From Meiothermus sp. (GTDB taxonomy: Bacteria; Deinococcota; Deinococci; Deinococcales; Thermaceae): DNA of 36,449 nucleotides. Positions 1-36,449 of the stretch are shown here, piece after piece; the first letter of the stretch is position 1; each line of letters starts with the position of its first letter. Both the position numbers and the translations under genes were made by a program. The stretch spans positions 1-36,449 of the forward strand of contig NZ_JANXCG010000030.1 of NCBI RefSeq assembly GCF_025060375.1, written 5' to 3'. The notes under the pieces were generated by a model, which saw only the letters and a program-made list of their open reading frames with translations, had not been told where the DNA came from and searched no databases.

Positions 1-301
1 CAGAGGTCCAGGCTCGCTTCAGCCAGCGCAGGGCCCAGACCGAAGCCAGCAAAAGTCCTGCGGAGGTCCCAAAGGCGGCCAGGCTGACCTGTAGAAGGCT
101 TGGGTTGATCTGCGGTCCTGAGGGGAGCTGCACAGCCTGGCCCGCCCAAAGGGCAGGGGCATGGGGCCACAACCGCAGGAGGGTAAAGCCCGACAGAAGG
201 GCTACAATGCCCGCCAGGATGGCTAGGGCTAGCAGGGAGGCCCACAGAAGCCCCCTTTGGGCTTCCTGAAGAGCGTTTGGCCCTTGGTCTTTCAACGCCA
301 T
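1..301 (-). CDS. partial membrane protein, unknown function
   Basis: An open frame runs from an ATG at 301 off the left edge of the window, giving about 100 codons with no stop. It begins with a short polar stretch (MALKDQGPNALQEAQ), then a hydrophobic segment at about residues 19-45, a proline-rich linker, and a second hydrophobic segment at about 68-90 ending in basic residues (RWLKRAW). This fits an inner-membrane protein with at least two helices. Its start overlaps the recF stop by 10 bases, so it is probably translated from the recF message. I do not recognise the family, and the C-terminus lies outside the window. Confidence 0.6.
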   Translation of the reverse strand, partial: MALKDQGPNALQEAQRGLLWASLLALAILAGIVALLSGFTLLRLWPHAPALWAGQAVQLPSGPQINPSLLQVSLAAFGTSAGLLLASVWALRWLKRAWTS

Positions 302-1347
302 ACACCCGCCTCAATATGGACTACTCTGCCCACCCCCGGGGTCTCGAGGCCTGCCAGGATGGCCTGGGGCAGGCTTTCAGCATAAGCCAGAAGCGCCGCC
401 CGGCGGTGGGCGTCCAGCTCGGTGTGCCACTCGTCCACCAACAGCAAGGGGGCCTCATCGTAGTGGGCCCAGAGCAAGCGGTGTTCAGCAAGCCGCAAGG
501 CCAGCGCAATGCTGCGGCACTCCCCGCGGCTGGCAAACCGAGCGGCCTCTCGGCCTGAGAGGAAGATTCGTAGGTCGTCGCGGTGGGGGCCTACGCTGGT
601 GGAGCCGCGCTGTAGGTCTTCAGGAAGGCTGCTCTCCAGGGCCTCCAAAAAGTGTTCTGGCGCCGCGGTCTCGGACAACTCCAGCCACAACTCGCCTGGG
701 GCCAGCTCGCGGTAGGCCTCGCGGGCTAAGGGGGTCAGCCGCTTGAGCATGCGGCGGCGCAGGCTGAGGATCTCGCTTCCGTACTTTGCCAGCTCGGTGT
801 TCCAGATTTCCATGCCCGAAGGCACAGGTCTGCTTGCCTTTTCCGCTTGGCGTAGGCTGGCCTTGAGCAGGGCATTGCGCTGTTGCAGGGCGCGGTTGTA
901 CTGGCTCAGCATGGCCCGATAGCGGGCCGAGAAGCGCGAGAGCAGCACGTCCAGAAAGCGACGCCGTTCTTCTGGGGGGCCCAGCACCAGTGCCAGGTCG
1001 TCGGGGCCTAGGCGCACTGCCCCGGGAAGCTGGGCCAGCTCGCGCAAGGTGGCGGGGGCTTCGTTTAGGCGGTGTTCACGCCCTTCTTGGCTTAAGCGGG
1101 CCTCGAGCCGGCTTCGACCAAACTGGGTTTCCACCTCTGCGTACAAGGAGGCCTCGCTTTTGCCGAAGGCGATGCGCTCGAGGGTGCCGTTGCGCAGTTC
1201 CCCGCCCAGCACCAGTTCAATGGCCTCCAAAAGGTTGGTCTTACCCTGGGCGTTGCCCCCCACAATGGTGGTAAGCCCTCCCTCAGGGATGAAGACTGGG
1301 GTGGCCAGGTTTCGGAAGTTTTTCTGGCCGAAGCGCAGCAGGCGCAC
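292..1347 (-). CDS. recF: DNA replication/repair protein RecF
   Basis: RecF is a cytoplasmic SMC-like ATPase that binds gapped DNA and helps RecO/RecR load RecA. The 351-residue product is close to the usual 350-370. The Walker A loop GGNAQGKTN is at residues 30-38, the family signature VGPHRDDL lies near residue 250, and the Walker B/D-loop region reads LLLVDEWHTELD, a variant of the commoner LLDDVxSELD. The start is GTG at 1347. No clear Shine-Dalgarno precedes it, but a TAGCCT hexamer lies 8 nt upstream (1355-1360), suggesting a leaderless or very short-leader message. A large hairpin at 1361-1419 lies just upstream. The partial membrane protein gene follows with a 10-base overlap. Confidence 0.95.
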   Translation of the reverse strand: MRLLRFGQKNFRNLATPVFIPEGGLTTIVGGNAQGKTNLLEAIELVLGGELRNGTLERIAFGKSEASLYAEVETQFGRSRLEARLSQEGREHRLNEAPATLRELAQLPGAVRLGPDDLALVLGPPEERRRFLDVLLSRFSARYRAMLSQYNRALQQRNALLKASLRQAEKASRPVPSGMEIWNTELAKYGSEILSLRRRMLKRLTPLAREAYRELAPGELWLELSETAAPEHFLEALESSLPEDLQRGSTSVGPHRDDLRIFLSGREAARFASRGECRSIALALRLAEHRLLWAHYDEAPLLLVDEWHTELDAHRRAALLAYAESLPQAILAGLETPGVGRVVHIEAGVWR

Positions 1348-1829
1348 CTCGTACTAGGCTAAAAGCCCGGGCGCCAGTAGACAAGTCCACTGCCTACCGG
1401 TGGTTTTGCCTGGGCTTTTTGGCCCCTCCAGAGCGCCTGGCTCGGCTCGCCCAGCGCGATGAGCAGGTCCAGGTGGGCTAGGGCGATGGCTCAGACCTTG
1501 ACGCGGCCCTGCTTCAGGCACTCGGGCGGAGAGCGCTACCTTTTCCTGCTCAGCGGTAAACGGGCCGTCAGGGTAGCCTCAGCGGGCAGACCTGGGGCCG
1601 CTCTGCGGTCTCGCATAGCTCGCTCGGCGCGGCCTTCTCTGGGGGTGAAGCCCCTTTGTGCAGAGCTTGAACCGTGTAGGGAGAGCTCCCGGATTGGGGG
1701 GAGGCCCAGAAGTGGCACCCCCAGGGCAGTGGGAGCACCAGCTCCCTCGCCGGGAGTGCCGACCACCCAGGGCCTGGGGAACCAGACCCAGGTTGTGGCT
1801 TTGGGTCCTCACTCGATTAAGATGGCCCC
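1348..1829. other. intergenic stretch, possible eroded gene
   Basis: This 482-base gap between divergent recF and the EamA transporter holds no convincing intact gene. Next to recF is a long-armed hairpin (1361-1419). On the minus strand a short coding-like frame can be read from about 1493 to 1360; it includes AIALAHLDLLIALGEP and ends in YWRPGF and a TAG inside the hairpin, but it is closed upstream by a TGA. This may be the tail of a decayed gene. The rest has several short overlapping frames with no recognisable motif. Weak evidence only. Confidence 0.35.
1361..1419. terminator. long-armed inverted repeat, possible bidirectional terminator
   Basis: AAAAGCCCGGGC at 1361-1372 pairs with GCCTGGGCTTTT at 1408-1419 over 12 positions with one G-U pair. 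The loop is about 35 nt and contains a small CCAC...GTGG hairpin. A run of T follows on each strand. Its position just upstream of recF suggests it ends a former minus-strand transcript entering from higher coordinates, or folds in a recF leader. The large loop makes an efficient intrinsic terminator uncertain. Confidence 0.4.
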
Positions 1830-2666
1830 ATGAGCTTCGAGATGGCGGCTGTGGGCCTGGCCCTGCTTTCGGCCCTGTCCTGGGGGGCGGGCGACTTTAG
1901 CGGTGGGTTGGCGGCCCGGAAGCTCAGCCCCTACCGGGTGGCCCTTCTGGTGCAAATCACGGGCTTTTCGTTTTTCGTCCTTATGGCCCTCGGGCGGGGC
2001 GAAAACCTATATCCTTCCGACCTGCCGTGGAGCCTGGCGGCCGGTGCTGCAGGGTGCCTGGGGTTGGTCTTCCTCTACCGGGCCTTTCAGGCCGGGCAGA
2101 TGGGCTTGGCGGCCCCGGTGGCCGGGGTGGTGGGGGCATCTCTGGCTGCACTGGTGGGGGTGTTTTTGGAGGGGACGCCCGCACCGGTGCAGCTTTGGGG
2201 CTTCGGGGTGGGGCTTTTGGGGGTGTGGCTGGCCTCCCAGTCGGGGGAATTTGGCAGACCCTCCCTGGGGCTTGGCTACGCAGCCCTGGCAGGTCTGGGG
2301 TTTGGCGGCTACTTCGTGCTCATAGACCGGGTGGAAGGGCTCTTCTGGCCCTCCGCCTTCGCCAAGCTGACCGCCGCTGTCCTCGTCTTGGGCTGGGCCC
2401 TGAGGGCTTTCCCAGGACCTCGGCAGGAGCTGGGCCGCTACCTGCCGTTGCTGATCCTGGCGGGGCTTCTAGATGCCGGAGGCAACGTGTTTTTCCTGGC
2501 CGCCGCCCAGGCTGGCCGGCTGGACGTGGCCGCGGTCCTCTCCTCGCTGTATCCGGCCTTCACGGCCGTGCTGGCCTGGGCTCTGCTGCGGGAGCGGCTG
2601 CGGCCGGGCCAGAACCTGGGGGTGCTGCTCTCCCTGGTGGCCATCGCGCTGATTGCCGCTGGGTGA
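1830..2666 (+). CDS. EamA/DMT-family transporter
   Basis: A 278-residue, strongly hydrophobic protein with a predicted ten-helix pattern in two similar halves, as in the drug/metabolite transporter (EamA) superfamily. The opening segment (LLSALSWGAGDFSGGLAARK) and the second-half segment (AAVLSSLYPAFTAVLAWALL) are the typical first-helix and eighth/ninth-helix signatures. It acts in the inner membrane; the substrate cannot be told from sequence. The ATG at 1830 lies 6 nt after a TAAGAT box (1818-1823), so the message may be leaderless. An ATG at 1842 is a possible alternative. It converges on dps with 7 bases between the stops. Confidence 0.85.
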   Translation: MSFEMAAVGLALLSALSWGAGDFSGGLAARKLSPYRVALLVQITGFSFFVLMALGRGENLYPSDLPWSLAAGAAGCLGLVFLYRAFQAGQMGLAAPVAGVVGASLAALVGVFLEGTPAPVQLWGFGVGLLGVWLASQSGEFGRPSLGLGYAALAGLGFGGYFVLIDRVEGLFWPSAFAKLTAAVLVLGWALRAFPGPRQELGRYLPLLILAGLLDAGGNVFFLAAAQAGRLDVAAVLSSLYPAFTAVLAWALLRERLRPGQNLGVLLSLVAIALIAAG

Positions 2667-2673
2667 AGCTGGC

Positions 2674-3177
2674 TCAGGCGTTGTGGGCCTCCACGAACCA
2701 CAGTAGCTTGTCGCAAGCGCGGGAGATCTCTGTGCAGATATCGGCGGTGTCCTTATCGCCCAGGCTGTCGGTGTGGTCTATGAGGGCGCGTACCTGCTGG
2801 CCGAAGGCCGCCAGGGAGCGGGAGAGGGCGGCGGTGTGCTCGGAGCCCTGGGTGATCTCGAGGGGGTAGGGGGGGAGACTGGAGCGCTCCACTACCACCT
2901 GTGCGGTTCCCTCAGCGGTGCCGCCGAGCTGCACGATGCGCTCCGCCAGCAGGTCAGCCCAGCCATCAGCGGCCTCGGCCACCCGGTCAAAGAGTTCGTG
3001 CAGGCTGATGAAGCTGGGCCCCTTTACGTTCCAGTGGGCCGACTTGGCCTGGGCATAGAGGTCCATCGCGGCGGCCAGGGCAGGGGCTAGGGCCTCAATC
3101 ACTGCGGTGCGGGTCTTTTCCGGAAGATCGTTTTGGGTGGGATGCAGCGGGGTTTTTGTGCGGGCTTTGAGCGCCAT
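2674..3177 (-). CDS. dps: Dps-family ferritin-like DNA protection protein
   Basis: Dps dodecamers oxidise and store iron using peroxide and can coat DNA. The 167-residue sequence shows the inter-subunit ferroxidase residues at the family spacing: His48 (in AHWNVKG), His60, Asp75 and Glu79, i.e. steps of 12, 15 and 4. A basic, lysine-rich N-terminal tail (MALKARTKTP) fits DNA binding. The ATG at 3177 is preceded by an excellent AGGAGGT (3179-3185 region). It lies 58 bases downstream of the YceI-family gene on the same strand but has its own promoter in the gap (3196-3225). Confidence 0.93.
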   Translation of the reverse strand: MALKARTKTPLHPTQNDLPEKTRTAVIEALAPALAAAMDLYAQAKSAHWNVKGPSFISLHELFDRVAEAADGWADLLAERIVQLGGTAEGTAQVVVERSSLPPYPLEITQGSEHTAALSRSLAAFGQQVRALIDHTDSLGDKDTADICTEISRACDKLLWFVEAHNA

Positions 3178-3195
3178 CTTGACCTCCTAAGCCTC

Positions 3196-3225
3196 AGGAT
3201 ACCCCCTACCTGGCCCTGCGTCCAA
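3196..3225 (-). promoter_or_regulatory. sigma70-type promoter for dps
   Basis: Read on the minus strand, TTGGAC (3225-3220) and TATCCT (3201-3196) are separated by 18 bases, with the dps ribosome site about 11 bases further on. Good match in sequence and spacing; not confirmed by transcript data. Confidence 0.55.
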
Positions 3226-3235
3226 CCACCTCCCC

Positions 3236-3832
3236 TCAGCGCTCCAGTATGCGGAAAGCGAAGCTTACCTCGAGCCGGATGTTCTCGTCGACGCTCAAGA
3301 CCACCAGCACCCGCGGCTGGACCAGCCCGAAGTCGCGGAAGGTGAAGCTGGTGCGGGCTTGCAAATAGGCGGTATCGCCTCGGAATTCTACCTCCCCTTC
3401 CCAGGTCACGCTCCGGCTGACCTCCCGAATCTTCAGGTCGCCAACGATTTGCACGGGGAATTTCCCGCTTTGCGGTAGGGGAAAGCTGAGGCCGCGCACT
3501 TCTTTGGGGACGAACTCGGCTACCGGGTACTGGCCAGTATTGAGCGTGTTCCGGCGGATGTAGTTGTCCCGCCGAGGTTCGTCGCTGGCCAGGGCGTTCA
3601 GGTCTACCGTAAAGCGCGAGCCTTCCAGGGCCCGCCCGTTTCGGTCGAGCCGCACCACGCCCTGCACCCCTTTGCTGGTTCCCACCGCGTCGGTGGGGAA
3701 ATTGAGGCCCGCGAGCTGTTCGCGCACCCGGTAGCGGGCCTCGCTTTGGGTGGGGATGAGCTCGAGGCGGCTTTGGGCCTGGGCCTGGGCAAGGCCCACC
3801 AATCCCAGCAACACAAAGAACCAGCGGTTCAC
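3236..3832 (-). CDS. YceI-family periplasmic protein
   Basis: A 198-residue protein with a cleavable signal peptide (MNRWFFVLLGLVGLAQAQAQ) followed by a lipocalin-like YceI fold. The family features are the SEARYRVREQL opening strand, the central block with FTVDLNALASDE and the RRDNYIRRNTLNTGQYPVAEF segment, and late strands with ARTSFTFRDFGLVQP. YceI proteins bind isoprenoid lipids such as polyprenyl or quinone-like molecules; the ligand here is unknown. The start is GTG at 3832 with AGGAGGT at the right distance. The preceding gene (3843-4361) ends only 10 bases away, so the two form an operon. Confidence 0.85.
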   Translation of the reverse strand: MNRWFFVLLGLVGLAQAQAQSRLELIPTQSEARYRVREQLAGLNFPTDAVGTSKGVQGVVRLDRNGRALEGSRFTVDLNALASDEPRRDNYIRRNTLNTGQYPVAEFVPKEVRGLSFPLPQSGKFPVQIVGDLKIREVSRSVTWEGEVEFRGDTAYLQARTSFTFRDFGLVQPRVLVVLSVDENIRLEVSFAFRILER

Positions 3833-3842
3833 CGGGCACCTC

Positions 3843-4361
3843 CTACCGCTTGGAGAGCAGGGAGATCAGGTTTTTTAGGTTCTCGGCGGCCCGGGGCTGC
3901 TCCTTGAAGGGGTTGTAGGGTTTGCCCTGAGCGATGGCCTGGAACAAGCCGCCACGCCCGCCCGGGGCCTGTGGGCCGCCTGCTTGGGCACCCTGTCCCT
4001 GGCGCTGACGAGCCTCTTCGCGGCGCTTGAGAATGGTCTCGTCCATCCACTTGAGCTGGGCAGGGGTGAGGATGGCGTCCTCAATGGTCCCCAAAATCCT
4101 AGCCGCCTCGGCGGGCTTGAGGTCAGGGCGGTTTTGCAGGTCGCGCAGAATGGGCAACAGCCTTTGGGCCTGGGCCTTGGTAAAGGCCAAGCCGCGCTGC
4201 TTGTCCAGCTCCTCCATTAGGCCGATGGTGGTCACCAGGTCAAAGACCGGGCGGTAGGCCTCAAAGCGCTGCCGCATCTCTGGGGAGAGGTTGGGCGGCC
4301 CCCCCTGAGCTAGGGCCAGGCCAAGGGCCAGCAGTGTCCAAAAGGCGACGGCTCTTCTCAT
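3843..4361 (-). CDS. secreted hypothetical protein upstream of YceI gene
   Basis: The ATG at 4361 has GAAGGGA just upstream and gives 172 residues; the frame stays open further upstream but without a plausible start. A signal peptide (MRRAVAFWTLLALGLALAQG) is followed by a helical region with LTPAQLKWMDE, resembling the Spy/CpxP-type or Hdr-like LTPEQ periplasmic proteins, then a Q/G/A/P-rich linker (about residues 110-135) and a short helical tail. I do not recognise a specific family. Its tight spacing with the YceI gene points to a joint envelope role. It is divergent from the GH125-like gene with 69 bases between the starts. Confidence 0.75.
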   Translation of the reverse strand: MRRAVAFWTLLALGLALAQGGPPNLSPEMRQRFEAYRPVFDLVTTIGLMEELDKQRGLAFTKAQAQRLLPILRDLQNRPDLKPAEAARILGTIEDAILTPAQLKWMDETILKRREEARQRQGQGAQAGGPQAPGGRGGLFQAIAQGKPYNPFKEQPRAAENLKNLISLLSKR

Positions 4362-4386
4362 ATCCCTTCCCTCGTTTAGGCTAATC

Positions 4387-4415
4387 TTGCAATAGATCTG
4401 TGTAGGAAAGATAAA
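4387..4415 (+). promoter_or_regulatory. sigma70-type promoter for GH125-like gene
   Basis: TTGCAA (4387-4392) and GATAAA (4410-4415) are separated by exactly 17 bases and lie 15 bases before the ATG at 4431, in the 69-base divergent spacer. The leader would be very short. Confidence 0.5.
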
Positions 4416-4430
4416 GGACCGGATTGACCC

Positions 4431-6128
4431 ATGCACGCCGACCTTCTGACCCCTGCACCTGTTTTGGACTCGCCCCCTGCGCACCTCCCTACTGGAAATC
4501 TGGATGTGCACGTGGAGGCCTGTCCCAAAGCCCCCCTGGTAAATCGGCTGGGCGTGGTTTCGCTTGCCCTGGACGGTCTGCTGGACTGGGTGGGCGAACC
4601 TCTTTTGGAGGTGCAGGGGGAAGCCTGGCGTTCTTCCCGCCTTTGGGACTGGGTGCCCCAGTGGGAGAACGAGCGGCTGCGGGCTACTCTGCTGGCCCCC
4701 TGGGGCCAGCGAGGGCTAGCCCTGCGCCTGGAGCCCAAGGCTCCGGGGCCTATCCGGGCAACGGGCGCCTTGAGCTACCTGGGGCTTAGGCGGTTTGGGG
4801 AGGAGCGGCTTCGGGTTTCCTTCCACTTCGACCATGACCCCTGGACGGGGAGCTACCTGTTGGAGGCCCGCGCCTACCGCACCCTGCTGGCCCTAGGCCT
4901 CCAGGGCGACCCACCCCCTAGCTGGGTGAACTGGGGGGAGCGGTTTGAGTGGGTCTGGGAGGGAGGGCCCGTAACCCTCTACCTAGGCCTGGCCCCTGAG
5001 GCCGATGGGGCCCGCACCACCGCCCTGCACCTGCGGCGGGTGGGTTGGGAGGGCTTGCTCGAGGGAACACAGCGCAAGCTGGCCTCGCTTTACGAAGCGT
5101 ACCGCGGCCCTCTTCCCGAGGTCTACCGACGCCACTTGGTGTTCAGCTACTTCTACGCCCAGGCCGACAGCTTGGAAGGGGAACCGGTGCTTCTCACCTC
5201 GCGGAGCCCTCACTACTACGTTTCGGGAGCCTACTGGGCCCGGGACGCTTTGCTGTGGTTTTTCCCCGCGCTGCTCAGGGTCGACCGGATGCGGGCCAGG
5301 AAGGTGCTTAGGGCTGCTTTCTTGCGCTACGCTCGCTGGCCTGGGGAGCACGCCCAGTACCTGAGCGGCCCGCCTCTGTACCCTGGCTTTGAGCTTGACC
5401 AGGCCGCGGCTTACCCCCTGGCCCTGGCCCGCTACCTCGAGGTGGCCGGACCGGACCCGGCGCTGTTGATCGAGCTAAGGGAGCCCCTGGAGGGGGTACT
5501 GGGCCGCATACGGGAAGAAAAGCACCCTAGCCTGCCCCTTTACCGGACCTTTCTTTCCCCTACCGACGACCCAGTGCGTGAGCCCTACCTAACCTACGAC
5601 AACGCCCTTCTGTGCGTGGCCCTGGAGCGCCTGGCCCCCTTTTGGCCTGAAGGCAAGGGGCTTCAGCAGGAGGCCCGCGCCATCCGCGAGACCCTCTACC
5701 GCCAGGCCGGTCGCAACGGCCGCTTTGCCTACAGCTTTGAGCCAGGGGGCGCACACACCTTCGCCGACGAGCCGCCAGGTAGCCTCCTGCTCCTGCCCTA
5801 CCTGGGTTTTTGCGACCGCCAAGACCCCCTTTGGCAGGCCACCGCCCTCTGGGTGTTGAGCGCCGACAACCCCTACCATTTTGGGGGCCGCTTCGGTGGA
5901 GAGGGCTCGGTGCACTTCCCCTTCCCTTCGGGTTTCTCTCTGGCCAACCGCATCCTTTCGGGGCTGGTGCGGCCCGCCAATGAGGCCCTTTTGGTCCTGG
6001 AACAGGCCCCCCTCGACCAGGGGTATGCGCCGGAGTCCTTTGACCCCAGAACCGGTCTGGCCCGTACTGGGGTAGGGTTTGCCGCCCTGGCTGGGCTCAT
6101 CGCCCACACGCTGGCCGGGGGAAGGTAG
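4431..6128 (+). CDS. GH125-like glycoside hydrolase
   Basis: A 565-residue protein. The first ~220 residues look like a beta-rich domain. The rest matches the (alpha/alpha)6 barrel of glycoside hydrolase family 125 (metal-independent exo-alpha-1,6-mannosidases) in motif order: GAYWARDALLWF (267-278), PGFELDQAAAYPL (318-330), LTYDNALLC (387-395), FAYSFEPGG (432-440), SLLLLPYLG (451-459) and LSADNPYHFGG (476-486). Asp323 in the FELD motif is the expected acid by analogy. There is no signal peptide, so it is probably cytoplasmic. It could instead act on another alpha-glycan such as mannosyl- or glucosylglycerate-type compounds. It ends one base before the convergent TolC-like gene. Confidence 0.75.
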   Translation: MHADLLTPAPVLDSPPAHLPTGNLDVHVEACPKAPLVNRLGVVSLALDGLLDWVGEPLLEVQGEAWRSSRLWDWVPQWENERLRATLLAPWGQRGLALRLEPKAPGPIRATGALSYLGLRRFGEERLRVSFHFDHDPWTGSYLLEARAYRTLLALGLQGDPPPSWVNWGERFEWVWEGGPVTLYLGLAPEADGARTTALHLRRVGWEGLLEGTQRKLASLYEAYRGPLPEVYRRHLVFSYFYAQADSLEGEPVLLTSRSPHYYVSGAYWARDALLWFFPALLRVDRMRARKVLRAAFLRYARWPGEHAQYLSGPPLYPGFELDQAAAYPLALARYLEVAGPDPALLIELREPLEGVLGRIREEKHPSLPLYRTFLSPTDDPVREPYLTYDNALLCVALERLAPFWPEGKGLQQEARAIRETLYRQAGRNGRFAYSFEPGGAHTFADEPPGSLLLLPYLGFCDRQDPLWQATALWVLSADNPYHFGGRFGGEGSVHFPFPSGFSLANRILSGLVRPANEALLVLEQAPLDQGYAPESFDPRTGLARTGVGFAALAGLIAHTLAGGR

Positions 6129-6129
6129 G

Positions 6130-7176
6130 CTACGGTGCGCTTGCGGCCTGCACCAGTCCGGTGAAGTCCTGTCCGGCCGCCACCGAGAGGGCGGCGAGGG
6201 CTTTCCAGTATGCGCTCACAGCCTGCACCAAAGCGTACTCGGCGCTTTTTAGGGAGACTTGGTCGGTCTGGAGTTGCAGGGCTGAGATGGTGCCCGCCCG
6301 CAGCGCAGCCTGGCTCTGCTCTACCAGTTTCTGGGCGTTGGTTACGTTGGCTTGGGCCAGTGCGATGTTTTTGTGGGCGCTTTGGGCTGCCTGGTAGGCG
6401 TTCTGAAGGCTGGTGAGGGCGTTTTGCTGGGCAGTTTGCAGCGCGCGGAGGTTGTTTTCCAGATTGAGCCTGGCGCTGTTGAGCTGCACCGCTGGGGTGT
6501 AGTCGTTGTCCGCTAGCTTGACGTTGAGCTGGGCCAGCTCTACCGCCTGTTGGGCTTGGAGTACGCTGGGGAGCCGCTCGAAGAGGTTTTTGCGCAGCGC
6601 TTCCAGGTCGGCCTGCAGGGCTGGGGTGGACGGGGGCGGGGCCACGGCGACGTTGCCCAGATCGCTCAGGCCCAGCAGCGCGGCGAGTTGAGCGGCCAGC
6701 ACTGGGAGCTGGGCCTGGGCGGTGGTGAGGGACTGCCTCGAGCTGTCCAGGGTGGTCTGGGCCCGGGCTACATCCAGCGCAGTGGCGTTCCCAGCGGCTA
6801 GGCGGGCTCGGGCCACCTCTAGATTGCGCTGGTTGAGGGCCACTTGGGCTTGGTACAGGGCCACATTCTGCTGGGCTTCGTACAAGCTTAGGTAGGCGTT
6901 CACCACGCTTTGCATCACGCTAAGGCGGGTGGCCTCCAGGTTCACCTGGGCCAGCCTGGCGTTTTGCTCGGCCTGGGTAAGGGCCACAATCAGGGTGCTG
7001 GGGTCGGCTTTGAGCGCATTGAGCTGCAGGGTGGCGTTCTGTAGGGTGGCCTGGGCGCTTTGCAGCGTGGGCCCCTGGCGGTAAGCCTGAGAGAGGGCCT
7101 GAACTAGGGTCAGGGTGTTCTGGGCTTGGGCGGTGGGCAGAAGCAGTAAAAGCCAGAGGAAGCGAACGGGGTTCAT
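6130..7176 (-). CDS. short TolC-like coiled-coil protein lacking beta-hairpins
   Basis: A 348-residue exported protein (signal peptide ending AQAQN) with the two long heptad-like helical repeats of the TolC family, for example ARARLAAGNATALDVARAQTTL and SQAALRAGTISALQLQTDQV, the typical conserved G-T/N-A-x-x-L-x-x-Q turns. The loops that carry the outer-membrane beta-strands in ordinary members are reduced to about ten residues in both halves (around residues 55-65 and 235-245). The ATG at 7176 overlaps the stop of the upstream full-length TolC gene (ATGA), so the two are translationally coupled. It may be a periplasmic-only partner or part of a mixed trimer. Confidence 0.8.
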   Translation of the reverse strand: MNPVRFLWLLLLLPTAQAQNTLTLVQALSQAYRQGPTLQSAQATLQNATLQLNALKADPSTLIVALTQAEQNARLAQVNLEATRLSVMQSVVNAYLSLYEAQQNVALYQAQVALNQRNLEVARARLAAGNATALDVARAQTTLDSSRQSLTTAQAQLPVLAAQLAALLGLSDLGNVAVAPPPSTPALQADLEALRKNLFERLPSVLQAQQAVELAQLNVKLADNDYTPAVQLNSARLNLENNLRALQTAQQNALTSLQNAYQAAQSAHKNIALAQANVTNAQKLVEQSQAALRAGTISALQLQTDQVSLKSAEYALVQAVSAYWKALAALSVAAGQDFTGLVQAASAP

Positions 7177-8498
7177 CGAATCCCTCCTAGGGTGGCGGTC
7201 AGGTCGGTTCCCAAGGCGACGTGTAGGGCCAGACCAGCAAGCTGGGCTTGGGCGGTAGCGGCCTCCAGATTGCGCCGGGCTTGCCGTAGACTCAGCTCAG
7301 CAGCCTGCACCTCCACTGCGGTGCCGGTGCCGGCTTGGAGACGGGCTCGAGCGGTGCTCAGATTTTGTTCGGCAGCCTTGAGAGCACTCTGCGCTGCGGC
7401 AACGCTCGCTTTCGCGGTTAGGAGATTCTGGTACTTCTGGCGCACGTCCAGCTCAGCGGTTTTGCGAACCGAGTCCAAGGACAGCTCGGCGGCCTTGAGG
7501 GCGGTCTGGGCCGAGCTAATCCGGCTTTCGGCGGATGGGTCGGCGATGGGGAGGTTGAGCGAGAGGCCCACCGCCCAGCCCTGCTGGGTACTGCTCCCCT
7601 GCACCAGGGGAACTCCTGCAGAGAGCGATAGGGTGCCGTTTTTTAGGTTAAGACCGGCCGAAAGGCTGGCGCTGGCGCCGCTATAGCCCGCGCTCAACGC
7701 GGCGTTGGGCAGGAGCCGGTCCCGCTGGGCGCTGGCCAGGTTGGCCTGGGCCTCCTCGAGGCCCAACGCGGCCCGTAGCACATCCGGCCGCTGAGCTAGG
7801 GCCCGTTGTATCAAGACATCGAGCCCCTCGCTGGGCAGCTCGGGTTCCTGGGGGGCGGTGCTCGGCAGGCCGAGCTGCTCGGGGCGCAACCCCAGGGTGC
7901 TGGCTAAGGTGAGGCGGGCCAGCTCCAGCGCCCCTTGGGCGCTCACCAGCCCTGAAAGGGCGCTGTCTAGGTTTTGCTGGGCGGTGAGCAGGTCGCTTAG
8001 GGTGGCGCTGCCGGCCTGGTTCTGGGTCCGCACGATTTGGAGCTGCCGCTCCCGCAAGGCCACCGTGGCTTGGGCGATTTCCAGGTCGGCCTGGGCTTGA
8101 CGCAGGTTGAAGTACTGGGTGCAAACGCTGAGGTAGAGGTTGTTGCGGGCCTCCCGACGGGTTAGATCGGCGCGCCTTAGGCCCCGCTCGGCGCTGGCCA
8201 CGGCGTCAGCGCTGCTCGACCAGGGAAACACCCCCAGGCTGGCGGTGGCTGAGAGGGAGAGGCTGCTGCCGCTGGGTTCCCGTAGGACGTATTCGGCTCC
8301 ACCCGAGAGGCTAAGCCCACGTGCAGCCAGGGCCGCCTCGAGCTGCCGGACTGCGCTTTCGTAGGTTTGGTCGGCGCTTTGCCAGTCCAGCGTTCGGGGC
8401 AGGGCTTCCAGCGACTGGGAGAGGGTTAGGCTTCCTTGGGCTAGGCCCGGGGGGGCCAGGGCCAGCAGGACAACGAGGGGAACAAAAAGTCGCTTCAA
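7173..8498 (-). CDS. TolC-family outer membrane efflux protein
   Basis: A 441-residue TolC-family protein. I place the start at TTG 8498, where the message reads GGAGGTACCGC then TTG AAG CGA and a clean signal peptide (LKRLFVPLVVLLALAPPGLAQ) follows; the frame is open upstream but without signal features. Both halves have beta-strand regions rich in alternating Ser/Leu (about residues 70-105 and 270-325) inserted between long helices with G-x-x-x-x-x-V/L-x-A turns. It should form a trimeric outer-membrane channel for a type I exporter or RND/ABC pump. No pump gene is nearby. The second, shorter TolC-like gene is coupled to it. Confidence 0.88.
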   Translation of the reverse strand: MKRLFVPLVVLLALAPPGLAQGSLTLSQSLEALPRTLDWQSADQTYESAVRQLEAALAARGLSLSGGAEYVLREPSGSSLSLSATASLGVFPWSSSADAVASAERGLRRADLTRREARNNLYLSVCTQYFNLRQAQADLEIAQATVALRERQLQIVRTQNQAGSATLSDLLTAQQNLDSALSGLVSAQGALELARLTLASTLGLRPEQLGLPSTAPQEPELPSEGLDVLIQRALAQRPDVLRAALGLEEAQANLASAQRDRLLPNAALSAGYSGASASLSAGLNLKNGTLSLSAGVPLVQGSSTQQGWAVGLSLNLPIADPSAESRISSAQTALKAAELSLDSVRKTAELDVRQKYQNLLTAKASVAAAQSALKAAEQNLSTARARLQAGTGTAVEVQAAELSLRQARRNLEAATAQAQLAGLALHVALGTDLTATLGGIR

Positions 8499-8578
8499 GC
8501 GGTACCTCCGCGTTTGGTATGTTCGGCGACTCCCGTGTATGCGCCCAGTACAAGATATGTAGGTTTGGTGAAGGCGCA

Positions 8579-8608
8579 TTGGTCCCAAGGCGGATCTCTT
8601 GCTACAAT
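8579..8608 (+). promoter_or_regulatory. promoter upstream of hairpin-rich region
   Basis: TTGGTC (8579-8584) and TACAAT (8603-8608) are 18 bases apart on the plus strand. A transcript would begin near 8615, right before the hairpin series at 8618-8701. There is no start codon with a ribosome site close behind, which favours a non-coding leader or RNA. Confidence 0.45.
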
Positions 8609-8614
8609 GGGCCT

Positions 8615-8735
8615 AAAATCCTGGTTACAGGATAGGCAGGGGCTTTTGCCCAGCTAAAAAGCTGAGCATGGAGAGGCTGGGCAACCACCGGCTGTTGCCC
8701 CGGCCTGCGGCCCGGACCTGCTCCGCGCTGTCTTT
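8615..8735 (+). ncRNA. candidate structured RNA or leader upstream of sox operon
   Basis: Downstream of a promoter-like element, the sequence folds into nested perfect stems. ATCCTG(8618-8623)-GTTA-CAGGAT(8628-8633) is a 6-bp hairpin. TTGCCCAGC(8646-8654) pairs with GCTGGGCAA(8676-8684), a 9-bp stem over a 21-nt purine-rich loop. GGGGC(8639-8643) pairs with GCCCC(8697-8701), enclosing the second stem. An alternative CAGCTAAAAAGCTG hairpin (8651-8664) competes with the 9-bp stem, as in switching leaders. I compared it by memory with SAM, TPP, cobalamin, Moco, glycine and fluoride riboswitches and found no match. It could also be a chance fold in GC-rich DNA. Confidence 0.35.
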
Positions 8736-8745
8736 ACCTTAAGTA

Positions 8746-8783
8746 ATAACCATCTTCGTTTTTTGTTATAACAAATTTGTTAT
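8746..8783. promoter_or_regulatory. overlapping AT-rich palindromes, candidate sox operator
   Basis: ATAACAAATTTGTTAT at 8768-8783 is a perfect 16-bp palindrome, and TTTGTTATAACAAA at 8762-8775 is a perfect 14-bp palindrome sharing a half-site with it. A further half-site, ATAACC, lies at 8746-8751. The ATAAC half-site recurs in a spaced palindrome before the sulfide dehydrogenase gene (16000-16016). The centre lies about 100 bases before the predicted soxW transcription start, which suits an activator or a looping repressor. The cognate regulator is not encoded in the window as far as I can tell. Confidence 0.5.
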
Positions 8784-8842
8784 GGCTCCAAAGAACGGGC
8801 TCCATGGGGCTCTCTTGCCTTTGGTAATTGGGAGCCAGGCCC

Positions 8843-8871
8843 TTGACGCTTGTACCCCCACTCCGTATAAG
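8843..8871 (+). promoter_or_regulatory. sigma70-type promoter for the sox operon
   Basis: TTGACG (8843-8848) and TATAAG (8866-8871) are separated by exactly 17 bases. The soxW ATG follows at 8888, so the leader is about 10 nt. This is one of the best -35/-10 matches in the window. Confidence 0.7.
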
Positions 8872-8887
8872 CTGAGGCCGTGTTGTC

Positions 8888-9334
8888 ATGAGAACGGTAG
8901 CTGTTTTCGCCTTGGGCCTGGGGGCCCTCCTCACACCGGCCTTGGCGGGCCCGGTGGTGGACTTTGACCGTTGGTACCCTTATCCCCAAGCCCAGCAGTA
9001 TGCCCAAGCCTACCGCCGCATTCTGATGGTCTATTTCTGGGGTCATGGCTGCCCCTACTGCGAGCAGATGAACACCTTTGTCCTTTCAGACGGGGCTGTT
9101 TCCCGAATTCTGGCCCGCAGGTATGTGGTGGCGAGCGTGGACGCGCACAGCCCCGAGGGCCAGTCCCTCTCGCGCCAGATGCGGGCTTTTGGTACCCCCA
9201 CCTTTGTCTTTCTGGTACCCCATGAGGGTGCCTGGAAAGAGATAGGGCGGCTGTTCGGCAGCCGCCCTCGGGCGCAGTTCCTGCGCGAGCTCGAGCAGTT
9301 CTGCGCTAAAGCGGGAGGTGAAGGTTGTGAATAG
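8888..9334 (+). CDS. soxW: SoxW-like periplasmic thioredoxin
   Basis: A 148-residue thioredoxin-fold protein with a signal peptide (cleavage near ALAG, residue 20) and the redox motif CPYC at residues 55-58 in FWGHGCPYC. The expected cis-proline is in FGTPTF. SoxW proteins are thought to keep the SoxY carrier cysteine or other Sox cysteines reduced, fed with electrons by a CcdA/SoxV membrane transporter; such a transporter closes this island at 20088. It is the first gene of the operon, directly behind a good promoter, and overlaps soxY by 8 bases. There is no Shine-Dalgarno, in keeping with the short leader. Confidence 0.85.
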   Translation: MRTVAVFALGLGALLTPALAGPVVDFDRWYPYPQAQQYAQAYRRILMVYFWGHGCPYCEQMNTFVLSDGAVSRILARRYVVASVDAHSPEGQSLSRQMRAFGTPTFVFLVPHEGAWKEIGRLFGSRPRAQFLRELEQFCAKAGGEGCE

Positions 9335-9794
9335 GAGAAAGTTTCTCAAAGCTTCGGCGGGCGCCCTGGCCGCTTCCGTGGTGGTCGGCCGGGTAGGTTC
9401 GGCGCTGGCCCAGGGCGGGCTAGAGGGCGAGGACATCGCCAACCTGGAGAAGGGCCTTCAGGCCAGCCTGGGCAAGGGCTACAAAGACCTCGTACCCTCC
9501 CAGGCCATCAAGCTGACGGCCCCCGCCATTGCCGAGTCGGGAGCGAACGTCCCGGTGGAAATCGAGGTCAACCTGCCGGCCGAGCAGGTCAAAGCCATCC
9601 ACTGCTTCTGCGACAAGAACGCCAACCCCCTGCTCTTCAGCTTCCAGCTCCTCGGTGGAGGGGTGTTGCCCTACTACGCCACCCGCGTGCGCGTGGCCGA
9701 GACTGCGCCGGTGCGGGCGGTGGTGGAGACCAAGGATGGCAGGCTGCTGGTGGCCTCGCAGGGCGTTCGGGTGACGGTAGGAGGCTGCGGTTAG
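9327..9794 (+). CDS. soxY: SoxY, sulfur-carrier subunit
   Basis: SoxY carries the sulfur substrate covalently on a C-terminal cysteine while SoxXA, SoxB and SoxCD act on it in turn. The 155-residue protein ends in VGGCG, the hallmark swinging arm GGCGG/GGCG. It has a twin-arginine signal (NRRKFLKASAGALAAS), so it is exported folded, as expected for the SoxYZ pair. I chose the GTG at 9327 because GGAGGT (9314-9319) is correctly spaced for it; a GTG at 9318 overlaps that site. soxZ follows after 17 bases. Confidence 0.95.
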   Translation: MNRRKFLKASAGALAASVVVGRVGSALAQGGLEGEDIANLEKGLQASLGKGYKDLVPSQAIKLTAPAIAESGANVPVEIEVNLPAEQVKAIHCFCDKNANPLLFSFQLLGGGVLPYYATRVRVAETAPVRAVVETKDGRLLVASQGVRVTVGGCG

Positions 9795-9811
9795 TTTCGG
9801 AGGTTTGAACC

Positions 9812-10132
9812 ATGAACATCCTGATTCGCTTCAATCCAGCCAGGCCCAAAGCCGGTGAGGAAGTTCGCGTGCAGATTGTGATTCAGCACCCCATGGAGCC
9901 CGGTACCCGCCGGGACGCCAGCGGGAAGCTGATACCGGCCGACCACATCAACGAGCTGACCGTACTTTTTGACGGGCAGCCGATTGCCACGGTGAAGCCC
10001 GGCCCTGGCACCAGCGCCAACCCGCTCTTCGCCTTCAAGATGAAGGCCGCCAAGGCTGGCCAGATCAAGGTCGTGGCCAAGGATCTAACCGGGAAGTCCG
10101 GTGAGCGCACCGCCGACCTAGCCCTGGCCTAA
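9812..10132 (+). CDS. soxZ: SoxZ, partner of SoxY
   Basis: A 106-residue immunoglobulin-like protein that binds SoxY to form the periplasmic SoxYZ carrier. The opening MNILIRFNPARPKAGEEV, the HPMEPGTRRD loop and the closing GKSGERTADLALA are typical of SoxZ. It has no signal peptide of its own and is expected to be co-exported with the Tat-targeted SoxY. GGAGGT lies 8 bases before the ATG. soxA starts 11 bases after its stop. Confidence 0.95.
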   Translation: MNILIRFNPARPKAGEEVRVQIVIQHPMEPGTRRDASGKLIPADHINELTVLFDGQPIATVKPGPGTSANPLFAFKMKAAKAGQIKVVAKDLTGKSGERTADLALA

Positions 10133-10143
10133 GGAGCACGCCC

Positions 10144-10935
10144 ATGGGCCGCTTCTGGCGTCTTCTGGCGGCCTTGGCCCTGGCCCTGGGGGCCTTGGGG
10201 GCTTCGGCCCAGGAGGAGGATGATCCGGTAAAGGAGGCGGAGAAGCAGAAGAAGCAGCTCTTGGAGCAGAGCGGGGGCATCCTTCCCAGCGACCTGTACG
10301 TCCAGCAAGGAGAGGAGCTGTTCAAGGCCAAACGGGGGCCCAAACAGGCCAGCCTCGAGGCCTGCGACTTCGGCCGGGGGCCGGGTAGGCTCGAGGGGGT
10401 GGTGGGCCGGCTGCCCCGCTACTTCTTTGACACCCGACGGGTAGAGGACCTGGACTCCCGAATCCGCACCTGCATGATCCGGCTCCAGGGCTTCCGCCCC
10501 GAGGAGATCCGGCGCAGCGAGGTGGTGGCCATCGCCTTCTACATCGCCTCGCTCTCCAACGAGCAGACGATGTACGTGCGGCCCCTTATGCCGCAGGAGA
10601 AGAAGCTCTACGAGCTGGGCGAGAAGCTCTTCTACCTGCGCGCTGGTCCGCGCGACATGGGCTGCGCCTCGTGCCACGTGACCTACGTGGGCCGCCGGGC
10701 TGGGGTGCTGCCCTACTCCGACCTCTTGGGAGACAAACGGGTAGCCAGCCACTGGCCGGCCTTCCGCTACTCCAACGACCAGGCCTGGACCATGGCCGAC
10801 CGCATCCGGGCCTGCTACGCCAACCTGGGGATGCCCGCGCCGGACTTCTATTCCGAGCCCATCATCGCGCTGACCCTCTTCATGAACGCGCAGGCCAGGG
10901 GGGCACGGATGGACCTGCCGGGGTTCATACGCTAG
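10144..10935 (+). CDS. soxA: SoxA, cytochrome c subunit (copy 1)
   Basis: SoxA is the catalytic half of SoxXA, which oxidatively joins thiosulfate to the SoxY cysteine. The 263-residue product has a signal peptide (to about residue 22), a single haem c motif CASCH at 174-178, and the conserved cysteine Cys224 (RIRACYANLGM), which in the family is the haem ligand modified to persulfide. The N-terminal haem site of dihaem SoxA is absent; instead Cys74 and Cys110 may form a disulfide as in mono-haem types. AAGGAG precedes the ATG. soxX follows. A second copy lies at 13872. Confidence 0.93.
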   Translation: MGRFWRLLAALALALGALGASAQEEDDPVKEAEKQKKQLLEQSGGILPSDLYVQQGEELFKAKRGPKQASLEACDFGRGPGRLEGVVGRLPRYFFDTRRVEDLDSRIRTCMIRLQGFRPEEIRRSEVVAIAFYIASLSNEQTMYVRPLMPQEKKLYELGEKLFYLRAGPRDMGCASCHVTYVGRRAGVLPYSDLLGDKRVASHWPAFRYSNDQAWTMADRIRACYANLGMPAPDFYSEPIIALTLFMNAQARGARMDLPGFIR

Positions 10936-10945
10936 GAGGTGGAGG

Positions 10946-11521
10946 GTGCGTCGGTTTTACCTGATCGCTTTGCTGGCCTTCCTGGGCCCGGCCAGTGGCC
11001 AGCCGGGCCCCGTCTACATCACCCCTGAGCTCCAGCGGCTCATCCAGGCAGGTGGGCAAAACTACGCCAACGTGCTTTTGAGGCAGGCCCCGGACCAGGC
11101 ACTCTGCTCCATCCACCGCAACCGCTTGCCCCCGGAGGTGCTGGGCTCCTTCATTGAGGAACAGCGCCGGCTCATCAAGTACCCCGAGGGGGGGCGGCTG
11201 ATGGGCGACTGGAAGCGGGGTGAGGCCATCTACAACACCCTGGCTCGAGGCAACTGCTTCTCCTGCCACGTGGGCTCGCCCCTCAACATTGGCGGCAACG
11301 TAGGGCCTAGCCTGGAGAAGTACGGCCAGAGGGGTACCTCGGAGGCTGTTCAACGCTATACCTACGAGGTGATCTACAACCCTTGGGCCTACTTCCCCTG
11401 CACGGTGATGTACCGCTTCGGCCACGGTGGGCTTCTGAAGCCCGAGGAAATCGCCGATGTGGTGGCCTACCTGCTTGACCCTTCCTCGGACTTCAACACC
11501 AAACCGGCGCTGAAGCGCTGA
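10946..11521 (+). CDS. soxX: SoxX, cytochrome c subunit (copy 1)
   Basis: SoxX is the small electron-accepting subunit of SoxXA. This 191-residue protein has a signal peptide ending near SGQP, one haem motif CFSCH at 104-108, and a likely distal methionine at Met155 in PCTVMYRFG. Cys54 and Cys152 are conserved between the two copies here and may pair. The start is GTG at 10946 with AGGAGGT about 5 bases upstream. At ~190 residues it is of the longer SoxX type. It sits 10 bases after soxA and 8 bases before soxB. Confidence 0.93.
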   Translation: MRRFYLIALLAFLGPASGQPGPVYITPELQRLIQAGGQNYANVLLRQAPDQALCSIHRNRLPPEVLGSFIEEQRRLIKYPEGGRLMGDWKRGEAIYNTLARGNCFSCHVGSPLNIGGNVGPSLEKYGQRGTSEAVQRYTYEVIYNPWAYFPCTVMYRFGHGGLLKPEEIADVVAYLLDPSSDFNTKPALKR

Positions 11522-11529
11522 GTGAAAAA

Positions 11530-13281
11530 TTGCGGCTTCTTCCCACTGCGTTTGTGGGGGAGAGGGGGACTTCTACGACTCGACGCGAACTGGCACGGTT
11601 TCTGCTGGCCCTTGGCTTAACCTCTCCTAGGGCCTTTGCGCAGGCCATGGACCGCCCGGAGCGGCTCTACGACGTCCCGCCCTTTGGCGACGTGACCCTG
11701 CTTTTCAGCACCGACCTGCACGCTCAGCTAAGGCCCCACCACTTCATGGAGCCCCCCAACCTGCTGGCCCCCAAGCCGCTGGAGGGTCGGCCCGGCTACC
11801 TGGCCGGGGAGGCCATGCTGCGCTACTACGGCATCCGGCGGGGGAGCCTGGAGGCCTATGTTTTCTCCTCGGTGGACTTTGCGGCCCTGGCCCAGCGTTT
11901 TGGGCCCATGGGCGGGGGGGCCCATATCGGCACCCTTATCCGCCGTCAGCGGGCCGCCGCGGGGGAACGCCGCACCTTGGTGCTGGATGGAGGCGATAAC
12001 TGGACCAACTCCGGCATCTCCTTGCTCACCAAGGGGCAGGTCATGGTGGACTGGATGAACCGGGTGGGCTTCGACCACATGGTCTTTCACTGGGAGTACA
12101 CCCTGGGCCGGCCCCGGGTGGAGGAGCTGGTCAAAGAGCTCAAGGCCCAGGTGGTGAGCTTCAACATCGTGGATGACCTCTTCGGCGACCCCATCTACGA
12201 ACCCTACCGCATCCACGAGATAGGGGGCTACAGCCTGGCCATCATCGGCTCTACCTTCCCCTACGTGAAGGTCTCCCACCCCGAGGAGTTTTCCGAGGGG
12301 CTTTCCTTCGGCGTGCGGGAGAAGGAGCTACAGCGCTATGTGGACGAGCTGCGGGGCAAGGGGGTAGACGCCATCGTGCTTCTCTCCCACAACGGCGTCC
12401 CGCTGGACTCGGCGATTGCCGAGAGGGTCAGCGGCATTGACCTGATTCTCACCGGCCATACCCACGACTATACCCCCCGTCCAGCCCGCTTCGGGAACAC
12501 CTGGCTGGTGGCGGGTGGGGCTGCGGGTAAGGCGGTGGTCCGGGTGGACCTCAAGCTTAGGAAGGGGGGCATTCAGGAAATCCGGCAGACCGTGCTGCCT
12601 GTGGCGAGCAACCTAATCCAACCCGATGCCGACCTGGTGGAGTTTGTGGAGGGAGCCTATGCCCCCCACAAAGCCTACCTGGACGAGGTGCTGGGTACAG
12701 CCGAGACCCTCATCTACAAGCGCGACTCCACCTACTCTACCTTCGACGAGCTCTCGGGCCGGGCCATTCAGGCCTTCTACCCCGAGGTGGAGGTGGCCTT
12801 CAGCCCGGGCACCCGCTGGGGTACGGCCATCCTCCCGGGCCAGCCCATCACCATGGACCGGTTGCTGGCCTACACCGCCTTCACCTACCCTGAGGTGTAC
12901 GTCTTCAAGCTCAAAGGGGAGAGGCTTTTGGCCGTCCTGGAGGATGTGGCGGCCAATGCCTTCAATCCCGATCCCTTCTACCAGCAGGGAGGGGATATGA
13001 GCCGGGTCTACGGACTTGCCTACGACCTGGCGGTGAATGCGCCCACCGGCCAGCGCATCCGCAATGTGGCCATACGGGGGCGGCGGCTTGACCCGAACCG
13101 CGAGTACGTTGTGGCGGCCTATGGGGGTCGGCTGCAGCGCAGCGGCACCATCCTGGAGAAGTACACCCCCAGGCCCATCTATGACATCATGGCGGAGTAC
13201 ATCCGTCAGCTCAAAACCGTTAGTGTCCCACCTCGCCCCAGCATGCGGGTGCTGGACCATCGCTATGTACTGCCTGGCTGA
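11530..13281 (+). CDS. soxB: SoxB, dimanganese thiosulfohydrolase
   Basis: SoxB cleaves the terminal sulfonate as sulfate from SoxY-bound intermediates in the periplasm. The 583-residue protein is a calcineurin-like/5'-nucleotidase two-domain enzyme. Metal-binding motifs are visible in order: STDLHAQL (60-67), DGGDNW (153-158), HWEYTLG (187-193, the SoxB variant of NHE), SHNG (286-289) and GHTHD (309-313). The N-terminal segment contains TTRRELARFLLALG, a Tat-like signal. The start is uncertain: TTG 11530 fits the frame but has only a weak ribosome site; GTG 11554 is an alternative. Coupling to soxX (8-base gap) may drive translation. Confidence 0.93.
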   Translation: MRLLPTAFVGERGTSTTRRELARFLLALGLTSPRAFAQAMDRPERLYDVPPFGDVTLLFSTDLHAQLRPHHFMEPPNLLAPKPLEGRPGYLAGEAMLRYYGIRRGSLEAYVFSSVDFAALAQRFGPMGGGAHIGTLIRRQRAAAGERRTLVLDGGDNWTNSGISLLTKGQVMVDWMNRVGFDHMVFHWEYTLGRPRVEELVKELKAQVVSFNIVDDLFGDPIYEPYRIHEIGGYSLAIIGSTFPYVKVSHPEEFSEGLSFGVREKELQRYVDELRGKGVDAIVLLSHNGVPLDSAIAERVSGIDLILTGHTHDYTPRPARFGNTWLVAGGAAGKAVVRVDLKLRKGGIQEIRQTVLPVASNLIQPDADLVEFVEGAYAPHKAYLDEVLGTAETLIYKRDSTYSTFDELSGRAIQAFYPEVEVAFSPGTRWGTAILPGQPITMDRLLAYTAFTYPEVYVFKLKGERLLAVLEDVAANAFNPDPFYQQGGDMSRVYGLAYDLAVNAPTGQRIRNVAIRGRRLDPNREYVVAAYGGRLQRSGTILEKYTPRPIYDIMAEYIRQLKTVSVPPRPSMRVLDHRYVLPG

Positions 13282-13296
13282 AGGAGGTTCGCTTTT

Positions 13297-13869
13297 GTGA
13301 AAGGGAAGCGGTTGTTGTTCTGGTTTGTGGTAGCTGTGCTTTTGGGGGTGGCCCTCTCGCAGCAGAGCCCCTTTCAGCAGCGGGTGAACCAAGCCATTCA
13401 AAGCGGGGGGCCGGAATTCCAAAGGAGCATGCAACAGGACCCAGACCAAGCCCTTTGCTCCCAGTACCGCGACAGACTACCCGCGGAGCTGGTGCCAGCC
13501 TTCCTGGAGCGGCAGAGGAAGCTCATCAAGTACCCCGCCGATGGGAAGCTAATGGGGGATTGGAAGAAAGGGGAGGAGCTTTTTACCAACCCCCGCAAGG
13601 GCAATTGTTATGCCTGCCACACGGGCGATCCCAGGGAAGCGGGGGCTGGCAACATGGGGCCTGGCCTGGTGGGGTACGGCGCACGGGGCACCAGCGAGGC
13701 GGTGGTGAAGTACACCTATGACAAAATCTACAACGCCTGGGCCTCCATGCCCTGCTCCCTCATGTACCGGGCCGGCTACCACGGCATCCTGAGCCCGGAG
13801 GATACTGCCCACATCGTGGCCTTCCTGCTTGACCCGGCTTCGCCGGTGAACGCCAACCTCAAGAGGTGA
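13297..13869 (+). CDS. soxX: SoxX paralogue, cytochrome c subunit (copy 2)
   Basis: A second 190-residue SoxX with a signal peptide, haem motif CYACH at 104-108 and likely ligand Met156 in PCSLMYRAG. It is co-linear with the first copy over nearly its whole length, sharing the DPDQALCS, LIKYP, LMGDWK and GTSEAV blocks, but has clearly diverged, so the duplication is not recent. The start is GTG at 13297 behind AAGGAGGT. Here the order is soxX then soxA, the reverse of the first pair. Together with soxA2 it would form an alternative SoxXA complex. Confidence 0.92.
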   Translation: MKGKRLLFWFVVAVLLGVALSQQSPFQQRVNQAIQSGGPEFQRSMQQDPDQALCSQYRDRLPAELVPAFLERQRKLIKYPADGKLMGDWKKGEELFTNPRKGNCYACHTGDPREAGAGNMGPGLVGYGARGTSEAVVKYTYDKIYNAWASMPCSLMYRAGYHGILSPEDTAHIVAFLLDPASPVNANLKR

Positions 13870-13871
13870 GT

Positions 13872-14675
13872 ATGCGTAGAAACCGCTTGTACCGCGTGTT
13901 GGGGCTGGCCTTGCTGGGGTTCGCGCTGGGGGTGGCCCTGACCCAAAGCCAGCAGGAGCTTGACCCCTACAAGGAGGCCGAGCGGCAGCGGGAGCTGTTC
14001 CGCCAGACCGCAGGGATTCTGCCGGGTGAGCTCTACGCTGCTCAGGGTGAGGAACTGTTCTATGCCAAGCGGGGGCCCAGGCAGGTGAGCCTTGAGGCTT
14101 GCGACTTTGGCCTGGGGCCGGGGAAGCTCGAGGGGGCCCTGACCCAGCTGCCCCGCTACTTCGCCGACACCAGGCGGGTAGAGGATCTGGAAACCCGCAT
14201 TGTGAGCTGTATGGTTCGGCTCCAAGGCTTCAGGCTTGAGGATATCAAGCGCGACGAGGTGAAAGCCCTGGTGGCCTACGTGGCCTCTAAGTCGAGCGAG
14301 ATGCCCATCAACGTGGTGCCCCGCACCTCGCAGGAGGTCGCCATGTACAACCTGGGCCGCGAGCTCTGGTACCACCGGGCAGGCGACCGGGATATGAACT
14401 GCGCCATCTGCCATGAGAGCTATGCGGGCCGCAAGGTGCGGCTCTCGCCGGTGCGCAGCCCGCGCCAGGGGCTTTCCAATGAGTGGCCGGCCTACCGCTT
14501 TGAGGCCGATAAGCTCTACACCTTGCAGGACCGCATCGCTTTCTGTTACGAGTCCATCGGCATTCGCCCACCCGTCTACTACTCTGAGCCCTACATTGCC
14601 CTCTCCATGTACATGCTGGCGGAGGCCACCAAGGGCAAGAACAGGTTCACTGAGATGCCGGGTTTTACCCGCTAG
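13872..14675 (+). CDS. soxA: SoxA paralogue, cytochrome c subunit (copy 2)
   Basis: A second mono-haem SoxA of 267 residues. It has a signal peptide, haem motif CAICH at 177-181 and the family cysteine Cys225 in DRIAFCYESIG. The N-terminal cysteines matching Cys74 and Cys110 of copy 1 are kept in SLEACDFG and RIVSCMVRLQG. I prefer ATG 13872 because GAGGTG lies about 5 bases upstream; a GTG at 13866 overlapping the soxX2 stop is the other option. It differs from copy 1 around the haem and active-site cysteine, which may tune substrate or redox potential. Confidence 0.92.
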   Translation: MRRNRLYRVLGLALLGFALGVALTQSQQELDPYKEAERQRELFRQTAGILPGELYAAQGEELFYAKRGPRQVSLEACDFGLGPGKLEGALTQLPRYFADTRRVEDLETRIVSCMVRLQGFRLEDIKRDEVKALVAYVASKSSEMPINVVPRTSQEVAMYNLGRELWYHRAGDRDMNCAICHESYAGRKVRLSPVRSPRQGLSNEWPAYRFEADKLYTLQDRIAFCYESIGIRPPVYYSEPYIALSMYMLAEATKGKNRFTEMPGFTR

Positions 14676-14686
14676 AGGAGATGGCT

Positions 14687-15118
14687 ATGCGTAGGGGAAT
14701 GTTGGTGCTGGTGCTCCTGGGCGGCCTTGGGTTGGCGCAGGAGATGACCCCCGGGGCCCTGCTCCAGTTTGGGAGTTATCTCAAGAAGGTTAACCCCGCC
14801 AGCTACCTGCTCTACGCCGCCGAGGCCAAGGACTACGTAGAGGTCTTTGAGCCCTTCATCCTGGACGTGCGCACCAATGAGGAGCGCGCCAGGGGCTTTA
14901 TTCCTGGCTCGGTACACATCCACATCAGCCAGCTGCCCGACCGCCTGGCCGCGCTGCCCAAGGACAAGAGCAAGCCCATTTTGGTCTACTGTGGCACCGG
15001 TCATGTGAGTGCGGTGGCCGCGGCTTATCTGCGGGCGCTGGGCTATACCGAGGTTAAGAACCTGAATGGGGGATTCAGGGCCTGGCTCGAGCTGGGCCTT
15101 CCCGTAGAACGACCCTAG
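14687..15118 (+). CDS. periplasmic rhodanese-domain protein in sox operon
   Basis: A 143-residue exported single-domain rhodanese. It has a signal peptide (MRRGMLVLVLLGGLGLAQ), the CH2A-type LDVRTNEERARGFIPGS block and an active-site loop YCGTGHVS with Cys102 at the sulfur-accepting position. Rhodaneses carry sulfane sulfur as a cysteine persulfide; here it would act on polysulfide or thiosulfate-derived sulfur in the periplasm beside the Sox system. ATG 14687 is chosen because GAGGAG ends 6 bases before it, whereas ATG 14681 abuts that site. It lies between soxA2 and the DUF302-like gene. Confidence 0.88.
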   Translation: MRRGMLVLVLLGGLGLAQEMTPGALLQFGSYLKKVNPASYLLYAAEAKDYVEVFEPFILDVRTNEERARGFIPGSVHIHISQLPDRLAALPKDKSKPILVYCGTGHVSAVAAAYLRALGYTEVKNLNGGFRAWLELGLPVERP

Positions 15119-15128
15119 GGGGTGAACC

Positions 15129-15995
15129 GTGCGCGTGCGTCTGTTGCTGCTGATGGCTGTCCTGATGATCTCCGGAACCCTGGCCCAGTCCTTGGAGACC
15201 ACCCTGCGCGGGGTAGGTGTTGCTGAAGCCCAAGCCCGGGTGGAGGCTGCCTTGGCCGCCCAAGGGCTTAAGGTGGCCCGGACACTCAACCTGGGGGGCC
15301 AGGTCAAGAACTTTAAGGCCGACTTCCCTGACTATCTCCTGCTCGTGCTGGAGCCGGAGGAGGGTACCCTGGCCGCGGTGCAGGAGAACTTCATGACCGC
15401 CATCATCCTGCCCCCCACGGTCTACCTTCACGCGGCCCAGCCCGGCGCTGTAACCGTCGGCACTTTTGACCCCGACCTGATGTTCGGCATGCTGGGGGTC
15501 AAAAACACCAAGAGTCGGCTCCTTGGGGCCAAGCTCAAGGCGGTAATTTACAGCCTGGGCCTGCCCCGCCGGGTGGCCCCAGCCATGATGCCTGATCCCC
15601 GTTCGGGGATGATGCCGGTCCTGCTCTACCAGGTGGAGGGGGGTAGCGCCGAGGAGCTCACCTTGCTCATCGAAAGCGAGCTGAGCAGCAACGGCCTGAA
15701 CGTGCTCCCGGCAGTCAAGATGGGCAACGTGACCGGCATACACCCCTGCAAGAGCGAGTGGGCCTACCAGATGTTCATGACCCAGCCAGCTGGCGGCTTT
15801 GCTGCCCCCTGCCGCTTCTTCGTGATGCCGGTACAGGGCGGGGTTCTGGTGGGGGCGATTGAGCCGATGCTCATGAGCATCATGCCTGGTGTGGCCCAGA
15901 GCCAGCCCACCATGAGCATGTTGCAGGAGGCCCGGCGGGTAATGAGCCAGATCCTCGAGGCTGTAGGGGGACGTCCCTATCGCCCGGGGCAATAA
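15129..15995 (+). CDS. exported DUF302-like protein of the sox island
   Basis: A 288-residue protein with a signal peptide (to about residue 19, TLAQS). The repeated pattern of a helix starting EAQARVEAALAAQGLKV followed by strands, and a later second unit (SAEELTLLIESELSSNGLNVL), resembles two DUF302 domains, a fold linked to sulfur metabolism in several bacteria. Two cysteines (in IHPCKSEW and AAPCRFF) lie in the second half and could bind sulfur or metal. The start is GTG at 15129 behind GGGGGTG. It is the last gene before a 128-base gap with a palindrome. The family assignment is by pattern only. Confidence 0.6.
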   Translation: MRVRLLLLMAVLMISGTLAQSLETTLRGVGVAEAQARVEAALAAQGLKVARTLNLGGQVKNFKADFPDYLLLVLEPEEGTLAAVQENFMTAIILPPTVYLHAAQPGAVTVGTFDPDLMFGMLGVKNTKSRLLGAKLKAVIYSLGLPRRVAPAMMPDPRSGMMPVLLYQVEGGSAEELTLLIESELSSNGLNVLPAVKMGNVTGIHPCKSEWAYQMFMTQPAGGFAAPCRFFVMPVQGGVLVGAIEPMLMSIMPGVAQSQPTMSMLQEARRVMSQILEAVGGRPYRPGQ

Positions 15996-15999
15996 GCAG

Positions 16000-16016
16000 C
16001 ATAACCTTTGGTTATG
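16000..16016. promoter_or_regulatory. spaced palindrome, candidate operator before sulfide dehydrogenase gene
   Basis: CATAACC (16000-16006) and GGTTATG (16010-16016) are perfect inverted repeats with a TTT centre. The ATAAC half-site matches the repeats upstream of soxW. A second short palindrome, ATAAGCTTAT, follows at 16042-16051 and may contain a -10 (TAAGCT), but no -35 at good spacing is visible, which suggests an activator-dependent promoter. Confidence 0.45.
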
Positions 16017-16123
16017 AACTCTTCGGCCTGGAGCGAATCTGATAAGCTTATGACACGCCCAAGCGCTGGACCTGAAACGCCAGGGGTTCGCCCTGGTGCG
16101 GGCTTGGGCCACGGGGAGGAGCT

Positions 16124-17404
16124 ATGAGCAAGGTAACGCGGCGCAAACTACTGAAGGCGGGGGCGTTGGCTGGGGCAGCAGCAGCCACCCAGGGATTTGC
16201 CCAGGAGTTCTTCAGCAAGCCCAGCAGCGTGCTGGGGCCGGCTCGGGGAAACCGGGTGGTCATCATCGGAGGAGGCTGGGGCGGGGTGAGCACCGCTCGT
16301 CACCTGCGGCGCAAGAACCCCAACATCGAGGTGGTGCTCATAGAGAAAAACCCCGCCTTCATGTCCTGCCCCATGAGCAACCTCTACCTAGGTGGGGTGA
16401 AGGACCTCGACTTCATCGTCTTTGACTACGCCAACGTGGCCCGGGCAGGGGTCACCATCGTCAACGAGCGGGCGATTGAGGTCAACCGAGCAGGCCGCTA
16501 CGTGCGCACCACCAGCGGCATCATCTTCTACAACTACCTGGTGGTCTCCCCCGGCATCGACTACATGTACGAGGCCATCCAGGGCTACAGCGAGGTCAAG
16601 CAGTTCTTGCCTGTGGCCTTCAAGCCCTGGGAACACATCGCCCTCAAGCGCCAGCTCGACAACTTTGAGGGTGGGGACATCGTGATCTCCATCCCCCGGC
16701 CGCCTTACCGCTGCCCGCCTGGGCCCTACGAGCGGGCGGCCATGCTGGCCTACTACCTCAAGACCAACCGCATCAAGGGCAAGGTGATCGTGCTGGACGC
16801 TAACCCCGGCCCTATCTCCAAGGGTCCGGGCTTCACCGCTGCCTACAACGACCTCTACAAGGACTACATCCAGTACATCCCCCAGGCCGAGGTCACGGCC
16901 ATTGACTACGGCAAGAAGGAGGTCAAGACCCCGCTGGGCGAGTTCAAGTTCGACCTAGCCAACATCATCCCGCCGATGAGGGCCAGTGAAATCGTGCGCA
17001 CCGCTGGGTTGGGGGACCGCTGGGTCAACGTGCGGCTCCCCACCTTCCTATCGGAGGTGGACGACCGGGTGTACGTGATCGGGGACGTGATCGGCAACGC
17101 CCCCTTCCCCAAGAGCGGCCAGGTGGCCTACAACGACGGCAAGATTATCGCCGACCACATTGCCCAGCGCATCGCGGGGAAGCGGCTGGACGAGATTGAA
17201 AACCCCTTGCCTGACAACATCTGCTACAGCTTCGTGAGCAACGAGGAGTCCATCTGGGTTTCCCACAAGCACACCTGGGACGCCGCGGCCCGCCAGGTGC
17301 GCCAGCAGTCCACGGTGGACAACAACCGCTCTAAGCCCAACGGCGCGCTGGCCTTCGAGTGGGCCCGGGGTCTGTGGAGCGACATGTTTGGGCCTGGCGC
17401 CTGA
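16124..17404 (+). CDS. flavocytochrome c sulfide dehydrogenase-type flavoprotein (FccB/SoxF)
   Basis: A 426-residue FAD oxidoreductase that would oxidise sulfide in the periplasm and pass electrons to a cytochrome c. It has a Tat signal (VTRRKLLKAGALAGAAA), the FAD GGGWGG motif (49-54), and the two redox cysteines of the family at Cys82 (FMSCPMSNLYLGG) and Cys197 (PPYRCPPGPYERA). The conserved VYVIGDVIG FAD-binding segment lies in the second half. GGGAGGAG precedes the ATG. No dedicated haem subunit (FccA/SoxE) is adjacent; SoxD or SoxX-type cytochromes may substitute. soxC follows after 59 bases. Confidence 0.9.
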   Translation: MSKVTRRKLLKAGALAGAAAATQGFAQEFFSKPSSVLGPARGNRVVIIGGGWGGVSTARHLRRKNPNIEVVLIEKNPAFMSCPMSNLYLGGVKDLDFIVFDYANVARAGVTIVNERAIEVNRAGRYVRTTSGIIFYNYLVVSPGIDYMYEAIQGYSEVKQFLPVAFKPWEHIALKRQLDNFEGGDIVISIPRPPYRCPPGPYERAAMLAYYLKTNRIKGKVIVLDANPGPISKGPGFTAAYNDLYKDYIQYIPQAEVTAIDYGKKEVKTPLGEFKFDLANIIPPMRASEIVRTAGLGDRWVNVRLPTFLSEVDDRVYVIGDVIGNAPFPKSGQVAYNDGKIIADHIAQRIAGKRLDEIENPLPDNICYSFVSNEESIWVSHKHTWDAAARQVRQQSTVDNNRSKPNGALAFEWARGLWSDMFGPGA

Positions 17405-17463
17405 AGCCGGGCTGGGGTGGGGCGTACTTTGCCTCACCCCTTTGAGTGAGGAGTTAGCGCCTG

Positions 17464-18771
17464 ATGAACCGACGTAAACTGCTGCAACTCTTGAGCAAAG
17501 GGGCCGCCGCCGGGGCTTTTGTGAAGCTCTCCGGTGGTCTGGCCCAAGGAGGGGAGAAGTTCTCTGAAAAGGCCTTCGAGCCCATGCGCTTTTTGGGTGC
17601 CGAGCTGAGGGAGTACGGCGAGCGCAGCGAGTTTGAGAAGGGGGTGGTGCGCTACATCTCCCCCAACCTGCGCACCCGCCACTCCGGGGCCAACTTTACC
17701 CCTTTGGACAAGCTGGATGGGGTAATTACCCCAAGTTCGCTGCACTTTGAGCGACACCACGCAGGGGTGCCCACCATTGACCCGGCCGAGCACCGCCTGG
17801 TCATCCACGGCATGGTGGAGCGGCCCCTTATCTTCACCATGGCCGACATCAAGAGACTGCCCTCGGTGACCCGCACCCTTTTCATCGAGTGTGCGGGCAA
17901 CGGCCAGAACGGCTACCGCAACCCCCCCGACATGACCCTGACCGCTACCCGCAGCCGGGGGCTGGTCTCCAACTCCTCCTGGACGGGGGTTCCTCTAGCG
18001 ATTTTGCTCAAGGAGGCCGGCATCAAAGAGGGGGCTCGCTGGCTCATTCCCGAAGGGGCCGATGCCGCGGCCTACACCCGCAGTCTGCCCTTGGAGAAAG
18101 CCCTGGAGGACGTGCTGGTGGCCTACGCCCAGAACGGCGAGGCCCTCCGTCCCGAGCAGGGCTATCCTCTTCGGCTCATCGTACCGGGCTGGGAGGGCAG
18201 CATCATGGTCAAATGGCTGCGGCGCATCCAGGTAACCGATATGCCGGTGATGTCCAAGGACGAAACCTCGGAGTACACCGACACCATGGCAAATGGGAAG
18301 ATCCACGCCTTCACCTGGATTATGGAGCCCCAGTCCATCATCACCTACCCCTCGGGGTTGCAGCAGATAACCCGCGGTTTTCACGAAATCCGGGGCCTGG
18401 CCTGGAGCGGGCATGGGCGCATTGTTCGGGTGGAGGTTTCGCTGGATGGAGGGAGGACCTGGCGCCGGGCCAGTCTCGAGCCCTCTCCCGACCCCCTTTC
18501 GGTGGTGCGCTTCAAGCTGGGCTGGGTCTGGGACGGCAGGGAGACGGTCATCATGAGCCGGGCCTGGGACGAGAAGGGCAACACCCAGCCCACCCAGGAG
18601 GAGTTTTTCGCCCGCTGGGCCCGCAACAACCGCTACCATTACAACGCCATCCAAGCCTGGCGCATCCAAGCCGACGGCAAGGTGGTCAATGGGGACAGAA
18701 CACTCTCCGCCTCGCTGGCCCCGCACCGGCTGGGGGCAGTAGGGCTAGGTGGATGTGGGGGTGAGTCGTGA
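17464..18771 (+). CDS. soxC: SoxC, molybdenum sulfane dehydrogenase subunit
   Basis: SoxC is the molybdopterin subunit of SoxCD, which oxidises SoxY-bound sulfane sulfur with release of six electrons. The 435-residue protein has a Tat signal (MNRRKLLQLLSKGAAAG), the sulfite-oxidase fold with molybdenum ligand Cys143 in FIECAGNGQNG, the cofactor-binding GWEGSIMVKWLRRI segment, and the C-terminal dimerisation domain starting near GHGRIVRVEVSLDGG. AGGAG is 10 bases before the ATG. Its stop overlaps the soxD GTG by 4 bases. Presence of soxCD implies complete thiosulfate oxidation to sulfate without sulfur globules. Confidence 0.95.
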   Translation: MNRRKLLQLLSKGAAAGAFVKLSGGLAQGGEKFSEKAFEPMRFLGAELREYGERSEFEKGVVRYISPNLRTRHSGANFTPLDKLDGVITPSSLHFERHHAGVPTIDPAEHRLVIHGMVERPLIFTMADIKRLPSVTRTLFIECAGNGQNGYRNPPDMTLTATRSRGLVSNSSWTGVPLAILLKEAGIKEGARWLIPEGADAAAYTRSLPLEKALEDVLVAYAQNGEALRPEQGYPLRLIVPGWEGSIMVKWLRRIQVTDMPVMSKDETSEYTDTMANGKIHAFTWIMEPQSIITYPSGLQQITRGFHEIRGLAWSGHGRIVRVEVSLDGGRTWRRASLEPSPDPLSVVRFKLGWVWDGRETVIMSRAWDEKGNTQPTQEEFFARWARNNRYHYNAIQAWRIQADGKVVNGDRTLSASLAPHRLGAVGLGGCGGES

Positions 18772-19337
18772 AGCGGCTGGGCCTGGTGCTGTTGGCCTTG
18801 GGGGTGCTGGCCGGGGTGCTGGCCCAGCCCGGGGGTGGGGGCCGCTACCAGATCGGCACACCCCTAACCGAGCAGGAGGTTCAGCGCTGGAATATCCGCC
18901 CCTCCATCCTACCCGACGGGCGTGGGCTTCCACCCGGCCAGGGCACTGTGGACGAGGGCGAGCAGGTCTACAACGCCCAGTGCCTGGGCTGTCACGGGGC
19001 CAACGGCCAGGGTGGGGTCTTCAACCGTTTGGTCGGGGAGCCCTTTCCCGTTACCAAGGACGTAGACCCGGTGGACTTCGTGATCGGCAACTACTGGCAG
19101 TACCCCACCACCCTCTTTGACTACATCCGCCGGGCCATGCCCTTCCAGGCCCCCGGCACCCTCAAGGACGACGAGGTGTACGCCCTGGTGGCCTACCTGC
19201 TCTACCAAAATGGTGTAATTGATGGCAGCGAGCCCATGAATGCCCAGACCCTGCCCAAGGTGCAGATGCCCGCGCGGGCGATTTTGGAGCTTGACCCCAC
19301 TACCCAAAAGCGCTTCCCCTGGCTCAGGCTTCCTTAG
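18768..19337 (+). CDS. soxD: SoxD-type cytochrome c subunit
   Basis: A 189-residue exported mono-haem cytochrome c. It has a signal peptide ending VLAQP, haem motif CLGCH at 72-76 and a likely axial Met124 in RRAMPFQAPG. It is shorter than the dihaem SoxD of alphaproteobacteria, lacking the N-terminal haem domain, and resembles the single-haem SoxD forms. The GTG start overlaps the soxC stop, so SoxC and SoxD are co-translated as a complex. It would pass electrons from the molybdenum centre to the respiratory chain or to the adjacent Rieske protein. Confidence 0.88.
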   Translation: MKRLGLVLLALGVLAGVLAQPGGGGRYQIGTPLTEQEVQRWNIRPSILPDGRGLPPGQGTVDEGEQVYNAQCLGCHGANGQGGVFNRLVGEPFPVTKDVDPVDFVIGNYWQYPTTLFDYIRRAMPFQAPGTLKDDEVYALVAYLLYQNGVIDGSEPMNAQTLPKVQMPARAILELDPTTQKRFPWLRLP

Positions 19338-19345
19338 AGGTGAAG

Positions 19346-20071
19346 ATGAATCGTCGAAGCTTTATTGACCTCCTCAACAAGGGGTTTTCCCTGGGGCTTC
19401 TGCTCAAGCTAATGCCCGTGGGGATGCTCGAGTTCGTCCGCGCCCAGAGCAGCGCCACAAGCTTTCAGAGGGCTCTTTTGGTGGACAAAGCGGGCAACCC
19501 CTTCAAGCTGAGTACGCTCAAGCCGCACGAGCCCTTCGTGTTCGCTTACCCCTACGCCGCCACCCCCAACATCCTGGTCAACGTGGACACCGAACTGCCC
19601 CCAGTGGACGTGAAGATGCCCGACGGCAGGGACTACCGCTGGCCCGGTGGGGTGGGTCCTCGCAGGAGCGTGGTGGCCTATACCAGCATCTGTCCTCACG
19701 GCTACAGCTACGCCGCGCCCAACCTGGGGGCCATGGGCTACTACAAACCTGAGGGCAACCGGGGGCCCCGTATGGTCTGCTGTGCCCACCTTTCGTCCTT
19801 TGATGTAAGCAGGGGAGGGGAGGTGAAGGGTGGCCCCGCCCCCCACGCCCTGGCCGCGGTTGCGCTGGAGTACGACGCTGCCAAGGATGAGGCCTACGCC
19901 GTGGGCTTTTTGGGTAATCCCCGGTTTGACGAGTTTTTTCGAGCCCAGCAACAGAGCCTGCGCGACCTCTTCCGCACCACCGCCCGGGCCCGCGAGGAGG
20001 TGACCAAGGCCACCGTCATCCCCTACGCCGAGCATACCCGGGTGCCCACGAGCTGCCCGGTGGTGGGGTAG
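19346..20071 (+). CDS. Rieske-type [2Fe-2S] protein linked to soxCD
   Basis: A 241-residue protein with a twin-arginine-like N-terminus (MNRRSFIDLLNKG) and hydrophobic segment, which may act as a signal or anchor. A Rieske cluster is indicated by C-x-H (Cys116, His118 in SICPHGYSY) and C-x2-H (Cys145, His148 in VCCAHLSSFD). The box-disulfide cysteines of bc1-type Rieske proteins are not both present. ATG 19346 is preferred over GTG 19340 because GAGGTGA serves as ribosome site. Only 8 bases separate it from soxD, so it probably accepts electrons from SoxCD or links it to the quinone pool. That role is inference. Confidence 0.8.
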   Translation: MNRRSFIDLLNKGFSLGLLLKLMPVGMLEFVRAQSSATSFQRALLVDKAGNPFKLSTLKPHEPFVFAYPYAATPNILVNVDTELPPVDVKMPDGRDYRWPGGVGPRRSVVAYTSICPHGYSYAAPNLGAMGYYKPEGNRGPRMVCCAHLSSFDVSRGGEVKGGPAPHALAAVALEYDAAKDEAYAVGFLGNPRFDEFFRAQQQSLRDLFRTTARAREEVTKATVIPYAEHTRVPTSCPVVG

Positions 20072-20087
20072 CCCTAGATCCCAACCT

Positions 20088-20756
20088 ATGACCCTGAGCC
20101 TCCCCATTGCTTTCCTGGCGGGAATCCTCTCCTTCCTCTCGCCCTGCGTGCTCCCCTTGGTGCCCACTTACCTGCTCTACCTGGGGGGCCAGCAGGGCCG
20201 CCCCCTGAAGAATGCCCTCTTCTTTGTGCTGGGCTTCTCGGCCATCTTCTTCCTGCTGGGCCTGCCCTTTACCCTTCTGGGGGGGCTTCTTTTCGAGTAC
20301 CGCGACCTCCTGGGGCGGGTTGGTGGGGTGGTGCTGGTTCTCCTGGGGCTGTATATGCTGGGCCTCAAGCCCAGATGGGGCGTGAACCTGCGCTATGAGG
20401 GCCCCACCGACCGGCCCTGGGGGGCGTTTGTGCTGGGGGTGGTGTTGGGGCTGGGGTGGACGCCCTGCATCGGTCCCATTCTGGGGGGCATCCTGACCCT
20501 CACCGCCACCGGGGAGGGGGTGCACCTGCTGGTGGCCTATATCCTGGGCCTGGCGGTGCCTTTCTTGCTGGTGGCCCTCTTTGCCGATAGGGCTCGGGCC
20601 TTCCTGAGGCGGGCGGCCCGCTTTTCCCATGCGGTGGAGATTTTAGCGGGGGTGGTGCTGATAGCGGTGGGGCTGCTCCTGCTCACCGGAACCTATACCC
20701 AACTCAACAGCTTTTTCCTCAGGATTACGCCGGAGTGGCTGCAGGAGCGGTTGTGA
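20088..20756 (+). CDS. ccdA: CcdA/SoxV-type thiol-disulfide transporter
   Basis: A 222-residue, six-helix membrane protein of the CcdA/DsbD-beta family that passes electrons from cytoplasmic thioredoxin to periplasmic thioredoxin-like proteins. The two redox cysteines are in the expected Pro-Cys contexts, Cys20 (LSPCVLPL) and Cys127 (WTPCIGP). In this island its natural partner is SoxW, the first gene, making it a SoxV equivalent. It could also serve cytochrome c maturation for the several c-type haems encoded here. No Shine-Dalgarno is evident. A strong hairpin terminator follows. Confidence 0.9.
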   Translation: MTLSLPIAFLAGILSFLSPCVLPLVPTYLLYLGGQQGRPLKNALFFVLGFSAIFFLLGLPFTLLGGLLFEYRDLLGRVGGVVLVLLGLYMLGLKPRWGVNLRYEGPTDRPWGAFVLGVVLGLGWTPCIGPILGGILTLTATGEGVHLLVAYILGLAVPFLLVALFADRARAFLRRAARFSHAVEILAGVVLIAVGLLLLTGTYTQLNSFFLRITPEWLQERL

Positions 20757-20778
20757 GGACGGAAGACCGATTGGCGGA

Positions 20779-20815
20779 CCCCTCGCGTTGGCTGGCCGGA
20801 GCCAGGCGCGAGGGG
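20779..20815 (+). terminator. hairpin terminator of the sox island
   Basis: CCCCTCGCG (20779-20787) pairs perfectly with CGCGAGGGG (20807-20815), and the loop contains a further TGGCT/AGCCA stem. CTTTG follows, a short T-run. It sits 22 bases after the ccdA stop. Confidence 0.7.
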
Positions 20816-21415
20816 CTTTGTGGGCCGATTTGAAGCCATGGTTTGGGTAGTGAGTGCTGCTTTGGCCGAGGGCGCCCCGACTACCGGCGGGATTGGGTGG
20901 GATGGTAGCCTGGATGCAGGCCCACGGGCGGGTAGGGGCTTACCGGGCCTTTTTCCCCCGTGGGCTGGTGAGGGCCTTTTGCACCCGGCTGGGACTGCGG
21001 GACCGCCGAACCTTTCGGGATGGCCCCATGGGGTGGACTGCTCGACTGCTGGCCGACCTTGACCCTGGGGGGGTGGCAGGGTGGGCGGTTTTCACAGAGG
21101 CCTGGCCCAAGCGCTGCCTGGGGGCGCGGACGAACTTCGGGAAGGCGGCGCTCGGGCTACCGACCAGCCTGTTCCGGGGGCTTTTGCCCAGTGGGTGGGG
21201 AAGGGGATGGTGCTGGGTGCGTGGGATTTTAGCGGCCAGCCGGAAGGACCGGCGCGCTCTGGGCTCCACAGAGCCGCACGGGTTCGGGAATTTTTGTGGG
21301 GGGAAGCTCTGTGTGCCGCCTGTGGCGGCAACCTTTCTGATCTAGCCATGCCCAAGCAACCTGTAGCGGTTTACCCCGAGGCTGCCCCGCGGGCGCGCGG
21401 TTGGGGGGGGATTGG
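20816..21415 (+). pseudogene. eroded coding remnants between ccdA and purN
   Basis: About 600 bases without a convincing intact gene. One frame (20854-21345, 163 codons) has coding-like composition in its first ~110 codons, including RTFRDGPMGWTARLLADLDP. An overlapping frame (21081-21419) contains ARVREFLWGEALCAACGGN, which resembles the zinc-ribbon start of the DpnI/Dam-replacing endonuclease family, but the second Cys pair and catalytic core are missing. This pattern fits a frameshifted, truncated gene. The family resemblance is weak. Confidence 0.35.
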
Positions 21416-22021
21416 ATGAGCCCCTTCCCGCTGGGCCGCCCGGCCCGCCTGGCGGTACTGGCCTCCGGTCGGGGCAGCAACCTGGAGGCCCTCTTGAGGG
21501 CGTTTCCTCCTGAGGACCCTCTGGGCCGGGTGGTGTTGGTGATCTCGGATAGGCGCGAGGCGCTGGCCCTGCAGAAGGCCGTGCAGTCTGGGGTGGAGGC
21601 CGAGTACGTGCCCTGGCCGAAGGGAGAAGGAGGCCGGGCCCGCTTCGAGGAGGTGGCCGGACAGCTTTTGTGCGAACGGCGAATAGACCTGGTGCTGCTG
21701 GCGGGTTTCATGAGGATTTTATCCCCTCAGTTCGTAGGCCAGTGGGCTGGGCGTATCCTTAACATACACCCCTCCTTGCTCCCAGCTTTCCCGGGGTTGC
21801 ACGCCCAGCGCCAGGCCCTCCAGGCTGGGGTGCGCGAGACCGGCTGCACCGTTCACTTTGTGGATGCCGGGGTGGATACCGGGCCCATCGTCCTTCAGCG
21901 GCGGGTACCGGTTCTTCCGGGGGACACCGAGGAGACCCTGTCGGCCCGCATCCTGGCGCAGGAGCACCTGGCCTATCCGGAGGCCGTCCGGCGGGTGCTC
22001 AGGGGGGAAGCCCGGCCTTAG
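21416..22021 (+). CDS. purN: phosphoribosylglycinamide formyltransferase PurN
   Basis: PurN transfers a formyl group from 10-formyltetrahydrofolate to GAR in purine synthesis. The 201-residue protein has the phosphate loop ASGRGSNLEALL (16-27), catalytic Asn116 and His118 in ILNIHPSLLPAFPG, and Asp154 in AGVDTGPI, all in the usual order. I start at ATG 21416, preceded by a G-rich run; a TTG at 21401 in the same frame is less likely. It appears to be monocistronic, with decayed sequence upstream and a 173-base gap downstream. Confidence 0.95.
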   Translation: MSPFPLGRPARLAVLASGRGSNLEALLRAFPPEDPLGRVVLVISDRREALALQKAVQSGVEAEYVPWPKGEGGRARFEEVAGQLLCERRIDLVLLAGFMRILSPQFVGQWAGRILNIHPSLLPAFPGLHAQRQALQAGVRETGCTVHFVDAGVDTGPIVLQRRVPVLPGDTEETLSARILAQEHLAYPEAVRRVLRGEARP

Positions 22022-22158
22022 AGCTGGCCCTCGCCTCTCATGGAGGACCCAAACGGGAATGCCCCGGCAAAAGGGGGATGGGGGCCCCGTTGCCGGTGTG
22101 GCCAGCGGCGCCGTGGTCCCTGGGAAGGGTGGATTCTTAAGGCGGGGGGCCCTGGATT

Positions 22159-22188
22159 TTGGCCAGGGAGGTGGCCGGCCGGTATACT
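22159..22188 (+). promoter_or_regulatory. near-leaderless promoter for the PLP enzyme gene
   Basis: TTGGCC (22159-22164) and TATACT (22183-22188) are 18 bases apart. The ATG at 22195 follows the -10 after only 6 bases, so transcription should start at or next to the start codon. There is no ribosome site at usable distance. Confidence 0.6.
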
Positions 22189-22194
22189 CGCCCC

Positions 22195-23295
22195 ATGAGA
22201 AGCCACCTGAAAGCTGCTTCCTGGTTGGTTGCGGCAGGGCGGCCGGAGGGGCCGGGTGTGCCCCTTAACACCCCTTTGGTCCCGGCCTCGAACTTCGTTC
22301 GGGGGGCTGAGCGGATTTATGCCCGCAGCGATGGGACCCCTACCTGGGAGGCCCTGGAGGACATTCTGGGAGGGCTCGAGGGGGGCGAGGCGGTGGCCTT
22401 TGCCTCGGGTATGGCCGCGGTCGCGGCAGTGTTTGACCTGCTCCCGGCGGGGGCCCGGGTGGTGCTGCCCCAGGACTGCTACCAGGGGGTGGTGGCTCTG
22501 GCTGAGGCGGGGGCGCTCCGGGGGCGTTGGCGGGTGGAGCGAATTCCCCTGGAGGACACCGCGGCCTGGGAACAGGCCTGTGCCGGAGCGGATCTGCTCT
22601 GGCTCGAGTCGCCCTCCAACCCCCTCCTGCGGCTGGCCGACCTGGCGGCTATCTGCGCCGCGCCCCGAAAGCCAGGGGGAATTTTGGCGGTGGACAACAC
22701 CTTCGCTACACCCCTTAACCAGCAGCCCCTGGCGCTGGGGGCCAGCTTGGTGGTGCACTCAGCCACCAAGTTGATTGGGGGTCACTCTGACCTCCTAGCG
22801 GGGGTGGTGGTGGCCCGAGACACCGCCTTGGCCCAGGCCCTCAGGAAGGTGCGGGAGTTGGTTGGAGCGGTTCCAGGAACCCTCGAGGCCTTTCTGGCGG
22901 TGCGGGGGGTGCGGACCCTGGCCCTCCGGCTGGAGCGGGCCCAGCAAAACGCGCAGGAGCTGGCCCTACGGCTGGCCCAGCACCCCCGGGTGGCCCGGGT
23001 TCACTACCCGGGCCTTCCCTCCCATCCCCAGCACGCCCTGGCCCGGCGCAGCCTAAGGGGCTTTGGGACCATCGTCTCCTTTGAGTTGAGGGGTGGGGCT
23101 GCGGCGGCCGATGCCCTTTGCACCCGGGTTCGGCTCATCCGCCACGCCACCAGCCTGGGAGGGGTGGAGTCGAGCCTCGAGCGGCGCTCAGCCCTCCCCG
23201 GTCAGGCCCACCTGCCCCCCTCGCTGGTCCGCCTAAGCGTAGGCATCGAGGATGTGGAAGACCTCTGGGCTGACCTCGAGGCGGCGCTCGGCTGA
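22195..23295 (+). CDS. cystathionine gamma-synthase/lyase-family PLP enzyme
   Basis: A 366-residue fold-type I PLP enzyme of the Cys/Met-metabolism family. The cofactor lysine is Lys192 in VHSATKLIGGHSD, the pyridine-nitrogen aspartate is Asp167 in AVDNTFATP, and substrate/phosphate-binding blocks ASGMAA and the tail SLGGVESSLERRS are present. Candidates include cystathionine gamma-synthase, gamma-lyase or O-acetylhomoserine sulfhydrylase; sequence alone does not settle this. The usual N-terminal YSRxxNPT motif is changed to YARSDGTPTWEALE. The ATG 22195 lies 6 bases after a TATACT box. aguA follows after 20 bases. Confidence 0.85.
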   Translation: MRSHLKAASWLVAAGRPEGPGVPLNTPLVPASNFVRGAERIYARSDGTPTWEALEDILGGLEGGEAVAFASGMAAVAAVFDLLPAGARVVLPQDCYQGVVALAEAGALRGRWRVERIPLEDTAAWEQACAGADLLWLESPSNPLLRLADLAAICAAPRKPGGILAVDNTFATPLNQQPLALGASLVVHSATKLIGGHSDLLAGVVVARDTALAQALRKVRELVGAVPGTLEAFLAVRGVRTLALRLERAQQNAQELALRLAQHPRVARVHYPGLPSHPQHALARRSLRGFGTIVSFELRGGAAAADALCTRVRLIRHATSLGGVESSLERRSALPGQAHLPPSLVRLSVGIEDVEDLWADLEAALG

Positions 23296-23315
23296 ACTGG
23301 TATACTCTTCTCTTT

Positions 23316-24356
23316 GTGGAGAGGACCCTTACCCCCAGGGCCCTGGGCTTCCGGATGCCCCCCGAATGGGCCCCGCACGCTGCTACCTGGACCGCCTGGC
23401 CCTACGACGATGAGAAGTGGCAGGGCTACCTGGAGCCGGTCCGACAGGAGCTGGCTGGGTTTGTGAACACCCTGGCCCGCTTTGAGCCGGTGGAGCTGGT
23501 GGTGCATGATGAGGAGTCTGAGCGGGACGCTAGGGCTCGGCTCAACGGGAACGTTCGCTTCCACCGGATTCCCCACGACGACCTGTGGTTGCGCGACTCG
23601 GGGGCCATGTTCGTGGCGCGACCCTCGGGGGAGGGGGGGCTCGAGCTGGCCGCCCTTAGCTGGGAGTTCAACGGCTGGGGGAGAAAGTACCCTGCCGAGC
23701 TGGACAACCAGATGCCCCTGCGGATGGCCCACCTTCTGGGGCTTCGGCTCTTCTACCCGGGCATCGTGATGGAGGGAGGGGCGTTGGAGGTCAATGGGCA
23801 GGGCCTGGCCCTCACCACCCGGCAGTGCCTGCTCTCACCCGGCCGCAACCCACACCTGCACGAGGAGGAACTGGAGGAGTACCTTCGGGAGTACCTGGGG
23901 GTGGACACCCTGATCTGGTTGGGGGAGGGCCTGCAGGGGGACCACACCGACGGTCACATCGACACCCTGACCCGCTTCACCGCTCCAGCCACTTTGGTTA
24001 CTTCGGTGGCGCTGGACCCAGACGATCCCAACTACCGTCCCTTGAAGGAGAACCTGGAAATCCTGCAGAGCCTGGGGGGTTTTCGGGTGGTGGAACTTCC
24101 CTTGCCCAAGGAGCCCCGCTGGCTGGGAGGGGAGCGGCTCCCCCTCACCTACGCCAATTTCTACATTGCCAACGGGGTGGTGCTGGTACCCCAGTACGGC
24201 GACCCTCACGACGAGCGGGCCTTGGAAATCCTGCGCCCGCTTTTTCCGGGACGCGAGGTGATTGGGCTGGAGAGCCGCTACCTCATCACCGGTGGGGGAA
24301 GTTTCCACTGCATTACCCAGCAGCAGCCGATGGGCCGGGTTTGGAGGGGGGCATGA
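23316..24356 (+). CDS. aguA: agmatine deiminase
   Basis: Agmatine deiminase converts agmatine to N-carbamoylputrescine and ammonia. The 346-residue sequence carries the family landmarks: MPPEWAPHAATWTAWP near the start, DDLWLRDSG, the central EGGALEVNG, GDHTDGHIDTLTRF, and the catalytic Cys332 in GGGSFHCITQQQP. The start is GTG at 23316, with TATACT (23301-23306) 9 bases before it, so the message has almost no leader. Its stop overlaps the aguB ATG (ATGA), so the two polyamine enzymes are co-translated. Confidence 0.95.
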   Translation: MERTLTPRALGFRMPPEWAPHAATWTAWPYDDEKWQGYLEPVRQELAGFVNTLARFEPVELVVHDEESERDARARLNGNVRFHRIPHDDLWLRDSGAMFVARPSGEGGLELAALSWEFNGWGRKYPAELDNQMPLRMAHLLGLRLFYPGIVMEGGALEVNGQGLALTTRQCLLSPGRNPHLHEEELEEYLREYLGVDTLIWLGEGLQGDHTDGHIDTLTRFTAPATLVTSVALDPDDPNYRPLKENLEILQSLGGFRVVELPLPKEPRWLGGERLPLTYANFYIANGVVLVPQYGDPHDERALEILRPLFPGREVIGLESRYLITGGGSFHCITQQQPMGRVWRGA

Positions 24357-25228
24357 CCCGGCTGGCGGTGGTCCAGATGTCCATGGGCCCGGAGCGGGAG
24401 ACCAACCTGGCCAAAGCCCTTCGGATGGTGCGGGAAGCTGCGGCCATGGGGGCTCAGATCGTGCTGCTGCCGGAGCTTTTTGAGAGCCTCTACTTCTGCC
24501 AGGCTGAGCGAGAGCATTACTTTGGGCTGGCCCATCCGGTGGAGGGCCATCCCTTCCTCCCCCGCTTCCAGCAGCTCGCTCGAGAGCTGAGGCTGGTCCT
24601 GCCGGTCTCCTTTTTCGAGCGGGCTGGCCAGGCCCACTACAACAGCCTGGCGATGATTGGGCCCGACGGGGAGATTGCGGGTGTCTACCGGAAGTCTCAC
24701 ATTCCCGATGGCCCAGGGTACGAGGAGAAGTACTACTTCAACCCCGGCGACACCGGTTTTTTGGCCTTTCCCACGCCCTACGGCGTGGTGGGGGCTGGTA
24801 TTTGTTGGGACCAGTGGTACCCCGAGTGTGCTCGTAGTCTGGTGCTCCTAGGGGCCGAGGTTCTCCTCTACCCCACCGCCATTGGCTCTGAACCCCCGGA
24901 GGCAGGGGGAATAGATACCAAAGAGATGTGGCAGCGGGTTATGATTGGCCACGCGGTGGCCAACCTCTGCTACCTGGCAGCGGCCAACCGGGTGGGGACG
25001 GAGGAGGTGGAAGGCCACACCCAGACGTACTACGGCTCCTCCTTCATCGCCGACTATATGGGCAACAAGCTGGCTGAGGCCGGTCGGGAGGAGGAGACCA
25101 TCCTGGTGGCTGAGCTAGACCTGGAAGAGGCCCGGCGCTTTCGGGCAGGGTTCGGGTTTTTCCGTGACCGCCGGCCCGACCTGTACGGCCCCTTGCTGAC
25201 CCTAGACGGCAAGACCCGGCGCGCCTAG
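24353..25228 (+). CDS. aguB: N-carbamoylputrescine amidase
   Basis: A 291-residue nitrilase-superfamily amidase that hydrolyses N-carbamoylputrescine to putrescine, CO2 and ammonia. The catalytic triad is clear: Glu41 (LLPELFES), Lys114 (YRKSHIPDGPGY) and Cys151 (GICWDQWYPE). The frame is open far upstream, but similarity starts at the ATG at 24353, which has GGAGGGGGGC just before it and overlaps the aguA stop by 4 bases. With aguA it gives the two-step agmatine-to-putrescine route. uvrB follows after 59 bases. Confidence 0.95.
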   Translation: MTRLAVVQMSMGPERETNLAKALRMVREAAAMGAQIVLLPELFESLYFCQAEREHYFGLAHPVEGHPFLPRFQQLARELRLVLPVSFFERAGQAHYNSLAMIGPDGEIAGVYRKSHIPDGPGYEEKYYFNPGDTGFLAFPTPYGVVGAGICWDQWYPECARSLVLLGAEVLLYPTAIGSEPPEAGGIDTKEMWQRVMIGHAVANLCYLAAANRVGTEEVEGHTQTYYGSSFIADYMGNKLAEAGREEETILVAELDLEEARRFRAGFGFFRDRRPDLYGPLLTLDGKTRRA

Positions 25229-25287
25229 GCCGGATTGTATTCTGATTTAGGCAGAAAGTTGGGCCGGGGGATTAGGCTTGTGGGGGT

Positions 25288-27288
25288 ATGTTCCGCTACC
25301 AAGGCCCTACCCCCCAAGGCGACCAGCCCCAGGCCATCGAAGCCCTGGTGGAGGCCCTGCGGGCTGGCGAGCGCTTTGTCACCCTGCTGGGGGCGACCGG
25401 CACCGGGAAGACCGTGACCATGGCCAAGGTAATCGAGCACCTGCAGCGGCCAGCCTTGGTCATGGCCCCCAACAAGGTGTTGGCCGCCCAGCTTTCCCAG
25501 GAGTTCCGTGAGCTGTTCCCCGAGAACGCGGTGGAATACTTCATCAGCTACTACGACTACTACCAGCCCGAGGCCTACGTTCCGGGGCGGGACCTCTACA
25601 TTGAGAAGGACGCCTCCATCAACCCTGAGATTGAGCGGTTGCGCCACTCCACCACCCGCAGCCTGCTCACCCGGCGAGACGTGATCGTGGTGGCCTCGGT
25701 CTCGGCCATCTACGGCCTGGGCAGTCCCGAGGAGTATCGCAACATGAGCCTGGTGGTGGAGGTGGGCCGGGACTACCCTCGGGAGGTCCTTTTGGCCCGT
25801 CTGGTGGAGCTTCAGTACGAGCGAGGGGATGTGGAGCTGCGGGCGGGGCGTTTCCGGGTTCGGGGGGAGGTGGTGGAGGTCTGGCCTGCTTACGAGCAAG
25901 AGCCGATTCGCATAGAGCTTTGGGGCGACACCATAGACCGTATCACGGTGGTCCACCCCGTCACCGGGGAGCGGCTTAGGGACCTTCCGGGCTTTGTCCT
26001 CCTGGGGGCCACCCACTACGCCACCCCGGAATGGCGGCTCAAGCAGGCCATCCCGGAGATTCGCAAGGAGCTGGAGGAGCGGCTGCGCTACTTTGAGGCT
26101 GAGGGTAAGCTTCTGGAGGCCCAGCGCCTTAAGGAGCGTACCCTTTACGACCTGGAGATGCTCCAGGTGATGGGCACCTGCCCGGGCATTGAAAACTACG
26201 CCCGCTTCCTGTCCGGTAAGGCGCCGGGGGAGCCTCCCTACACGCTTTTGGACTATTTTCCCAAGGATTACCTGGTCTTTTTGGATGAGTCGCACGTGAG
26301 TGTTCCCCAGATAAGGGGCATGTACAACGGCGACTATATGCGCAAGAAAACCCTGGTGGACTACGGCTTCCGTCTGCCCAGCGCGCTGGACAACCGCCCT
26401 CTGCGCTTCAATGAGTTTCTGGAGCGGATTTCTCAGATGGTCTTCGTCTCGGCGACGCCGGGGCCCTTCGAGCTCGAGGTCTCCAGCCGGGTGGTGGAGC
26501 AGATTATCCGCCCCACCGGCCTCCTAGACCCGCTGGTTACGGTCAAGCCCACCCAGGGCCAGATTGAGGACCTGATGGGGGCTATTCGCAAGCGGGCTGA
26601 GCGGGGCGAGCGCACCTTGGTCACGGTGCTCACCGTGCACATGGCCGAGGAACTCACAGCCTATCTGGTGGAGCACGGGGTACGGGCCCGTTACATGCAC
26701 CATGAGCTGGACGCTTTTGAGCGACAGGCCCTGCTGCGCGACCTGCGCCTGGGCTACTTTGACGCCCTGGTGGGCATCAACCTCCTGCGGGAGGGCCTTG
26801 ACCTACCCGAGGTTTCACTGGTGGCCATCCTGGATGCCGACAAGCAGGGCTTTCTGCGTTCGGAACGCTCCCTCATCCAGATCATTGGGCGGGCCGCCCG
26901 CAATGCGGCGGGCGAGGTCTACCTTTACGCCGATACCGTTTCCGAGGCCATGCGGGCGGCCATAGAGGAGACCCAGCGTCGACGGGCCCTCCAGGAGGCC
27001 TTCAACAGAGCCCACGGCATTACCCCCCAGACGGTGCAGAAGTCGGTGCGCAAGCTGGTTAAGCCAGAGGACTACGGGGCTGAGGTGGCCCAAACCATCC
27101 AGGACGATCCCCTCATCCTGCAGGGCCTGCTGGAGCAGCTCGAGGCCGAGATGTGGGCCGCTTCTGAGGCTCTGGACTTTGAGCGGGCCGCTGCCCTGCG
27201 CGACCAGATGCGCTCCATTGAGGCGCGGCTAAAAGGGCTCCCGGAACCCACCGCAGTAGGCAAGGTCCGCCGTCGGCGCAGGCGCTAG
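25288..27288 (+). CDS. uvrB: excinuclease ABC subunit B
   Basis: UvrB verifies DNA damage and positions UvrC in nucleotide excision repair. The 666-residue protein has Walker A GATGTGKT (35-42), the beta-hairpin segment with [12 protein letters not shown] that inserts into DNA, the DEAD-like DESHV box, helicase motif VI region QIIGRAARN, and a C-terminal UVR coiled-coil domain ending in a basic tail. A TAGGCT box lies 9 bases before the ATG at 25288, again a near-leaderless arrangement, with GTGGGGG between them. Long open frames on the opposite strand are shadows. Confidence 0.97.
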
Positions 27289-27519
27289 TCGGTAAGCCTC
27301 CCTGCGGCCTTTTCCCCTCCGCCGTCCCTGGTTCGAGCCGCCCGTTTTGGCTTGCGGGCCTCCAGAAGGGGCTGTTGAGTGCAGGCGACCTTGTTGCAGG
27401 GAGAGCCGTTGTTGATGCTTGCGCGAAGCCGGTAGGGACCTGTGGGGTGGGGCGTTGTCGTGCTCCCGGTGCGGCGCAGAGCTAAAGGAACCAGCCTGCC
27501 CCAGGGACCCCTGGCTGGG
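27289..27519. other. convergent gap between uvrB and cstR
   Basis: 231 bases between converging genes. Short open frames are present on both strands but none shows motifs, a ribosome site or coding-like composition. A CCAGCC...GGCTGG inverted repeat lies near 27490-27515 and may serve termination; I see no T-run to support it. Confidence 0.3.
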
Positions 27520-27792
27520 CTACCTTCGCAGGAGCCGCACCATTTCCACCAGCTGCCCCGGGGCTTGGGCCTGGGGGTCGGCCTGGCACTGGTGTAGGTA
27601 GGCTTCCAGGATTTCCTCTCCCACCGCATCTAGGGCGCTTTTTACCCCGCTTAGGAGGGTGAGAATCTCCCTGCATGAACGCTCTTCCTCCACCATTTTC
27701 TGTAGCCCCCGCACCTGGCCCTCCAGACGGCGCAACCGGTGCACAATGCGGGTTTTCCGATCGGAATTGGAAAAAGGGGTGATGGGGGTCAT
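27520..27792 (-). CDS. cstR: CsoR-family repressor, CstR-like persulfide sensor
   Basis: A 90-residue all-helical DUF156/CsoR-family regulator. The RLRRLEGQVRGLQKMVEE block (positions 19-36) is the DNA-contacting signature. Sensor positions are Cys40 and Cys69, 29 residues apart as in CstR; the residue four before the second Cys, histidine in copper-sensing CsoR, is Tyr65 here. By family knowledge a Cys-x-Cys pair without this His fits persulfide/polysulfide sensing better than Cu(I), but this is inference. It is the last gene of an operon with a rhodanese and a disulfide oxidoreductase; matching operators are at 28860-28896 and 33985-34032. Confidence 0.85.
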   Translation of the reverse strand: MTPITPFSNSDRKTRIVHRLRRLEGQVRGLQKMVEEERSCREILTLLSGVKSALDAVGEEILEAYLHQCQADPQAQAPGQLVEMVRLLRR

Positions 27793-27795
27793 GGC

Positions 27796-28161
27796 TCAGC
27801 GCTCCACAGGGTAGCGGCGGGCCAACCAGGCTTGGATGCCCCCCTGCACGAGATTAAGGCCAGTGTAGCCCTTGCCCAGGAGGTACTGCACCGCCAGCCG
27901 GCTGCGGTTCTGGGTGTTGCACTTGATGTAGACCACCCGGTTCTTGGGCACCCGGCTCCACCAGCGGTCGATTTCCTGAAGGGGCCAGTTGACCGCCCCG
28001 GGGACGTGCCCTTGGGCGAACTCCTGAGGGGTGCGCACGTCGATCACAAAGGTTTTGGGGTCTGACAGGGCCCGGTACAGGTCGTCCACGCTCACGAGCC
28101 GGAAGCTCTGGGCCCAGCCCAGCGGGGCTACCAGCAGCAAGAGACCGGCCCACCTTCTCAT
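27796..28161 (-). CDS. exported rhodanese-domain protein
   Basis: A 121-residue single-domain rhodanese with a signal peptide (MRRWAGLLLLVAPLGWAQ), the VIDVRTPQEFAQGHVPGAVN block and an active-site loop KCNTQNRS with Cys81. It should carry sulfane sulfur in the periplasm. It overlaps the upstream oxidoreductase gene by 4 bases and ends 3 bases before the CstR-like regulator, so the three are one translational unit. A persulfide sensor next to a persulfide carrier is a recurrent arrangement in sulfide-responsive operons. Confidence 0.88.
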   Translation of the reverse strand: MRRWAGLLLLVAPLGWAQSFRLVSVDDLYRALSDPKTFVIDVRTPQEFAQGHVPGAVNWPLQEIDRWWSRVPKNRVVYIKCNTQNRSRLAVQYLLGKGYTGLNLVQGGIQAWLARRYPVER

Positions 28162-28835
28162 GCCACCACCCCTCCGCTGGCCTTGACCGCGGCCTCCACG
28201 AAGACCCTGTCCGGCTGACCCCCCAGAACGCGTTGCTGTACGGCTCCGGTGATGATGGTGTCTGGGACACCCGAGATGTTGTACCGGCGGGAGAGGGCAG
28301 GAAACTCGTTGGCCTCTACACCCTCCGCGACGATGTTGGGGTTGTGGTAGGCCAGCTTGTAGGTGGCCAGCACCGCCTGCGGGCAGTAGGGGCAGGTGGG
28401 GGTCACGAAGGCCTGCATCCGCACCGGTGAGGTCACCTTTTGCAGCTCAGCCAGCGACTTTTCCCCGAGCCGGCTCTCACCCGTGCCGAGCATCAGGAGG
28501 GCTTCCAGGAGGGTGCTGAACTCGTACCCTGCAGGGAGACCCAGAAAGCGGATGTTGTTTCGCTCCGAGCCCTTTTCCCGAAGGAGGATGGTGGGCGCAT
28601 AGCTCAGGCCCAAGGCCTGCGCTTCGGGGTCGGAGTGGATAGAACGTTGCTCCACGCTCAGGTTGGGGTTCAAGGCTGCCACTTCTCTGAGCAGGCCCAG
28701 GGCCTCTTCCTGCAGCCCCACCTCCTGTCCGGGTAGGGCGATGCCGGAGGTGGTGAAGACCACCATCTCCACCGGTTTCTGGATGGGTGCCAGCATCTCG
28801 CGCACCTGGGCCTGGATTCGCTCGTCTAAAAACAT
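28158..28835 (-). CDS. two-thioredoxin-fold disulfide oxidoreductase with degenerate first site
   Basis: A 225-residue cytoplasmic protein with two tandem thioredoxin folds, like the protein disulfide oxidoreductases of thermophiles (glutaredoxin-like PDO family). The C-terminal unit has CPYC at 148-151 and its cis-proline in SGVPDT. The N-terminal unit keeps the fold and cis-proline (YAPTILL, 79-85) but the redox site reads FTTSGIAL (27-34), with no cysteines. Its job is probably persulfide or disulfide reduction with electrons from TrxB (34083). GGAG is 8-9 bases before the ATG. It is first in the operon, directly behind an operator-bearing promoter. Confidence 0.82.
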   Translation of the reverse strand: MFLDERIQAQVREMLAPIQKPVEMVVFTTSGIALPGQEVGLQEEALGLLREVAALNPNLSVEQRSIHSDPEAQALGLSYAPTILLREKGSERNNIRFLGLPAGYEFSTLLEALLMLGTGESRLGEKSLAELQKVTSPVRMQAFVTPTCPYCPQAVLATYKLAYHNPNIVAEGVEANEFPALSRRYNISGVPDTIITGAVQQRVLGGQPDRVFVEAAVKASGGVVA

Positions 28836-28859
28836 GGTCTGGCTCCTTTAGGGGGATGT

Positions 28860-28874
28860 ACCCCCACCTGGGGT
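28860..28874. promoter_or_regulatory. secondary CsoR/CstR-type inverted repeat
   Basis: ACCCC-CACCT-GGGGT at 28860-28874 lies between the -10 and the start codon of the oxidoreductase-rhodanese-cstR operon. It is a weaker version of the repeat 20 bases away (centre to centre). Confidence 0.45.
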
Positions 28875-28875
28875 C

Positions 28876-28904
28876 ATTATACCCCCGGGGGATATATTTG
28901 GCAA
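28876..28904 (-). promoter_or_regulatory. promoter of the cstR operon with overlapping operator
   Basis: On the minus strand, TTGCCA (28904-28899) and a perfect TATAAT (28881-28876) are 17 bases apart. A nearly perfect inverted repeat, TATACCCCCGGGGGATATA (28878-28896), fills the spacer and overlaps the -10. This matches the known CsoR/CstR operator style (AT-rich ends, C-run, G-run), so the operon is probably repressed by its own last gene product. The same repeat could also control the divergent rhodanese gene. Confidence 0.75.
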
Positions 28905-28930
28905 GGGCCTTTAGCCCTAGACTGGACTGC

Positions 28931-29290
28931 GTGTGGGGTTGGCTCAAAAACCTGCTAGGTCTAGGCCCCCGGGTGCCCCGGATCGGTGCTAAGGAGGCCT
29001 ATGAGAAGATGAAGGCTGGTGCGCTGATGATTGACGTGCGCACCCCACTGGAGCGGAAGCTGGCCAAGATTCCAGGTTCGCAAGGCCTGCCTTTGGCCGA
29101 GTTGGCCCGCCGCTGGGAGAGCCTACCCAAAGACCGTCCCATCATCTGCCAGTGCGAGAGTGGTAACCGGAGCCAGCAGGCCGCTGAATTCCTTGCCAGC
29201 AAGGGTTTTGAGGTTTACAACCTGGCTGGCGGGCTTTCGGCCTGGCAGGCCGCTGGTCTACCGGTGAAGAAGGGAGACCTGCAGCGCTAG
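28931..29290 (+). CDS. rhodanese-domain protein, probably cytoplasmic
   Basis: A 119-residue rhodanese. I start at GTG 28931, giving MWGWLKNLLGLGPRV; the frame is open upstream but that part is not rhodanese-like and overlaps the divergent promoter. The domain shows IDVRTPLERKLAKIPGS and active-site loop CQCESGNRS with Cys75 (and Cys73 two residues earlier). The short amphipathic start is not a clear signal peptide. TAGACT (28918-28923) lies 7 bases before the GTG, a leaderless-type -10. It is divergent from the cstR operon and converges on pcuAC with a 2-base gap. Confidence 0.82.
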   Translation: MWGWLKNLLGLGPRVPRIGAKEAYEKMKAGALMIDVRTPLERKLAKIPGSQGLPLAELARRWESLPKDRPIICQCESGNRSQQAAEFLASKGFEVYNLAGGLSAWQAAGLPVKKGDLQR

Positions 29291-29292
29291 CC

Positions 29293-29730
29293 CTAGCGCG
29301 CCTCCACGGTAAGGGTGAGGGTGAGGGTGGCTCCGCCCTCGAGCCTGAAGGTGATCGGCACCTTTTGGCCTTCGGCCAGGGGCCGAGGGTTCTTCTCCCG
29401 CAGGCCGTAGAGCATCAGGTGGTACCTGCCGGGCAGAATCTCCAGCCGTCCCCGCGCGGGCACGACCAGGGCCTCCACCCGCCTCATCGCTGAGACGTCC
29501 TGATGGTCGCCATGGCCGGCGTGGGTGGTCTGATGAAACTCCACCCGGGTGGCGATGGGGGTGCTGGCCCCTACAATCCGGATGGGTCGGTCCCCAGGGT
29601 TATAGAGCACCAAGTAGGCCGCGGTGATGTCGCCCGGTACCCGGCGCACCCAGCCCTGCTCGAGCCGCAGCGGCTGGGCCAGGGCCAGGCCGCCTAAGAG
29701 AAGCACAGCAAGCCAGCGCATACCCATCAT
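29293..29730 (-). CDS. periplasmic copper chaperone PCu(A)C
   Basis: A 145-residue PCu(A)C-family (DUF461) protein that binds Cu(I) outside the cytoplasm and delivers it to CuA of cytochrome oxidase subunit II. It has a signal peptide (LLLGGLALAQP) and the family ligand set His66 (EFHQTTH), Met82, His104 and Met106 (YHLMLYG). An extra His-rich insert, THAGHGDHQD, lies between the first two ligands. ATG 29730 overlaps the stop of the nosY-like gene; in-frame ATGs at 29727 and 29721 are alternatives. It is the last gene of the nos-type operon. Confidence 0.92.
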   Translation of the reverse strand: MMGMRWLAVLLLGGLALAQPLRLEQGWVRRVPGDITAAYLVLYNPGDRPIRIVGASTPIATRVEFHQTTHAGHGDHQDVSAMRRVEALVVPARGRLEILPGRYHLMLYGLREKNPRPLAEGQKVPITFRLEGGATLTLTLTVEAR

Positions 29731-30485
29731 TATCGGTCCCTTCTAGCAAAGCGCCAGGCGGCACCCCACAAACCAAGCCCTACTGCCATCAGCCCCACCG
29801 CTACTGGCAAGAGCCCCCCAGTGTAGCCCAAAAACTCCTTGAGTAAGTAGCCCGTGGGTCCTACCAGCACCGGGGCCTCCAGCGCGTACAGGAGCCCCAC
29901 CCGGAAGAGTTCCAGGGGGTTGAGGAGCACTGCAAGCAGCAGGAAGCGTTCCAGGGGATACTCCCTCAGGGCCACCGCCAGCCCGATGACCAGGGGGTCG
30001 TAGGCCAGCACCAGCACGCCCCAGAGCAGGAGCCCGAGGCCCAGCGCACGGGAGGGCTCGAGCCCTGCCCCCACCCAACCCGCCCAGGCGATCCAGAGCC
30101 ATAGCAGGCCCAGCCCGCTCAGCAGAAGGAGCAGGGCGGCCTTACCCCCCAACCCCAGGAGCCCCGCCGCCAGGGCCAGTCCGGCTAGAACGGGCAGGCT
30201 CAGGCCTAGCCCCACCCCCAGCACCCCCGCCAGGTAGAGCCGGGCAGGGCTTTGGGGCATCCCGGCCCAGAAGGCCCAGTCCTCGCGGGGAGTGAGGAGG
30301 GGTAGCGCCAGGGCCAGCCCAAAGGGCGGGAGCAGGAGCGAGAGCGAGGCGTAAAGCGAGACCACCGCCACCGCTTCGCCCCGGCCCTGGAAGGCTAGGG
30401 CCAGCAGGGGGAGCAAGCCCACCGGGGCGAAAGCCCAGGGGTTGCGCAGCAGGGCCCTGGCGTACAGCGGCAGGAGAGCGTTCAT
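29730..30485 (-). CDS. nosY: NosY-like ABC transporter permease
   Basis: A 251-residue integral membrane protein with about six hydrophobic helices. It fits NosY, the membrane partner of the ATPase NosF and the periplasmic NosD; together they move a component needed for copper-site assembly in N2O reductase. It opens MNALLPLYARALLRNPWAF, as in ABC-2-type permeases. ATG 30485 overlaps the nosL stop (ATGA). The identification rests on hydrophobicity and on position within the nosDF-L-L-Y-pcuAC operon. Confidence 0.78.
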   Translation of the reverse strand: MNALLPLYARALLRNPWAFAPVGLLPLLALAFQGRGEAVAVVSLYASLSLLLPPFGLALALPLLTPREDWAFWAGMPQSPARLYLAGVLGVGLGLSLPVLAGLALAAGLLGLGGKAALLLLLSGLGLLWLWIAWAGWVGAGLEPSRALGLGLLLWGVLVLAYDPLVIGLAVALREYPLERFLLLAVLLNPLELFRVGLLYALEAPVLVGPTGYLLKEFLGYTGGLLPVAVGLMAVGLGLWGAAWRFARRDR

Positions 30486-30985
30486 CGCCCGTAGCCCGGC
30501 ACCCAAGCCCGCCTGCGCCCAAGGGCCAGGAGGTCGTTCCAGCGAAGCCTTTCGCCGGTGTGCTGGGGCCGCTCCCTAAGGTAGCCCTCCAGGGCGGCGG
30601 CGCTGCCGAAGGCCAGCAGGCCGGTGCCCATGGGGGTGCGGATGCGTTCGTTGAAGAGAAACAGGGCTTGGTTGACCGGCAGGAAGCGGGCTTCCTTGCG
30701 ACTGGAAAGGGAAAAGTCGGCCACGTAGAGTTCCTTGGGGGTGGCCTTGGGCCCGCCGTAGCCCAGCAGGTGATCAAGCAGGCAGCCCACGTCGTCGTAC
30801 TGGTAGACCTTGCCGGTGCTCGTGACCATCTGCGCGGCGTAGCGGGCGTCCAGGAGGGTCATGTTGCAGTAGGGGCAGGCATCCACCCCCACCCGCAGGG
30901 GCCGGGCCGCCGCCAGCACCGGTTGCAGCATGCCCGAGCCCAGGGGCAGGGCCAGCAGTCCTTTGATCAGGGTGCGCCGCTTCAT
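30482..30985 (-). CDS. nosL: NosL-family copper chaperone
   Basis: A 167-residue protein with an N-terminal signal (MKRRTLIKGLLALPLG, Tat-like or lipoprotein-like without the lipobox Cys) and the NosL Cu(I) motif DACPYCNM, Cys37, Cys40 and Met42. The downstream block TPMGTGLLAFGS is the second NosL signature. NosL supplies copper for NosZ in denitrifiers; here nosZ is not in the window, so the target may be another copper protein. GAGGAA lies 2 bases before the ATG. It ends overlapping nosY and is preceded by a second NosL-like gene after 52 bases. Confidence 0.88.
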   Translation of the reverse strand: MKRRTLIKGLLALPLGSGMLQPVLAAARPLRVGVDACPYCNMTLLDARYAAQMVTSTGKVYQYDDVGCLLDHLLGYGGPKATPKELYVADFSLSSRKEARFLPVNQALFLFNERIRTPMGTGLLAFGSAAALEGYLRERPQHTGERLRWNDLLALGRRRAWVPGYGR

Positions 30986-31037
30986 GGTTCCTCGGATGGG
31001 CCGGAGGCGGGGATCAACCTCCGGCCTAGACGTACGC

Positions 31038-31697
31038 TTACTTGAGCAGGCCAGCGTGCTTGGCCAGCAGGCTCACCAGGTTCATCTCCGGCAGGGGGGC
31101 CAGGTCCAAGAGGGTCTGCCAGTCCAGGATGCGGGTACGGCCCAGGTCGGGGTTGGCCCGGGCAAAGGCCAGGGCCGCCTCCTGGCTACGGAAGGCAGCA
31201 ATCTTGGCGTCCATGACCACCCAGCCGCGCTTCTCGCCCCAGAGGTACACCGCTTGGCGGGCGGGAATCAGGCTCACCGCAGCCGGACCCTTGGCCGGGT
31301 CGTAGGCCCCCCGGTCGGTCACGTAGAAGGTGGTGCCTACCCCATCGCGGATCCCGTAGACCCAGGCGTAGTTCACCATGCAGGCGATGGACTCGAAGTG
31401 GTGTGCGTCCTTTCCCTGCTTGGCCTCCTTGAGGGCAATCTGGCTGTAGGTCTGCTCGAAGAAACCCGGGGCGAAGGTGCGGCCCATCCAGGCCCCCGGC
31501 GCGGGGGTCTTGAGCGGCATCTCGCAGAAGTCGCACTTACCGCTGTCCCAGGGAATGGCCTTGGCAGCGATGGTCTCGAGGCTGGCCGGGGCTGCGGGCT
31601 GCATGGGCTGCATGTGCTGAGCTAGAGCTTGCGAGAGGGCTGCCGAAGCACCTAGAGCCGAAAGCATCCGGATCACTTCACGACGGTTCTTGTGCAT
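31038..31697 (-). CDS. second, longer NosL-like protein
   Basis: A 219-residue exported protein with a Tat-type signal (NRREVIRMLSALGASAALSQALA), then a Met/His-rich stretch (QHMQPMQP) and the motif KCDFCEM with Cys55, Cys58 and Met60, the NosL C-x2-C-x-M signature. Further on it has a CMVNYAWVYG segment. Two NosL-like chaperones in one operon suggest a relay or two cargo states. The ATG at 31697 overlaps nosF by 20 bases. Length is above the usual NosL (~160-190) because of the Met-rich linker and tail. Confidence 0.78.
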   Translation of the reverse strand: MHKNRREVIRMLSALGASAALSQALAQHMQPMQPAAPASLETIAAKAIPWDSGKCDFCEMPLKTPAPGAWMGRTFAPGFFEQTYSQIALKEAKQGKDAHHFESIACMVNYAWVYGIRDGVGTTFYVTDRGAYDPAKGPAAVSLIPARQAVYLWGEKRGWVVMDAKIAAFRSQEAALAFARANPDLGRTRILDWQTLLDLAPLPEMNLVSLLAKHAGLLK

Positions 31698-32316
31698 AGT
31701 TCACACTGCCTTGGTCAACCACCCGGCCGTTTTCCAGGCGCACATAGCGCTCGGCCAGGCGCGAGAGTTCTTCTTGCCGGTGGGCCGATAAAATCGCCAG
31801 CCCCCCCATGGCGAGGTGGGCGGCCAGCCAGTCCTGCAGGCGCTCCAGCCCCTCGCCATCCAGCGCCGAGGCGGGTTCGTCCAGGAGCCAGAGGAGGGGG
31901 TAGCCCATCAGCCCGGTGGCCAGGGCCAGCCGCTGCCGCCAGCCGCCCGAGAGTTGGGCCACCGGGCGCTTCAGGTGGCCCTCCAGGCCCATGCGCAGGA
32001 TGGCTTCGTCCTTATCCCTTGGGGTTGCCCCTTTGAGGCGGCGGGCCGCTTCCATAATTTCTTCCACCCGCAAGGTGGGGGGAAAGCTCAGGTGCTGGGG
32101 GATGTAGGCCCGCGCGCGGGCTGCCCCCGGGCTCCGGGGGTCTTGCCCGAAGAGCCGCACCACCCCGCCATCGGGCCTTATCCGCCCGGCCAGGAGGCTC
32201 AGGAGGGTGCTCTTGCCGGCCCCGTTGGGGCCCAGCAGGGCCAGGCTGCCCGAGTCCAGCCGGAGGTTTACGCCCGAGAGCCGCCCCTTTTTGTGCAGGT
32301 CTACCACCTCAACCAT
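31678..32316 (-). CDS. nosF: NosF-like ABC transporter ATPase
   Basis: A 212-residue ABC ATPase. Walker A is GPNGAGKST (29-37), the signature is LSGGWRQRL (122-130), Walker B with DEP at 146-148, and the switch His is in LSAHRQEE. It is short at the N-terminus and C-terminus, as usual for NosF. It energises the NosY permease in the nosDFY complex. The ATG at 32316 lies inside the end of nosD (16-base overlap), and its own end overlaps the second NosL gene, so the operon is tightly packed. Confidence 0.9.
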   Translation of the reverse strand: MVEVVDLHKKGRLSGVNLRLDSGSLALLGPNGAGKSTLLSLLAGRIRPDGGVVRLFGQDPRSPGAARARAYIPQHLSFPPTLRVEEIMEAARRLKGATPRDKDEAILRMGLEGHLKRPVAQLSGGWRQRLALATGLMGYPLLWLLDEPASALDGEGLERLQDWLAAHLAMGGLAILSAHRQEELSRLAERYVRLENGRVVDQGSVNYAQEPS

Positions 32317-33497
32317 AGACCTCCCAACAGGCTCAGAAGGGCCAGCCCCAGCAGGCTGGGCGCGGTAGGGGTTGCAGGCGGCGAGGCAGGCCGGGCCTCC
32401 GGGTCGGCTAGGGCCAGCAGGCGCAGCCCCGGCACCTTGGCCTCAGCGGCCTCCCAGAGCAGAACCCCCGGCGAGAGGGCCAGGAGGCTCAGATCGGGCT
32501 GGCGGGCGCTCAGGAGGGCAAAGCTGCTGCTGGGCAGGTGGGGGATGGGCAGGGGCGCGGCCCGGTCGAAGGCGTTGCCCCGGAGCACCACCCTGGCCCG
32601 GGGGTCGTCCACTGCCACGTCGTGCAGGTTGCCCACAAAGGTGTTGGCGGTAGCTTTCAGGGTGTTTTGGTCGGCATCGCGGGCGAAGAGGAGGGCGGTG
32701 CCGTTGCCCTCAAAGCGGTTGTCGAGGAGCTGGGTGTCCCTCGAGTCCAGCGAAAAAAGCCCGATGGTGCTCCCCAGGAAGCGGTTGCCCTTCAGGGTGG
32801 CCTTCCACTCCTCTTGCAGCAGGAGCCCATAGCGCAGAGGTCCCACTTCCCGGGCAAAGGTGTTGCCCTCCACCCAGTTTTCGGCTCCGTGCATGAGGGC
32901 CGAGCCCACCCGGTTACCCTGGCTGTGGTTGCCCCGGACCTGGGCCTGGTAGGTAAACATCAGGTGCAGGCCGTAGCGTTCTCCGGATTCCACCCGATTG
33001 CCCTCCACCACCACCCGTTCGCCGTATTCCACGTAGAGGTTGTCCAGAAAGCCCCGAATCCGGTTGCCCCGCAGCACCACCCCATCGCTGCGGTAGGTTT
33101 GCAAGCCGGGGGCCGCCTGGGTGCCCACCAATTCGCAGTTTTCCACCACTGCGCGGTTGGATTTCTCCACCCGTATACCGCCTGTCACCCCTTTGGCCCG
33201 AAGCCCACGCACCACGCAGCCCTCGCACTGGTAGAGCGTCACGGCTGCGTCGGGTTCGTAGAAGTCATCGCCTGGACCCACGTTTTGCACCTCGAGGCCC
33301 TCCACCACAATTCCCGCTGCCCTTAGGGTGAGCGCGGTGCCCTTACCCCCACCGTCCAGTACTGCGCCGGGGCGGGCTACCAGGCGTACCCCCGGGGTGG
33401 TAATCGTCCAGGGGCCCTGGTGTACACCAGCTTCCAGCACCACGGTCTGGCCGGGGTACAGGGGGGGCAAAGGGGTAGGAGGGTGAAGCACCAGCAT
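32301..33497 (-). CDS. nosD: NosD-like periplasmic beta-helix protein
   Basis: A 398-residue right-handed parallel beta-helix (CASH/NosD repeats): recurrent GNRF/GNRI/NxF turns run from about residue 45 to 300, with the NosD-typical RYGLHLMFTYQA. A C-terminal hydrophobic helix followed by basic residues (LLSLLGGLWLRW) anchors it. The oddity is the N-terminus: the only usable start (ATG 33497) opens directly at MLVLHPPTPLPPLYPGQT with no signal peptide, and the frame is closed by TAG 14 codons upstream. Either an unusual start is used or the 5' end has been lost. Confidence 0.85.
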   Translation of the reverse strand: MLVLHPPTPLPPLYPGQTVVLEAGVHQGPWTITTPGVRLVARPGAVLDGGGKGTALTLRAAGIVVEGLEVQNVGPGDDFYEPDAAVTLYQCEGCVVRGLRAKGVTGGIRVEKSNRAVVENCELVGTQAAPGLQTYRSDGVVLRGNRIRGFLDNLYVEYGERVVVEGNRVESGERYGLHLMFTYQAQVRGNHSQGNRVGSALMHGAENWVEGNTFAREVGPLRYGLLLQEEWKATLKGNRFLGSTIGLFSLDSRDTQLLDNRFEGNGTALLFARDADQNTLKATANTFVGNLHDVAVDDPRARVVLRGNAFDRAAPLPIPHLPSSSFALLSARQPDLSLLALSPGVLLWEAAEAKVPGLRLLALADPEARPASPPATPTAPSLLGLALLSLLGGLWLRW

Positions 33498-33588
33498 AGA
33501 CGCTGCGTGTTCAGCAAGGGGAGGGGCTGGAATCAGCTATTCAGATGGCCACGGGTTAGGTCTGCCCGCAGCCGGAGCTGAGCCGCGT

Positions 33589-33963
33589 TCAGCCAACCCA
33601 AGGCGGCCCCCGGTTGAGCGGCGGGAGGACCGGGGCCAAGTGCAGCTTCTGCGGTTGCTGTGGGCCTGTTGTGCTGAGGAGGCGGGGGATGGGGAGCGGT
33701 ACCGCGACCAGCGGTGCGGCCCCGTCGCTGAACCCCCCGGGGATGCAGAGGGGGCAGTGGGGCGAATGGGTGTGGCTAGGGGAAGGGGTTGGCTGAGGTT
33801 GGGGGGAGCCGGGGTGGAAGGTGCAGATGTCTGTCCCGATAAAACGAACCGGGAGTGCTTGGCTCTTTGGGTTGCGCAGGGCATACTGGCTCGAGACCAG
33901 AAGCACAAGCCCCGCCAAGGCCAAGGCCAGGAGGGGATGCCGCTGGGGGGCTCGAGCCAGCAT
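33589..33963 (-). CDS. small DUF2946-like exported/membrane protein
   Basis: A 124-residue protein with an N-terminal hydrophobic segment (LLALALAGLVLLVSSQYAL), a proline/histidine-rich middle (SPSHTHSPHCPLCIPGGF) with a C-x2-C pair, and a tail ending near RGPPWVG. This pattern resembles DUF2946 proteins, small copper-associated envelope proteins with a CPxC motif and an RAPP-like end. It heads the minus-strand nos-type operon, 91 bases before nosD, and is controlled by a promoter with a CsoR/CstR-type repeat. The family call is tentative, but the gene itself looks real. Confidence 0.6.
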   Translation of the reverse strand: MLARAPQRHPLLALALAGLVLLVSSQYALRNPKSQALPVRFIGTDICTFHPGSPQPQPTPSPSHTHSPHCPLCIPGGFSDGAAPLVAVPLPIPRLLSTTGPQQPQKLHLAPVLPPLNRGPPWVG

Positions 33964-33974
33964 AGCTCGGGAAC

Positions 33975-34000
33975 AGTATAGCTGCCCCCTCAGGGGGGAA
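33975..34000 (-). promoter_or_regulatory. promoter and CsoR/CstR-type repeat for the nos-type operon
   Basis: TATACT on the minus strand (33980-33975) lies 11 bases before the ATG at 33963. Just upstream, in the expected spacer, is CCCCC-TCA-GGGGG (33985-33997), an inverted repeat of the same style as the cstR-operon site but without AT ends on one side. No good -35 is visible. Confidence 0.5.
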
Positions 34001-34015
34001 ATTTGTCCCAGCTAA

Positions 34016-34040
34016 ATATCCCCAGGGGGTATGCTATACT
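34016..34040 (+). promoter_or_regulatory. trxB promoter with CsoR/CstR-type operator
   Basis: ATATCCCCAGGGGGTAT (34016-34032) is an inverted repeat centred on A34024 with one mismatched pair. TATACT (34035-34040) follows immediately as a -10 and the trxB ATG lies at 34083. The -35 is weak. The repeat closely resembles the one at 28878-28896 in front of the cstR operon. Confidence 0.65.
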
Positions 34041-34082
34041 CAGGCGGAGGGGCCAGCGTATGCTGGTAGAGGAGACCTTGCC

Positions 34083-35021
34083 ATGAGCCAGACCTACGAC
34101 GTGGTGATCATCGGGGGCGGTCCCGCCGGCCTCACCGCCGGCATCTACGCGGGCCGGGCCAACCTAAGGACCCTTATCTTGGAGAGGGGCCTGCCCGGGG
34201 GCCAGATTGCCCAGACCGAGGAGGTGGAGAACTACCCCGGCTTCCCCGAGCCCATCAGTGGGCCGGAGCTCTCCGAGCGGATGGTCCAGCAGGCCAAACG
34301 CTTTGGGGCCCAGATTGTGATGGACGAGGCCCAGGGCATCGAGAAGACCCCCGAGGGCTTTGTGGTGCGGGGCTACGAGCAGGACTACAAGGCCCGGGTG
34401 GTCATCCTGGCCACCGGGGCCAACCCCAAGAGGCTGGGCGTGCCCGGTGAGGAGAAGTTCTATGGGCGTGGGGTGAGCACCTGCGCGACCTGCGACGGCT
34501 TCTTCTACCGGGGTAAGGAGGTGGTGGTGGTTGGCGGGGGAGACGCCGCGGTGGAGGAGGGGCTTTTCCTCACCAAGTTCGCCAACAAGGTCACCCTGGT
34601 GCACCGCCGCGACGCCCTGCGGGCCAACAAGACTGCCCAGGCCCGGGCCTTTGCCAACCCCAAGATGCACTTCATCTGGGATACGGTGGTGGAGGAAATT
34701 CTGGGTGAGGAAACCGTGACGGGGGTGCGCCTGCGGAACCTCAAGACTGGGGAGGTCTACGACTACCCCACCGATGGGGTTTTCGTCTTCATCGGGCATG
34801 AGCCCAACACCGGCTTCCTTAGGGGTCTGGTGGAGCTGCGCCCGGACGGCTATGTGGCGGTGCGTGATGAAATCTTCACCTCGGTGCCGGGGCTTTTTGC
34901 CGCCGGGGATGTGGCCGACCCCATCTACCGGCAGCTTTCCACCAGCGTGGGGGCTGGCACCCGGGCGGCTATGATGGCCGAGCGCTACCTGGCCGAACAG
35001 GAGCACGTTACCGCCCGCTAG
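34083..35021 (+). CDS. trxB: thioredoxin reductase
   Basis: A 312-residue flavoprotein disulfide reductase that reduces thioredoxin with NAD(P)H. It has the FAD motif GGGPAG (11-16), the redox pair CATC at 134-137 followed by DGFF, the nucleotide-binding GGGDAAVEE block, and the second FAD motif FAAGDVADP near the C-terminus. GGAGA is 7-8 bases before the ATG. A CsoR/CstR-type operator in its promoter suggests induction by sulfane sulfur. It is followed after 8 bases by a TDT-family permease, so the two are co-transcribed. Confidence 0.96.
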
Positions 35022-35029
35022 GAGGGGGT

Positions 35030-36094
35030 ATGGAAGCCGCTCTTCCGGCTCGTCCCAGCGTGCGCTACCTGAACCCGGCCTGGTTTGCCTCGGTGATGGG
35101 CACTGGGGTGCTGGCCCAGGCCCTAGCCCAGTTCGGCCTGATGGGGCTGGCCCTACCGGTCTACTGGCTGGCCCTCCTGACCCTTCTGGCCCTCTTGGGG
35201 CTCTACCTGGCCAAGCTCCTGCGCCACCCGCAGGCAGTGCTCTCCGACTTGCAGCACCCCTTGCTTTCGCAGATGCTGCCCACGCTGCCCATCGCCCTTC
35301 TGGTGATGAGCCTAGCCACCCGGGCGCTGCCCTTGGGGGCGTGGTCGGTGCCGCTGGGCCAGGGGCTTTTTTGGCTGGGTATGCCGCTCATCTTTCTGGT
35401 GGGCCTGCTGGTGGTGTTCGTGGTGAGCACCCGGCTCAGGCTCCCCCTGGAGGCTGCCAACGGAGCCTGGTTCATTCCGCCGGTCTCGGCCCTGCTGGTA
35501 CCGATCACCGCTGGGGCCTGGCTCGAGACCTTTCCTCAGGCCTGGCAACAGGAAGTCTGGGTGATGAGCGGGCTTTTCCTGGGCATCGGGTTTTTCCTCT
35601 TCCTCCCCGTGATGGCCAGCTTTCTGCAGCGGCTGTACGCCCACGGGCGGCTCGAGCCGCACCTCTTGCCCTCGGTCTTCATCGGGCTGGCCCCGGTGGG
35701 GCTTCTGGTGCTCTCACCCTGGCGCTGGCTCGAGGGCGGGGTGAGGGCTGGGCTGGTGCCCGGGGGCTGGCCTGAAGCCTGGCCGGTGGTGGGGCTCGCG
35801 GTCTGGGGCCTGGGGCTTTGGTGGCTCTTCTACAGCCTGGCCCTGCTTCTCGACACCCTCCTTGTGGACTGCCGCCGTGCGCAGTTTCACTTCGCGCCGG
35901 GTTGGTGGGGGTTCGTCTTTCCGCTGGGGGCTTTTACCCTGGCCACACTGGCCCTGGCCAGGGCGTTGGGCTCGGCTTTCCTCGGGGGGCTGGCCTGGGG
36001 CTTGCTCCTGCTGCTCGGGGCGTTCTGGCTTTGGGTAACTCTCCACTCCCTACGGGCTTGGGCCGGCCTGGGGGCCCTGCGCCCACCTAAGTGA
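35030..36094 (+). CDS. TDT/SLAC1-family permease, possible sulfite exporter
   Basis: A 354-residue membrane protein with about ten helices. The opening NPAWFASVMGTGVLA is the hallmark of the tellurite-resistance/dicarboxylate transporter (TDT) family, which includes the yeast sulfite pump Ssu1 and SLAC1 anion channels. Its place behind trxB, under a CstR-type operator and near a Sox system, makes export of sulfite or a related anion a reasonable guess, but the substrate cannot be read from sequence. GGAGGGGG lies just before the ATG. Confidence 0.8.
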   Translation: MEAALPARPSVRYLNPAWFASVMGTGVLAQALAQFGLMGLALPVYWLALLTLLALLGLYLAKLLRHPQAVLSDLQHPLLSQMLPTLPIALLVMSLATRALPLGAWSVPLGQGLFWLGMPLIFLVGLLVVFVVSTRLRLPLEAANGAWFIPPVSALLVPITAGAWLETFPQAWQQEVWVMSGLFLGIGFFLFLPVMASFLQRLYAHGRLEPHLLPSVFIGLAPVGLLVLSPWRWLEGGVRAGLVPGGWPEAWPVVGLAVWGLGLWWLFYSLALLLDTLLVDCRRAQFHFAPGWWGFVFPLGAFTLATLALARALGSAFLGGLAWGLLLLLGAFWLWVTLHSLRAWAGLGALRPPK

Positions 36095-36176
36095 CGCTGG
36101 CAGCGGTTCGCCTGGGGGGTGGGCCTAATTGCTGATGTGCCTCCACCAAACGTAGAAAAACGCCCTGCTGAGCGAA

Positions 36177-36208
36177 TTGACACCCATCCTCTTCCTAGGT
36201 AGGATGGG
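36177..36208 (+). promoter_or_regulatory. strong promoter overlapped by a palindrome, for TRAP gene
   Basis: TTGACA (36177-36182, perfect -35) and TAGGAT (36200-36205) are separated by exactly 17 bases. CCCATCCT (36183-36190) and AGGATGGG (36201-36208) form a perfect 8-bp inverted repeat with a 10-base centre, covering the spacer and the -10, and GCCGATTTTCTT follows. It may be an operator on the promoter, or a terminator for the TDT gene used at the same place. Confidence 0.65.
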
Positions 36209-36231
36209 GCCGATTTTCTTGCGGGGTAAAA

Positions 36232-36449
36232 ATGCGCTTTCTCCTAGGTTTGTCTCGAGCCATAGACGCCGTTACGGAAGGGGTGGGGCGCCTGGTAGTC
36301 TGGCTGGTCCTGTTGGTGGCCCTCCTGTCTGCGGGAAACGCCATCATGCGCTACGGCTTCAGCTACAGCTCCAACGCCTACCTCGAGGCCCAGTGGTACA
36401 TGTTCAGCCTCATCTTCCTCCTGGGCGGGGCCTACGCCCTCAAGCACAA
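36232..36449 (+). CDS. TRAP transporter small permease subunit (partial)
   Basis: The frame opens at ATG 36232 and runs off the window edge after 72 codons. It has a first hydrophobic helix (RLVVWLVLLVALLSAGNAIMR) and then YLEAQWYMFSLIFLLGGAYALKH, the DctQ-type signature that precedes the second helix in TRAP small subunits. These proteins pair with a large permease and a periplasmic binding protein to import carboxylates or similar anions using an ion gradient. The rest of the system should lie to the right of the window. A strong promoter stands 26 bases upstream. Confidence 0.85.
   Translation, partial: MRFLLGLSRAIDAVTEGVGRLVVWLVLLVALLSAGNAIMRYGFSYSSNAYLEAQWYMFSLIFLLGGAYALKH

Follow-up and report, generated by a model that had tools for sequence, protein, structure and literature searches.

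Why would one operon carry two complete SoxXA cytochromes, placed in mirror order on either side of soxB? A sequence-only reading of a Meiothermus sp. contig had pointed to this arrangement as peculiar. The window (36,449 nucleotides) is the whole contig, taken from a genome of 2.39 Mb. Here we ask how widespread the arrangement is, whether both pairs are likely to work, and where the second pair came from.

Gene content of the locus

The sox genes from soxY to soxA2 were assigned with NCBIfam equivalog models and their curated cut-offs. The gene order is TlpA-soxY-soxZ-soxA1-soxX1-soxB-soxX2-soxA2-rhodanese-DUF302-soxF-soxC-soxD, with the following features:

8888..9334, + strand: thioredoxin-fold protein (SoxW/TlpA-like); weak DsbD C-terminal match; heads the conserved cluster and lies upstream of soxY across Thermaceae loci
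9318..9794, + strand: soxY, sulfur carrier; TIGR04488, 145 bits (cut-off 125); sole copy in the genome
9812..10132, + strand: soxZ; TIGR04490, 99.8 bits (cut-off 76)
10144..10935, + strand: soxA1, mono-haem SoxA paralogue 1; TIGR04484, 230.8 bits (cut-off 110); best PDB match 3oa8_A, E=5e-46
10946..11521, + strand: soxX1, partner cytochrome; TIGR04485, 85.1 bits (cut-off 61); 3oa8_B, E=3e-21
11530..13281, + strand: soxB thiosulfohydrolase, between both pairs; TIGR04486, 749.9 bits (cut-off 550)
13297..13869, + strand: soxX2; TIGR04485, 83.9 bits (cut-off 61); 3oa8_B, E=2.5e-29
13866..14675, + strand: soxA2, mono-haem SoxA paralogue 2; TIGR04484, 222.1 bits (cut-off 110); start overlaps the soxX2 stop
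14681..15118, + strand: rhodanese-like sulfurtransferase; sub-cut-off matches to rhodanese-containing models; neighbour conserved in Thermaceae
15129..15995, + strand: DUF302-like protein; PF03625, 22.6 bits, just below the cut-off of 23; conserved neighbour
16124..17404, + strand: soxF-like flavocytochrome c sulfide dehydrogenase flavoprotein; PF21706, PF09242
17464..18771, + strand: soxC molybdoprotein; PF00174, PF03404; conserved
18768..19337, + strand: soxD cytochrome c; PF13442; conserved

All five genes of the soxA1-soxX1-soxB-soxX2-soxA2 series lie on the plus strand where the sequence-only reading had placed them, and all score above their cut-offs. RefSeq relatives of the DUF302-like protein are annotated as "translation initiation factor 2". 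Searches of the genome found no SoxA or SoxX beyond these two of each and a single SoxY; therefore, both SoxXA pairs must share one carrier. Between soxD and ccdA lies a Rieske-type protein (19340-20071), judged by eye and without a Pfam match. Its gene is present in the clusters of the main Meiothermus group and Calidithermus, and was not found in those of Thermus, Allomeiothermus and genome G019.

Distribution of the two-pair arrangement

Is the arrangement special to this genome? It is not: the two-SoxXA layout is ordinary for Thermaceae and already published, so the peculiarity first attributed to it has essentially gone. Thermus brevis PS18 has two soxA and two soxX genes whose copies share about 50% identity; they surround soxB in the same order (Figure 7 legend), with the same flanking genes (PMC13019369). 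Compared with that cluster, the Meiothermus locus adds the Rieske-type protein. In Thermus thermophilus HB8, the sox operon TTHA1422-TTHA1410 contains the same five-gene series from TTHA1419 to TTHA1415, with TTHA1419-1418 and TTHA1416-1415 flanking the soxB gene TTHA1417 (PMC10318464). The HB8 operon is repressed by TTHA1953 (PMC10318464). The RefSeq annotation of the Allomeiothermus silvanus plasmid pMESIL01 (NC_014213) shows the same sox order.

Our survey covered 111 genomes of the phylum. SoxA was detected in 45 of the 50 Thermaceae genomes; 42 of these 45 have both copies, three have copy 2 alone, and none has copy 1 alone. Gene order was surveyed by tblastn with the genes of the studied locus in 38 stretches from 35 genomes. 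Another 28 Thermaceae genomes (Meiothermus, Calidithermus, Thermus and Allomeiothermus) carry the five-gene order on a single contig, and three more have the set split over contigs. The longer order Y-Z-A1-X1-B-X2-A2-rhodanese-DUF302-F-C-D likewise runs along one contig in the Meiothermus sp. locus and in 28 other genomes, and the order is identical in every checked Thermaceae genome with a single-contig cluster and both pairs. The nearest relative of the genome in the set, G007 (presumed Meiothermus luteus), has a SoxA1 that is 95% identical.

The three single-copy genomes (G028; G030, presumed Thermus brockianus YIM 77927; and G068) all retain copy 2, and the SoxA of G068 sits inside the A2 clade. 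Thermus G028 and G030 keep SoxB alongside pair 2 only. In Thermus G068 (L250, 5472-13277), A1-X1-B is gone as a block and there is no SoxB; the remaining SoxX is X2-like and includes an X1-like stretch, AVQRYVYEVVYNAWAYFPC, as if gene conversion had preceded the loss. G034 has both SoxA genes and a frame break in soxX1 (L251, 2353-2924) next to an intact soxA1; copy 1 may be decaying, or the sequence may contain an error. The neighbouring family coded f4 has a single SoxXA, in the order Y-Z-X-A-C-D; L071 (G058, 2514-8236) and L260/L089 (G064) read soxF-TlpA-Y-Z-X-A-C-D. SoxB was not found anywhere in the f4 assemblies, which are incomplete.

Two further loci depart from the common picture. On plasmid pMESIL01 (L068, G023:C2:1-3000, and L189), the 3' part of soxA2, the rhodanese, DUF302 and soxF genes are repeated at the start of the record; the sox cluster is therefore partly duplicated. 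G001 (L052/L083; presumed Meiothermus granaticius) has a SoxA1 of 63% identity, compared with 83-95% in other Meiothermus, and its sox cluster groups with Thermus and Allomeiothermus in both the SoxA and SoxX trees. The whole cluster was probably transferred between genera.

Haem ligands, conserved residues and selection

Do both pairs retain what a SoxXA needs? Each of the four proteins has one CxxCH motif: CASCH from residue 174 in SoxA1, CAICH from residue 179 in SoxA2, and, both from residue 104, CFSCH in SoxX1 and CYACH in SoxX2. The distal methionines of SoxX are Met155 (MYRFG) and Met156 (MYRAG), respectively, so that both SoxX proteins keep haem motif and methionine as first described. 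Both SoxA proteins are mono-haem and keep the cysteine ligand. In SoxA1 this is Cys224; the residue previously given as Cys225 of SoxA2 is Cys227 when the start is the GTG at 13866, the earlier count having begun at an ATG two codons later. A missing catalytic cysteine or haem motif in either copy is ruled out by intact motifs and ligands in both. The closest structure for both SoxXA copies is Starkeya novella SoxXA (3oa8). An AlphaFold2 model of SoxA2 (pLDDT 92) gives 3oa8_A as its top fold match (E=4.7e-18, TM 0.83-0.88); for SoxA1 the fold was assigned by alignment to 3oa8_A (E=5e-46).

The two SoxA proteins are about 51-52% identical. PMC4423706 names as active-site residues of SoxA the cysteine ligand, an arginine four residues before it, Arg232 of R. 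sulfidophilum, and a Lys/Ser position equivalent to Arg109 of TsdA; by our own numbering, Arg232 is the arginine of the WPxYR motif. The residues of interest are Cys224, Arg220, Arg208, Gly187 and Ser210 in SoxA1 and Cys227, Arg223, Arg211, Arg192 and Glu213 in SoxA2. Across Thermaceae, the CxxCH motif, the cysteine ligand, the arginine four residues ahead of it and the WPxYR arginine are present in 31/31 SoxA1 and 33/33 SoxA2. The f4 SoxA (G058, G064) has threonine in place of the WPxYR arginine. At the position of TsdA Arg109, all 31 Thermaceae SoxA1 have serine and all 33 SoxA2 have glutamate. A further arginine lies in the loop that follows the haem motif (Arg192 in SoxA2; Gly187 at the same place in SoxA1). 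It is found in 33/33 Thermaceae SoxA2, 85/88 Pseudomonadota SoxA and 31/33 Aquificota SoxA, and is replaced by glycine in 31/31 SoxA1. This loop arginine is conserved in most SoxA and is not a known requirement; it is absent from the active-site residues named in the passages of PMC4423706 consulted here.

The sequence-only reading had stated that all catalytic residues are retained. This holds for the haem motif, the cysteine ligand and two arginines, but is too strong in view of Gly187 for arginine in SoxA1 and the Ser/Glu difference. Either different substrates or different potentials would fit the fixed differences near the SoxA haem. By what means could the loop arginine matter? It may contact a haem propionate and thereby tune the potential, a guess that we draw from general knowledge of cytochromes c.

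Median pairwise dN/dS values are 0.097 for soxA1, 0.122 for soxX1, 0.118 for soxA2 and 0.126 for soxX2; those of the comparison genes soxY (0.131) and soxC (0.091) are close to all four. One soxB outlier probably stems from wrong-frame Thermus "SoxB" sequences, as do spurious short SoxB matches. Judged by these ratios, purifying selection acts equally on both pairs. Decay of one copy to a pseudogene in the Meiothermus sp. genome is ruled out by intact frames and purifying constraint.

Function of the two pairs

Why keep both? The proposal of two functional complexes is strengthened by family-wide conservation, equal constraint (dN/dS ~0.10-0.13), co-induction in HB8 and high expression in T. 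brevis. In a TTHA1953 mutant, TTHA1419 to TTHA1415 rise 24.7, 32.9, 8.17, 16.0 and 8.87-fold (PMC10318464), and the proteins of the T. brevis PS18 sox cluster are highly expressed on thiosulfate (PMC13019369). We consider it likely that the operon encodes two working, co-expressed SoxXA isoenzymes that share one SoxYZ, with pair 2 indispensable and pair 1 a tuned accessory. They would form two paralogous heterodimers, A1-X1 and X2-A2, exported together with the other Sox components and having SoxYZ, SoxB and SoxCD in common; cross-pairing, for example of A1 with X2, may occur. Both pairs are expected to run the standard SoxXA reaction, in which a thiosulfate-type sulfur compound is oxidatively conjugated to the SoxYZ cysteine, with the cysteine-ligated SoxA haem as the predicted route. 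Pair 2 would be the core enzyme. Pair 1 would be the accessory isoenzyme, its haem pocket altered by the change of arginine to glycine at residue 187, which may give it another redox potential, rate, sulfur substrate or carrier state.

Could the pairs instead divide the labour by substrate, with A1X1 and SoxB acting on thiosulfate while X2A2 loads species derived from sulfide or polysulfide (through SoxF and the rhodanese) onto SoxYZ? A1, X1 and B are contiguous, X2-A2 adjoins rhodanese-DUF302-SoxF, and differences in the active-site region are fixed. Moreover, two f4 genomes and Thermus G068 are without A1, X1 and SoxB together, yet keep YZ, XA2, CD and F. However, Thermus G028 and G030 retain SoxB with pair 2 only, and the adjacency to SoxF and the rhodanese may reflect gene order only; such a split seems doubtful. 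That the pairs do one job as a matter of gene dosage, and differ by drift only, is quite unlikely. It would fit their position in one operon, their co-expression and the loss of pair 1 from some Thermus, but the copies have been kept apart at ~50% identity in 42 genomes without homogenisation of SoxA, paralogue-specific residues are fixed under equal constraint, and losses hit copy 1 exclusively.

Origin of the duplication and of the mirror order

Two isoenzymes in one operon could have arisen by duplication in place or by transfer, alternatives that a phylogeny had been proposed to separate. A SoxA tree of 60 rows unites A1, A2 and the lone f4 SoxA, with 100/100 support, to the exclusion of Pseudomonadota and the one Aquificota row; this joint clade is recovered (99/92) in a tree enlarged with more Aquificota and Pseudomonadota. 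The copies cluster together, the outcome expected of local duplication. A1 and A2 form a clade each in the SoxA trees and track host groups separately, so no homogenisation of the SoxA copies has taken place. Where does f4 belong? It joins A2 in the SoxA trees (96/95 and 98/96) and lies outside X1+X2 (97/88) in the SoxX tree; AU tests on the duplication versus the f4 split rejected no alternative (p 0.105-0.212). The trees support a duplication that took place within Thermales and predates the radiation of Thermaceae. One soxXA pair would have been doubled there, and its copies would have stayed together since. Deletion of an A1-X1-B block from a doubled ancestor would account for f4, an outcome matching G068.

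Separate horizontal transfers of the two pairs, which the SoxA trees disfavour, are very improbable: A1-X1-B does carry the outside gene order, and an origin beyond Deinococcota is probable for the entire Thermaceae cluster (PMC13019369), but A1 and A2 group together against all sampled Pseudomonadota and Aquificota SoxA in both trees.

Beyond Deinococcota, the genes usually run Y-Z-A-X-B, for example in many Betaproteobacteria; one Aquificota group has TlpA-Y-Z-A-X-B. Z-A1-X1-B is therefore the common order and X2-A2 the rearranged duplicate. A1-X1-B keeps the Z-A-X-B order of other phyla, and the rearrangement affects X2-A2, downstream of soxB; the mirror order would thus be a historical by-product of duplication. 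The swapped order had been singled out as surprising; it is so only in a local sense, the arrangement being standard across Thermaceae.

Recurrent loss of the loop arginine

Two SoxAX sets are not confined to Thermaceae. Starkeya novella likewise has two in its genome, with mono-haem SoxA; its second set, soxX2Y2Z2A2F2, lies elsewhere in the genome, has no soxB and went undetected in the proteome (PMC3797975). Unlike those sets, the Thermaceae pairs occupy a single operon and are induced together in HB8. Aquificota G145 and G153 (L256, L257) have a tandem soxA-soxA-soxX-soxB, with SoxA doubled within the operon directly after soxZ. There, in contrast to Thermaceae, SoxX is single and SoxA has a second CxxCH, and the duplication is independent. 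The first tandem SoxA (L256, 8220-10368; L257, 8743-10888) has phenylalanine at the otherwise conserved arginine.

Outside Deinococcota, 16 of 19 two-SoxA genomes (second copies included) combine an arginine-bearing with an arginine-less SoxA; these genomes are not independent, and the Pseudomonadota clade, a set defined by the missing arginine, counts once. Of the 17 single-copy genomes included at the same stage, one had an arginine-less SoxA. On the tree, the arginine was lost three times: in Thermaceae A1 (Gly), in two Aquificota tandem copies (Phe) and in one Pseudomonadota clade (Ala, Gly, Val). The losses in Aquificota and Pseudomonadota are independent, and nearly always affect the second copy where a genome has two SoxA. 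Of 25 conserved columns checked, the loop arginine alone is missing from each of the three groups while being invariant in A2, a check that is partly circular because the Pseudomonadota set was defined by the missing arginine. That three phyla independently reached one arginine-bearing and one arginine-less SoxA per cell may point to an additional SoxXA role with a chemistry of its own. This role might involve a different substrate, a different redox potential or a different state of the carrier, outside textbook Sox schemes; we offer the whole suggestion tentatively, as improbable on balance. Most worth pursuing is the convergent loss of arginine among duplicated SoxA proteins.

Implications

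What purpose do duplicate sox genes serve? The question was raised, and left unanswered, in PMC3797975, and SoxAX is said to resist mechanistic study (PMC4423706). A natural Gly/Arg pair of SoxA, in one operon of a tractable thermophile and with its loss repeated in other phyla, offers a handle on the purpose of SoxXA isoenzymes. Most likely, copy 2 is indispensable, and copy 1 is accessory and altered near the haem. The mirror arrangement, old and shared by the whole family, goes back to a local duplication; it reflects the evolution of isoenzymes and not a peculiarity of one genome.
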